Assembly: GCF_000003815.2 (NCBI RefSeq)
Contig: NC_049988.1
Location: 15,855,957 to 15,919,956, forward strand
Origin: Branchiostoma floridae
Taxonomy: Eukaryota; Chordata; Leptocardii; Amphioxiformes; Branchiostomatidae
DNA length: 64,000 bases
Direction of reading: 5' to 3'
Shown: positions 1 to 64,000 of the stretch, one piece after another
How positions within the stretch are numbered: the first letter of the stretch is position 1
Layout of the letters: every line of letters starts with the position of its first letter
Program-made: the position numbers and the translations under genes
The notes under the pieces: model-generated
Seen by the model: the letters and a program-made list of their open reading frames with translations, nothing else
Told to the model about the DNA's origin: nothing
The model's database searches: none

Positions 1-37
1 ATCGGGCTTGTTGATTTTATCCATAAACTTTGGAGAG

Positions 38-273
38 AGCAAAGTTATCCTAATGAATCTTTAAGAAAATCATATCTCTCACACACAGTGTATGCCATAT
101 TGTGCCTCTCTGACTGTCCCCCGCTAATTTTTTCAGCAGGTTTTCAGACAATACAGCAAAGTTATTCTGATTCTAATGAATCTCTTCTCATATCTCTTTC
201 ACACACAGCGTATGCCATATTGTGCCTCTCTGATTGCCCCTCGCTAATTTTTTCGGCAGGTTTGCGGACAATA
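38..273. repeat. Two-copy tandem repeat, about 118-bp unit
   Basis: Units at 38-154 and 155-273 share AGCAAAGTTAT, GTATGCCATATTGTGCCTCT and GCTAATTTTTTC. An open frame runs through it but shows no protein-like constraint. Confidence 0.85.
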
Positions 274-1495
274 ACCTGCACCTGCCCACATGTAGCTTCT
301 AATGATTGTCACTCAGATGAACACATTGTCATGACCATGGACCAATTTACAACATTTTCATCACATCATCCCTACAGGGAAACACTCATTTTTCTTGCAA
401 ACAATATTTCACCACTGGGGTTAGAAAAGCTTGTATCACCACAAAGTCCTTTTGTACTGAAATGTGATTGAAAGAACCCTAGTCCGTAGAAAAGCTTCAG
501 TCTCTTAGGGATAGCTTCATACAAATGTTTGTGACAAAAAACGGCTTTGCAATTATTTGAGCACACAATGTTCACTTTCATCCTCGCCGTTGGGAGCGTT
601 CAGCCCCGATTACACGAGATTATTTATAATGTGGTTCGAAATTGCTGCGGAGTAATTGAAATTTAGTGACAAGGAGGGAAGGGGACAGACGGAACGTTTC
701 GGTCTCCAGAGGAAAATTCAGCCGGCCGAGAATGATGTCATCCGTACATTTGACAACGGGGATTTTTTTCAACAATTGCTAAAAAAGGACAAAAGATGGC
801 GATAATTGTTTGGCGCTCTCCCTGGAGGCCCTCTTCGATGTAGCTCACATCATAACTAATGCAAGGGACCACCTGGGCTACAGAACATTATTGTCTGACA
901 AAGAAAATGTTTTTCGCCAATTATTCTGGCTACTGCGGGGCTTACAACAAAACAACAGAGAACAGTACATCCCTTGTGACAACAGTTAAGTGCATTGCTT
1001 CAATGGATGATGGAGGCACTACCACACAATATTTTTATCACAATATTTATGAAATTACTGCGTTTCTGGCCTATTTACATAATCTTATTATTGATGGATA
1101 CAATTTAATGTTTCTATTGACTATCACTAATATCTAAACTAAGAACATTGTTTGCCGACTATTATCAAATTTGGTGTTTTGCAAACTTTGAAAAATGCTC
1201 TAATCTCCAGGGGCAGATTGACAGAGATTCTATTTGCCAAAAGAGTGACCTTAGGCAGACCAGGGCAGATTTGGTCACCTCCATAAAAACGATGGACCAT
1301 GGGATGACTTGTTTTGGGTCATTAGTTTTTGTGGCTTCCATGTTTTTATCCACAGGCTCTTAAGTTATGTCACGGAATTAATGAATTTGTACATAAAAAA
1401 TGTTCAAACGCGTCAAAGTTTGTAGGATTGAGGTTATCTTTCAAGTTATGACCGGGAATACATTATTTTTCTCATAGGGCTATCTAGATCTACTC

Positions 1496-1632
1496 TAGCC
1501 TGGGTACCATACAGACAGAATAGTCGAGAATTGACTGTATATAGTGTATGATAAAAAGCGGAGAAAGAAGCTACTGCATACAATTTATAATAAACATCTG
1601 AGCGAACTACTATCAAGGTGGTACCCAGGCTA
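1496..1632. mobile_element. MITE with TAGCCTGGGTACCA ends and 9-bp target duplication
   Basis: 137 bp with inverted ends TAGCCTGGGTACCA / TGGTACCCAGGCTA, flanked by identical 9-mers GATCTACTC (1487-1495 and 1633-1641). A TAG start and 9-bp duplication are also found for the element at 51229-51435. Confidence 0.9.
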
Positions 1633-1902
1633 GATCTACTCCACTTTCATTCCCAAATTATTTGTTAAGTGGTGTCTTAATATGTTAACAAAATAACACA
1701 AAAGACACACAAAAAAAAGAAAAAGAAAAATTCTCATCTATCAAAAATAGAGTATGTGTTAAAGCAGTATATTGTACAGATGTGTCAGATATGTTATAAT
1801 CAGTGCACTGCTGACACTAATCCTAGGTGTCAGATCAAAGAAGATTTGGTTGTCATCGATGAGAAGGCCTAGGATGAATCAGATAAGATCTCTGAGCCAC
1901 TC

Positions 1903-2824
1903 NNNNNNNNNNNNNNNNNNNNNNNNNNNNNNNNNNNNNNNNNNNNNNNNNNNNNNNNNNNNNNNNNNNNNNNNNNNNNNNNNNNNNNNNNNNNNNNNNN
2001 NNNNNNNNNNNNNNNNNNNNNNNNNNNNNNNNNNNNNNNNNNNNNNNNNNNNNNNNNNNNNNNNNNNNNNNNNNNNNNNNNNNNNNNNNNNNNNNNNNNN
2101 NNNNNNNNNNNNNNNNNNNNNNNNNNNNNNNNNNNNNNNNNNNNNNNNNNNNNNNNNNNNNNNNNNNNNNNNNNNNNNNNNNNNNNNNNNNNNNNNNNNN
2201 NNNNNNNNNNNNNNNNNNNNNNNNNNNNNNNNNNNNNNNNNNNNNNNNNNNNNNNNNNNNNNNNNNNNNNNNNNNNNNNNNNNNNNNNNNNNNNNNNNNN
2301 NNNNNNNNNNNNNNNNNNNNNNNNNNNNNNNNNNNNNNNNNNNNNNNNNNNNNNNNNNNNNNNNNNNNNNNNNNNNNNNNNNNNNNNNNNNNNNNNNNNN
2401 NNNNNNNNNNNNNNNNNNNNNNNNNNNNNNNNNNNNNNNNNNNNNNNNNNNNNNNNNNNNNNNNNNNNNNNNNNNNNNNNNNNNNNNNNNNNNNNNNNNN
2501 NNNNNNNNNNNNNNNNNNNNNNNNNNNNNNNNNNNNNNNNNNNNNNNNNNNNNNNNNNNNNNNNNNNNNNNNNNNNNNNNNNNNNNNNNNNNNNNNNNNN
2601 NNNNNNNNNNNNNNNNNNNNNNNNNNNNNNNNNNNNNNNNNNNNNNNNNNNNNNNNNNNNNNNNNNNNNNNNNNNNNNNNNNNNNNNNNNNNNNNNNNNN
2701 NNNNNNNNNNNNNNNNNNNNNNNNNNNNNNNNNNNNNNNNNNNNNNNNNNNNNNNNNNNNNNNNNNNNNNNNNNNNNNNNNNNNNNNNNNNNNNNNNNNN
2801 NNNNNNNNNNNNNNNNNNNNNNNN
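1903..2824. other. Assembly gap (922 N)
   Basis: Unsequenced. Open frames running through it are meaningless. Part of gene A or another gene could be hidden here. Confidence 1.
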
Positions 2825-2873
2825 CAGATTTTTATGAGGGCTTCCAAGGGTGTGGTCATCTTGATATCAACTC

Positions 2874-3160
2874 AGTCACTCGTGAACAACAAATCGACGT
2901 ACATGTATTTCAACGTCACGTGGATATATGCCTTTACCTTTGTGCCAAATTTCAACTCATTCGATGAAAAAATTGAGCCTGTTATAATCCCAATGGCATC
3001 ACTTTCTGAACCACCCTTGTAATATAATGTGATAAAGGACCTGGAGGTGCATTTGTCACTGTTGAACAACCTTATCGGATTACTGCCGATTGCTTCGCCC
3101 AGTGTCAATGATGAGGTACTGATGATGAGGTTGGGAGGTTGCCACAATGTCAGGAGATCA
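2874..3160 (-). other. Protein-like open frame beside the gap, unidentified
   Basis: The minus strand is open for about 95 codons, with beta-strand-like composition (SFITLYYKGGSESDAIG, KFGTKVKAYIHVTL), ending in TGA. The same frame continues after the stop to the gap edge. There is no ATG at its start and no convincing splice sites. It could be a terminal exon, a pseudogene fragment or chance. Not recognised as integrin. Confidence 0.25.
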
Positions 3161-3266
3161 TATCATCATTTATCAAACCTCTGAGCTTTATAGCCGTCGT
3201 TGATGATAACACAGTTGTAGGCTAGAATAGTGATGAAACTATAGAAGTAATCCTTGCCCCTGCCAG

Positions 3267-3302
3267 TGTTTGTTTGTTTGTTTGTTTGTTTGTTTGTTTG
3301 TT
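3267..3302. repeat. (TTTG)n microsatellite
   Basis: About nine perfect tetranucleotide units, followed by degenerate TTGG-rich sequence to about 3420. Similar GTTT runs occur at about 23157-23180 and 32456-32477. Confidence 0.95.
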
Positions 3303-6300
3303 CTATCAGTTGGTCAGTGGGTCCTTGGCCCATCTGTCGGTCAATTGGTCTGTCCGTCGTTTGTCCCATCGTCTGGACAGTTCGTTGGTTAATTGGTTAG
3401 TTGGTTGGTTAACAGGATAAGTTAAAAGAAGTGAATCAATTTTACAACTTCTCTTAGACTTATCTATTGGTTTTAAGGACTTTTACTGGCCTTGGTCTAT
3501 GCTTATTGGTTAAAACGATCAGGATCAACAAGATTTTTTCACCATTTCACGACAAATACTCTCAACAACCTGTACGTTGCCCATTATGAAACCTAGACCC
3601 CTGTGCCTGTTTGCGTGTCCTATGTTTATGACCCCAGAGCGGCGACAACTCCAGTCCATTAACACATGACATGCTGTGACTGATCACTGTAGATGTGGGT
3701 CACTCTCCGCATCACCGATGACCCCACAATGTCAAATGACCGGATGGCCATGTGTCATCTTTATAAGAAAATTACACTACCTTGGACATAGCCAGAATTG
3801 GGTTGTAGCATATCAATGACCAGTTATTACCAGATTTGGGTTGTAACATGGGCAGGCTTCTATAAGCAAGATTTAATCAGGCTATTGTATACCTAACCTT
3901 TTTACATCTAACTTTATGTGCTGTTGCTATCTAATGGCTATATTGGTGTCAACGAGTTCCTCTTTATCCTTATAATAGTTCTATAGTTCTAGAGAAAAAA
4001 CCCTCTAGCAAAGGACACTTACCCGGTAGTCTAGTAAACTCTAATAGCCACTAGCACTGTTAGTGTACCACAGAAACGGATATACAGTTATAGATGAGGG
4101 CTCACAGGCTTAATTTTGTGGATGGCCAGTGGTTTGTGATGATGCTCGGAAACCGGTAAGAAAGTCGCTACGAATTGAAAAAATCCGTTCATAAAAGCAT
4201 GGCAAATTGAGAGAAAACGTCAGAACAGTGATCAAACCGTCAAGAAATGGGCACTTGCTGTAAAACATCCCGTTCTAAAACGAGAAGCAGGTAAGAATCG
4301 GTTTTGCAGCAGCAGATGTGTCGACGTCAGCAATATTGGGATGGTCCTACCACAATCACAGGGTGGTAATTTCTCATAGATGTCGGTGAAGAAAATTGCT
4401 TTTATGTAGGACAGCGTTCAATAATGCAGGGTAAGCAGTATATGATGGGGTGACCCCTATCAAACGGTGGTCACAGACCATGAGGGGTGTCCAGTGATAT
4501 AGATTACCACCGCATCTGATAGAGGCGTAAATGGTTCTTGGAAAGAGTGCATGACTATTGGATTGAGCTCTTCTATGACAGTACTACTGTTTACAGTACT
4601 AGTATAACATGCTTTGTTGCAAATATGCATTACAAATTTCTAGCAAAAACCTCATTCTTTTATTCCTATATGAGGTAAAGATTTTTTATCAAAACCCCAT
4701 TTTCTTGTAAATTACATTTAAAACTTCAACAAAGCATTCAACCAAGCAGCAACAGTAACCAGTAAAGTTATAATTCTTGATGCAGGCAAAAAAAGGCCAC
4801 AGAGTGATCTACTTTTCAGTTTCGCGAGAAACACACAAACTTGATTGCAGGTATTCAAAAGGAAAAGGACTTAAAAGAAAATGAATCTGACCCCTCTTTA
4901 TGTGTCTTGATGGTATACCCCTGCGCTTCTGTCCACCTAAGACCGAGTGATCCATTGAATATGGTGACTGTCAGAAGGGCACATTTACTGTCCCGGTGGA
5001 AATCAGCTTTAGATGCTATTACCCCAGAAACATGACACAAAATGGCTGAAACTACCTGACTCAGCACTGGGGTGGTCAACTGATGGTCAAGCAATATTTC
5101 TGACACTCTGACCATACTTATTTTAAATTCAAGAAAGGCACTTTAATGGCACAACAAGTCTCTCCTTTGATATCTACCTTGCTAGCCTGGTTGCCATCCT
5201 ATTATAAGTTTACCAGTTAACTAGGACACCCAGCCTATTGACTTGCTATCTAATGATGACATGGCTTGACCATTGTTGGCAAGTATGCTAAACAATTAGC
5301 GGTCACTTTGAGGCGGGGGTCGTCTTGTGAACATGATCGCTAGACCAAGTTTGACTGTTTGACAGTAGGGTTATTAACTAGACATACAGTGACAGGCAGC
5401 CTCTCATGGGATACATCTACAGTTCCAGTGACACTGACAGGCCTGGCCTGTCTCCTACACTAGACACCATGGGATTTATCAAAATTTGTTTTATTAATGA
5501 ACTTCTAATAGCCCAAACCCAAATTGCATACAGAATTTGGTGATTACTTCGTAATACAGTACATTTGTTCCACAAACTCTGTGAAACTCTTTGATAGTTA
5601 GTTGTTTCGCTCAATCTGTTATAGGCCCACATGCTGATACAAAATGATACATTATAATCAGTAGATTTTCAGATTTTTTTTAAATCTACACTGTACTTTC
5701 AAAAGCAGCTGCTCTTTGGAGCTTTTAATATTTCATAGCAGAGTGGATTCCAATTTGAAATTATAGGATAATTGATACCTAAGTATTAAAATGTTGATAT
5801 ATCTCATGTGTAAACTAATAGAGAACACCAAAGTCTTTTGGAATCGCATCATCTATGTATAGATCACTTTTCAGCAAAATGATATGTTTTAGTCATATCA
5901 GTCGCTCTTTTTCTTTGAAACACCTGCTCAAAAGAAAATCCCAGATCCGTTGTGTGTCATGGCCTTAAAAGGTGTAAAACGTAATTTGAGTCATCATCTA
6001 CTGTAATACCAACCTCAAGGGACATCGTCTAGACATTGTACTTTAGTGTATCACATCAGGGAAAACTCAACACTGGTAAGAGTACATAACTCATCATTCT
6101 GTATGACAGAATAGAAAGAAATCTGAAAAAAAAAAGAAGATTGATCTAGATCCATTTTATAAAACCCAATAAACTTTTTAGCCTACAGTCATTTAAGGTT
6201 TTCTATCCTTCCTACAACAACTGGAAAATATGAAGCCTATACTTGTAAACCAATGTGATAAAGGTTTAGGAAAACTTCATTTAGAAATTGAAAAGACGAG

Positions 6301-6984
6301 ATTGATCTAAATTGTTTTTTACAACATCTGATTAATGGCATTAGTCATCAGCTATCAAATCTTTTCCTGGTTGCAAGTTACAGCTAATGTAGAAGGTATT
6401 CTAACAACAGCGTTCATCAACGTACTCGTAAAGTAATGATTAAGCCGAGAAACAATAAATATTTTACAGCATTGCATGGCGACAGAGGCGACAAAATGAG
6501 ACAATAACTCTTCAAACTTATTTGATTACTATGTGCCACAAAAATGGTTGGGGTTTAGAAATTTCTGTAAATAGTGCTTCTGGACTCTAGAAATAAGTGC
6601 AGCGATAAACCACTAATAGAGATATTGAAATAAGAAATCAGACAAAGACCAACTTTGCTCTCAAGTAAGGCCTACGTCACATTTTCAAACCGGGGCCCAA
6701 CCGGGCAGCTTTTGGAGATGATAAGTATTATATAAACTACATGTACACAATATGTAAAGAGACTAGTCGTGGGCATTATCTGTGTACATCATTACGTATA
6801 CATTTCGATTATTCGTTTTAACAAACAGCCTGGCCGGGCCACGATTTGGAAATAGAACGTTAGCCTAAAGAAGGAATGGCCCCCAGCAGGCCATCTTCAA
6901 ACAGTTCCTGTCCAGATGAGCCTCTCCAGCCGTAGACATGCAGTCTCCAGTAGGATTTACTGTCATCAGATATGATCATCTCCG

Positions 6985-7410
6985 TCGTAAAGCTACCCTA
7001 TAACGGCCTGATGAACTGGGATTTACCCCCAAACATGCAAAAATCTGTCAGAACTAAAAGAGAGGTTTGTCATTGTACCATACCATCGTTCTCACAATTT
7101 TTTAACGATATAAAAATCTAGTGTGAAAAGGTGAAATTATTCATTGTAAAGCAACAGCCTGATGATAAACTGGCATTTACCCCTTAACATGCACAGATTT
7201 GTCTGAACGGAAAGAAGGGTTCATCGTTGTACCCTATTTCAAACATGTTATCTAGATTTACTATGGACAGATGCAATTAGATGTCATCAACTCTGTCGTA
7301 AAACTAAAGCATAGCAGGCTGACGAACTGGGACCTACCCTTAAACCTGAACAGATTTGCAAGTTGTCGTGAACAAATCATTCTGTTCATTGTAACATCTT
7401 CATAAAGGAT
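6985..7410. repeat. Three-copy diverged tandem repeat
   Basis: CCTGATGAACTGGGATTTAC, CCTGATGATAAACTGGCATT and GCTGACGAACTGGGACCTAC start equivalent blocks at about 7010, 7158 and 7318, each followed by AACATGCA-like and ATTGTAC-like sequence. Unit about 150 bp. Confidence 0.75.
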
Positions 7411-7727
7411 ATCATCCAAATATCAAAACATTGTTGGGCCTCTTGGAACAATTGATTTAAAAAAAAACAGTCATATTTGTACCACTGTGTCATTTGCTAA
7501 CAAGCCCATACAGGAAGTCCTAAAAATTGGTAACTCACTTTGGCAGAAATCTAGTTAATTGCAGCATATACAATTTCAATATTACCAGTTTTATGTTCTA
7601 TATCGGAAGGCAATTATCATACTTTCTGACAGAAGGAATTCAGGGAATGCGTCCTGTACTACTCCAACCTTGCGGACCCTTATTTTGATGGACTGCCAGA
7701 TTCCACAGACAGTGTAAGTCATGATCA

Positions 7728-8002
7728 GACTGGCACCTGGGTAAATGGCACAGTCCCCAGTGGGACTGGGTAAAGCAGAGGTCCGCAGGTATCATTATGT
7801 AGTTTTTGCTGGCTTCCTTAATTTCTTCCACCTCAGAAAAGTCCTGAGCAGATGTGGGATCTAAGCATTATTCATGCAGAAAGTTTGTCGATGCTTGCAT
7901 ACTTCAGAATGTGGTTCTTAGAATAGAAATATTACACCTTTTTCACCTGGGTAAATCGCACGGTCCCCACTGGGACTGGGTAAAGCAGAGGTCCGCAGGG
8001 AT
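7728..8002. repeat. Two-copy direct repeat (GTCCCCA-TGGGACTGGG block)
   Basis: CACCTGGGTAAAT.GCAC.GT followed by GGGACTGGGTAAAGCAGAGG occurs at 7732-7790 and 7946-8000, about 57 bp each. Confidence 0.88.
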
Positions 8003-8036
8003 TACATTTCACCTGCTTCCTGCATGACATCACCTG

Positions 8037-8313
8037 TGAGATGGGTGGGCTTTGGGCTTAACTTGCTCAAACGATTCCGACAAGTATCACACTTGTAATT
8101 CATTTGTTTTAGAAACAGCCTAGATTTTGCAAATTCATTTGATTGAAAGAAGTCTAACATTAATAGAAATACAGCTAATGACAATGTACTAAATAAAATA
8201 GACACACTGCAATAAAATATGACATCATCTAAGAGATGTATTGGCTTTGGGCTAAACTTGCTCAAACGATTCCGACAAGTATCACACTTGTAATTTATTT
8301 GTATCAGTAACAG
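8037..8313. repeat. Two-copy direct repeat, about 80 bp
   Basis: TTGCTCAAACGATTCCGACA and AGTATCACACTTGTAATT occur at about 8060-8100 and 8255-8295, with matching flanks (GAGATG..., ...AACAG). Confidence 0.88.
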
Positions 8314-11300
8314 GTTTACATTTGACGAATAAAAAAAAGTTGGCCATTCATAGCAAAAAGTCTGAAAAGACTGTGTTCAATATTATTGTTTTAAGAAATG
8401 TCTTCTACAATGAAAATCACAGAGTTGAACAAATAGAAACATGTATTATTGTGCAAGTGACCATAAAAAGGTCAGGTTTTTAACAAGAGGTCTAAACAGC
8501 CCTTGGCTAAATACTGAATATATACATCAAACTGGAAAAGTCAGAGTGACGGAAAGGCCCCCAGAGAGAATCTGAGTGAAAGTCAACCAGAAATTCAAAT
8601 ATTGACCATTCAATGTTTGCAGAAGAGATTATACAACAGATTAATTCTCGTATAATCCCAAAGGTAAACACATTTGTATGCTGTGCAGCATTTTCTCTAC
8701 AGGTTTTTGTAGCGGTAAAAGTAAATATGAGGAGCAGTCCAGGAGACAATACTAGTGCATGTAAAATCTGATAGGTAGACAAAGATGACTTGGATTTTTT
8801 TTGTTCCTGTAGACAAAATTGGAGTTTGTAAGTGGAATATCATACGATAATCAAGCTACAAAGCTGGAGTGTTATCTTGAAGGCTGGCCGTACAGTCTTC
8901 TGGATGCTGACATGAGATATTAGATTTGCTCCCCAAAGGTACTGTGACTAATAGACTTACCCTCACAAACAGAACAGCTATGTTTAATACAGATATAGCT
9001 GAGTAGTAAAAAATTTAGCTACTTTGTGACAAAAAATATTGTCCTATACTCTTATCCGTTCAGTCAAAGTCTTGATGAAAATCATAGATCCCAAAAAAAT
9101 TTTAGATTTGAAATGTTACAACAACTTAAGCTCCTTAATACAGATACAGATGCAGCATTTCATCTTCACTATGTGATGATCGCAAAGGCTAAGCTGATCA
9201 ACAACACCTTTTCCAATTCTAAACTGAGAGGGTAGCTACTGTTGAGGCAAAGAGAAAGGTGAGAAAAGCCCATCATCAAAGGATGCTGAACCGGTAGACT
9301 CTCCATTCTCCAAAAGGAGTGGCTGTCTATTATATTACATCATCACTTGGTGGATAAAATCTAGGTCAGGAAGCTTTCCACATAGACCCCTCACCTGTCA
9401 GGTAACACAAAACTGTACAAGATGGAAGAGCTGTACACTCATTATCATTTCTCCCTAGAGGGGTGAATCCATTTCATCCCCTGGTCAGTAATGGGCAGCT
9501 GGGGGGTGAATCATTACCGACCAGGGGTGTTCCATCAGAAGGAGATAAGATTACAGGGGTGACACTTGATATACCCAGGGGAGGGGCATGATGTAATGTT
9601 TCGAGGTTGTAGTGTTAGTCTTTAGAGATGAAGCTAGTCACTTTAAATTAAGGGGAAAAGGTAGAAAATCTTTTAGTCACTTTTTAAGTCAAATATCTCA
9701 GTCTATGATGTACAAGGATATGACTGATGAAGATAGCATTGTCATAGATTGAAATATGACTGTCCTCTACTGTATATCCAATGATATAGCAAAGTATGAG
9801 ACTTCCAACCATACAGCATCACTAAAATCCTAAAAGTAACCCTTGAAACTTAAAGTAAACAGGGTTACATGGAAGTAGAAAGATGACGAAAAGGAAAGAG
9901 GGAAAATCAGCAAAAGAAGATGACAACGAAATGACAGTAGAGACACTTGTTAATGGTATTTTCAAACATTGTCCGTTTCAATTCGGAAACTATCCTTCCA
10001 ACTTCAAACAGTATAAAATGGCTTTCAAGTACACAAATGTAAAATAAATGGATGGGGGTTACAGGGAAAATCTAAAGAGGAAGAGGAAAGAAGATGACAG
10101 GAAGACACTTGATACATGTACCCTGAGGGAGGGGATGTGATATAATAGATGAGGGTATAGGTTATTAGGGATGGACCAGAGAGGATAGGGGTTGGATGGA
10201 TGTGTGAAAATGGGAGGAAAATCTGTACCATGGGGATAACAAAAAAATAATTATTACCTTCAAATGAGAGAAAAATATAGAATATTTGACTATTTTCATC
10301 TCTTCCTATTTCTGAATATCTTAAAGACAATTTTACAATTATGTTCTGATGTTGAACGAAATGTCCTCACAAGTGAACTTTGGTTGACTTCTGTAAAAAT
10401 CACGACACGGAATCACTTTTTTATGACTCCGGCCCATTTCCAAGGTTATAAATGTTTAAAATCAAATCATTCTGCATGAATGCACAAAACACTAAACTGT
10501 GCTGACCCAGTTCAGTGTCTATCACACCCTCGGTTCATTGTCTATGATCCTAAAAAGGCAAAATAAATCATATCTTGACCATGTCATTGAAATTGAAATT
10601 TCTAACAAAATGTTTTGAACTGGAAGAGCAAACCCAAAAATCAGATTGTCTTTAAGATTTGTCTTTTCATTGACAGAATTTGATGTCTTGTTAGGTACAA
10701 TATCTTTTACAGCCAAAAACAATTACACTACAGATTATTGTAATGATTTCATCAAGTGTTATGTTCGTCCGTCAGTCAACAACATTGCTTCTGTTAGCAA
10801 TGTCGTCCACCATTCACGATTCATTCGTCCATCAGCGTAGTTAAGTCAAGTAAATCCATCCTACGATTCAAATCTTGACTTCCGTGTCCTTTTCATTATA
10901 GCTCGAACATCACGAAAAATGAAATTACAGCCTAAACAGAGCCAGTCAATCGATACGCCTTACTGTACTTAGGCAGCGACCAAAGTAATTTCTAACACAA
11001 ACACAGCATCACTCTCTCAGTACAGTAATCAAATCTGCCTCTTTAACCCAATCGCTCACGTGAAATAGGGTCTGCCTTAGCTCTATAGTAGGATCAATAG
11101 CACATTTAACCCTTCTACTTTCCTCTCGGAAACTAAAAGGAATCAATACATTTATCCTGGGCTACACCTAAAAACCCTGGTGTGAACTTCATCACATTAT
11201 TGGTTTGGAAGGAGGAACGCCTCACCCTAAAGCCACATGATTCGAAGCAATTATTTTGCTATCACCCTGGTGCTATGGTAGGATACATGAAAGGACAAGC

Positions 11301-13379
11301 TAGCTCAACATGTATTCAATACTTTGCATCTCAGATAAATAGTAAAAATTCCTAGCTTTGGCAAAAGTTTCATTTTCATTCATTTTTGGCAAAATCTCAG
11401 TTTTATTGATTTGGTCTGGGAAATGTATTTTACTTAAAAATTCAATTATTGCCTCACCAAATCACCAAAATTTAGGTTTATCAAATTTCATTTTCTTATA
11501 AAAGTTACATGTTCATGTAACTGTTTTAAGAAAACAAAGTGATATGCTGATACATGTACTTAATTCTAGGTCAGGTATTATTGGCACTGACCCTTTCTAA
11601 GACTCTGTATTTGTTCAGGGGCACAGTTTGTTACAGACAAGGTCTTTACACCAATCTATAACACCACAAGAAGGCTATACCAGATTATACATGACCTTGA
11701 CATGCCAGGGTTCTGTGTGACCTTCAAAGTTCAGAAGAACCATAAGCACACCGCATGCCATGTTTTGTCTGCTCTATCTCAAGAATTCCAGAACTGGCTT
11801 GAACACAGGAAACACATAAAGAGAAAAAAATGTCTGAAATCAGAGAAAGGAAATAGCAGGAGCACAAGTCTCAGGTGACCACAAAAACACACCTCATCTA
11901 AAACCAGGAAAAGACTGACGTTTCTTTGTCATTCCGCCCTCTCACACATTAGACCTGCATTCTCTAAAGGATGTCATCCATAAAATTAAGTTTGCACAGC
12001 CAAATAATACACTACAACGGGGAAGGGAAATGACTGTCTTTACTACATGTTTTCCAGCTTCAACCTCAGACAGCAAACAGTAACGGTTATAATCCACAAC
12101 CCACGCACCTTACACGTACAGTATATGGAGGAATTCCCAAACAGTGCAAATCCTCCCCCTCTGTGTTTTCCTGCTGAGTTTGTCTCATCATACCTCTCAA
12201 GTTACACACCTGCATGATTCAGCTTCCTGGTCTAGCTTCTTTTGTCTGGAATTTTTGTGGTTTAAATTCAAAGACGTACAGTTTAGAGTTTACAAACATG
12301 GTAATGTTAGTAGCTATGCCTGTTGCAGCTTGCAAAAGTTGAAAAGTTTCCACATATTTGTTTCTACTGGTAACGCATGAATGTATCAGCTAAGGTTGTG
12401 TTTACACCTTTGCTGTAATGTTCTTGGCAAAGTTTCCGCACAACAACAAAATCCAAACACCGTAAAAGTTTATCTGTGCAAATCTAACATTCATGGCTTA
12501 AAATACCAAAGAAGAGACATCTAACCACCTGGAATTTCTCATTTCAACACAGACATAATTCTTCCGGTAAATCTGCAACATCCTGGAGTAAATCAAAACT
12601 GCTTTCTAGCCTCCTTAAAATTCCTTAGGATAAAGAAAATGATACTTTGCATGGCATTTCATAAATACCTGGTATGCCTGTCATACCAACATGTCTTATT
12701 TCTAGTTACTTGCAGTAAATTAAAGAAAGCAGCAAGTGATTAAGATGTAATATACCTAAGATTAATGTCTTAACCTTGGCATTGAGATAACTGGATTAAT
12801 TTGTTTTCCTGTCTTAAAGCCACATTTTTTCTTTATCAAATTTCCAAGGGACAGACCAAGAACAAAGATGGGTGTAACTGCAAACATTGTCACCTTATTT
12901 ATGTGTACACACTCCTGCTGGACTACATGTGGACACCATTAGTATAAATGGCCTGTACAAGTTCTGTTGTTGTCAGTAAACCTGTATGAGTGTATGTAGA
13001 TAGAGTTGTGGGGCAGACAGCCAAAAAGTGTCACTTGACTACCAAGCCAAGTGCATAAATTACAATATTTCCTGTTTTCTGCAAAGTGAAGTTTTCTGCA
13101 AATCAATTCTAAAATCTGGAACAATTGCCAACAGAAAACTTACAAATCTACTTTCTACTTTATTTTCATGCCTTTTTAAGAATTCAAACTTTAACTTTTT
13201 TCTAAAACACCTTCATGATGAAAACCACTAATTCCTTTTAAGGTTGACCTGTTATTCCAAGGTAGGCGTAATTGACAGCTGAAGGTCAGAGGTCGAGGGT
13301 GCCTTATCAGAAAGGGAATGTGCATACCAGGCAGATCACAAACACCCAGAAATGTTTCAGGGGCAAAAAAAACACTGCC

Positions 13380-13450
13380 TGTCAGCTGGGCTGGCTTAGC
13401 AGCAAGTGTCTGAAGGCCAAGAGGTCTGAGTTTGATTCCCATCCTGAACA
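13380..13450 (+). repeat. tRNA-like SINE head remnant
   Basis: GGCTGGCTTAGCAGCAAG and GAGTTTGATTCCC resemble A and B boxes at tRNA spacing. A second copy is at 13618-13690. It does not fold as a complete tRNA by eye. Confidence 0.6.
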
Positions 13451-13617
13451 GTACAGGTGTAGCTAGCTATCATCATCATCATCGCGGGCTGCTTGCCCGG
13501 ACCAAGTCCACCCTCAAAAAAGGCCTATTCAGTGAAGATGAGCTAGCTATATCAAACTTCAAAGTAAAAACAAGTTATAGGAAGATGTATGCATGTATCT
13601 GGGCATCAATGTGTGCA

Positions 13618-13690
13618 ACCTGCCAGCTGAGGTTGCTTAGCCACAAGTGTTTCAAGGCTAAAAGGCCTGGGTTCGATTCCCAACCAGACA
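13618..13690 (+). repeat. tRNA-like SINE head remnant, second copy
   Basis: GAGGTTGCTTAGCCACAAG and GGGTTCGATTCCCAACC. The B box is a near-consensus match. Similar to 13380-13450 and likely the same SINE family. Confidence 0.62.
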
Positions 13691-15402
13691 CCTGTGTTCA
13701 GACTTTCAAAACAATTTAAGGAAATCACCTTGAGTAACTCCCACACGCCAGTTCAAGTGACTGCATGTATCCTTGAAGGGCACCAACATGGTAGATTTTG
13801 TACTTAAGTGCAACTAGACCTAGACTACACACCTGTGAGACAGCCCAAACCTCCAAGTTTGTACCAAGATGTTCAAAAAATGTACTCTTAGATGCACTAA
13901 TGTCTTCAGTTGTTATACATGTATACAATTCCTACTATAACAATTCACTGACATTCGGGGATGCCATCTGCATTGGTTATTGGGTTAGACAGCATGGAGA
14001 AAGTTAGGCCAGTTTCAGGACTTAAAAACTGGAATGCTCATCTTGTACACATAGTTTCCGACAGTCCACTATCCATTGTCTAAATGCTCCTCTCCTACTA
14101 AGTGCACACATATTGTCCTTTCAAACCACGCTGACCAAACATGCATTAGTGACTGGCTATATGCCAAGGAACATGCAGGTTTTGTGGAGGACCAAGACTA
14201 AGGCTTGATTGTTATTGACATTTTGCCAAGAGATGTTGTACAGCCTGTCTCGGACATGTCTCACACTTGGAACATCACTTTCTAAAGGTGTGTCACTATC
14301 TGGGACATCTTGGTACACCTACTTAAGATGACATCACAACACTCTTAGGACTTTGGAAAAAATGGAAATTAGGTCCGTATTTGTCAAGTTAATAATGGAA
14401 AGAAATTGAAAGCAATATTTCAACATTCTTTTAACAGTTGTGAACTTTTTACAGAAAAGATTTTGAGTGTATCTTAAAGTTTTCTGTACTTCCTTTCTTG
14501 AGTGCATAAGGGGTCTCTATTTCACCTGAAAGACTTGGAAAGGCAGACACTGGTAGAGACAGTCACAAATGTCAACCCACTGTGTCAAGCTTACAATAAC
14601 ACCTGGGCAAACACAAACTTGTAGGTGGGGATTGATACAGTCCAGGTGTTAATGTCAAAGTCACATCTACATGAAAATAGATATTTTAGGAGGCGCTGTG
14701 GGGGTACATTCCGACATATTAGTGCAGGTGCAGCTAACACAATTAATAAATTGTGTGGGTTTGAGACAAAACTGTGTCACCAAACAAAGTCTGGGTGGGA
14801 TCTATGACACCAGTCAAGGGCAAGCCTGCAAGCTAAGCCAATTTTGGTAGGTTATTGTTTAAACTGGAATCTCGCCAAAGTGCAGTCTGGAAGCAGGTAT
14901 GGTAAACATAGTAAGAGTAACTTTGAGTAGGGATGAGTTGAGAGTGGAAGCATGCTGTGACTCCTTTAACATTTACTGTATTTTTGTTCGGGAATCATAT
15001 TTTCTATAACAAGCACTGTGGGGATTGTTCTGATAAACGCAAAAGGATTTGGGGCTGTTATGTTCCAGTAATCACTGGAACATGTCTATTCTGACACATT
15101 GCTATAGCACTGAAGCGGACGTGTCACTATGTCCGCATGTGGAGTGTTTCACTATGCCAGTATGAACATCCATGAAACCTCCTTGTGTAGCAGCCTCTCT
15201 GGGTTGCATTTGTACATACTTGAATATATTTGTCTTATGTACTACAGACTCCACAATAGAGGCCTGGGGAACCTCCATCTTGTATCAGTCATACAGTGAT
15301 TTACACCATTCACTCAGACGGGTGACCTAGGTCATCCCTGTCTTGTAATCAGTCAGTAAAAGGGTATGTCACCCTGTAAGGGGCAGTATAACCCCATCGG
15401 GT

Positions 15403-15440
15403 GATGATGATGATGATGATCAACCGATGATGATGATGAT
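15403..15440. repeat. (GAT)n trinucleotide repeat
   Basis: Two runs of GAT units split by CAACC. It lies about 150 bp beyond exon 7 of gene A (intronic if the gene continues left). Confidence 0.9.
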
Positions 15441-15596
15441 ATGAGACTTCAGGAAGACTAGTGGTATGTTTATGCAGATCACTTGGTAATACAATGTATG
15501 GATACCTAAGTAAGGTATCAAAGTATTATGAAAGGACTATCTGAAATGTAAGGTACAAGTTTTGGAATAAAAAAATCTTGGTTTGTCTTGACTTAC

Positions 15597-15704
15597 CCAT
15601 GTGGAAGTCATCTTTCCAAGCGTCCCCTTCTGCTGTCTTCTTCTCGTCTCCTCCCAAGTTTGGTACACCATTGTCGTAGGTCAGCGTCTTGGAAAACAGT
15701 TGGC
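15597..15704 (-). CDS. Gene A exon 7: blade 3-4 linker
   Basis: Acceptor TTTCTCCAG, donor GTAAGT, 108 nt, phase 1 to 1. It codes GQLFSKTLTYDNG, NLGGDEKKTAEG and WKDDFHMG. It matches gene B exon 7 ([10 protein letters not shown] ... EDDFHLG) at both ends and diverges in the middle. This is the last exon of gene A recognised in the window. Confidence 0.88.
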
Positions 15705-18700
15705 CTGGAGAAAGGAGAAGAAGATATTGGTAAGCAAGTTGCAAATATACAAGGTTAGAAAAATACCCACTTAAAAAAAAATCAAACCTACTAATAAGTG
15801 ATTTTTATGAGCTTTCAGCACTAGTTTTTCAATTTCTGAATCATTCCTCCGGGCTTAAATCTAAAAGTAGATTTCAGTTTCCAGAAATGTCCCATTGGTA
15901 TAACCTAAATGTCATTTCAACTCTCCAAATCATAGGATGACCCATCAACAAGTTTAATGACATCATGAATGTGATTGGTCCATTACAGCCTGTTCTGTGG
16001 TTTAATGAGACCATGAATATGATTGGTCCTCAGCAACCTGTTCTACGGTTGCCCTGGGCTACAAGGGTCAATCACCCGAGGTCACAAAGGTCATGACAGC
16101 CAGTCTACCACTTATATGTAATGGGTTCTGACTTATGGTGAAGTACAGTCAATAAAATGACCTTTATCTCTTTTCTTTAAACAATACTTTGGGATAAAGA
16201 GGAATATATCTTCTGTCTTCAGCTTTATCATAATGACTAGTGCTATTTATCCTTCAGAAATATCTGTCAATAACATTACAGCGCATCACAATTCTTATGA
16301 TCATATCTATAATTTATGCCATTACTACGATGTAAAATGGAATATAAATTGGTATTTGTTGCTTTATTTTGGTATCTTTCTTTTTAATATGTAAGACCCC
16401 ATTCATATCTAATGTCAGATAAAAGTACATACCCACAAGGGGGTAAGTTAACTTAAAAATGCAAGCTCTGCTGCAATGTGGGCATTTGCAGAAACTGCGG
16501 ACAGGTTTTTTTTCCAAACAGGAAGACAGGTGCGTTTGAAAGTCTGGCACAAACTGACCATGATAAACATGAAACCTCAAGCCTCTAAGTTGCTGACTGA
16601 GCAACCTGGATTCGTGCTATGATTGCCTAAGGTCCCTGGACACAACTTAAAAGCGAACTACACCCTTTCATCTTGTAGAGCGCAATCAAATTTGTTCAAG
16701 GCAGTTGTACAGTTTTGATGCTGTAGGGTTTTCAAGAAGGCTCTGACAAAACCTGCCAACTAGGATTTAATTTTCACTTTTCACACATCTTTTCCATAAC
16801 AAGACAACTGAATTTTACAGGATGCATGTGCGACTATCCAAAGAAGGCTCCCAGTTTGTAACTGTAGGAGATTAGAGGGATGTATGCAACCTGGTCCATA
16901 CATTGAATCAGTGATCTACCAGCCTGACATTTTTTCTGTCCCCTGAATTTTGAATGTACCTAGTAAATCTTGTTGAAGGCGATGCTAGAGGGGTCCAGGG
17001 TTATGCTCCCTGGGAAAATTTTGAAATCTTGACCATCTGAAATGCTGTTTCCTTTATTTTGCTGGTAGATCTAGACTCAGTGTTATTCAATCAATATCTT
17101 TATATCCCAATTTCTGCCCATCACAGGGGCAAAATTTTTGTCTGTCTCCAATGGCAAAATTCTGTCAGAGATCGAACGCTGCATTGAATCATTGTGCAAA
17201 GGTATGTAATGAAGTGTGTAAATGAATAGCATCTAAGGACAGAATGATAGTGTCAGACTGTCTCCTAACATCTGGGATTGAGGTCAGGGCAGCAACATGT
17301 TTGAAGACATAATTTCCTGCCTCGAAATTGATTTCAGAGTTGATTTCACAGATGACCAACCAAGACGCCACCTTGCTGCCATTATCAATGTTTAAGTTCC
17401 CTAACGGCACCTTCCGTGCATTCTTGCATGGAACTAGAGATGGCCGGAATTTGGGTTGGAATCTTGAGCAAGGGGTACTTTTGAGCATTATCTTTTTTGT
17501 CTCTCCATCTTCATGTCTACCTTGTCCCCCCAATGATCAGGAGGTCAAGGGACTAGGTAGGTAGGTAGTTAGGAATGTGGGTTGGAATCTTGAGCAAGGG
17601 GTACTTTCAAGCATTATATTTTGTCAGAAGATTGTGCATACCATCAAAAAGACAATACGATATTAGATACATCTTGTCATTGTAAAAAAAGAAGACAAGC
17701 TAACCTTAAGACTATATAAAACAGCAACATACATGTAGTTTACTATGACCATATCTTAAGGGATATCATCTTAGATAGAATGAGAAGAGGATCTGTATAC
17801 TGTAAGCTCTTCACTCGGTTGTAATCCTTCTACTAAGCCAACAGATTAACATCACTTTGACTCAAGATTATCCTTCAGTCTCTGTTTCTAATCCTTCTCA
17901 AGTAGAATTACCACTGAAAGGAGCATTGAAGTGGTCCATGTGCTACTATCTGCTGACTGGATTCTTTGTTTTCTGGTCAATGCCATTGCAATGATAAAGA
18001 TCGCCTCAAGAATTTCTTGGAACCTTTTCCTTAAATCTTAAAGTCTTGTTTACTTAAAAAGCCTAGAAATTTGAAATGAAAGACAGAAAATTTCTTATTC
18101 TCCAATTCATAAGCAAAACATTAAGCCAAACCAAGGAATTCTGGTAAAAAGATACTAACAACTTTTTTCCGTGGCACTAATAATACCATTTTATCAACTT
18201 TTACCCAATTAGGAGAATGTAACTGCACAATAATATATCATATAACCAGATATACAAATGTAAGTAGTACCAGTACACTCTTCTTTTTCTACTACCAGGA
18301 GGCTTTAACTAATGAATGAACAGATGTTCTATTCATCAAAACATCATGTTCTTCTTTTCTTTAAACTAACCTGATTTTATTGGAAATTCCCTGCAATTGC
18401 CCTGTTATTTCCGATAGCCTGCTTAATTAACTTCTGAGATTATACAAGCTCATTGGGTCATCATTGGTGGGTTTTTCCAGCGGCACGTAACGAGGGAGGA
18501 TCAATTCTCAAATAACGCAAACATGGTTCTGGGTAAAGAGAGGTTCTGAACGGGAACTGTCGATCGTTATGTTGGGACAAATGGAAGAATTACGGCGTAA
18601 TGCCCTACTTAGACATGCTGGAGTCTAGGGGAATGACTGAGCTATATACTAATTATGGACAGAGTGGATAGGAACCAGGAAATGCAGGGATCAGGAAGGC

Positions 18701-21700
18701 CAGCTTTCTGGGGGGGAAGGGGTTTGAACGGAGATTTTCACGAGATAAGTAGATATGCAAAAAGATAAAAACAGAACTTACATGTGTATGAGAACATTTG
18801 AGTAAGTCCAGCTTTTTTTAAATTCCTGGAATCGCAGCAAGCAGTGAAATAATAGATTTTCAAATCTAGATTTTTTGCATGGATTCAACAAAATTTGTTG
18901 CTTTGGTAGAGCTTCAGTCCTGTCTAAGAATGGTTAAAAGGTCATACATTTCATTTGACAAAGAGCAAAGATTTTCACATACCGAACATAGCAAACAACA
19001 TTATGGAAAAAAGATATGGATCTTAAAATGACATACTTTTGTGCTGGCTTGCCAAAGAGGAATACCAATATAGATAATGTGAAAGATAAAACCATCAAAT
19101 GAGACATTCAGACAATGGTTCGTCACAGGTATGGTGTGACTTTCATGAACAATGCTGACATTAAAACACAAAAAAAGATAAGCTTATTCTCACATGAACC
19201 CAAGTGTGTCTGGGTATGTGCAAGCACTGAATTGGGCAGAGAAAAGTCAAGCTGTCACCCACAAAAGATTACAAGTGTCTACAAACAGGTTGCTGTCATT
19301 TTATACAATTACAAATTTTCAATGCATTTCTTCCATTTTGCAGCAGAAGTTTCATTCACATAAAATAACTCAATCCATTCAAGGCTCCAAGCAGATGCTA
19401 TGGTAGCAAACGAAAATTTTCTGACTGACCAGCTTTTCTGATATTCCACTATAACATGTTACAACCGTCTACCCAACATCTGCTTGGTTACCTTTTATCA
19501 GTTCACATGCATGTTTCTACCCCACCCCCACTGCCTAGCTCTAAGGCCCCGTTCATGATACAAAAAATGAAACGGTTCTATCGGTTACTATCGGTTAGGC
19601 CAGCTGAAACGGATAAGTTTTGTCATCATGGACGGTCCGAAACGGATCTGAAGCGATAGGAAACGGTTTGTTCGGAACCTCCTCGCGAGGTAGTATTGAA
19701 ACGGTTTCTTCCTTATCCGGAATTGCGAATTTGTATCATGAACGCAAAAGCGGCGCGATCCGTTTTACATCCGGGCATGTGCGTTCATATTTGGTGGCGC
19801 CACGGGGGAAAAGTACAATTTTTAATCTGTCATTCGGGTGTTTCGGCCGTGTTTTCAATTGTAAAATTCGTTTTTATTATCGGGCCGCCACCTAGTCGAG
19901 TGAGGAGCCAGCAGTCCTGATATCGCAAGGGGAATGTGTCAGGAGATCCAGTGGAAATGTCATAGCATGGCATATATCGGGACCACAATGTTTTCAGAGG
20001 CATTTTCAATGTCATAACAGAACCCAGCTTCGAATACAGTAAGACATTGGTTCAATTTCGATAAAAGACCAACAATCTGACACAGAAGTACAAGTTTGGG
20101 CAAGATCACAACAACCTCAGGGGTCAGAGGTCGCATTTTCGTGCATTACCATGCCTTTTCAAGGAACTGAAACGGTTTGCACGTTTGCATCGTGAACGCA
20201 AAATGCAAACCGTTTCCTGTCGTTTGCTGTCGGATTTCCAGGCCTAACCGATAGAACCGTTTCATTTTTAGTATCATGAACGGGGCCTAAATGTTATGAA
20301 GTAGATTTCTAGCGAGGTCAACGCCCATGAAGCCGGTTCTTTCAAATGCAGAGTAACCAATTAACGTCAGACCGGTGGCACGCGAGGGTCAGGGAGGAAT
20401 GTTTCATACCTATTGTCCGTCGATTACTAGCTGTTAAATACCGTCAATACATTACAAAGGACATTTTTGTGGGGCTTCCTTTAGTTTGCAGCATGTATTT
20501 TTATGAGCTGGTCCCTTTGAATGCTGGTTATATAGAATAGAAGGACGGACTGAATAATCAGCAAACAACACGACTTGAGTGCATAACGCATATATTTGAC
20601 AACTTACTACAGCCGCTGTACACCGGGTCATCAGATACGTCTCTTTACCTTGTTACAAGGTACAAGTTGTAAGTTGTAGAACTACGTACTGTTTTTATTT
20701 TTGTGAATGCAAGGAAATAGCACTGAAACATAGGGTGACACGTACTAAAAGTCACAACTTTTTTGGGGTGACAACATTTTTGGGGAGTGACAAGAAGCGA
20801 AACACTTCAGTTACAAAAGTACGACCGCATAGTGATAAATAGTAAAATATTCAACAAAGAAAAACTTTTTAAAAAAGTAAAAAAAATTGCACCACGTCAG
20901 GTTCGAACTCTGGTCCAAAAGTTACAAATCCAATCACTAGTCAACTACGCCACGAAGCCTTGCGATTCAAATGAATGAAAAAATAGAAATAAACTCAGAA
21001 AGCGCGTAATAAAAGAGACGGAAATAAACTGTAAGGCCGTCATTTCAACAAGTTTAATGGCAAGAAAACTCGCTACAGTCCCATCACCTTTTGATCACCA
21101 AAGTAAACTTTTTAAACTGATATATAGAGTTATTTGTGAGCAAGTAAAGCTCCCGCACGGTGCAAAATGACGAACAATAATGCCTGCTTGATTTGAGTTC
21201 ACGGCATTTGCATGATAAGGAAGGGTGCGAAAAGCTCGCAGTTATCGCCCAATGTCAGTGACCTGCCAGCAGCTATTTGATTGGTCCTCGCTAGAAACTA
21301 CTGAATGTCAAATAGTCTACACGACCCCCACTGCTAAGTCATCTCACACAAAAGGAAAGCCACAATCATCTGTACTTTCCATATCAATGCTTCACAAGAA
21401 GAGGAGTTAAACCCATAATTAAGGGTTGCACTGAATAAGAAGAGGGCAGCCAAGCCTGGTATTTTGATGGCACCTAAGAGAGTCCAAAATATCCCGAGAA
21501 ACTGGGACAATCATTGTCTACAGAAAAAAACACAAAGCCTCCGTCTTGCCTGTATAAGAATCAAGAAATTGCTTCATACAGACTTAATTATGTCAGGCCC
21601 TTTTCTTCCCTTTGGTGAAGCCACTGCCTTTGACTTAATTATCCTATTAACACCCATTGTTATCATCTTAAAAGGGTGTTGATTACACTACACTTGTGAA

Positions 21701-24700
21701 AAGGAGAAAAAGAAAAACCCATTATGACATCCACACTCGAGAAAAACAATGAAAAGTCAACTACCTGGAATGATTTTTGTTTAAAAAAGATGTCTTTTGG
21801 AGAAGATAGACCTACGCTGAACTTTAAGCCTGTGCTGAACTGTGTGGGATTTGAAACCTTTTAACAACTAGCCCAAGCTGCGAGCAGGTCTGCTAAGAAA
21901 CTAAAGCCCAGACAAAAACTGGCTTCTTACATGTCTCACAACACAGCTCAAGAGCTTGAGCTAAAAAGTTCAGTCTTGGAAAAAAAGACTCTGACATTTT
22001 ACGTCTTATCCAAGATTTACTACAGCAAAGTTCCTCCTTAGCATTTAAGGGTGTAAGAAATCAAATCTGAGCTGCCCACTCGACAACGATCAGTCTAAGA
22101 AAAAAGTCCTTGACATTTTCGTATATCTAATAAGGGGACTACAGTAACTAAGTAAGATTGCTCCAAGTAGCGAAGGGTATAGAATAACTGATTCGGGCGC
22201 CCTGCAGTATTCTAGCCAATCTGAAATTTCTTTCCGTCCCCTGGATTTTGAACGGAAATCCCGTCAAGTCAAGCACTGGAGGCTTCCGTGTGACTGTTCC
22301 AGGGGGTCCAGGAAAACGTTGGAATCTAAGACCCTATTAAACACTATTTCCTGCATTTTGAGGGGCAAATTTTGCTGGAAAAGAGTAGACTCAGCTTGGC
22401 TCAATGGCATCTGTGCTGAATTTCTGAAGACCTTTGCAAAAATATCATTTGTTTCATATCTGTACATGCCAATTTTTGTCCGTCACATAGGAAGGACGAT
22501 ACTGGCTAGAACCCTGTAATGCCCAGTAAATAAATCAAATGCACACAGTGCTAGGTGTTTATGCTCAAGAATGGCATATAACGAAAATGTCACGATTTTC
22601 CCCACCAACCTCTGCTTGGAGAGTACCGAAGGATATAGAATAACTGATTCGGGTTGCCCAGTATATAAATCACATGTGCACAGTGCTAGGAGTTTATGCT
22701 CAAGAAAGGCTACAATCATCCCAGGAAACTACATCTCCTAGGTTTGTAATCACCCTGCAAATTACGACAGCACTAGCTGAGCTGGGGTAAAATTCGATTA
22801 ACACTGCCTGCCAGTCAATAAGTGATCGCAAGTCTTTGTGATGTTCTCTGGGGAGGTTCCAGGAATACTAATCAATAGCTCTTTGGGCTGCAGACTGCAG
22901 TTTCTTGAATTTTCTTTTCACCTGTAGTATATCATCTAAACTTTTTAACTATGGTGTTCTATTGTACCAAGGAGGTTGAAAAAACCTCCTTGATTGTACT
23001 GTATAGTTCAAATCTTCCATGCTAGTTGTTGCAATGGATTTAATTTCAAGGAAGCCAGAAAACGTCCAGCTTGCTTGTAGAATTTAGACCTTCTTCATTC
23101 TTATAATTTTGGACATGTTGCTAAAATTAGACATTTTTGCCTTGTTTTATTTGCTTGTCTGTTTGTTTGTTTGTTTGTTTATGTTTGTTTTACTCTCATA
23201 ACAGTCATACATAAAATCAAGTGTATGTGACATAAAAATGAGACTGTTATAAAGAAATTCTGTTACCTTGCCAAAAGTAGCTCCCCACAGCACCCAGCAG
23301 AAGCTGTTCAGCATCCTTGAGAGAGAAAAAAAGACAAAGTTTTTAAACACCAACAACTTGTCTCACCAACTGAAAACTACATTTAATTACTAAAATAAGA
23401 AAAATCAAATGAATCAGGTTAGCTTTACAATCCACAATTAAAACTAAAATGCTGAAACTGGGTAGCAGATTGTTACTTCACATGCAAAACACAAAATTTC
23501 TCATGCAAAAATGTCACTATTACAACATAATACACTACTACACAGATGGATACAAACAAAAGGCAAACATAACACAAAAACAGTCAGGGTGGAATTCAAC
23601 ACTACAATCTACTAGTATCTAACGAGCATGGATGATTGGATTAAATCACTTTCTCTTTTTGGAAACAAAAAGTGAAGGTGAAGGAACACTGGTCAAAAAT
23701 CACAATAATTGACAAATACAACAGGTGGGATTATTCATATTGTAAAATTCTAGACCCATGGTTTGTTAGTAACAGACAGAAGGACAGAGAGATTTTGTTA
23801 GGAAGATTGAGTTTGGGTACAAGACGAAACACAGCCTTTTCTTCCTCTGTCATCACAAAATATATGGGCGAGGAAAGAAATGACCTGTTTTATGTCCAGT
23901 AACAAGGTGACAGACAGAGGAAACATAGATCAACAGTGATTTCTCTATGGTATTGTTCAAGTCAGGCTCTTATTGTGTTGGACGACAAAAAGTTGATGTT
24001 CAGCCTCTATCAGAAAAAAAGACTGATAGCTCACTACTAGCTTGAAATAGCTAGCAATTTTATATACTGTACTGTACTGTGTACATTACTTTTTTTTCGC
24101 TTTATAATTTCATGTTGTTGTACATCAACTTCAACTTCTATGTTCAAAAGCTAATAACCAGTAAATGAGCTGAGGAGTTTTAGTTTTTTTCATCCATGAG
24201 GCAAAGTGATTTTGGGCTCTCTACAGGGTTTAAAAAAAGGTTGATTGCTGCTGCCGGTGTATGGCAATGCCCCAGTAGGATCCAACAGGTTGTTGCTGCC
24301 TTGGTGACAAAGCGTTCCTCACGTTATCAAAATCACTTCACCGATCCGATCTGAAGTTGAAAATCTGTGCGTCACAAAACCGCACACGGGCAACAGATGG
24401 TTCATAAGCATTTATCGCATCCCAGAGGGACACATTGCGGCACCGCAGCCAGGCGACACAGTACACTTCGACAGCATGCGGTGTCGTTCTTTGAGGCACG
24501 CAGTACGAGAGCTCTGACCCCCGAAATCTTTAGGTCACAAGTTGTATGAAAACTTTTGAAAGCTGTTGTGACCATGGAAGAAAAGAATTCGCCACCACAG
24601 GAGACATGGTTTTAAAAGGGAGCTGACAACAACGAGAAAAAGAAGAAAGCATGGCTCTTACCAAAGATTAGAAAGACCAATATCATTATAAGAGGCTAAC

Positions 24701-27700
24701 TAAACTGTGAACAACAACAAAACTTCTTCTTAAGAAGAAAAGTTATTCATTCATGTTTTCAAAACATGATACATTGTGGGAAAATATAATAAATCACCAC
24801 TTTGAAAGTTTCTTATTCACCATTTGGCTGTGGATGGGAAATACATTACAAAGACCAAACAATAGACAAGAAAAAAGCTTAAGAATGAGCTCATCTTACT
24901 GTCAGACAACTCTTGTGTTTACACAAAGGGGGGTGTGGCCATTCAATGATGTCATGTCTAAGCTTTTTATTTCTGGACAATTTGCTCTTCACTTCAATAA
25001 TATATTCCACAAAACACATTTGATTCCAATCTTCTGAATTTGAAACAAAGTAAAAGAAACACTCTCTCATAAGAGGGCATTCTAAGGTGGTGACTATACC
25101 ACACTACTTTCAGGAAGGGGGTTTTGTTTGTAATGTTTCACTACCTGAAGATACCGCTAGGGGGCCCAAAATTGTCAAGTTTCTTTGGAACCTCAATACC
25201 TATCAACATACCAAAGGTTGTACAAATCCGTCAACAGGATCTTGAGTTACTGGTTTATGTACAAGCACACAAACACGGCCAAAAACAGTTCTCCCATCCG
25301 AGGTGAACAAGGAGGTAATAACCCAAGCAGGCACAGTCCTAGAGACCAGAAAATTTGCCAGGAGGCAGCAGACAGTGGCATAAGTGGCCTTGGAGACTAG
25401 CAGACCTGTTAATAAGAAGACATACGATCCTTCAACCATGGCAGAGGCATTCAATTCTCCAGGCACAACCACTTACCAAGCAGAGGGACCGAAATTGGAA
25501 GAGTTCACCAAGGCACACCTAGCTGAACTAATAACATTACTCACTGTTCCACCACAGTCAAAAGAGGAGACAAGTTGATTTCCAACGGGACAAAAGACTG
25601 GGATGGAAGTATTCAGGCGCAAAAGTCCTATTTTCAACAATCATGTTTCATTGAAAACTATACTCCAGACAGTGGCAAGATGAATGTTACCTCAAACTGC
25701 TTTACAGAAAAGTTTCATAACATTAAAAAAATCTTATATCCGAATCCTATTTTGATTGACATTTTTTTACATTCTTTGATATATCTCTGCATCTCTGAAA
25801 CAGTCTACTGTGTTATGGGGTATGCCCTGAAATATAAGCATTGACACAGTTGAAGCGTGAGCTTTAAGTAACAGTTACACTTTAAGTACTATCACAAAGA
25901 GACGCCCACAGAGTCTCAAATTTTAAGTCTCCAAAGGAACGGAACAAAAGCATCAAAGAGAAACAAGAGATTACAGCGTCTTCTGGCAGAACACTGAAGG
26001 TCAAGGTGTAACCAAGGTCGACAAGCCTCCTTAGCCAAACAGATTACCCTGGGAAAATTGGAGAGTCGTTCTAATTTGTTGACATCATCCGCGGTTTAGC
26101 GGTTACTCTCCCTGACTTTCTGGCAGCTGGAAACATTTTCTTCCAAAGTTCTGTTTAAGAAGCTTCTATAGCAGGCTCTCTGGGGCCTTTTCCATCTTTT
26201 CTTGCCTCATAATAATCTGCTGGAGCCGCCTCACACGTTGCATACAGTTGCCCCTGTGAGACTTAGTGCTCCAGTAGAGGAGAGGGTGGAGAAAGAATTG
26301 CACACCCCTCCTTCACCATAAAAAGTCATGTGCAGGTCAGGCAAACAGGCAAATAGCCTGTCTGCCTCCTCATCTGTCCAATCGACAGGAGAAACCAAAA
26401 ATAACGTTACACTTTTGCTGGCCATTTCTTTTTGTACGGGACCGGCAGTCAAGCGACCCAGTACAATAAGAAAAGGCCAGCAAAAGTGTAACGCTATTAT
26501 GAGGCAAGAAAAGATGGAAAAGGCCCCAAAGAGCCTGCTATAGTGGCTACATTCAAGTTCATTTGATTATGACATGTGTCTTTTGTTAGTCCTCGAGGTG
26601 AAAAGGATCATGGTCCTGACAAAGGAGAGAGTGGCATGATGGGATACATCCTCCATGGGTGTTCCCACCCTGAGGGAAGAAGGATTTGCCCGAAGGCAAG
26701 CCTTCCGGACTGACACAAAATAGTCTGGAAACTCAGACACAGGGGAGGATTACACCTCAAGGCAGAACATGGAAACACACTTATAAGGAACACCCGAGAA
26801 TTTGCAACGTTTCCGCATTGTTGAGTAGGGTTAGGCTAAAGTCTATTCCTGCGACACTCGTCATAGTGAATGAAACTTCCCCTAGCAAGGAGCAGTTTTG
26901 AAACACAGGAGGCAAGTAGGACTGGTCAGATGGTGGTGCTTGAACCCCGCTTTTACAGTTTTACAATACTAGTAGATCCCCCTCTACTACTCACACAAAC
27001 ACCCAGCCAACAGGCTATCCCTGTAGCGATAAAAAAACACGAGGACCAAAACGGATTACGCAAACCACAGGCAGCCAAGTATCTACTGTATGATAACATA
27101 CCAAGTCTGACTTGTGCGGCAACGAGATTGAACAAAAATAATAAACTACCGAGAAAAGTCTACAGTGTAAGATCTGGTTGCAAGAACAGGTACTGTGTTA
27201 GGGAGTTGATACAGTGTAAGATCTGGTTGCAAGAACAGGTACTGTGTTAGGGAGTTGATTTTAATTACAGAGACACTGATAGACTCAGCCTGGATTGGTC
27301 CCAAGATGCTATCAATCAGATCCCCCAACAAGAATGTCATTCTCAATCAAATGCCACTGCTGCGTATTTCCCAAAAGGGCAGCTCTAGATTTCTTTCTCG
27401 TCTCACACAAAGCATTTTCCCGTTCCTTTCTACTCATTTCTGTGGCGTGGGGTAGTATTATGGGGGTGTATGAATATCAACAAGGACTGAAAGCTATTCA
27501 TACGCTGCTCTCAGTGGTGCAGTTTCCCCCGTTTAATGAAAACAATTGGATCTCCGTCCCTCCAGTTGAGCTGGAATGCTGTAAGTCCGGAGTAAGAGAG
27601 CCTCGGGCCACACACACCGTATAACAACAGGCTTAGACTGTGCTGATCTAAAGAGATCAACCAGTCCTGGTGTAAAACTAAAAGGCTGGCGGAAAAACAA

Positions 27701-30700
27701 ACTTCTTGACACTGAGCTTGTCTGAGCTGCCCTGCAAGACTTTCTGCGAGAAAATACTATGCCAAAATCTTTTTTTTAAATGGTAAAAATGAAGTCCTTA
27801 TCAAGCATAATCACAATATATAAATATGCGATATAAAGGTCAATGTCCTCAAGTTTAAATGCACAGTCAGATGTCCCAGGCACAAAAAGGTCAACGACCC
27901 CTGACTGAGTAAGAGAATTTTTTTTACAAATTCTGCCTTTAAAACATTTTTAATTTTCAGGTTTTTCCAACTGATTCAAATCTGCTTTCTCATTTCAAAA
28001 GGAATATATAAATGCTATTTTCTTCCACCGGCTTTGATCTCAAAAACGGAACTTCTTGCCATCTGAAGGGACAGAATTGTCCTGAGGGCTGACTGAACTG
28101 CCAGAGAATTTCCTGACGGACCTTCCAAGGGTTTCCTGCACCATGAACGGCTAAACCTACAGGCAATAACAGGAAAACCCAGCGGCTTCATAATGAGCCA
28201 TCAAAACCTCAACATTTGCCTCCTATCAACACTAATTGTAGTAGCCTGGTATCCAGAAGTATCATAGATCCCCAGTCTTTTCTGTCTACTAATGAATTCC
28301 GGTGAGAAAATATTTGGTTTGTTTTCTTACCAAAGCATACATAGGAAGGAACAATTTATGCTATGAGCTATGGTTAATGATGTAGGGAGTTTCTTCTTCA
28401 ACGCTCCAAAGAACCGAGTAAAAACAGAAACTGTTCGTGACTGCGCAATAAAGCTAATTAATGACCAATTAGAGATGCCATCTCTTTGAAGGCTCCATGG
28501 CAACAACTATAATTAACGAGAAGACTACCAACATACCTTTTGATACAAGTCACAAAGCATGGAAACAATTCTTTATATATTATCATATGACGAGAGTGTT
28601 GAAATTTTTGTCTGACAATACATGCACAGTACTCGTCTTTGCCCAAACTCACATGTTGGTCTTTTTCTTTACATCACATGTTGGTCTTTTTTTTTTACAT
28701 CTGAGAATATTGCCCATTTCTCCATACTTCCTTCATACTGAACCTTGTTACCACATAGTACACACCTCAAGATAGAATTACTGACAAGAAAACACAAAGA
28801 AACACCGTCCGATATCCCCAGGGCCTTATGTTACATTTTCCTCATCTTCAAAGAAATCCCTCTAACTCACAGTAACTGGGCAACATACACACATGCATGA
28901 AGAAATCTTGAAAACAACAAATTTTCCTTAAATCTGCCTGACCAGGAAAAAGAAGAGGGGTTAAGAAAGGCAAATTTTGAGCCAGTAATGATATCTTAAC
29001 AGGTATCAGGTGTATGGAAGATGAATAAAGTGAGAACACAGGACATCTAGCAATGCATTGAAACCTGACATTACATCCAAAAGTCACTGTTTGAAGAGAA
29101 AAACGAAAGGCAATTTAGATGACTGGAATAGAGCAAAAGTAACTGTATCAGAAAAGGATTTCAAAAGGAAACGGAGCAAACCAAAGTTTGAAACACTGAA
29201 GAAAACAAGCGTAGGTAGAATCAAGCCATAACAAAAGAGATAGAAATGCCTTTAAAATTAATTACAGCATAGAGAGCTACCTACTAGATGCTATTCTCAA
29301 ATATCACCCAAAGAAAGCATAGAGAAAAGATGTGATCCTTTGAAGTGATGGTATAAAAGAATGGATATGCCATACATATCAAAATTAAATCGTGTGTTGC
29401 AAATCAATTGAAACCAAAGCTAGTATGAAATAAAAATCCAATTCTAATTAGAAATAGAAAACAAGATATAGGCAGTCACTCAAAGAAAAGAAGCAGAAAC
29501 CAACTGAAAGAAACCACTAGACAGGAAATAACGGATTCTTGGTAATCAATCATATTGGCAAAGACAAGATACCCATTAGGACATTACACGTGTAGTAAAA
29601 AAAGTGGGCATTGTTTTATATTTCACTATTTCATAGTGTTAGGATTACTCAACTGTACTACATTGTAGGATGAGCAGGTTTGATTATCTGGTTCAGTTTG
29701 TAAATCAATTCTTTTAGGTTACCTCAAGTCTACTTGTAAGAGGAAATTAAAGGAGAGTTAGAAATAAATTTACAAGGTTTAGAAATCTGAAAGGCCTTGT
29801 CCACCAGCTACCCTACTTGGAGAGAAGTAGGACAGTAGAGGTGCCATGACTGCTCTATATCCAGGAGGAATGGCCAGTGTTCTAGCCAGCCTGAAATTTT
29901 TTTCCGTCCCCTGGATTTTGAATGGAAATCCTGTCAAAGGAACGTCGATCCTAGGGGGGTCCAGGGGTATGCTCCCCAAGACCCTCTGAAATGCTATTTC
30001 CTTTATTTTGGAAGGGGCAAATTTTGCTGCTAGACTCAGCATGGTTCAATTAGATCTTTACATGACAATTTTTGTCCCTCACAGAGGACGGAATGGGCAA
30101 AAATTTTTGTACCGTCCCCAGCAGAAAATTTCCATCAAAGGACGGAAGGACGGACGCTGGCTAGAACCCTGGTCCGAATGGCACAGAAGGGAGAGCCCAC
30201 ACTTCCTCCCCTAGTCGCACCCTGTGTGTACTTACATTAGCAAAATCCAAACTGATACCGGCCTGACAGTAGCCAAGGCGGCCGAAACCACCCTGGCTGT
30301 CTGGAATGGGGAACAAAAAAACCACAACAAAGAACATAAATGTTGGTACAACAAGCAGCATGCAACACAGATGGACACGTGTGGCACTGGCAGTGGTGAG
30401 TGTTTCTATCCTGGGGGCCAGTCTGGAGATGTGGTACAAACATCCTTATGGAACAGACATCTTTGGCTACTTCATCTTGGATACGGTTATCTTGCAATCG
30501 CGGGCAGAAATCTTTGATTTCTGGCATTCCTCATGTCCACATGTTTTCATTTGTTATCTATGGAAATAGATTGACACAGGCTTAAATGAATGAATAGGCA
30601 AATGAAGGAATAAACCATTTGATTGATGGACTTTATCAAAATGACAATTATCAGCTCTGGCTTTCAAATGTAGGTGCTACATAGCAGAATAACAAAATTT

Positions 30701-33700
30701 ATGCAATGTTGCTTGCATATTATATCATCCAAAACAAATGATTTTGATAATAAGCTTAAACTTTAAAGTCATTGTCTTTAGTTTGCTTTTTGAAGATGTA
30801 TCAGTATTGAAGGCATTTTTTTGTGATTTTATCCAGACTATTCCTTTGCAGTCCAACTGGGTAGTCTCCAAGATAATGCTGCAGCCACATAGATTAGATA
30901 AAAGACAGGAACTTCAACTTGTTCCCATGATTTGGGTAACAAGCTTCATGTGTAAAGTCATTGTCTTTAGTTAGTGCTTTTTGAAAATGCCTCAGGTGTG
31001 AACTGAAGGCAATTTTAGTTATTTTCATCAGGACTATGCCCTTGCAGTCCAGCAGAGTAGCCTTCAAGGCTGCATGTAATATGCTACAGCCATATAAATC
31101 AGATAAAAGACATAAACTTGTTCCGAAGGATGTTTGCTGACCAACACTTCGCCCAGACTGGCCCATGTCAGGAGCTGACCGTACGAGCTGTGAGTACTTA
31201 CGGGTGAGAAATCAGCACTAAACCCGGCCTGGCAGTAACTAACTTGATTCCAACCGATATTACTCTGCCAATCAGAGTCAAGCGCTACAGGAGAAACCAG
31301 CACAACTGTTAATGAGTTAAGAACTCCTCCCTAGAGGCTGAAATAAAGATCACCGCAACATATGTGCAAAGTAAAGAAAGGAAAATAAACAGGGAAACTA
31401 TGGCAGCCATCGCATGCATTCCTTAATACTAAAAGAAAGTAGAAAAGTAAAATGAAGGCTAGTATAAGTGAAGCTGCCCTTTTTACTCGTGCATTAAGGA
31501 ATTATTTCTGACATGCTGTAATCTAAGCCAGGCATTAGAATAATAAGTCCTATCCTACCTTTACTAATACTGTATCATAGTACATATCAGTCAGGCATTA
31601 GATGTACATTCATGCTTGTCATGAAAACTAATTTCTTCGTGCAAAACTGACTTGATTTAACTAGTTTCTTCGTGCAAATTTGACAACATCTGCATTTCCT
31701 GAAGCATACGCATTACCATCAACATTATGCAACGTCCACATAGCATTACAATAAAGCATTCATTGAAATCCAAAGGTGCAGGCAACTTCCAGGATTGTTG
31801 CAGCACTACTTACCCCGCTTGCAGGGGGAATAGTTCCTGATTTGCGTGAAGTTTGCAGCAGCGAGGAAGCAGTTACCGACAGGCTCCCTCTCGTTAAATG
31901 TGTCTGTGTAGTACACATATCGTGGGGCACATGCCTACAGTAAAGAAAAGTACTTGTTAGAAACTGATAGCAATAATTTCTAAATACATTTTGATGAAAT
32001 TATCATCATTTACTTAAGAAACACACTCTTAAAATATACACAAGACTCAGATATCAGACATCAAATTGTAAGATGCTGGCAAAATTCAAACATTCTAACA
32101 TCTAACACAAACATGTTGATCCAAGACAATGTGGCATTAAAGATCTCTTTAAACTTTCGAAAAGTAGCCAGTTTAGATGCATTGCAATCAATACCGTCTA
32201 TATGCTCTTATCTTCAAAGCAACAAACACAAGTTAACTAATCTTCATCGACATCAAAAATACTTGGATGACATTTTACTATTGCGTAGAATAACACTACA
32301 TTTTTTCAAGTAGTAGATCCTCTCTTACAATGACTACGTCCTTGGCAGGCGATGCGCTCTTGACGGTGGCTCCGAACCACTGTCCTGACTTCTGGGTCTT
32401 CTGTAGGATGTTCCCCTGTAAGTCCACTCCTCTGTCATCACCTGGGGAGACAAATTGTTTGTTTGTTTGTTTGTTTCTTTGTTTCTTTTGCACATAAAGA
32501 ACAAATAAGAACATAGTATAGAAAAGTAAATAAAAGTCCTGGAGGAGGGGAGAAGCCTTTAAAACGATATCCTCCTTGGTAATGTGGATTTCCATTGTTA
32601 CTTTATTTAAACCAGTCTTATTTGATGACAGACGTATCAAAACAATAAAACAAGTTTGACTTCAGACATAAACCAACATTTGAAGGAAATGTTCTTTTTC
32701 TCTGTCAAGTCGAAACTTGATTCCATGAAACTCTTGAGGCGATTCTGAACACTGTGCAGATGTTCCAATTAAACGGGAGGCATAGGGACTACAACGCAGC
32801 CCCTCCCCTTTCATACCAAAATTTATAAAATGTGACTTCAACTTTCAAGCTTTCTCAAGTTAGACTGACCAAGGAGGTCCCTCTTTCAACCTCCTTGGAC
32901 TGACCTAGCTAGTTAACCTGGTAACCCCTCCCCTCAGACACTGAATCAAAGCTTTGCATTTCATGTGTGACATGCAAATGTCTGTTTGGTTATTTTCATT
33001 TGGAGCCAGTACAAACAAACAGATATTTTACCATGTATGCTTAGCTGCTTTGTTATCAAAAACCTACGTGCAGGTACGCCCACCACGCACGCCTGTCAAC
33101 ACGTTTGTTCTGCCGACTGTCTTCACACCACATATCTCAGTCGTAACCTAGTTTCCACGCCATTTGACGATGCATCAAAAAGACAGGCTGTGTGAAGTTT
33201 CCAGATGTAACCTGTTCACACGTTTTTTCTTATCTTTCATGCAGATAACAACCGTAGGAGTACCCTATCAGATTTCCGAAGCGGCCCCCCTCCCATCCAA
33301 CTTTTGTCGACTTTGCCACCAACAGAGATACATCAAAAACAAAAACCCTAAAACAAGATCCAGATAGAGTCGACTGTTTGTGTGGTAATTTGCATCATGC
33401 TCTAGTATCAGAATTAATTTTGAATTCTGGGATGCAACAAATGTCGATAAAAGTCCGTCTGAAAATCATGCTTTTCAAATCGATTCAATCTTACCGCCAT
33501 GTTGGAAATCCAAATATTTACTTCCGGCGAGGTTACTACCATATATGGTCATGTTGACCCAGTCGGCATACGTACTTCCGGGGACAATATAGCTATCTGG
33601 GCCGTGACGTCACCAGTGTTTGGCATTCCCCAACCCACTTTTACGTCGTCAAAGGGTTCTTAGAATATCAAATTACATTTTCAGTACAACATTTATTTTT

Positions 33701-36700
33701 TCAGCCAAAAAAGGTAATATTTACAAGATGATTTATCCCTTAACAACAGAAACTAAAAAAAATTATTTTCTGATCGTTCTTGCGTTCTTTGTTTTGTTTC
33801 TTTACAACTTGCCTTCAAAATACTTCGGTGCTTTATTGCAATGTTATTTTTTCTTCCACTACGATGGGAAAAGGTCTGCTTTAACTATACGATCTCTACA
33901 CTTTCAAGTCGTCCGAAACGGAATATTCAAGGACGTCATGGCTTAGTGGTAGTGAATAATTCCAAATGCTGAAAGGACAGGAACTTTTCTGGACAAGGGT
34001 CGTCTGAACAGGAAGGCAGGACCTATTTTGGCGGGAAAGGGGTCAAACGACACCGGGAAATTCTTTCTTCAAGTAGCCCACTTCGATCAGTAAAAATAGC
34101 ACACGTCAGGCGCACAAAAATTTCAAACTGTCCGAAATCGAATGTACATGTACTTGTCAAGCGGCTTTCAAAGCTGAATCCTGATTTGCTATGATTTCCT
34201 TGGAAATAATTTAGAAATCTATTCAGTTCAACTTTATAAAGAATAAAGGCGGTTAAAGAAAACTCCATGCTCAGTTATACAAAGGGACCACTCAAAATAT
34301 TCGCAAATTAATAAATAAATAAGTTGCATACATAACTGATCATGGGAATTTTCACTGCCTGCTTTTTTTACTGACATCACCGTTGCAAGGAAAGTTTTTG
34401 TTTTTTTATCTGATGACCTTTTATCTGATGACAATGACCTTTTGTCCTAACGTTACATTCATTTTACGCCTCAACATGACACAAAATTTCATCTGACCAA
34501 CATGTACGTATCAATGACACAGTAACGTTCTGTTCCGTAATCTCATAGCATATGCAATATGTCTTCCCTGGTAAAATAAGAAATAAAATGAATAAATCTT
34601 CCGATTCAATGGATACAGTTTTCGGTCCACTGTCTTGCCGGCTGAAATATTTGCTTGGAGACACACTGTCATTTGTATACTATAACCATTTCCATAACCA
34701 TAAAATAACGAGCGGTAACATGATTTGATCGGGGATAAGAGAAAATCCTATTCAGAGGGTATTTTCGCCGAAATCAATTCTGGGTGGTTTCCGCTCAAAA
34801 GGTGTTGATAACGACTCTGCCGCAAATCCTATTTTCATACAAAATTGATGGAACGGGCGTTATTCCGCTGGGAAGGGAACTTGAAAGATTATGTATGAGC
34901 CCCCCCCCCCCCCTTTTTTTGTCAACAGCACATTGCTGTCACTTTCTATTGGCTCCGATCATTGCATACATATCATAAGGTTTACCCGTAATACGCTCGT
35001 TCATATGTATCATAATGAACTCGCATTTTTGGTATATGCTGCGTTCGCGTTTCTCCAGAAGCTACGGTAGTACTATTTCAAGTTTACATAATTTGCATGA
35101 TCACGTCACAAATACCAATCTCTTGATGAAACCTTCCGGTTGATATCAAACCACCAATTCATCCCCTGACATCCAGTCAACATGAGAGATTCTAAGAAAA
35201 GACCGACAAAGACCACTTCTTCTAGCGTCACTTAAAGGCAAAACAGGAAGACGTTTATGTTCCTTATCTTGCCAATCGCACTGATGACATTCTTTAACGC
35301 TAAATTTTTAACGCAAACTAGCTGCACTCAACTTTTCAAGTTTTTCTTATTTTTTAAGTCGGCTTTGACGCTAACTTGATTTGTACGCAAGCTCTAACTC
35401 AATTTTTCAAGTTGTTCTTCTTTTTTGTTTAAGTCAGCTTGGAAGACCTCACATGTGGGAAGACCTAAAACTAGTCAAGTTTAGCGAAGTCACGGTACAG
35501 GCTAGAAGCACCACGGAAATGACACAATAAGTTTTACCTTGTGTGTCGAAAGCGATGGGTGCGCATGGGTTGGGAGTGAGGGAAATACTGGTCGTGACGT
35601 CACAGCGGAACACCGCACCCCCCTCTGTGACTCCCGGCTGGGCCGTCTGACTTTTGGGGGCTCCCGCCAACAACCTGGAAATAGATAAAGGCACTCATTA
35701 CAACTTAGTAGTTCAGAGATAAAATGATACTTACATACCCAATACTTACCGATGTAAAAGTGAGACTCGAGGAGAAGACAATAAAAACACTTTTTTGCAG
35801 GTTTGCTTTTCGCACTTCGGTCGCTTTGTCGGAATCATGACATTCCAACTTGTCGGTGGATGATTATATGAAGTATCTTCCCTTTTTAATGTTTTATCTT
35901 CGTTCTTGTCATGAAGATATATGACTTTCAAAAATTCCAGTGCGTTTCCAACTTCTGAAAAATGACCACAGCTATGTCCATTAGAACGGTAAACAAAACG
36001 GTAGACTAGGATTACCCTACATACACTAATGTTCAGTGCAATGGCGTGGAATCCAACGAACGGAAGAACCATCCAGCTAGCTTTAATGTAATGGCGAAAT
36101 TTGCAATTATTTCAATTATTCTGCCATCGCCCATCCATCTTTCTCAATTTTTCCCCCATGCACTGAGGGCAGCCCCGTTAGTGGACCCCCCCGGTGGCAG
36201 CTTTGTGCCCTTTTGTGGCCGCTTCTTTAGCGAGCTGGCGCGAGAAGAGACGGCCGACAGGTGGTCCTGTGCGTGATGCACGACAGGGAACATTCGAGCA
36301 CAAAGATGGCTCAGAAATCAGGCGCCAGAAAAACGGAGCTGTGAGTGGGAGGAGAGGTTTGTGAGAGGGACATCGGTTCTCTTAGCAACGGGAGAACTTG
36401 TTCCCAATTAAAAAAGCAAAGTTGAAACTCTCAATGAAAGGGGAGAGGGGAGATACTAGTACACACACACAGACTCACACACACAAAGCTCTTCAAAATG
36501 ATCATGAGCTGTCCTCCCTATATATGCTTCTTGTTGGTCTTTCTCCTTTTTTTTATCATCTTGAAGATTCTGCTTGGAGGTCAGGACGCATAACAATCGA
36601 ATCTTCCCTACCCATGACTACCACGACAGAGAACATTCCCTAGTAACGGATGAATGGTAATAGATGATTCGGAAACTAAAATCTGTCCTTAGAATAAGGA

Positions 36701-38853
36701 AAGAGATTCGGTTCGTGGTCAATTGAACTTTTTTATTCCTTCCGTATAAAGTCCGGTGCTGGTAGTGAGTTAGGTAGTGAGAGCGTGTCGCCAAACTTGT
36801 TTAGCAAATATCCCTCAAGGCTACCGAAAGGGCGTCTGTCTCGGGGGATTACCATCCTTTACGGAGGCATTACTGGGAAAATAAAGAGGATCGTAACAAC
36901 AACAAAACACGATCTGGACACTTGCATTCCGGAAAAAGTGTCCTGAGTCTGTCGCCATGGCATCCCCAATGACTGGACACCGTTTGGAAAGCACTCTGTT
37001 ACCCCATCCGCCTTTTTAACGTGCGAGACGAACAGCTGATACGTTTGACATGTTGTTAGCACTTAGATCTTTACATGTACAACTGCTCAACCGAAATAGC
37101 CGCGCGTAGGTGTACGATAACTTACAAGTGAAGCAACCAAGAAGAAAACCTAGAGAAAAGTCCTTTCGCCAATCCGGATGATATTCTAGAAAGGGTATGG
37201 ATGATATCATTTAGAAATGCTAACACATGGAGTAATGCTTATTATTTGCCCCGGGCAATAATTCGCCTATCCCACTTTATTGACGTATTTCCCAATCGGA
37301 CCCCGGAAGTCAGACGAGAAGGTCACAGAGGCGAAATCTGTTCCCTGTCAAACAAAACACGGTGTCATAGGCTCAGCGGTAAACTTTAGATTGATTTCGC
37401 TGCACGTCGTAAACGCTACAGGTTTGCTAGCCTCCTTCACCGGACTGAATGGAAGTCGATTCTGGGGGCGAGTACAAGCTTCCCGGCATATACTAGTATT
37501 CCTTTCCCAGCATTTTTTCTTTCGCGACATATTTGCCTTCCCGGCGTATTTTCAGTTTAAAATCGTGAATCGACCCTTAAACAACTTACGCCAATGCCCC
37601 CAGAGCGGCCGGTGAAGGAGGCTACAGGTTTGTACTGAGCGGCCTGTACAAATATGCAGGTGCCGTAACGCCACCATCTGGTGCGTCGGACAGTACAGAC
37701 CGGCTGGGCGCACTTGGCTAGCGCTGTGGGCAGAGAGAACATGCCGAGTGTCACGGATGGGTAGAGATCTTTAATCAGATCTAAAGCGCACCGCGTTTGC
37801 ATTTTTGTAGTCTCTAGAGTACCAGACTGACTGGGAATTGTAAAAATTGGCTAAAAGAGGAGGTTTATCAGAGAAGTACTGTCTAATAACATACTGGTGT
37901 CCTTAGGAGTGTCTACTAAAGCCCAATTTTTACTTTCTTTCACTCGCCAATGGGCCTGGAGGGGACTAAAGTCGCAACAAAACGAATAGTTTCCAGAGTC
38001 TTTTTAAATTTGGTGGTTGCAAAGAAAGAGTTACAAGCGGTCAGACAAGGTGGTCAGCTGAAAGTCTAGTTGGCCTGACAACAGATTGGATCTTCTATGG
38101 CCCTCCAACCATTTTATAGATCTGATTATCAGTCGCTCTGCTAATCAAATTCTTGTTTCTGATGAAGACTACTAGTACATTGCAGAAGTGTTGTTCCGAA
38201 ACTTCTGCTGGGGAGCAAGGGCGAGGCCTTGTAAAAGATTACACACAAAGTAAACTTGCGCACAGAAAGGGGGCTGTTCAACATGGCGTGGTATCTGACC
38301 CCGAGGTCACCAAGAGTTTACCGACCCACATTCAGGAACGTGTCGTCGTCTTTTCAACAGTTTACGTACCAAATAGTTCTAATGTGGTGCTACAAACACG
38401 CTCATAACTCCTTTTTGCTTGCTGTGACAACTTATGACTGTGAAAGGGGCAGGTGAAAGTTGCGCCCCTGCCAACTACTTCACACCTTGATGCTAAAAAA
38501 ACTGTCAATTGCTCGCATGAATGCCGCATGCCCCATCTGTTGTGTCAGCCCACAGGTTTCACCACTAGAACCATAGCTCTCTTATATCAAAAAGGATTAA
38601 AGTTTTAACCACGTGAAAAGAAGAAAGAATCAACGTACCAGGCACTGTCCCCTTGCCCGTGGAAGTCCACGGAAAAGCCGAAGAGGCTACCGGCGGCGCC
38701 CGTTCTTGTGACCCTGGTCGCATCGGAGGTATCCAGGTTGAAGCAGCTTGAATCGTGCACATTGACTAGCAGCAGCGCGAACACAAACGCGTAAAACGTC
38801 CTCCTGTATTCCTTCAGTGTCGAGGGCAACATCTTCTTGTGTAGAAAATCCAT
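15597..38853 (-). CDS. Integrin alpha subunit, gene A (5' part; seven exon positions, one duplicated)
   Basis: Integrin alpha chains pair with a beta chain at the cell surface and bind extracellular matrix ligands through an N-terminal seven-bladed beta-propeller. Exons in coding order on the minus strand: 38853-38639, 35674-35538, 32441-32329, 31934-31814, then 31284-31202 (5a) or 30300-30236 (5b), then 23315-23267 and 15704-15597. All have AG/GT borders and join in one frame (275 complete codons with 5a, 269 with 5b). Seen: a signal peptide (hydrophobic core about residues 19-32), mature start FNLD at about 38, FGFSVDFHG, LLAGAPKSQTAQPG, WFGATVKS, CAPRYVYYTD, GNCFLA, SPCK, YCQAG, LLLGAVG. 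Exon phases match gene B exons 1-7. There is no I domain. Cation loops, thigh, calf, membrane segment and tail were not found to the left, so the gene is incomplete here. Subfamily is inferred (non-I-domain, RGD-type clade). Confidence 0.9.
16915..17182. mobile_element. Diverged copy of the dispersed hAT-like MITE
   Basis: CCAGCCTGACATTTTTTCTG, CCCCTGAATTTTGAATG, GGGGTCCAGGGTTATGCTCC and GAAATGCTGTTTCC follow the order of the 29.9-kb copy. The ends are decayed. Confidence 0.8.
17450..17622. repeat. Two-copy direct repeat in gene A intron 6
   Basis: GGGTTGGAATCTTGAGCAAG followed by GGGTACTTT occurs at about 17454 and 17579, 125 bp apart. Confidence 0.88.
19545..20287. mobile_element. Non-autonomous Harbinger-like element (743 bp)
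   Basis: Inverted ends GGCCCCGTTCATGATAC... with AAATGAAACGGTTCTATCGG at the left and the reverse complement at the right, about 45 bp, flanked by TAA/TAA. A 3-bp TWA-type target duplication and GC-starting ends fit PIF/Harbinger. Short ORFs inside do not resemble a transposase. It is relatively GC-rich compared with the intron. Confidence 0.85.
20886..20968 (-). repeat. tRNA-like sequence (SINE head or tRNA pseudogene)
   Basis: On the minus strand GGCTTCGTGGCGTAGTTGAC and AGAGTTCGAACCTG sit at tRNA-like spacing. The acceptor ends do not pair well, so it is not called as a working tRNA. Confidence 0.55.
22160..22707. repeat. Tandem duplication interrupted by a MITE
   Basis: The first copy (22170-22205 plus 22518-22580) is split by the MITE at 22205-22517. 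The second copy (22617-22707) is intact. Confidence 0.8.
22205..22517. mobile_element. Dispersed hAT-like MITE copy, inserted in one unit of a tandem repeat
   Basis: Same family (TTCTAGCC ... GGCTAGAACCC). It interrupts a sequence (ATAGAATAACTGATTCGGG ... CAGTGCTAGG) whose second, uninterrupted copy lies at 22617-22707 and acts as an empty-site reference. Confidence 0.82.
23267..23315 (-). CDS. Gene A exon 6: blade 3 strand
   Basis: 49 nt, the same length as gene B exon 6; acceptor TCTCTCAAG, donor GTAACA, phase 0 to 1. It codes DAEQLLLGAVGSYFWQ-G, the GAxGxYxWxG motif of blade 3 (gene [18 protein letters not shown]). It is separated from 5b by a 6.9-kb intron. Confidence 0.9.
26166..26543. 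mobile_element. MITE with ends CTATAGCAGGCTC
   Basis: Inverted ends of about 50 bp (GGCCTTTTCCATCTTTTCTT and its reverse complement), plus an inner inverted pair GTTACACTTTTGCTGGCC / GGCCAGCAAAAGTGTAAC. No coding capacity and no clear target duplication. Confidence 0.85.
27161..27258. repeat. Perfect 49-bp tandem duplication
   Basis: Units 27161-27209 and 27210-27258 are identical (TACAGTGTAAGATCTGGTTG ...), so the duplication is recent. Confidence 0.95.
29875..30175. mobile_element. Dispersed hAT-like MITE, best copy, in gene A intron after 5b
   Basis: Ends GTTCTAGCCAGC and GCTGGCTAGAAC, with internal CCGTCCCCTGGATTTTGAA and CTATTTCCTTTATTTTG. The 7-bp flanks GAATGGC (29868-29874 and 30176-30182) look like a target duplication. 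It starts about 60 bp beyond the donor of exon 5b. Confidence 0.85.
30236..30300 (-). CDS. Gene A exon 5b: second of two alternative blade 2-3 exons
   Basis: Acceptor TTCCCCATTCCAG and donor GTAAGT; 65 nt (2 + 21 codons), with the same phases as 5a. It codes D-SQGGFGRLGYCQAGISLDFAN. It shares YCQAG and the xDF strand with 5a but has a different, shorter loop before the Cys. Both exons together (148 nt), or neither, would shift the frame of exon 6, so they must be mutually exclusive. It lies 0.9 kb downstream of 5a. A MITE (29875-30175) begins about 60 bp past its donor. Confidence 0.87.
30751..31125. repeat. Tandem duplication between exons 5a and 5b of gene A
   Basis: AAAGTCATTGTCTTTAGTT, TGCAGTCCA and AGATAAAAGACA recur in order at about 30766-30930 and 30955-31125 (spacing about 190 bp). 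It is in the intron between the two alternative exons and does not include either. Confidence 0.85.
31202..31284 (-). CDS. Gene A exon 5a: first of two alternative blade 2-3 exons
   Basis: Acceptor TTTCTCCTGTAG and donor GTAAGT; 83 nt (2 + 27 codons), phase 1 in and phase 0 out. It codes LDSDWQSNIGWNQVSYCQAG followed by FSADFSP. The YCQAGFS core aligns with gene B exon 5 ([12 protein letters not shown]). It is six residues longer than 5b, all of the extra being before the Cys. There is no stop and both splice sites are strong, so it looks functional. Confidence 0.9.
31814..31934 (-). CDS. Gene A exon 4: blade 2, Cys-rich strand
   Basis: Acceptor TTTACTGTAG and donor GTAAGT; 121 nt, phase 0 to phase 1. 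It codes [23 protein letters not shown] and YSPCKR, matching gene B exon 4 residue for residue at the cysteines. It is spliced to either exon 5a or exon 5b, both of which supply the two bases needed to complete its last codon. Confidence 0.92.
32329..32441 (-). CDS. Gene A exon 3: blade 1-2 region
   Basis: Acceptor CTCCCCAG, donor GTAAGA, 113 nt, ending in phase 0. It codes DDRGVDLQGNI, then [20 protein letters not shown]. The last part is nearly identical to gene B exon 3 ([17 protein letters not shown]), which fixes the frame. Confidence 0.92.
33539..33548. promoter_or_regulatory. CArG-box consensus in gene A intron 2
   Basis: CCATATATGG is a perfect SRF-type CArG box. A TGACGTCA motif follows about 60 bp later (33606-33613). 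Single sites occur by chance, so function is uncertain. Confidence 0.3.
35538..35674 (-). CDS. Gene A exon 2: propeller blade 1
   Basis: Acceptor TTTCCAG before 35674 and donor GTAAAA after 35538; 137 nt, entered at phase 2 and left at phase 1. It codes WLLAGAPKSQTAQPGVTEGG then AVFRCDV, the usual integrin blade-1 motif with its conserved Cys, and a second Cys in NPCAPI. It is homologous to gene B exon 2. Confidence 0.9.
37427..37630. repeat. Inverted repeat in gene A intron 1
   Basis: TAGCCTCCTTCACCGG ... CTGGGGGCG at 37428-37470 pairs with GCCCCCAG ... CCGGTGAAGGAGGCTA at 37596-37623. Arms are imperfect, about 40 bp. Likely a foldback or MITE relic. Confidence 0.75.
38639..38853 (-). CDS. 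Gene A exon 1: signal peptide and first propeller strand
   Basis: ATG at 38853. The sequence reads a charged N-terminus, a hydrophobic core (TFYAFVFALLLVNV), then mature FNLDTSDATRV and SLFGFSVDFHG. The donor GTACGT at 38638 splits a Trp codon (phase 2), exactly as in gene B exon 1. A second in-frame Met at residue 8 could be the start instead; it would leave a more typical signal peptide. Confidence 0.9.
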
Positions 38854-39330
38854 GGTTGGCAGTGAAGGCTTTGTTGAGCGTGTAAAGTCACTAGTAGTCG
38901 TCTGGACTCTTTCTGGAGAGATCGTAACACGATAACACGGACCTCGTCACGGGCACTTCGAGTGAAAAAAACAAAACCAACTCGTCGAACGATACTCGCA
39001 CAACACCACACGAACAAATCGTAAAAGATTCAACTAGAGATCCAAACTTGTAGACGATTAAAAAAAAACAGTCCGATTGTTTCCGAAGAGGCTTCCTTAC
39101 TACGCTGTACAGGATGTATGAATGGTGTACAGGGCGTTCGACGGTCCGATTTGTAGACCGGAAGGCGGGGACTATTCACTAGTGACGGGACGGCTATTTG
39201 CATACCTGCTGGCCGGCTGGGTGGGCGGAACTAGCCCGATGACATCACTGTCTACCGACGGGGTGAGTTGCTAGCCGGGTGTAGGGTGTCCCCGGGCTAG
39301 GGGGCGTGACGTCACAGCGCTATGATGAGT
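38854..39330 (-). promoter_or_regulatory. Putative promoter-proximal region of gene A
   Basis: The sequence directly upstream of the gene A start is CpG-richer than its surroundings, with GGGCGG at about 39222 and a palindromic CRE motif TGACGTCA at 39307-39314. No TATA box is obvious and no transcription start can be fixed. Inference only. Confidence 0.35.
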
Positions 39331-41129
39331 GTTTAATATTAATCCTTATTACCAAATACAGTCATGGCAGTAAACGCGATCGATGATTTTTGTCAAGTAC
39401 TAGTAGTATAGACGGCAGAAAGTTGCTTTGTAGGTTAGATTTATTTGTAACTGATTAACTCCTTTCGGGTGTAGACTTTCTGAAGAGTCGGAAATCACTA
39501 TTCAAACTATAATGCCATTGATCTAATGACAGAAGTATGTTGTTGTTGTATGTTGTTTTCAATGCTCAAGCTAGCGTAGTAACAACCTTGCTTGTCCTTT
39601 TCAGTAAACTTTACATGAAGAACGATAGTTCACATGTCATTTTCATCAGAGGAAAAAGTATGATAACTGAAAACCTTTCTACATATATAACGTTATATAT
39701 TATGCTAGCATTTCCAAAAAGAAATCCTCGTTCTAAATTTCTGCGCTGTCAGAGTCTTTTCCGGTTCCGTTTACAGGTTTCCTGTCCGGAATTTCCTACT
39801 GAGTCGTCCCAATGCCTGGTACCTACGGCAGTATTACACTGACTTCATACACATCATATGTGTGCTATTTTTATTCTCGTTTCTCCGTTACTCTTGCTAA
39901 TTAATTACAAGTACGTCTTGCACTGACTATCAATGTGTGACAACGTCGACAGGACAAGGTAGGCCATAGTCTAACTAAATCGCGCCCCTAGCGGCCGAGC
40001 GACTGTAACACAGATTGCAGTAGCTCAAGCCTTTATAGCCTATGACAGTAAGGTCAGTAAGACAAAAAAGAGAAGAAGAAAGGATTGTAATGTTCTATAT
40101 CTGCATCCATGGTCTGCATTGTTTTCTGAAGAACATGGATCGTGTGTAAAAAAAAAGGACCGGACCGTCAAGAAATCCAACCGTTTTTACCAGCTTCCAG
40201 ACCACCGTACGTGTGAAGATGTTTTGTGTCGTTCAATAAAATAAAAAAAAAAATTTTCTCGGCCTTCAAGTCTTTTTTTTACTTTCAAGCCTCACACGAT
40301 CAAGTGCAGGTTTATTATAAGATATCTATTCCATTTCCTGCTGATATCTGTCAATTTTTCTATCGCTCCCGTGTTCATAAGTGCTTAGAATATTGCACTG
40401 ATTACAAATTTAACTACGTGATCAAAACAATTCAAAACTCAACTTCAACCAATCAGAGACTACTGTGTATGGGCTAGACATTTTTCTCATATTTTCCATT
40501 TCAGACATCTCAACCACACCAGACTACAGAGACGACACAGAGTGGGTTTTATACACCGCGTGGGCATTCTGGCGATGAGTAACGTCTTCACCTTCAAGGG
40601 AGAGCCCCAAGATGGAATCTCTGGCAGACGCGTGGTGCCTTCCCTGGTCTATTACATCTTTTTATAGTCTTCTGCCTGTTATTCAAGGATGTTGTTGTTT
40701 CAATTACTTTTTTTTCATGCACGGACGACGCGATACTTGATAACAAAAATGTTAGTAGTACTTCGCTAGTGTGGTTTGCCGTATAGTTACAACGCTGTCT
40801 AGCGACCACAATACTCATTGCAGATGCGTGTGCAGATGGTATTCTTGTATGCTTGCTCAGGATCCTCGCCGTTTCTTGACTTTGTTCCTAATCTCTTACT
40901 TCTACCTCTTCTACGAGTATTTACCCTCTCGTTTCTTGTGATATTTTCCACCTGGAACGACCCCAAAAGTCATTCGCTTTCAATTCACATCATCCTACCT
41001 TTTTTTTACAATAATATAAGACGCCGGAACCCAGTGGCCAACGCAACTGCACAATACGGTTTATCAAGTTCAGACTGAACGTTTGAATTGCGTTGACTCC
41101 ACAAACACGGCCAAGGGCGTGGTCTTGAC

Positions 41130-41243
41130 ATTTTATGATATATGTTTGTCACACTTGTTGTATGTCGCATGTTGTATACGATTGTTACCATGTACTTCAC
41201 CCAGTGGGGCACAAATGTGCAATAAAGGTATTCATTCATTCAA
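41130..41243 (+). mobile_element. LINE 3' end fragment with ATTC tail
   Basis: CACCCAGTGGGGCACAAATG, TGCAATAAAGGTATTCATTC: a polyadenylation-like AATAAA followed by ATTC repeats. A similar tail occurs at 43408-43441. Only the 3' tail is present. Confidence 0.65.
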
Positions 41244-41562
41244 ACGATTACCAAAAAAAAAACTGAAACTAAACTCATAATAAGACAAGATCGATCCAAT
41301 ACCTATCATTAGCTACGAATGCTGTACCTAAAAACGTCAGACTACTATGTTTACCTTCTGTCTTGTTTGCTTCCAGCTGGAATGTTTGCTTACCTGTGAC
41401 GTCACCGTTTACAAGAGTTAAACAAAGCTCAGGTGAGCCAGGTGTGCTCCTCTATCGTCAGGTGGTAAGGTGACATTTCCGTTTGGAGGGAGTGAGAAAT
41501 AACTTCGTTTTGTCTGTCAGTCAAAGCCGGAATGTGCGTCAGTAATGTGCATTTGAACTATA

Positions 41563-41953
41563 CACCTTTCTCACGCGGCGGCCATGATAGATCTAAAACG
41601 AGTTCAATGAGGCAAACAAAAGACTGTCCATCATAATCAGCAGTTCAACCAATGATGGCCTACCTAGGAAAGTGACCAGTAAGAGATTTGGCTGCATGTC
41701 CGTCAAATATTTGCATTGTTATGTTTTTATTTTGCATCTCTTAAGGGACTATGGGGCCAGTCTACGCTACTCTAAATTGATACATCTTTTGGTGCATAAC
41801 ACTAGTTATAACATTTATTATTTGATCTTATATTGTGAAAATTTGTGTGGTTTGGGGGAAATCTAAACAGGAGCTTATTTTAGAAATAAGTTTTGTCTGT
41901 TTGCCTCATTGACCTCCTCTTCGATCTAACATGGCCGCTGCGTGAGAAAGGTG
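41563..41953. mobile_element. MITE with CACCTTTCTCACGC ends
   Basis: Inverted ends of about 50 bp: CACCTTTCTCACGCGGCGGC ... and the reverse complement, each with TCAATGAGGCAAACA further in. TATA flanks both sides, so the target duplication is TA or TATA (mariner-like). No transposase ORF. Confidence 0.88.
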
Positions 41954-42020
41954 TATACTGTTTGTTAGGGTGATCATGTACTTGAGCGTTAAATGTATAT
42001 ACTCTCCAAGCAGATGTTTC

Positions 42021-42400
42021 ATCGCGTAGATATAGTTAAGTTAAAGTTAAAGTTGCCCGTGCATCAGTAACTGATGCTTAGGGGTGGCGCCCATCTCCAT
42101 TTCTGTAGCCCTTGGGCCACACATGTGCAAGTCACTACAGCAGGGGGCTGGTCCGCTGGTAGCGATGTGTGTTTAACTCCCATACTCTTTCTCATTAGTG
42201 CTGAGTGCTAAGCAGAGAAAGCAGCATGTACCATTTTTTAAAAGTCTTTGGTATGACTCGGCCGGGGATCGAACTCACGACCTACCGAATGCAAGGCGAA
42301 CGCTCTACCCACTAGGCCATTGCACCGGTTAATATAGTAGTAGTCGGAAAAAGAGGAGTGCTCGTGTAATTTTTTCCGACCACTACTATATCTACGCGAC
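42021..42400. mobile_element. Foldback MITE interrupted by a SINE
   Basis: With the SINE (42037-42331) removed, the left end TCGCGTAGATATAGT and AGTAGTCGGAAAAA pairs with the right end TTTTTTCCGACCACTAC, TATATCTACGCGA. A near-complete hairpin results, with only a short loop. Confidence 0.82.
42037..42331 (-). mobile_element. tRNA-derived SINE nested in a MITE
   Basis: Reading the minus strand, the head GGTGCAATGGCCTAGTGGG and GAGTTCGATCCCC are A-box- and B-box-like pol III promoter motifs of a tRNA ancestor. The 3' tail is TTTAACTTTAAC. It is flanked by 7-bp ATATAGT duplications (42030-42036, 42332-42338). Confidence 0.87.
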
Positions 42401-43085
42401 TCAACCTCTACTTAGAGAGTAAAATGTAAAGTGTTAAAGCGCATATCACAACAGTATGGCGTTACCGGATTATAAACATAACGTTAGCTCACCTTGATCC
42501 GCGGAGTAAACTATATACGTTGTATTTGAAAGCAGAGAATTTGTTGAGGAAGACAAGTCGACGGACGGTATTTATAAATGCAATATTTTGATTTTAAAAA
42601 ATGCTTTAAATCACCGTCCGTAGACTTGACATTCCTAAATACCATGGTTTTTTTTAAATAAAACGGATATAGGTTACCTCGTGGATAAAGGTGAATTAGC
42701 GTTAGAAGTACAGTCAAATCTGTATCATTTACCACTGTTGCAGAGGTCCACTTGGTCATTCAATTTGGTCAATTTGTGATGATCTCTTTGCCGGTTACTA
42801 TTTTAGGTAGTATACTAAGGATCCAAGTATCCTCACTAGCTCTATAATGGCCACCTGTCTATTATTAAGTGTTAAGACCATTTCTTCAAGAGCCTTGAGA
42901 GGACACTACATACAGACTTTTCAAAACTACATACAATGAAGAAATATGTCTAGGTAATGAAAATATGAGGAACAGGAATGCAGTCACAAGACTAAGGATC
43001 AGCTGCCACAAACTACATGCTGAAACTGGACTCACTCACGCACTTCTCTGGAACTTAGCGGGTACCATCCGATTTCTACCATAAA

Positions 43086-43265
43086 ACTAATCTCCAGGCA
43101 TATTTAGCTGTTGCGTAAGGTAATATCAAAGCTGGCTAAGGAGCATAGCTGACCGAAGGAGTCTTCAGTCACCGGTAGCCATTCACACTCCTAAGCCGGC
43201 TTCACTCCTCTGGTAGCTTTTGATACTATCTTATGATACTGTAGGATCTGCCTGGAGATTACCAT
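43086..43265. mobile_element. Small foldback element, intergenic
   Basis: TAATCTCCAGGCA at the left pairs with TGCCTGGAGATTA at the right, and an inner pair TATCAAAGCT / AGCTTTTGATA gives nested hairpins. No coding capacity. Confidence 0.75.
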
Positions 43266-43384
43266 AAAACATATCTATTCTTTTATCTCCAAAACTGAAA
43301 AGCGATGAGAAGTTGAAGTTATCTGACGTAACTTAGTTTTATCTTGTATCAGTTAAATTTATTTCTTTAACATGTCTTCTTGTG

Positions 43385-43441
43385 ATCTGTACTTATCCCT
43401 GACTGGTAAAAATGTGCAATAAAGATCTTCATTCATTCATT
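43385..43441 (+). mobile_element. LINE 3' end fragment with ATTC tail
   Basis: AAAATGTGCAATAAAGATC followed by TTCATTCATTCATT, as at 41130-41243. No coding part. Confidence 0.6.
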
Positions 43442-43814
43442 ATGTAGAGGTCTCGCTGTACATGTACATGCACATGTGCAACGTGAAAGTTTGTTGACAG
43501 ACTTTATGACTAGGGGATGTTAAATGCAACACCATGGAGACGAACATGATGCTGCGATGGTGAAAGAGCGCCTGTGGCGACATTTTGCAAAACTGCAACT
43601 GGCATAGTGGCCCATCGACGTCATCCGTTCGATATTGTCACTGTAGAACAACTTAACTACAACATGTGACAGATAGCACGGGTACCACTGACTAATTAGG
43701 AAAGTTCCATTACCCTGATTCTAAAGACACCTTCTGGAAAACCATGTACCTTAATCATGTTACTCGTAGATGCGTTTCATATAATATTAGTTTATGTAAT
43801 TTGACAGGCCAACC

Positions 43815-44070
43815 CTAAAATGGTATTTCACTGCACTTGGGGCACCGGTGCGGCAATGTGGGGTTCGTTCACTGTGGCACTGTTGTGTTATTTTGACCGA
43901 TATCTTGTATTAAATTGAAATATTGCGTAATAATATTTAAGAATTAGAAGACAACGAAATACACAAAACGTAAGAAATTTCTTTCTTTATCTCTGGAACT
44001 TCGTTGAGTATCTTTCGAACTCCGCAGTGCCGCACTGGTGGCGCAAGTGCAGTGGGATACCACCTTTTAG
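43815..44070. mobile_element. MITE with CTAAAATGGTAT ends
   Basis: Inverted ends of about 40 bp: CTAAAATGGTATTTCACTGC and CACTTGGGGCACCGGTGCGG, mirrored at the right by GCACTGGTGGCGCAAGTGCA and GTGGGATACCACCTTTTAG. Confidence 0.85.
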
Positions 44071-44254
44071 TCTTTCGAATCCATGATAGGCTTGTGGATA
44101 TTTGGCTGTAAGCTTTGAATATGCTTACGTATTCCGTTTTTCTACTTCTAGTGTCCTCGCCAAATTAGAAATGGCCAGTGCTGAGCTGACCTTGGGTCAT
44201 CGTAATTCCTTCAGAGGAAGTGGCCAAAATGAAGTTAGACGCCAACGCTATGAT

Positions 44255-44995
44255 CACTAATGCTCGTCGGAAATTGCATTATCTCGGCCAAGAATAAGAT
44301 TGAATCGAGCTTCTTTCAGCGCCCTTGTAGTCTCTGTAGGTAGCAGACTCATCAGTGGACGTTTTGATGAATGAAGATCTCAGTATATGATTTGTCCCAT
44401 CGGGCTAAGTTCATACATGTGGGTTATGTTGACAAATTTTAAACAACAAGGAGAATAGTTTTAATACACGCATATTAAAGGTGCCATGACTACAACAAGC
44501 TCGTCGGAAATTGCATTAACTTGGCCAAGAATAAGATTGAACCTAACGTTACTCAGCGCCTTTGCAGTCTCTGTAGCAGACGCCTTGGTGGGCGTTTAAG
44601 CGAAGTGAAGGTCATAATTGTACACAAATGTCTTTGTCCCATCGGGCAAGTACAGTTAACAATGCACTGTGTATGCAAGCTATATATATAGCTAATGCAC
44701 GTATTGCATGTAAACATAGTTTGAGAATTCAGCATCCTCTCGCTTCTTTGTACAAATCGTATTATCTTGGCCAAGAATAAGATTGAATCGAGTTTCTTTC
44801 AGCGCCCTTGTAGTCTTCGACTTCGTAGCAGACTCATCAGTGAGTGGGCGTTTTGATGAATGAAGACCTTTATTGTACACAATTGTCCCAGTGGGCTACG
44901 TTCATAAACAGTCATGTGGGTTACATATTCAAAAACACAAAAGAGAATACTTTCATACAAACAGACATATCAAAGGTACAGTGACTACAACCATC
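44255..44995. repeat. Three-copy repeat containing LINE-like 3' ends
   Basis: CCAAGAATAAGATTGAA, CAGCGCC and a following ATGAATGAAGA...GTACACA...TTGTCCCA block recur from 44261, 44499 and 44755. Read on the minus strand, the blocks end with AATAAAGGTCTTCATTCATT-like tails, typical of L2/CR1-type LINE 3' ends. No reverse transcriptase ORF is present. Confidence 0.75.
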
Positions 44996-45359
44996 TATAA
45001 TGTGAATCCATCTACCTTTTCTAGCTTGTTTGCAACATTAGCGATAAAATTGTCGGAGCAGAGGATTTTCATTCAGTCTGTCAGCTATCAATACATGTTA
45101 ACCGTCAGAATACGGTAGTTATATTCAAAAGTATAATCAAACACATTAGGGGCATCTTCGCTGGGTAGATTTAAAGAGCATTTGCAGATAAATAGTTAGG
45201 CGTGACATATCGTTCAATGTAATATAACCTTAGTTTGTTCACCGAAGGGCGGTTATACCGGCTATACAGATACAGATACAGAATCTAAAAAAAAACTTCT
45301 TGTAATATAAAGGCTGGTTTTTAACGCTCGCTTAAGAGACTGCTAAGAAGGCTAGTACT

Positions 45360-45740
45360 TCACTGTGCCTTGCAGTTGATGCAGTATTCTTCAACCCCGG
45401 AAGTCTGACAATGGCTGTAACATTGAATCACAGGGATGAGGTCAGGGGTCAACCCGTCTCTCGTTTCTTTTTTTTCTCTTTTCTGTATCAACTTCAACAA
45501 GAGCTTCCGCAGTGCGTCATAGGCAGGACATGTTGTCCTTAAAATCTTACCGCTATATCCACAAAAGAGACAATTTGGGGTTCGTAAAATGGTTGGAACT
45601 TTGCTGGGCGCCTTAAAGTGTAGCCAGGTGTTCCACAACCAGGTGTGTCGGAACGTCCCGTACCTGTGCGACGCGACCCTTCCCGGTTTTACCTGTATTT
45701 CCACCTGCATGCACTCAGGTACCCCCAGGCGGTATTGCAC
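45360..45740 (-). other. Cysteine-rich open frame in the intergenic region, unidentified
   Basis: About 126 codons are open, starting at GTG rather than ATG, directly after a fair acceptor (CTCTCTTTAGACCCAAACAG). Ends CINCKAQ-stop. The Cys pattern is VPEC, NCLFC, TTC, QCYSHC, YCINC, suggesting a disulphide-rich or zinc-binding fold. No family is recognised. It may be a last exon of an unseen gene, a fragment, or chance. Confidence 0.3.
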
Positions 45741-46078
45741 TGTTTGGGTCTAAAGAGAGCGTGCATGGAGGTTTCCGATACCCTTTAATGGTCATTTCAA
45801 TCAATCTTACTGCATATAAAGAAACTCATATCCCCTAATATGTTTCTTTTGCACCATCCGTAATAATGTTCTATCAGTTAAATGCGTCGAAGGCTAGCAG
45901 ATGTTTAATTCAAGCAGTATATTTTCAAATATATGTCTTACGCAAACCATCTATGGACCCTCCAACGACCCTACCTTGTTTCCCGTCAGACGTTCCACCG
46001 GATATATCCGATCATTTTCCAAACTCGATGCGAAGCCGGACATTAGCAAATTAGCCCTGTTTTACACCAACGGCAGCT

Positions 46079-46284
46079 ATGGAGCGTCTTTTCAGAATAT
46101 TTTCGGGGTTCAGACATTCTTTGAGACATCGCGACGTTTTGTGTGTAAGTGTTCTGTTGTGTCTACAAGGTGTGTTATGTTTCAACGTGGACACTGGTGA
46201 CTCTACCTCTCGGATTCTCACGTCGGACTCTGGCAGTCTGTTCGGATTTTCCCTGGACTTTCACACGGACGGGGGGAACATATG
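46079..46284 (+). CDS. Gene B exon 1: signal peptide and first propeller strand
   Basis: ATG at 46079. It codes a signal peptide, then [13 protein letters not shown] and [16 protein letters not shown]. Donor GTACGT at 46285 splits a Trp codon (phase 2), as in gene A. No upstream in-frame extension is needed. Any 5' UTR exon is not visible. Confidence 0.92.
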
Positions 46285-49200
46285 GTACGTACGGCGATTT
46301 ATACGACAAACAGGTGTTATATACTGCCCGTATACATATATAATGTACATACATTCCATAGGCCCCGTATAACATGTTGAAGACAGGCTTGTCACAGCTG
46401 GCTAACAAATAAGTGATAGCAATACATGTAGTCTCAATAATTGTGTCCGGTTTTCGTTTTAAGATGGCGATTTGTTTCCGATAACTTCCTAATTCCTGAT
46501 AACGATACGATTCATTAAAAATGCAGCACTCAGAAACACACACATTAATTAGCAAAGAAACGAAAACAAGGCTTACGCAATGAATGTCCTACATTCCAAC
46601 AGCACATTAAAGTAATCCCTCCTTATCGATCGCTTATATCCACATGGCGCCTTTACAATGTACATGTCGAGTATGTGTTATTATCACTCGTATAGTTCGG
46701 TACCGAAACAAGTTAGTTGATACCTTTATACTAATATTTAGATATCAAAATTACCATGCTGAACACCACTGCACGGCGCAAAACACATTATGAATCTCTG
46801 TATTGTGTGTGTGTGTGTGTATACCAAGCACAGAGGGCAACAGGCTTATAATAGAAAAAGAAGGCGTGTCAAAATGACTGGAAAATGATTCTGGCAAGAG
46901 CAGACGTAATTCATTAGTGAGCGCACGTCGCCAAAATAAGTGATAGCTTCATCACATCCTGATTACAGTATTCTGAAAACGTCCGTTCCGAGAAGGAACT
47001 GTTGAACTGCAGATCGTCAGCTTGTCTTCCTGTTTATACTTTAAACCCACACATACCACGAAATGTAACTCTTTTGTTCCATCAGCTCATTTCTAAAAAC
47101 ACGAGCGGAGATGAGAATAAAAACACAGGAAAAACGTACGTCTGTGTTCACAGCAAGAACGACTTCTAGATGTCCTCATCGGCCACGCATTTTAATAAGT
47201 CCTTTGACTTGGAAATGTTATCTTATTGGGACTCTTTTGTTCTATCAGTTCATTTCTAAAAACACGAGCGGAGATGAGAATAAAAACACAGGAAAAACGT
47301 CTGTGTTCATAGCAAGAACGTGTCCTCATCTGCCACGAATTTTAATAAGTCCTTTGACTCGGAAATGCTATCTTATTGATGCGTTATCATGTCATACTAG
47401 GGTGACCCCAGCCCGGTATCTTGTTCAAAGGACACCCAATGCATGCATATTAATAATAGATAAGCCATGTATAATTAACGAAGGGAATCGGTGGCAGAGA
47501 GAGAAATGCTTACCGATCGCAGTGATACTATGTGGCGTTTCGAGCACTTAAATGCTGGGCAGGCACTTAGGGTAATGTTTCCAATGGTGTAATTATGTAA
47601 AACACTCGTGCAACAAGTGGCAGCCAGTCTAGTTCTACCTGCTCTCTTTGTATCGATGTTTGTAAAGAGATATAACAAAATCGTTTCTATCTATAAAATA
47701 CAATATATTACGCACATACAATGTATATTTGAATACCTAGTAGTAGCAAAAAAGGAGTGGTAAAAGGCAGACGTATTAAAAGTCCGTAATATAGCAATTT
47801 ACTTGTGTATCCTTCTAGTATCAAATATGTATCGATTTCCAGAATGATCGCTTTCCTATGTAGAATTGCCTACTTCGAATTGCAAAGAAGATATGTAAAA
47901 TTACCCTCGTAAGAAACTGTAAGTTCCAACAACCAAGTAGCCAACCATTCCAACATCAGACAGAACGGAAATACAGACTTCTTGTAGCCTGTCTAGTGTT
48001 CCGCGGGCCCACAACAAACAATAGTACAGGTGCCTACATGTGTTAACATGGTGCGGACACATTGGTAACACACACGCAGACAAAAGATAGCGTGACATGT
48101 TAGAAACACGTGGTCTGGGGTCAGGATCTCTTTCAGTATAACTGTCGGTAGATGATCCTTAGTTAAGCGATCGACCTCAGACTGAGGACGAAGCATGGAA
48201 CGTTTTGTTATACTCTGAAAAGCAGACTTTTTGCCAGGGCCAGGGAGAATTTGTTCGGCAACTAAGGCAGGTTTTCCCGAACAGAATTCTAGGACGCGGG
48301 TTCGAATCTGATAGAGTGGTCGTAGCTAGCAAGAAGCTCAAGTTTGATTCAAACTAAAATGCCTAGATATTGGTATTTCTAATTGCTTGCTTATGTCGAG
48401 TCCACCCGGTCTCGAGTTGGCAGCCCATGTGTCCCTGTTGCTCAAGGCTCGGAGTTAACCTCAAGACCAGTGTCTTTCAGCTCGCGATTCTTGTTAATAC
48501 AAAATGTACTTTAACTTGAACTTTGTGAAAATGTACCTTTGTAGCAATTGTGACTGTATTTTGGTCCTAGTCTTTCCTTCAAATCTTCAACCCAGGTTAT
48601 TATCTGGCGCACCGCGGGCCAACACGAGCCAGCCGGGGGTGGTGCGGGGAGGCGCCGTGCTGCGCTGCGAGGTGGACCCGGCACAGCCTGACTCCTGCAC
48701 CCAGATCAACTTCGACTCTACAGGTAAAGTAACAACAAAACTAGCAATTAATGGGCTTCTTTTATGGCTAAATAATTGGAAAATCGTGCCAACACGAGCC
48801 AGCCGGGGGTGGTGCGGGGAGGCGCCGTGCTGCGCTGTGAGGTGGACCCGACAGGCCTGACTCCTGTACCGTGATCAACTTCGACTCTACAGGTAAAAAA
48901 AGGCATTTTCCAGGCTGACCTTTGAGCTATATTATCAGAAAATGGCAATATTTTAACAACAAAACTAGCATTCAACAGACTTCTTTTAGGGCTAGATATT
49001 TTGAACGAAAATGGAGCTATTGTACCTACTTGTAGAGAAAAGCACTGATGCTTTACACAATGTGAAGTGTACCCGGTACAGCCTGTCCCTCCTACCTAGA
49101 TTATATTCAATCGAAACAGATAACAAAACATCAGACAAAACCACTAGAATGCTAAAATCTATCCACAGTATCTATGCTGTGTAGTCTTACCAAGTGTTCA

Positions 49201-52200
49201 CTTCTAGGAATGTTGCATGGATTAGTTTTTACTGTGCAAAAATATGTTTTAAGTAGTAAATTCATGCTGTCCCCGTCCTTGGTGCTGAACGGGTTGGCCA
49301 ATGAAACTGAGAGCGGGAAATCTGAGCAGTAACAAAGTAGCATCTGTGTTTGCCCTAGTTCCAACCTAGATTTTTCAATCACTTTTACTTCGACCTTTTT
49401 CATATCAGGGGTGAAATTGATTCAATACTCTGAGAAACAGGATAGAAAGACCACTTTGTCTTCGGGACATACGCTTGAATATACTTCACAGAACCTATTT
49501 TCATTATTGTAACGTAACATATACGTGGTATTCTAAAACTGACAGAATAGCTTCTATTAGCTGTGACGGCTTTTGGTCCTTGTATGTTGTCTAATGTATT
49601 AGTGCACAAGAAGTCACCCGTCATGACAGTCGCCACGGTTAATTATCATGTCTCTTTTCACAGGCTCAGAGACGGTTGACGGCTTCCAGGACCAAAAGTC
49701 GGACCAGTGGTTCGGCTTTTCCGTCAAGAGCGCATCTCCTGCAAAAGACGCGGTCGCTGTAAGGGCGTTTTAATGTATCTGTAGTGATCGGCTAGTGGCA
49801 GAAATTCTACTTCTGGATAGCTAGCTTTCAAAATCAATTTTGGGAGTTCGAATCCCGACTTCGTTATCATTCGGTGTTCTGAGACCCCAAATATATTAAC
49901 ATGTTACCGGTATTGAGAGTTGTCTTTGGAATGTAATGTTATCAACTTGCAATTGACCTAACCCTGGTCATAGTCAAGGAAACTAACTTCCGTAGTTAAC
50001 TTAAGTTAAACTATGTCTGCACCCCCTTTCATAAGAAAAGCCTCACTTAGGCGTCCTGTGCTCAACGCCAGACGAACTAATTTCTGCTTACCCTGGCATG
50101 TACACCTCTGTAAATGACTTGTACTCCAACATTCCGAAGACATGTCATTCATTGTATGACGAACTAACTTCCTTGAGCGTACATAACCGGGGTTTTGCCT
50201 GCTCCCTTCCCAGGCCTGTGCACCGCTGTACGTGTTCTACGCTCAACGTGACGACACACGTGACCCTGTTGGCAACTGTTTCCTAGCAACCAACGGGATG
50301 ACAGCCTTCGACAGCTACTCCCCCTGCCGAGGTTGGTATCACCCAAGTACTTCGGACCGATCAAAATATCTCGTAACGTGGTGTATTTCAATTGATATCT
50401 GGTTGTGATTGCATTGCCAGTATTACAAATTGCACATAACGGGGGAAAACAACACTAAAGAACGATATAACATATAAAGAAAGCAGAGTAGAGATGAAGC
50501 ATGCTGCTTTTTAAGTACATGTACCTAGATTGAGCTGAGGCCCACGGAAATTTATTCAGATGGCCAAGCAACGGAGTTGTGGTAACACTTGCGCCACAGG
50601 GAAAAGGAAAACTTTGAACTAACTCTGAATACTAACTGGATTGGTTTGACTTCTTCTCTTAGAACAGTCGAAGACACAAATTTGCACTTTTTCTGTAATG
50701 TTTGGGCTCTTTGGCGTCAGATTCTCCATTCCCCAACATGTCAACAGAATTGTTCTATGAAGCATAGCGCGACGTGAATTGGGTCATCAGGTCACAAAAC
50801 AATCTCACCTTTGACCTTGTTTTGATCAGCCCTGGACGCTCGTGCATTAAATGACAGGACTCAACACGGACAGTGTGAGAGCGGCTTCAGTCTGGACTTC
50901 AGCAAGGTAACGTTAGAGATTTCTAAAATCATACCTTAGATGTTTGAAAGACTTTCTCCTGTTAGGTATCAGCTATGTACTTATAGTTACAACAAACGAG
51001 CAACAACAAGTATCAGTCTATCCAGTACTATAGTTATATTTATGTGCTGCTCTAGCATCATTTTTCTATCCATTGAATGATTGATCCAATCCATTACAAA
51101 GATTATCCATTTATCCACTATCCATCCATCCTTCCTTCCGTCGTTCCACCCATCCATCAATCCATCTAAATAACCTCATTGGCACAATGTGGGGACATTA
51201 TCATTCTGTTTCCACCTGTAGATTTCCTTAGTCTCTACCAGACTCCGGATCGCTGGAAAATCGTAGAAATTGAACAAATAGAGAGGAATATAACCGGCCA
51301 GGGAACAGCTCGCGATCCTAGGATCCGCGGTCGCGTTACTGTTGCCTAGCCGGCTATATTCCTCTGGCCGGCATACTCCTCTATTTGTACCATTTCTACG
51401 ATTTTTTCCAGCGACTCGGAGTCTGGTAGAGACTAAGATTTCCTTGAAATTATTTTCTGTTGTGTGCAGGACTCAGAGGAAGTGTTGGTGGGTGCAGTGG
51501 GGGATCAGTACTGGGCAGGTAAGTGATTTTTTTGGCAACACCCTAGGAGTGGAGCCAGTAGTACCGTAACTTATACAAGTGGTAGATTTCTTCGATTAGT
51601 TTTCCCTGGCTGGAGGCATGTAAATCAATGGTAACCAGTATCCAGGTAGGTATGAACAGATAAACCTTCACCCATTTGCCTAACCAAGTAACCTGCAACA
51701 AATTTTCAAAACAGCTAGGGACATAATGTAAAAAATAAAGTCACTGTTTTTGGCCATTTTTCTACATTATGAGTTGAGTCTATCTTATTACACTGCAAAG
51801 CAATATTTACAAGGTCTTACAACGTATGGATACGACTTTGTTGAGCCGTGAGGATGTCTTGAAATATGCGCACTTCCCTCCGCCGCTTGAGTTGTCCGCC
51901 ATTTTATCCAATTCTCCGACGAACCAAAGTGCGCTTTAGAACGCGTTCGGTGGTTCGCTCGAATCGTTACTGAAGTTTGTTGCGACCGCAACGGTCGATT
52001 CGGAAATCTACTTCCGGTAGGCTACCCGGAAGTAAGCGAATTTGGTCGTGGCTTACTTTGGCGTTGTTAATTAGAGCTAAAAATGTGATAAAATGACGCA
52101 GATAAGTTGGAAATAAGTTACAAATGTCAATCTGACTGGAGATTTTCAAGTTCAGAACATTTGAAAATTTGGCGCCAAATTTCTACATTATGTCCCTTTA

Positions 52201-55200
52201 GCAGGCTGAAGAGTAAGTAATTCATTAATTGATTTGCTTTTTAAATGTTTAAAAAGTAGTACCGTAACTTATACAATGACTGTCAAAAACAAGTGATTTG
52301 ATTTTTTGAAAAGGACTGTATTCAGATCGTGACAGAGGATGTTGTAAAAAGAGTGCTGACTGCTTGCCAATGACAATGATTTTACTAAATGGTTTGATTT
52401 CCACAACACAGGCACGTTGTACACCCTGGACCTGGACAATACGAACGACCCCTACAATAACGATATGTACTCAGCACTCCCATCTGTCAATGAAGATGAC
52501 TTCCACCTCGGTAAGTGGCTCTGTTTCACTTGATGCAATCAAAATTTTAAGTGTAGCTTCCCTAAATCAGATGCTGTTCTCTTTGTGCCACATAAGTCAC
52601 ATCTTTTAATGCTCTTTAGTATAAGGATAAAACTAACTAATAAATACTGATTATTTCATTTGTCCCCTCTGCAGCCTACTCAGTAGCATCAGGTGAATTC
52701 ACAGGAGATGGAACCCCAGGTGAGAAATATGAACTTCTGAAAGTCTAAATTGGTTTCATAATGTAGTATGAGTACAGTGATGGGGAGAGGGAGAGAGAAA
52801 GATAGAAGGGGCTCCAGAGTGAGGGATATACAGAGAGACATGGAAGAGAGGGAAGACAGAGAAAGGGAGAGACAAAAGGGAGAGGGAGAGATGCGTGTGT
52901 GTGAGAGAGAGAAAGCCGATAGAGAGAGGTAAAGGGAGAGAGAAAGAGTGAGGAGAGACGGAAGGGAAAGATACATGGAGGCAGAGGGAAAGGAGAGAAA
53001 GGGAGAATGATCTGTTTGAGAGGGAGGAGGATGAGAGAGAGAGATAGAGAGAGAGAGGGGGAGAGAAAGAGAGAGAGAGAGTTGGAAACTGTAACAATCC
53101 ATGTTCATTTTCTGTTTTGTTTCACCCAGACTATGTGGTGGGTGTCCCAAGAGCTGGTGGAGATCCAACATCAGAAAACCCCAACTTTGTTGCAGGGCAG
53201 GTAGAAATGGATCATTGTTTTCAAACATTTTTTAAACTGGCACTCAAAAGTCGGTTCTCTTGCTCTGTATGCATGTATATTGTAAAATTTCACATCATTT
53301 CTGTTCTAACTGTCATGGACATAGGTAGCTTAAGCTACCAGTGTTATACTACATTCAATGTCATGTTGGAGATTGACATTACGAAAATGTGAAATGTGTT
53401 TTTTTCACAGTTGCGAATCTTGTCCAAGGGACCAGGAAGGCGACTAGAAACACTTTCGACAGACCCAGCCGCTCTGGAAAGCAACCAGGTGGGGTGTTGT
53501 TTCACTAAATTTCCTCACTTATTGATTAGAGTTGGAGTCTGAGTCTACAGTTTATGTCAATCCTTTCACAAAGTGGTAAGCCACAATGAATGAGTACAGG
53601 AGTATCTTGAAATCTGTAGTTTCTTATGATTGTATTTACATGTGGATGTGCATTTTCTTTTTCAGTTTGGTTCAAACTTTGGATACTCTGTGATTGTACA
53701 AGATGTAAATAATGATGGGTAAGTACTGGCTTCCTTGCAGCTTAAGATGATGTTTTATTGCAGTCTGGAACTTCAAAGTAAGAAAGATTATTTTCACAGT
53801 GCTTTTTAACAAAGAAGAGTAAGGGAATTGTCATCATAAACAAGGCTATAAAGTCATAATCCAAGTACCTGATAGATATGTGAATGTTACTTACTTTTTC
53901 CTCACAACAATATTCCTGCTATGTATTGACTCATTGTTTCCTGTGCACCAGTCTTGATGACATCATCACAGGGGCACCCATGTACAGTAGCGAGGGGTTC
54001 CAACATGTCGACCTGGGCGCAGTTTACGTCTACCTGCTGACGCAAGCAGCTCAGACGGTAAGGGCTTTAACACTATCATTGTGTGGTGTCCTATGTGACA
54101 GAGACTGTCATTCTCATATAAGACTGTTTAGCCACAGTCAAAGCTGTGTGTGTGTGTGTGTGTTTGTTTCAAAGCAGTGTATATAGGGATATCAATTGGA
54201 CATATGGTGATTTCAAATTTCAATATTTTCAAAATGTTTCAGTCTAACAATAACACCACTATCTGTTGACTTGATATCCCTTAATACTCTGCTTATAAAC
54301 ACAATGGACATAAAGCTGGTGTGTTACGCCAAAGGGTGGTTATGCCAGCTACATAGATACAGATACAGATAGGTTACCCCCGGATAAAAGTGAACTCAGC
54401 ATGTATAAGGTTTTTTGCTTCTGATCACTTAAACGTTTAAGCAAACCATATACACGAGGCACTTTGTGGTTAATTGTACAATAAAACATTGATTTTAATG
54501 ATACCTATTCTGTTTTGTAAACATCAGGGATAAACAAGTCCACTAGCCCTATTGTCCAGGGCAAGTGAAAGTGCTGTTCGGGCAAGTACATGTCCTACCC
54601 CACTTGTCCGATCGGGCAAGTAAGATTTTTCCATTGATTTTAGTGCAATTTTGATATACTTGTTACTTTTTACAGTCATGACATCAAGCAATTGTCTACA
54701 GAGAATTCCATTGCTGGAAGTGAAAATGTATATACTAGTAACAGTGATATTTGAATATTGGGCAAGTGAAAAATTGGTTCGGGCAAGTACATCTTTTATG
54801 TGCTTGCCCGATAGGACAAGTGGATTTTAGAAAACTTGTTCAACCCTGAACATACAAACTTTTGTTCCTGCAGCCAACTTTCAGTGCACCTACTGTACTT
54901 ATGGGGAAGTCTGCTAAGGGGCGCTTCGGAACAGCCCTCGCTGCTTTAGGGGATATCAACCAAGATGGATTCAATGGTAACAGGAACTTTCAAATATGTC
55001 TTTCTCTTGGGGACAAAGTATTATGTATTGAGATGTGCCTGTTGAAAAATGTTGGTACATATATATATGCAAGTCAAATTTATCATAAATTTTCTGTTTA
55101 ATTGTTAGGACTATGGAATGGCATCACTAACAAACATCTGAAGTAAAATGTGTCTATCATTTATCACTGACAACTGAAATAAACCTAACAAAACCTAAAA

Positions 55201-58200
55201 GGGGCCACAATCTTTCATGAAACTTTATAAAACTGGTATTTTTCGTATTTTGAACACCTTGATATCTGACGTATGCATACCTCTGGGATTACTGATGCTG
55301 CACTAACATATACTACAATGTATCTTGAAATTTACTGTATTTTTTAAGTGTTGATCTTAGAGTACCTTAGCTTGAGTACAATCCTCCGTAGTGACCTCTG
55401 GCTCAGTACTTTCGCTTGCTAACCACGGATTAGCAAGCAAAAGTACTGAGCCAGCGGTCACTGCAGAGGATGGTACTCAGGCAAACACGCAAGTTCAGAC
55501 TCCATGGTTAGCTAGCAAAATGATTGAGCCAGCAGTCACTATGGAGGATGGTACTCAGGCTAAGATTACCTGGTATTATGTTCCTTTATCACTTTTGAAC
55601 CTTTGTGTCCACAGACATTGCAATAGGAGCGCCATACGAGGGACTGGAGGCTGGCAGTAACTGGGGATCTGTGTACATCTACCATGGTTCAGCCAATGGC
55701 ATCAGGGCAGAGAAACCTGCACAGGTTAGGGGATAGAGGGAAGGAAAGAGTAATAAGAGAAAGAAAAATAAAGCAATGACCTAGTAGAAGGAAAGCAAAT
55801 TCAATGGGGAGCTGTGTACATCTACCATGGGTCAGCCAATGGTATCAGGGCAGAGAAACCTGCACAGGTTAGGGGGATAGAGGGAAGGAAAGAGCAATGA
55901 GATAAAAAAGAAGAATATAGCGATGAACTAGTGGAAGGAAATGAATTTGATGGAAACAAAAGAATGAAAAAGAGAAAATCAAATTGAACAGAAATGTTCA
56001 TAAAGCAAGAAGAAGGAAGGCAGAAATAAAGAGAAAGAAGAAGGATAGACAGAAAAAATTAAAGCAAGGAAGGATGGAAGGAATACAGAGAAACCTGCAA
56101 AGGTCAGAAGGATAGAGGGAAGGGAAGAGCTATGAGAGAAAGAAGAATTAAGTAATGAATGAGTGGAAGGAAAGCAAATTCAATGGGGAGTTGTGTACAT
56201 CTATCATGGATCAGCCAACGGCATCAGGGCAGAGAAACCTGCACACGTTAGGGAGATAGAAAACAAGTGCTTTTGAAAAAAGCTGTGCCTTGGCATGCAG
56301 TAAGGATAGTTTTCTTGTCTGCTAAATATGTATTATGGTAGCCAAAGTGTTGTAATCATGTTGCAAATATATGTAGGTGTCTTAAAATCTGACTTGCACA
56401 GGTTAGGAGGAATAGAGGGAAGGAAAGAGCTAAGAGAGAAAGAAGAATAAAGTAATGAACTAGTGGAAGGAAAGCAAATTCAATGGGGAGCTGTGTACAT
56501 CTACCATGGGTCAGCCAATGGTATCAGGGCAGAGAAACCTGCACAGGTTAGGATAGAGGGAAGGGAAGAGTAATGAGATAAAGAAGAATAAAGCAGGGAA
56601 GAAGTGGAAGGAAAGCAAATTCAATGGAAATGAATGGAAAAGAGAAAATTGAATGGAACAGAAATGTACATAAAGGCTTAAAGAGGAAAGGCAGAAAAAA
56701 GTTAGATTCAGAAAAGAATGAAAGCAAGAAAAGAAGGAAGGAAGGAATACAGAGGAATAAGAAGAACTATTATCATTGTAATTATGGAGGAAACTTGAAT
56801 GGATAGGAAAGTTAAGAATTGTTGCACAACCAGAGATGGCTTTTCAGCACCATGGAAAGTGAAGACTACAGGAAGTGTAAAGGAAGGATAAATTGGGGCT
56901 GTCTCCAGCTTTGATTCTTTTCTGGCCCACTCATTGTTTAGAAGCCCATGTTGTTAATTTCCTTTGTTAAAGCTGTCATTCTAAGCTTACAAAAATACAG
57001 TTTTATGACATGAAGCTCAAATTTCGGAACGGATGGTGGGAATTATTTCTCTTTCCAAACAAGCTTAAGCAAATTCACAGAACAGAGGGATGGGTCCTGG
57101 AGACAGGCCTGGGATAAATGATGTCACCTCTTGTACAAGAGAGATTACAGTTTCTTATTATTCTATTCTTGCTTGACTAAGAACAGTAGTGAGAGAAAAT
57201 GTATGGACATCACTAAAAAAATTGGGCCCCCCAAAAAAACTCTTGTCTTTTCCTGGCAGGTCCTGAGGGCCTCAGATTTCTCAACTGACTTGAAGGCCTT
57301 TGGGTTCTCCCTGGCTGGAGGAATGGACATCGATGGTAACCAGTATCCAGGTAGGTGTAAAGGGATGTATCCTCTCAAAGATACCTAATCAAATAACCTG
57401 TAGCAAACTTGGTACCTAAGTGCTACCTTAGCAGGCTGAAAAGCATTTTATTAATTGATTGGCTTTTTAAAATGTTTTGTTCTATTACAGTAGTTGTATT
57501 TGTGTCTACGCACTACCAAGAACAACAACAATTAATGTTACATTTTTTTGTTTGTTTCAGACATGGCGGTTGGTTCATATTTGACAGACAGAGCTGTTGT
57601 TCTAAGGTGAGTGTTTGATATGTAGATAGTTTCCAATTGACATATAAGTCACTCCACGTAAGCTTTCTTGCCTCTTTCCTTCTGTCAATTCCAATTGAGC
57701 TGTGGCAGTCATTTTAGATATACAAAAAGTGGAAAAGATTTAGAGACTATGAAGGGAGATCTGAGGTACGGTTATACGGTAAATCTTGAATTATGTGATT
57801 TCAGAGTTATCATATTGAGATATTCTTCTTCTTTCCTCCATTGTTTCCCTACTACATGTATTATTGTTTCAACTACAAACACAAAGATGCAGCAAACTCT
57901 TGATTTTCACAGTGCTGTGGAATTTATGTGGCACAAAATGAGTGTTATTTTTTCTAACATTTTCCTCAGGTCTCGACCAATCGTGAACATGGCTCCCAGC
58001 CGCCAGGTCCTGACAGTGGAGCCAGAACTGATCAACTTGGAGAGTAAGGCCTGCGCTAAGGACGGTGTCAACGTGACATGGTACGGAAAGTTACTGGAGC
58101 CATGAGATGGCATTTCAGCACCATGGAAAGTGAAGACGACAGAGAGTGTAATGGAACGATAAATCCCATAGAAGCCCATGTTGTTAATTTCCTTTCTTAC

Positions 58201-61200
58201 ATCTATCATTCTAAGCTTACAAAATACAGTTTTATGATGTGAAGTTCAAACTTTTGGAATGAACAGTGGGAATTTTTTTCTGTCACAACGAGCAAAATTT
58301 GTACATAACACTAGTTCACCTTTATGTGTGGGGTAGCCTATATCTGTTGTTTTCAAAAGTGGTATTCTGGGACTATAGCTTCGTAGACAGGTCACAATGC
58401 GACTTACAGGTCCACGAAAGTATTAAAAATTGTCAACAACTACGGACTGAACTCCAGAATGGCGGAGTGATTATTTACCGCTGAGAGGACCGAGGTTCAC
58501 GGAGCAAAATGGCTGGCTAGAAGTTTTGGATCTGTGACGTCAGACTCTCAGAACGCGGCCATTACGTCATCGGCCAGCGCGGCGGGGAAAGGAGGAGAGC
58601 GCGAAGTTCAAACGTGTCTACAGGGTCATATTAGGCGGATCAATGTAAAAATTGACGTACATCAACTTTTTAATGAGTAAACTACTGGAAAATAATGAAT
58701 TGAAAATTTTCTGATGCTGTCCTTTAATGACAGTTGTTTCAAATTGCAATATTTTGAAAATATGCATTGTGTATTGCAATTTGAAACCGACTTCATATCC
58801 CTGAATACCCAGTTTTTAAAACAACGAATATTGGTTACCCCACAGATAAAGGTCAGGTAGCGTTAATTTACTGTTTTGGAATGCACTACAAAGGACCATG
58901 TATTGAAGAGTGTTGAGAATGGAATGCTCCTTAAAATCAGAGTGTCTTTGTTATTTTTCCAGTTTTGACGTGTCTGTGTGTTTCACCTATGATGGTGTCA
59001 ACGTGCCAAACCAAATAAGTAAGTTATTAACATCAACTTTCCTTATCTTAAAAAGAGTTTTAAGTCAATTGTACAAATGTATTATGGTGGTTCACTAGTT
59101 AGCTATGCACTATCATGACTTTTGTTGTTGTTTCCCAGATGTGGATGTAGAGATCGCCCTGGACGTGCAGCAGAACGTGAAACGTGCCATGTTCCAGAGC
59201 AGCAACAGTCCCGTGGAACGTTTCGTCGGGTACATGGTCAACAAAGGGTCGTCCTGCTCTCTCATACAGGAGAAAGCACTCATACAGGTAGGGTTGCTGT
59301 AGTGTGTAGTCTCTATAATTGAAAAAAAAGTGTTTAAAAAACAGCAAAAACAGGGCTGTTTGATCTGGAGACTGAACTTGCCTGGAGACTTAACAATTCA
59401 TTTGATGGTTGAAAATGGTAACCATATTGCTGGCTTACTCCTGGCAAATCACTATTTTTCCAACAATGTAGGGAGTCTGATACTTTTTTTCAGAGTAGAG
59501 TGCAAGCACTGCAAAGTTTAGTAGAAAGGGATCCTATCCGAGGAACAGAAGTTCTCTCTCTCTGATGTTTAGATCTCTCTAATGCTGTTCAGATGACTTA
59601 CGTCTATTTACACATGACTGACTAAATTATACTCCAAGCCGGTAGGGGTCAATTGGCCACTTGCAGTGAGACAATTGCATAATACTGGCTGGAATAACAT
59701 CTACATTTGTAGTTTCATAATTCTAATTGTTTGTGTTAAACAGAACGACATTCAGGACAAGCTGAACCCCATAGTTGTGAGAGTGAAGTACGGCCTGACT
59801 GCACCTACAGGTGTGCAGGTGGGGCAGCTCACACCTGTTCTCAACGACAACAAACCCACCTTGGAAACACAACAGGTACGTCCAATATGACTAATATTAT
59901 TGCCTTTGCCAAGAAGTTTATGTTTTGGGTGTGCGTGTGTCTGTCTGTGTTTGTGTGTGTCTGCTAACTTAAGAATCCTTGCTCGTTGTTTTTTATATGC
60001 CACTTCATTTTTTATTGAAAATAAAAGGTGACACTTGGGATTTCAATCAACCCCAAAATGCACTCCAAATGACATAATTTCTTTCATTCTTTTGATTTTA
60101 ATTCTTAGACAATGTGATGTAAGTACTTTCAGATCACAATATCGAAATATTAGTGTGGATTTTTAATTCTCCCATCAGGTCAGCATCCTGAAGGATTGTG
60201 GTCCCGATGACAAGTGTGTCCCAGACTTGAAGATCACGTCAGCATCAGCGTAAGTTCTTTCTAGCAAAAAAGCAATTTGTTGTTGAACTGTGATAACTGT
60301 CACTCAAAATGTCTAGAAGTCATCCAAGGCTCTTTTTTCTCCTTTATTCTTAAAACAAATAGCACATTTGTCAAATATTAAGGAACTAAGACTAGTAATT
60401 TTACAATCTACAACTATTGCACAGCAAATGTACTTGTGTCTCCTATCACATGGGTAAAGGTACATTTGTCCAGCACAAGGAAGTTGCAACTAGTATTTCT
60501 ACAATCTACGAGTGATAAAATGTAATCCAATGTTCATACCTCTTCCCCAGCACCCCGGAGGTTGGAGTGTATGTTGGAGACCTGAACACAGAGCTGGTGC
60601 TGACTGCGGTTGTGGAGAATGTGGGTGAAGGTGCATACGTGTCAACGCTGTCGCTGTCACCACCGGCTGGCGTGGACTACATCGGCGGGGACATCACGCT
60701 GTCGGTAAGGCCACAACAACTCAGTTGTTTCTTATCCATGATGTTATAAAAATGTGGTGTGGGACTGTATGAACAGTTTTTTCAGAAGCTCAAGGATATG
60801 GTTATTGTCAGTGATATTCATCCTCCCATCATGTTTCCTGTGTTATGATTTTGATGTTGTTGTTGCTCTTGTTTGACATCTCTTAAATCACTTGACAAGG
60901 TCTCTAGGTGCTGTGAGTTGCTCTTGGTTCATGCTCGGGTTCATGTAAATGGTCTCTCTGTTTTTGTAGAATTCATCTGAGACGTCTCCTCTCATTTCAG
61001 TGAGAGTGATGATATCTGTGTCCCTATTTCTTCTGGTGTGCAGTTCATGATGAGAGCTCACCGTAAAACTGCAAACATCAAACAATTTCACGATTTCACA
61101 ATTGAAAGAACTAATCTAAATGCCTTACAAATCAGTTCCACACTTTTTTATCCCAGAGAGGGACTACAAACTGTGACCTTCTGGTGGTGGTCGACGACAG

Positions 61201-63478
61201 CAAGGTCGTGCAGTGTCCTCTGGGAAACCCATTCCAAGGTCGTGCGACAGCCATGCTGCGTTTCTCCACCCTGTCGCTCGTTGGTGCTGACAACAGTCTC
61301 TCCTTCCTATTCTATGCCAACAGGTACGTTTAATATCAAAGTGATTCTACCAAGGACATTAAATAAGAATCTCCTTGATTCTACCGCAAATTTAAGTCAA
61401 TTAGGAAAGGGAGGGGCTGAGTTTATTTATGATGCAAAAGCACAGTAGCATCAGTATTATTATGAGACACTAACTTAAAGCAATCATAGAATTCCAATCC
61501 AAATGTTTGCAACATAAAAAATTTGTAAGTTTAAGGTTGCAAGACGAATACATAGCAAGTTTCTAGCTAGATTCTTCTTTGTATCACAGAGTACATGTAC
61601 AGAAAATTGTTTGCACCTATTTTTTGAAACACAATATTTTTTTCAGCACCAATGAAGAAGCTGTTGGAACACTGGCAGACAACACCAAGGAACTGGCTGT
61701 ACCAGTCAAGGTTAAGGCTGCAGTCTCACTACTGGGGTGAGTTTACAAATATTCAAAATATCTTCTGTTACTGAGATACTGGGATTGGAGTGAGACGTAC
61801 CTGTGGCTCAACTGGTATCAGTCTCACAGATGAGCTCCTGGTTCCACTGAGTTGGTAACTGGATACCCTGGAAACCAGATTTTTAGCCAGGGACGTAGAG
61901 TGAGAACTGTCAAGTTAGACCAAGGAGATATGAAGATCCACGGATATAGAGCTAGCTTGCTTTGGGACTGTACTAGTGTGTAGCAGTACTGTTAGCCAAG
62001 GTCAGCGTCATTCAGTCGGTAGTATTGATAACTAGTCTAAGAGTAGAGCTAGAGTAGCCACAATCTATTGTTAGCAAGACCTGGACCATTTGTAACAACT
62101 GTATGGTACACCAGGGCTGCCTATGTGAGTTAGAAGCTAATTTTCTATCTTGTATCCCCAGAGCGTCCATCCCTGAGCAGGTCGTGTTCACACAGAGAGC
62201 AGACAGGCCCAACCCCATCACCAAGCAGGTGGATGTGGGGCCGGAGGTCACGCACAACTACGAGGTCAGCAATCAGCCTTTTCCTCAGTTTGCTTTCCTT
62301 TCTTCCTTTCTTTCTTTCCTCCAAATTTATTAGGAGTAGAAGTAGTAGTTAGTAGTATCCATTATTTGATTATACTGCTGCTGGGATCCCTGACACAGGG
62401 GTAGGCAGCAGTTTAAAATAGTCTTCACACCGTGCTTCCATGCAGCTCTGTCCAGTGGGTTCACCTCTGTTAGACCAACACAGGAGAGACATAAAAAATG
62501 TGCTGTAGAACTAGGGTGAACACACTAGACAGAGCCGCTTGAAAGCATGGTGTGAAGACTGTTCCCTTCTATTCCTTCCACACATCTTTTGATCTGAGTT
62601 ATCAATAGAAAATCTGACAACAGTTAAACAGGTCAAAACCCTACATATTTTCAAGTAGGGATGACCAAGTTGAAAGCTTGAACTGTAGCAACTTGAAAAA
62701 AAGCATCAGATGTGTCATCTATGTTTAAATTTTAAAATGACTGCTTTACCTCAGTGTTACCTTAAATCTTCTTTACAGATTAGGAACAATGGTCCGAGCG
62801 ATATCGGTAGTGCCAAGCTGACCATCATGTGGCCTTCGAGGCAGAAAGACTCAGACATCCTGGACAACGCCTACATCTTGTACCTTCTGGACGCAAGCGT
62901 GACCCAGGGTCAAGGGCAGTGTGTGGTCAAGGGGTCAGGGGTCAACCCAGGGGGACTGGTATGTACCGTTGACAACCTTTAAACCCTTTGACGGAATTTT
63001 GCAGCTAGGGATGGACAAAAATTTTGCCCATTCCATCATCCTCTGTGACGGACAAAAATCGTAAAACAAATGAAATGAGATCTCGAGAAATTCAGCACAG
63101 ATGCAATTGAACCAAGCTGATTCTACTCTACATGCAAAATTTGCCCCTCAAAATGCAGGAAAAAGCATTTTTAGAGGGTCTTAAATTTCAGAATTTTCCA
63201 GGACTCCCCTAGGACCATCGCATCTGCCGCTTGACAGGATTTCTGTTCAAAATTCAGGGGACAGAAAAAAAATTCAGGCTAGCTAGAATACTGACCCAAT
63301 ATCGTCATACAATATCGTCACACAATATTCATAATCATTCCTGATACAGGAGGCCCCCTCCAGTTCTGAGACCACAACTTCAGCCTCCAGACGTCGCAGA
63401 CAAGCAGAGGCAGGGGACAGCACAGATGATGGGAGCATTACAGATGCTGAGAAACAGACGGCACAAGCCACCACCTTG
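46079..63478 (+). CDS. Integrin alpha subunit, gene B (27 exons, 3' end outside window)
   Basis: Twenty-seven exons join in one frame of 2817 nt (939 codons). Layout by residue: signal peptide 1-34 (core [15 protein letters not shown]), mature start FNVD at 35; FG-GAP propeller to about 495; thigh from about 495 (RSRPIVNM, Cys-rich CFDVSVC); calf-1 from about 645 ([30 protein letters not shown]); calf-2 from about 802 (IRNNGPS). Cation loops in blades 4-7 are EFTGDGTPD (265-273), DVNNDGLDD (335-343), DINQDGFND (402-410) and DIDGNQYPD (469-477). RRRR at 910-913 is a furin-type site, as in alpha chains cleaved into heavy and light chains. There is no I domain. The CVPDL, GDxNxL, GEGAY and NNGPS motifs resemble the RGD-binding alphaV/alpha5 clade, recalled from memory. 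Membrane segment and GFFKR tail should lie to the right of 64000. Confidence 0.95.
47071..47379. repeat. Two-copy tandem repeat in gene B intron 1
   Basis: Units of about 155 bp from CTTTTGTTC(C/T)ATCAG, sharing ACACGAGCGGAGATGAGAAT and TTTTAATAAGTCCTTTGACT. The open frame across it is a by-product. Confidence 0.9.
48596..48723 (+). CDS. Gene B exon 2: propeller blade 1
   Basis: Acceptor TTCAACCCAG and donor GTAAAG; 128 nt, phase 2 to 1. It codes [20 protein letters not shown], then AVLRCEVD and a second Cys in [11 protein letters not shown]. Two decayed copies of this exon follow in the intron (48788-48892 and about 49063-49135). Confidence 0.93.
48788..48892 (+). pseudogene. Decayed copy of gene B exon 2 (copy 2)
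   Basis: This is nearly identical to exon 2 from GCCAACACGAGCC to the exon end, including a CAG|GTAAAA donor. A net one-base deletion in the Cys-rich part breaks the frame, so inclusion would disrupt the protein. Upstream it lacks a pyrimidine-rich acceptor. Intron sequence after it also repeats intron 2 (AACAACAAAACTAGCA at 48731 and 48955). Confidence 0.9.
49063..49135 (+). pseudogene. More decayed remnant of gene B exon 2 (copy 3)
   Basis: A short stretch (GTGTACCCGGTACAGCCTG and after) resembles the middle of exon 2 (GTGGACCCGGCACAGCCTG), followed by an intron-2-like TAACAAAACA. It is much more diverged than copy 2 and has no usable splice sites. Confidence 0.65.
49664..49758 (+). CDS. 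Gene B exon 3
   Basis: Acceptor TCTTTTCACAG, donor GTAAGG, 95 nt, ending in phase 0. It codes [32 protein letters not shown]. The second half is nearly the same as gene A exon 3. Confidence 0.93.
49788..49868 (+). repeat. tRNA-like SINE remnant in gene B intron 3
   Basis: CGGCTAGTGGCAGAAATTC and GGGAGTTCGAATCCCGAC resemble A and B boxes at the usual spacing. No full SINE body recognised. Confidence 0.55.
50214..50331 (+). CDS. Gene B exon 4: blade 2, Cys-rich strand
   Basis: Acceptor CCCTTCCCAG; donor is GTTGGT, a weak non-consensus form of GT. 118 nt, phase 0 to 1. It codes [28 protein letters not shown] and YSPCR, with Cys positions as in gene A exon 4. Confidence 0.9.
50830..50906 (+). 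CDS. Gene B exon 5: blade 2-3 loop (single copy)
   Basis: Acceptor TTTTGATCAG, donor GTAACG; 77 nt (2 + 25 codons). It codes [19 protein letters not shown], then FSLDFSK. It is the counterpart of gene A exons 5a/5b, but no second copy is seen in the flanking introns of gene B. Confidence 0.92.
51229..51435. mobile_element. MITE with long terminal inverted repeats, next to gene B exon 6
   Basis: Inverted ends TAGTCTCTACCAGACTCC and GGAGTCTGGTAGAGACTA continue imperfectly to about 57 bp each. A 9-bp target duplication AGATTTCCT flanks it (51220-51228 and 51436-51444). No coding capacity. Confidence 0.9.
51470..51518 (+). CDS. Gene B exon 6: blade 3 strand
   Basis: 49 nt, acceptor TTGTGTGCAG, donor GTAAGT; codes [22 protein letters not shown] and its target duplication end only 25 nt before the acceptor AG, within the usual branch-point zone. 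Confidence 0.93.
51601..51717 (+). pseudogene. Decayed copy of gene B exon 15 3' half and following intron, in intron 6
   Basis: CCCTGGCTGGAGG, GGTAACCAGTATCCAG and the GTAGGT donor match the end of exon 15 (57307-57350), and similarity continues into intron 15 (AACCTG.AGCAAA). The copy has an in-frame TAA, so it is not coding. The copied intron resumes at 52197 after a 479-bp inserted MITE. Confidence 0.87.
51718..52196. mobile_element. MITE (GGGACATAATGTA ends) inserted in the exon-15 copy
   Basis: Inverted ends GGGACATAATGTA and TACATTATGTCCC. Removing it joins 51717 to 52197 and restores colinearity with gene B intron 15, which defines the insertion cleanly. No transposase ORF is seen. 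Confidence 0.82.
52412..52510 (+). CDS. Gene B exon 7: blade 3-4 linker
   Basis: Acceptor CCACAACACAG and donor GTAAGT; 99 nt, phase 1 to 1. It codes [18 protein letters not shown], then [15 protein letters not shown]. It matches gene A exon 7 at both ends. Confidence 0.93.
52675..52719 (+). CDS. Gene B exon 8: first cation loop
   Basis: 45 nt, acceptor CCCCTCTGCAG, donor GTGAGA. It codes [15 protein letters not shown] and completes the first cation loop EFTGDGTPD across the splice. The loop starts with Glu where Asp is usual. Confidence 0.92.
52776..53085. repeat. GA-rich low-complexity tract in gene B intron 8
   Basis: About 310 bp of GAGA-type purines on the plus strand, between exons 8 and 9. 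Long Ser/Leu-rich open frames on the minus strand come from this tract. Confidence 0.92.
53130..53200 (+). CDS. Gene B exon 9: blade 4
   Basis: Acceptor TTTCACCCAG, donor GTAGAA; 71 nt ending in phase 0. It codes [19 protein letters not shown], then FVAGQ, the VxGxPR strand after the first cation loop. Confidence 0.92.
53411..53488 (+). CDS. Gene B exon 10
   Basis: Acceptor TTTTTTCACAG, donor GTGGGG; 78 nt, phase 0 on both sides. It codes [18 protein letters not shown], then PAALESNQ. Confidence 0.9.
53666..53718 (+). CDS. Gene B exon 11: start of second cation loop
   Basis: Acceptor TTTCTTTTTCAG, donor GTAAGT; 53 nt. It codes [18 protein letters not shown]. The Ca-binding loop DVNNDGLDD is split by the intron. 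Confidence 0.93.
53952..54057 (+). CDS. Gene B exon 12: blade 5
   Basis: Acceptor CTGTGCACCAG, donor GTAAGG; 106 nt, phase 2 to 0. It codes [20 protein letters not shown], then [15 protein letters not shown]. Confidence 0.93.
54146..54167. repeat. (GT)n microsatellite in gene B intron 12
   Basis: About ten GT units. A second GT run is at about 46805-46820 in intron 1. Confidence 0.9.
54524..54849. mobile_element. Small inverted-repeat element in gene B intron 12
   Basis: Ends TCAGGGATAAACAAGT and ACTTGTTCAACCCTGA form an imperfect terminal inverted repeat flanked by ACA on both sides. Inside, GGGCAAGT(A/G) motifs recur four times. No coding capacity. Confidence 0.75.
54874..54976 (+). CDS. 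Gene B exon 13: start of third cation loop
   Basis: Acceptor TTGTTCCTGCAG, donor GTAACA; 103 nt. It codes [34 protein letters not shown]. The loop DINQDGFND is split by the intron. Confidence 0.94.
55372..55560. repeat. Foldback (hairpin) element in gene B intron 13
   Basis: Arms of about 50 bp around 55372-55423 and 55430-55480 (TGGCTCAGTACTTTCGCTTG and its reverse complement) are separated by only a few bases, followed by a third, diverged half-copy to about 55560. It would form a long hairpin in the pre-mRNA. Confidence 0.85.
55615..55724 (+). CDS. Gene B exon 14: blade 6
   Basis: Acceptor TTGTGTCCACAG, donor GTTAGG; 110 nt, phase 1 to 0. It codes [37 protein letters not shown]. Its 3' half with donor is repeated three more times in the next intron. 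Confidence 0.94.
55803..55867 (+). pseudogene. Partial copy of gene B exon 14, with donor (copy 1)
   Basis: It repeats the last about 65 nt of exon 14 with only a few substitutions, followed by the same GTTAGG donor and the same purine-rich intron start. The first part of the exon and an acceptor are missing. Confidence 0.9.
56182..56246 (+). pseudogene. Partial copy of gene B exon 14 (copy 2)
   Basis: As copy 1, but with more changes, and the last exon bases before the GT are CACAC instead of CACAG. There is no acceptor upstream; the preceding sequence is purine-rich. Confidence 0.87.
56482..56546 (+). pseudogene. Partial copy of gene B exon 14, with donor (copy 3)
   Basis: This is nearly identical to copy 1 and keeps CACAG|GTTAGG. 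Shorter fragments of the exon end are also seen at about 56085-56110 and 56395-56410, so the array has been rearranged after duplication. Confidence 0.88.
56835..57048 (+). repeat. Segment shared between gene B introns 14 and 17 (copy 1)
   Basis: TTTCAGCACCATGGAAAGTG, AGAAGCCCATGTTGTTAA and ATTCTAAGCTTACAAAA also occur in the same order at 58103-58275. It is a dispersed duplication within the same gene. No ORF. Confidence 0.85.
57260..57350 (+). CDS. Gene B exon 15: start of fourth cation loop
   Basis: Acceptor TTTTCCTGGCAG, donor GTAGGT; 91 nt. It codes [30 protein letters not shown]. The loop DIDGNQYPD is split by the intron. A decayed copy of its 3' half lies in intron 6 at about 51601. 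Confidence 0.94.
57561..57606 (+). CDS. Gene B exon 16: blade 7
   Basis: 46 nt, acceptor TTTGTTTCAG, donor GTGAGT, phase 1 to 2. It codes [16 protein letters not shown], the last propeller strand. Confidence 0.93.
57970..58080 (+). CDS. Gene B exon 17: propeller-thigh junction
   Basis: Acceptor TTTTCCTCAG, donor GTACGG; 111 nt. It codes [37 protein letters not shown] and splits the next Cys. NVT is a possible N-glycosylation site. Confidence 0.93.
58103..58275 (+). repeat. Segment shared between gene B introns 14 and 17 (copy 2)
   Basis: Shorter counterpart of 56835-57048, lacking about 40 bp in the middle. It starts about 20 bp after the exon 17 donor. Confidence 0.85.
58963..59018 (+). 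CDS. Gene B exon 18: thigh domain
   Basis: 56 nt, acceptor TTATTTTTCCAG, donor GTAAGT. It codes [19 protein letters not shown], the paired Cys strand found in integrin thigh domains. Confidence 0.92.
59139..59287 (+). CDS. Gene B exon 19: thigh domain
   Basis: Acceptor TTGTTTCCCAG, donor GTAGGG; 149 nt ending in phase 0. It codes [19 protein letters not shown], then [20 protein letters not shown]. Confidence 0.92.
59744..59875 (+). CDS. Gene B exon 20: thigh domain
   Basis: Acceptor TGTGTTAAACAG, donor GTACGT; 132 nt. It codes [19 protein letters not shown], then [16 protein letters not shown]. The DxxDKLxPI motif is typical of integrin alpha chains. Confidence 0.93.
60179..60249 (+). CDS. 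Gene B exon 21: thigh-calf (genu) Cys motif
   Basis: Acceptor TTCTCCCATCAG, donor GTAAGT; 71 nt. It codes [23 protein letters not shown]. DCGxDxxCVPDL is the genu motif of alphaV/alpha5-type chains. Confidence 0.94.
60551..60704 (+). CDS. Gene B exon 22: calf-1
   Basis: Acceptor CCTCTTCCCCAG, donor GTAAGG; 154 nt. It codes [51 protein letters not shown]. Confidence 0.94.
61157..61323 (+). CDS. Gene B exon 23: calf-1
   Basis: Acceptor CTTTTTTATCCCAG, donor GTACGT; 167 nt, phase 0 to 2. It codes [40 protein letters not shown]. The C...CPLGNP pair matches calf-1 of other integrins. Confidence 0.93.
61647..61736 (+). CDS. Gene B exon 24: calf-1
   Basis: Acceptor TTTTTTTCAG, donor GTGAGT; 90 nt, phase 2 to 2. 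It codes [29 protein letters not shown]. Confidence 0.92.
62162..62264 (+). CDS. Gene B exon 25: start of calf-2
   Basis: Acceptor CTTGTATCCCCAG; donor GTCAGC is a weaker non-consensus site. 103 nt. It codes [34 protein letters not shown]. Confidence 0.91.
62779..62958 (+). CDS. Gene B exon 26: calf-2
   Basis: Acceptor CTTCTTTACAG, donor GTATGT; 180 nt, phase 0 both sides. It codes [38 protein letters not shown] and [14 protein letters not shown]. The xRNNGPS and ILYLLD motifs are typical of calf-2. Confidence 0.93.
62995..63292 (-). mobile_element. Dispersed hAT-like MITE, copy in gene B intron 26
   Basis: Inverted copy of the family at 29875-30175: reverse-strand landmarks CCCCTGAATTTTG, CTCTAAAAATGC, TTTGCCCCTCAAAATGCAGG and GGACAAAAATC. 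Its left end (CTAGCTAGAATAC) is diverged. Confidence 0.8.
63350..63478 (+). CDS. Gene B exon 27: calf-2 loop with furin-type site
   Basis: Acceptor CCTGATACAG, donor GTTAGT; 129 nt, phase 0 both sides. It codes [19 protein letters not shown] and then an acidic stretch [16 protein letters not shown] fits proprotein-convertase cleavage into heavy and light chains. This is the last exon in the window. Confidence 0.91.
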
Positions 63479-64000
63479 GTTAGTACTCGTGTTTACTAAG
63501 ATGATGTTTTGACAATGACTTACTGTAACTCATCAAATTCGATCTACAAATCAAAGACAACTGAGCTTAAAAGTATATTGTAACTGATGAAAGAAAAGCA
63601 GTGCTGAGGGAAAAGTTGTCAGCAACAAAAAAATTGGTATCAAAAGTTAATTCATGAAATCTTCATAGCAGTTGTGGATTAAGCCTAAATGTTGGACATC
63701 CTACCATCTTAAGAAGACTTCACTTCACGAATAGATACTCCCTGATTATCTTAAAACAGCAGAAATTCTGTTTCCCTTCAAACCTGATTATAGAAGACCA
63801 TTAGCTTTATGTGTACTTTTGAGGCATTTTGTTTCATTGAGGAAGAAATTGACTGTGGTTATGTAGACTGGTGTCAGTCAAGAGAGGAATGAACGAATGA
63901 AGACACCTTGGGATGATGATGATGATGTCATGAGAACGTACCAACCTGATGAAACCACTTAGCAGTCAGAACTTTCTGTTGCACTTTTGTTGATTCTTAC

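Follow-up and report, generated by a model that had tools for sequence, protein, structure and literature searches.

Two neighbouring exons of an integrin alpha gene of Branchiostoma floridae (gene A), 5a and 5b, probably form a mutually exclusive pair, derived from an old duplication, in which exchange of a single loop would give an RGD-type receptor two ligand preferences. Alternative exon pairs in the propeller of alpha integrins have been reported, as X1/X2 and as an exon 5 pair of abalone; judged by alignment, the site in gene A differs from that of X1/X2. Coordinates in the window (the whole stretch of 64,000 nt that was analysed) are given in Table 1.

Table 1. Features of gene A, of the introns around exons 5a and 5b, and of gene B
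Feature	Position in window	Strand	Remarks
Gene A exon 2 (LLAGAPKSQTAQPGVTEGGAVFRC...)	35538..35674	-	alignment to alpha5, starting at residue 36
Gene A exon 3	32329..32441	-	
Gene A exon 4	31814..31934	-	C-terminal NYSPCKR, phase 1 out
Gene A exon 5a	31202..31284	-	83 nt, long II-III loop, two Trp, net charge 0
Gene A exon 5b	30236..30300	-	65 nt, short II-III loop, 4 Gly, without Trp, net charge +2
Gene A exon 6 (DAEQLLLGAVGSYFWQ)	23267..23315	-	bears equivalent of alpha5 Phe187
Gene A exon 7	15597..15704	-	X1/X2 position, bears equivalent of alpha5 Asp227 (KDDFHMG)
Donor-proximal intron element after 5a, GTAAGTACTCACAG	31188..31201	-	near-identical 14-mer
Donor-proximal intron element after 5b, GTAAGTACACACAG	30222..30235	-	near-identical 14-mer
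Diverged tandem unit, 5a-5b intron	30927..31119	.	75-85% to other unit, four blocks
Second tandem unit, 5a-5b intron	30738..30914	.	75-85% to first unit
Gene B single exon 5	50830..50906	+	77 nt

The model of gene A is partial: exons 2 to 8 were joined and homologous exons located downstream, exons 1 and 9 being unlocated. Exon 8 lies outside the window, and more homologous exons reach about C10:15839324. The best protein matches of exons 2 to 8 are alpha5 (E 2e-43) and alphaV (E 1e-40); exons 2 to 6 match alpha6 at E 2e-9 and alpha4 at E 9e-7. The SYFWQG of exon 6 aligns with the SYFWQG of alpha5, placing an equivalent of Phe187, and the KDDFHMG of exon 7 with YDDSYLG, placing one of Asp227; according to the excerpted text of a docking study, this aromatic and this acidic residue of alpha5 grip the Arg-like end of RGD mimetics (PMC7198601). 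With alpha5 and alphaV as best matches and both residues kept, gene A is by sequence an RGD-type integrin alpha (alpha5/alphaV/alpha8/alphaIIb/PS2 class), and is predicted to bind RGD. The Pfam FG-GAP model scored 13.9-14.0 bits (cut-off 22.1) on exons 2 to 8, a query that leaves blades 4-7 outside; genome-wide, the same model gave four matches, none of them in gene A.

The preliminary description placed two intact exons at one position of gene A, and its coordinates, AG acceptors, GTAAGT donors, phases (1 in, 0 out) and the YCQAG present in both were all confirmed. Its account of the reading frame also held when exons 2 to 8 were joined: with either exon alone between exons 4 and 6 the frame stays open, while both together bring a premature stop in exon 7 and the omission of both brings one in exon 6. 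Gene A thus has neighbouring, homologous exons of equal phases, of which single inclusion preserves the frame and double inclusion or exclusion breaks it, as expected of a mutually exclusive pair. The loop had been given as 28 versus 22 residues; 5a is indeed the longer, but these figures cover every residue coded by the exon, junction codon included, and the loop between the two cysteines has 19 residues in 5a and 13 in 5b. For exon 5b, another in-frame donor lies 15 nt further on.

The same early stops could serve a switch of productivity, in which one exon codes for protein and the addition of the second, or the skipping of both, sets dose and not ligand. A form without both exons was observed from a variant minigene of abalone, as reported in the portion of PMC13170236 consulted. 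Such a switch is nonetheless very improbable, for a pure poison exon needs neither YCQAG nor an in-frame loop, yet both copies keep them.

That 5b is a genuine exon is indicated by a profile of exon 5 built leaving 5b out, against which it scored 36.2, compared with a best of 26.3 when the same 8.5-kb stretch was simulated 300 times with a first-order Markov model. A third exon 5 was not found in this stretch, the next-best candidate scoring 9.8. Across the shared core, synonymous sites of 5a and 5b are approximately saturated and the protein is conserved (pS 0.88, pN 0.14, Fisher p 0.0004), pN being lowered by construction because the 10-codon core was picked for alike protein. The two exons are probably the products of an old duplication of exon 5. 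Collapsed haplotypes were considered as a source of the pair and rejected: a 1151-base stretch containing it has one match in the assembly (in a search that skips very common words), and the 300-nt flanks of the two exons share, at E <= 1, just one 50-nt block of core and donor, which at 72% identity is too different for alleles.

Paralogous gene B had been described as having one such exon only, and the profile scan agreed, with two copies in gene A and one each in genes B, C and D. No second exon 5 appeared in the latter three, where the best leftover candidates scored 2.3 (B), 2.3 (C) and 7.5 (D); those in C and D overlap the true exon 5. In genes E and F (F known from one exon), exon 4 and the loop share one open frame, so that neither can carry the pair in this form. 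Partial exon duplicates do occur in the family, as a second exon 2 in gene B (48785-48892, 92.7% over 109 columns) and a second exon 9 in gene C (95.8% over 72 nt), and one exon of the pair, more likely 5b, might similarly be a dead copy that splicing now passes over and that awaits decay. This is unlikely. The gene B and C copies, which served as a contrast to 5b, are young and partial, whereas 5b is old and whole, with an acceptor, a consensus donor and the correct phase, and retains both a conserved protein core and the donor element that it shares with 5a.

This element, also written GTAAGTACWCACAG, occupies the first 14 intron bases, of which 13 are common to 5a and 5b. Among the 105 pairs formed by 15 donors, no other reaches 7/8 bases past +6. 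If up to two mismatches are tolerated, the window contains one further match to the 14-mer, making three, a number reached or exceeded in 4 of 100 shuffles. The intron between the two exons is 901 nt long, has ordinary GT-AG sites and contains the tandem units of Table 1. Inverted repeats of at least 18 nt were not found in 29700-31830, and energies of RNA duplexes between the introns lay inside those of 12 shuffles each (the 5b-6 intron being represented by its first 1000 nt). No device to enforce exclusivity (short intron, U2/U12 clash or competing RNA pairing) was found at the pair. Not every pair has such a device; the result lowers the case for strict enforcement, not that for a pair. A dispersed repeat of 290 bp adjoins the 5b donor and was considered as a possible influence on splicing.

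The claim that the pair falls on a ligand-facing loop was borne out by alignment, gapped and uncertain within the loop itself, which places the blade II-III loop encoded by exon 5 at Asp154-Trp157 of alpha5. In the passages seen, these residues are described in connection with fibronectin synergy and RGD specificity, the latter set by Trp157 (PMC12298672). The 5a loop is similar in length to that of alphaIIb, with a DxxW matching Asp154/Trp157; the 5b loop, glycine-rich and basic, exceeds that of alpha5 by one residue and lacks Trp. Replacing 5a by 5b raises the match to alpha5 (111.3 to 115.6 bits), alphaV (106.5 to 112.0), alpha6 (40.8 to 45.4) and alpha4 (32.4 to 38.6), but lowers that to alphaIIb (59.8 to 48.9).

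In the favoured reading, each mRNA would take one of the two exons, and forms with both or neither would be lost because of their early stops. The choice would exchange the II-III loop beside a constant pocket for the Arg of RGD (the Phe187 and Asp227 equivalents of exons 6 and 7), 5a supplying a longer, Trp-bearing loop and 5b a short, basic, glycine-rich one, so that one receptor gene may acquire two ligand preferences. As the loops differ in length, charge and aromatics, any of which could act otherwise, both forms might instead be made with effects mainly on folding or on the choice of heterodimer. This is improbable, given the argument, in the sections available of PMC8241838, that alpha6, alphaIIb and alpha5, and possibly the majority of alpha subunits, recognise their protein ligands by this loop.

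The proposed ligand switch resembles several known systems. Vertebrate X1/X2 are also alternative exons of the propeller (in alpha7, and in alpha6), and in alpha7 change the preference among laminin types, as the excerpt of PMC12564407 has it; they lie at the position of exon 7, whereas the gene A pair is exon 5. X1 of alpha6 is I193-L235 (PMC8241838, in part), and the end of gene A exon 6 aligns with residue 192 of the same chain. X1/X2 therefore begins one residue past exon 6, in keeping with the earlier view that the sites are distinct; a site of X1/X2 type directly follows the GxYxWxG strand, and the gene A pair precedes it. A search of gene A for a second exon 7 gave nothing at E < 1. The alternative site of Drosophila alphaPS2 is probably X1/X2-like. 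From the title of a work cited in PMC9218073, alphaPS2 splice forms differ in the binding of RGD fragments, and part of the same paper describes exons 4A/4B of betaPS, alternative 29-residue exons in a region of ligand preference, though betaPS is the other subunit. The mutually exclusive exons IIIb/IIIc in the ligand-binding domain of FGFR, used likewise by the sole amphioxus Fgfr according to the text seen of PMC5703972, work as proposed for gene A but belong to an unrelated protein family.

A close parallel is ITGA8 of the abalone Haliotis gigantea. RT-PCR and Sanger sequencing showed that part of its beta-propeller is encoded by mutually exclusive exons 5-1 and 5-2, which are flanked by exons 4 and 6 (PMC13170236, available portion). 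By name it belongs, like gene A by sequence, to the RGD class of alpha integrins, and its pair is likewise numbered exon 5. The suggestion in the preliminary description that the site is possibly undescribed is weakened by this report, as far as its text was seen. The reverse primer of the abalone exon 1-11 PCR, its complement translated by hand, gives LTKLGDI; the LGDI exon would be the 12th in gene A and the 11th in gene C, counts that include the unlocated exons 1 and 9 of A and 1, 7 and 8 of C. From exon number and this one primer, as printed in the excerpt, it is plausible but not proven that the two pairs occupy the same site.

The pair also sits where the alpha-I domain entered another clade of alpha subunits, between blades II and III and right after a conserved proline (PMC12422189, in part). 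That domain has about 200 residues and was gained in a clade next to alpha4/alpha9, whereas gene A has two short alternative loops. The passages seen of PMC4237329 report no I-domain integrin in B. floridae. A forward and reverse motif scan of locus L030 gave no match to the VDGT-type cephalochordate alpha integrin mentioned in the excerpt of PMC12422189. It is conceivable, though doubtful, that an exon 5 switch of the II-III loop existed in the mollusc-chordate ancestor, was kept in abalone ITGA8 and gene A and lost from vertebrate RGD integrins, the same loop independently receiving an I domain in the other clade; if so, the II-III loop would be the lasting focus at which the ligand choice of integrins evolves.

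Vertebrates pick among RGD integrins through many alpha genes. Judging by this locus, exon choice may let a lancelet-type chordate alter the specificity-setting loop, and the predicted natural loop swap, in a receptor otherwise identical, would isolate the role of the II-III loop. In the protein comparisons, alphaX gave a weak match (E 0.07) to the gene A query that starts at residue 54, a position within exon 5. The start of this match presumably lies after the alphaX I domain.

Gene A, an integrin alpha gene on the minus strand, has exons 2, 3, 4, 5a, 5b, 6 and 7 inside the window (C10:15855957-15919956 of a searched genome of 513,431,437 bases in 431 contigs), with exon 8 just past it and further homologous exons as far as about C10:15839324; the numbering counts an exon 1 that was not located. 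Human alpha5 is the top match to exons 2-8 (E 2e-43), with alphaV next, and an FG-GAP family search of the genome gave 4 matches, none in gene A. When exons 2-4, either 5a or 5b, and exons 6-8 were joined by script, the frame was open either way; inclusion of both alternatives produced a stop in exon 7 and omission of both a stop in exon 6, so the frame logic of a mutually exclusive pair, as proposed in the preliminary description, stands. The loop lengths proposed there (28 and 22 residues) are correct as whole-exon counts, but the loop itself, from Cys to Cys, is shorter: 5a gives it 19 residues, two of them Trp, and a net charge of 0, and 5b gives it 13 residues, with four Gly but no Trp, and a charge of +2. 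No device forcing exclusivity was found among inverted repeats or in intron-intron RNA pairing compared with shuffles. Much of the intron between 5a and 5b is taken up by two adjoining diverged units of about 180-190 nt each (window 30738-31119; 75-85% in four blocks).

Window positions of the alternative exons, their donor-side 14-mers and the weaker repeat copies
Feature	Window positions	Strand	Details
Gene A exon 5a	31284-31202	-	83 nt; AG acceptor, GTAAGT donor; phase 1 in, phase 0 out
Gene A exon 5b	30300-30236	-	65 nt; AG acceptor, GTAAGT donor; phase 1 in, phase 0 out
Near-identical 14-mers at both alternative donors	31188-31201 and 30222-30235	-	CA-rich past GTAAGT
Weaker copies of ~290 bp repeat	16909-17129, 22205-22496, 62985-63296		

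A profile was built from six exon-5 cores, five from the B. floridae genome and one from alpha5, with 5b left out. Exon 5b scored 36.2 against it, relative to 26.3 for the best among 300 simulated introns, and the same scan found one exon 5 in each of genes B, C and D, confirming the single copy earlier reported for gene B. Over the 10 codons of the common core, the two exons show differences at 4.7 of 5.3 synonymous sites and at 3.3 of 24.7 other sites (p 0.0004 by Fisher's test on rounded counts), the latter a pN of 0.14 that is biased down because the core was picked for protein likeness. The finding that survives this bias is near-saturation of synonymous sites with residues retained, a pattern that fits an ancient duplication of which both copies are used. 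The pN of 5a and 5b is 0.18 and 0.25 to gene C exon 5, and 0.28 and 0.24 to that of gene B; because 5a/5b lies below these, the comparison tilts toward a duplication within the gene A lineage.

The excerpt of PMC8241838 places alpha6 X1 at I193-L235. The alpha6 chain's residue 192 falls opposite the amino acid encoded across the exon 6-7 junction (E 2e-9 and 8e-11; weak with a short query, E 0.18), assuming that chain and paper numbering agree. On this alignment the correspondence of X1/X2 to exon 7, not exon 5, holds, and with it the separation of the two sites originally put forward. No second exon 7 copy was detected in gene A at E < 1.

Exon 5 aligns to alpha5 Asp154-Trp157 and the following YCQGGFS strand. 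In 5a, DSDW lies opposite DFSW (D154, W157), and in 5b the Asp is retained and Gly stands opposite Trp157, both across a gapped loop of uncertain register. Swapping 5a for 5b raised the scores for alpha5, alphaV, alpha6 and alpha4 and lowered alphaIIb from 59.8 to 48.9 bits; with 5a, 73 residues of alphaIIb aligned to 73, and loop length by itself may explain much of these shifts. According to the PMC8241838 excerpt, this loop between blades II and III is where alpha6 docks laminin (D153, R155, R157); it also makes the alphaIIb cap, carries the alpha5 D154 that serves the fibronectin synergy site, and seats the I domain of I-domain integrins; Trp157 of alpha5 is cited in an excerpt of PMC12298672 as deciding RGD specificity. 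The alphaX match to the gene A query begins only at residue 54, inside exon 5 (E 0.07, weak), consistent with PMC12422189, which puts the I domain between blades II and III directly behind a conserved proline. In docking studies excerpted from PMC7198601, alpha5 Phe187 and Asp227 grip RGD mimetics at their Arg-like end. Since the equivalents of these two residues are kept in constant exons 6 and 7, respectively, the RGD pocket looks unchanged between the predicted isoforms, and the neighbouring loop changed.

A precedent exists in abalone ITGA8, for which the excerpt of PMC13170236 describes isoforms 1 and 2 differing in exon 5 (RT-PCR, Sanger sequencing), with mutually exclusive 5-1/5-2 between exons 4 and 6. 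The likeness is drawn from exon number and one primer: the reverse primer of the exon 1-11 PCR, complemented, reads LTKLGDI, and the matching exon would be the 12th of gene A and 11th of gene C, ranks that include exons not located. It is plausible that the two pairs occupy the same site.

The likeness of 5a and 5b runs 14 bases beyond both exons (GTAAGTACTCACAG and GTAAGTACACACAG). Among 15 integrin alpha family donors (105 pairs), only 5a/5b match at 7 of 8 bases past +6, the next best pair reaching 6; 0.17% of pairs of random GTAAGT sites agree to this extent. The pattern drawn from the two sites has no other exact match within the window, and 3 matches with two mismatches permitted (0.87 expected; three reached in 4 of 100 shuffles). 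We infer that the 14-mer may be a kept regulatory element, possibly a splicing-factor site.

A ~290 bp dispersed repeat (window 29879-30167; inverted ends GTTCTAGCCAGC/GCTGGCTAGAAC) ends 68 bases beyond the 5b donor. Identity was 78-83%, apart from the self-match, in the 40 of 3227 first-look genome candidates scored, and the repeat looks like a MITE family. An N run occupies the left end of the window (1903-2824).

Two protein searches of the genome, giving lower bounds, place at least six integrin alpha genes on C10, at about 12.38, 14.09, 14.95, 15.84-15.92 (A and B) and 17.68 Mb. Gene B has a second, partial copy of exon 2 (window 48785-48892; 92.7% over 109 columns) that lacks the first 19 nt, is one base shorter and is a young exon duplicate, probably dead. 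A 72 nt partial copy of gene C exon 9 (C10:14953031-14953102, locus L020; 95.8%) lies just upstream of the real exon. Genes E and F, which by eye appear alpha4/alpha9-like, have exon 4 and the loop within a single open frame.
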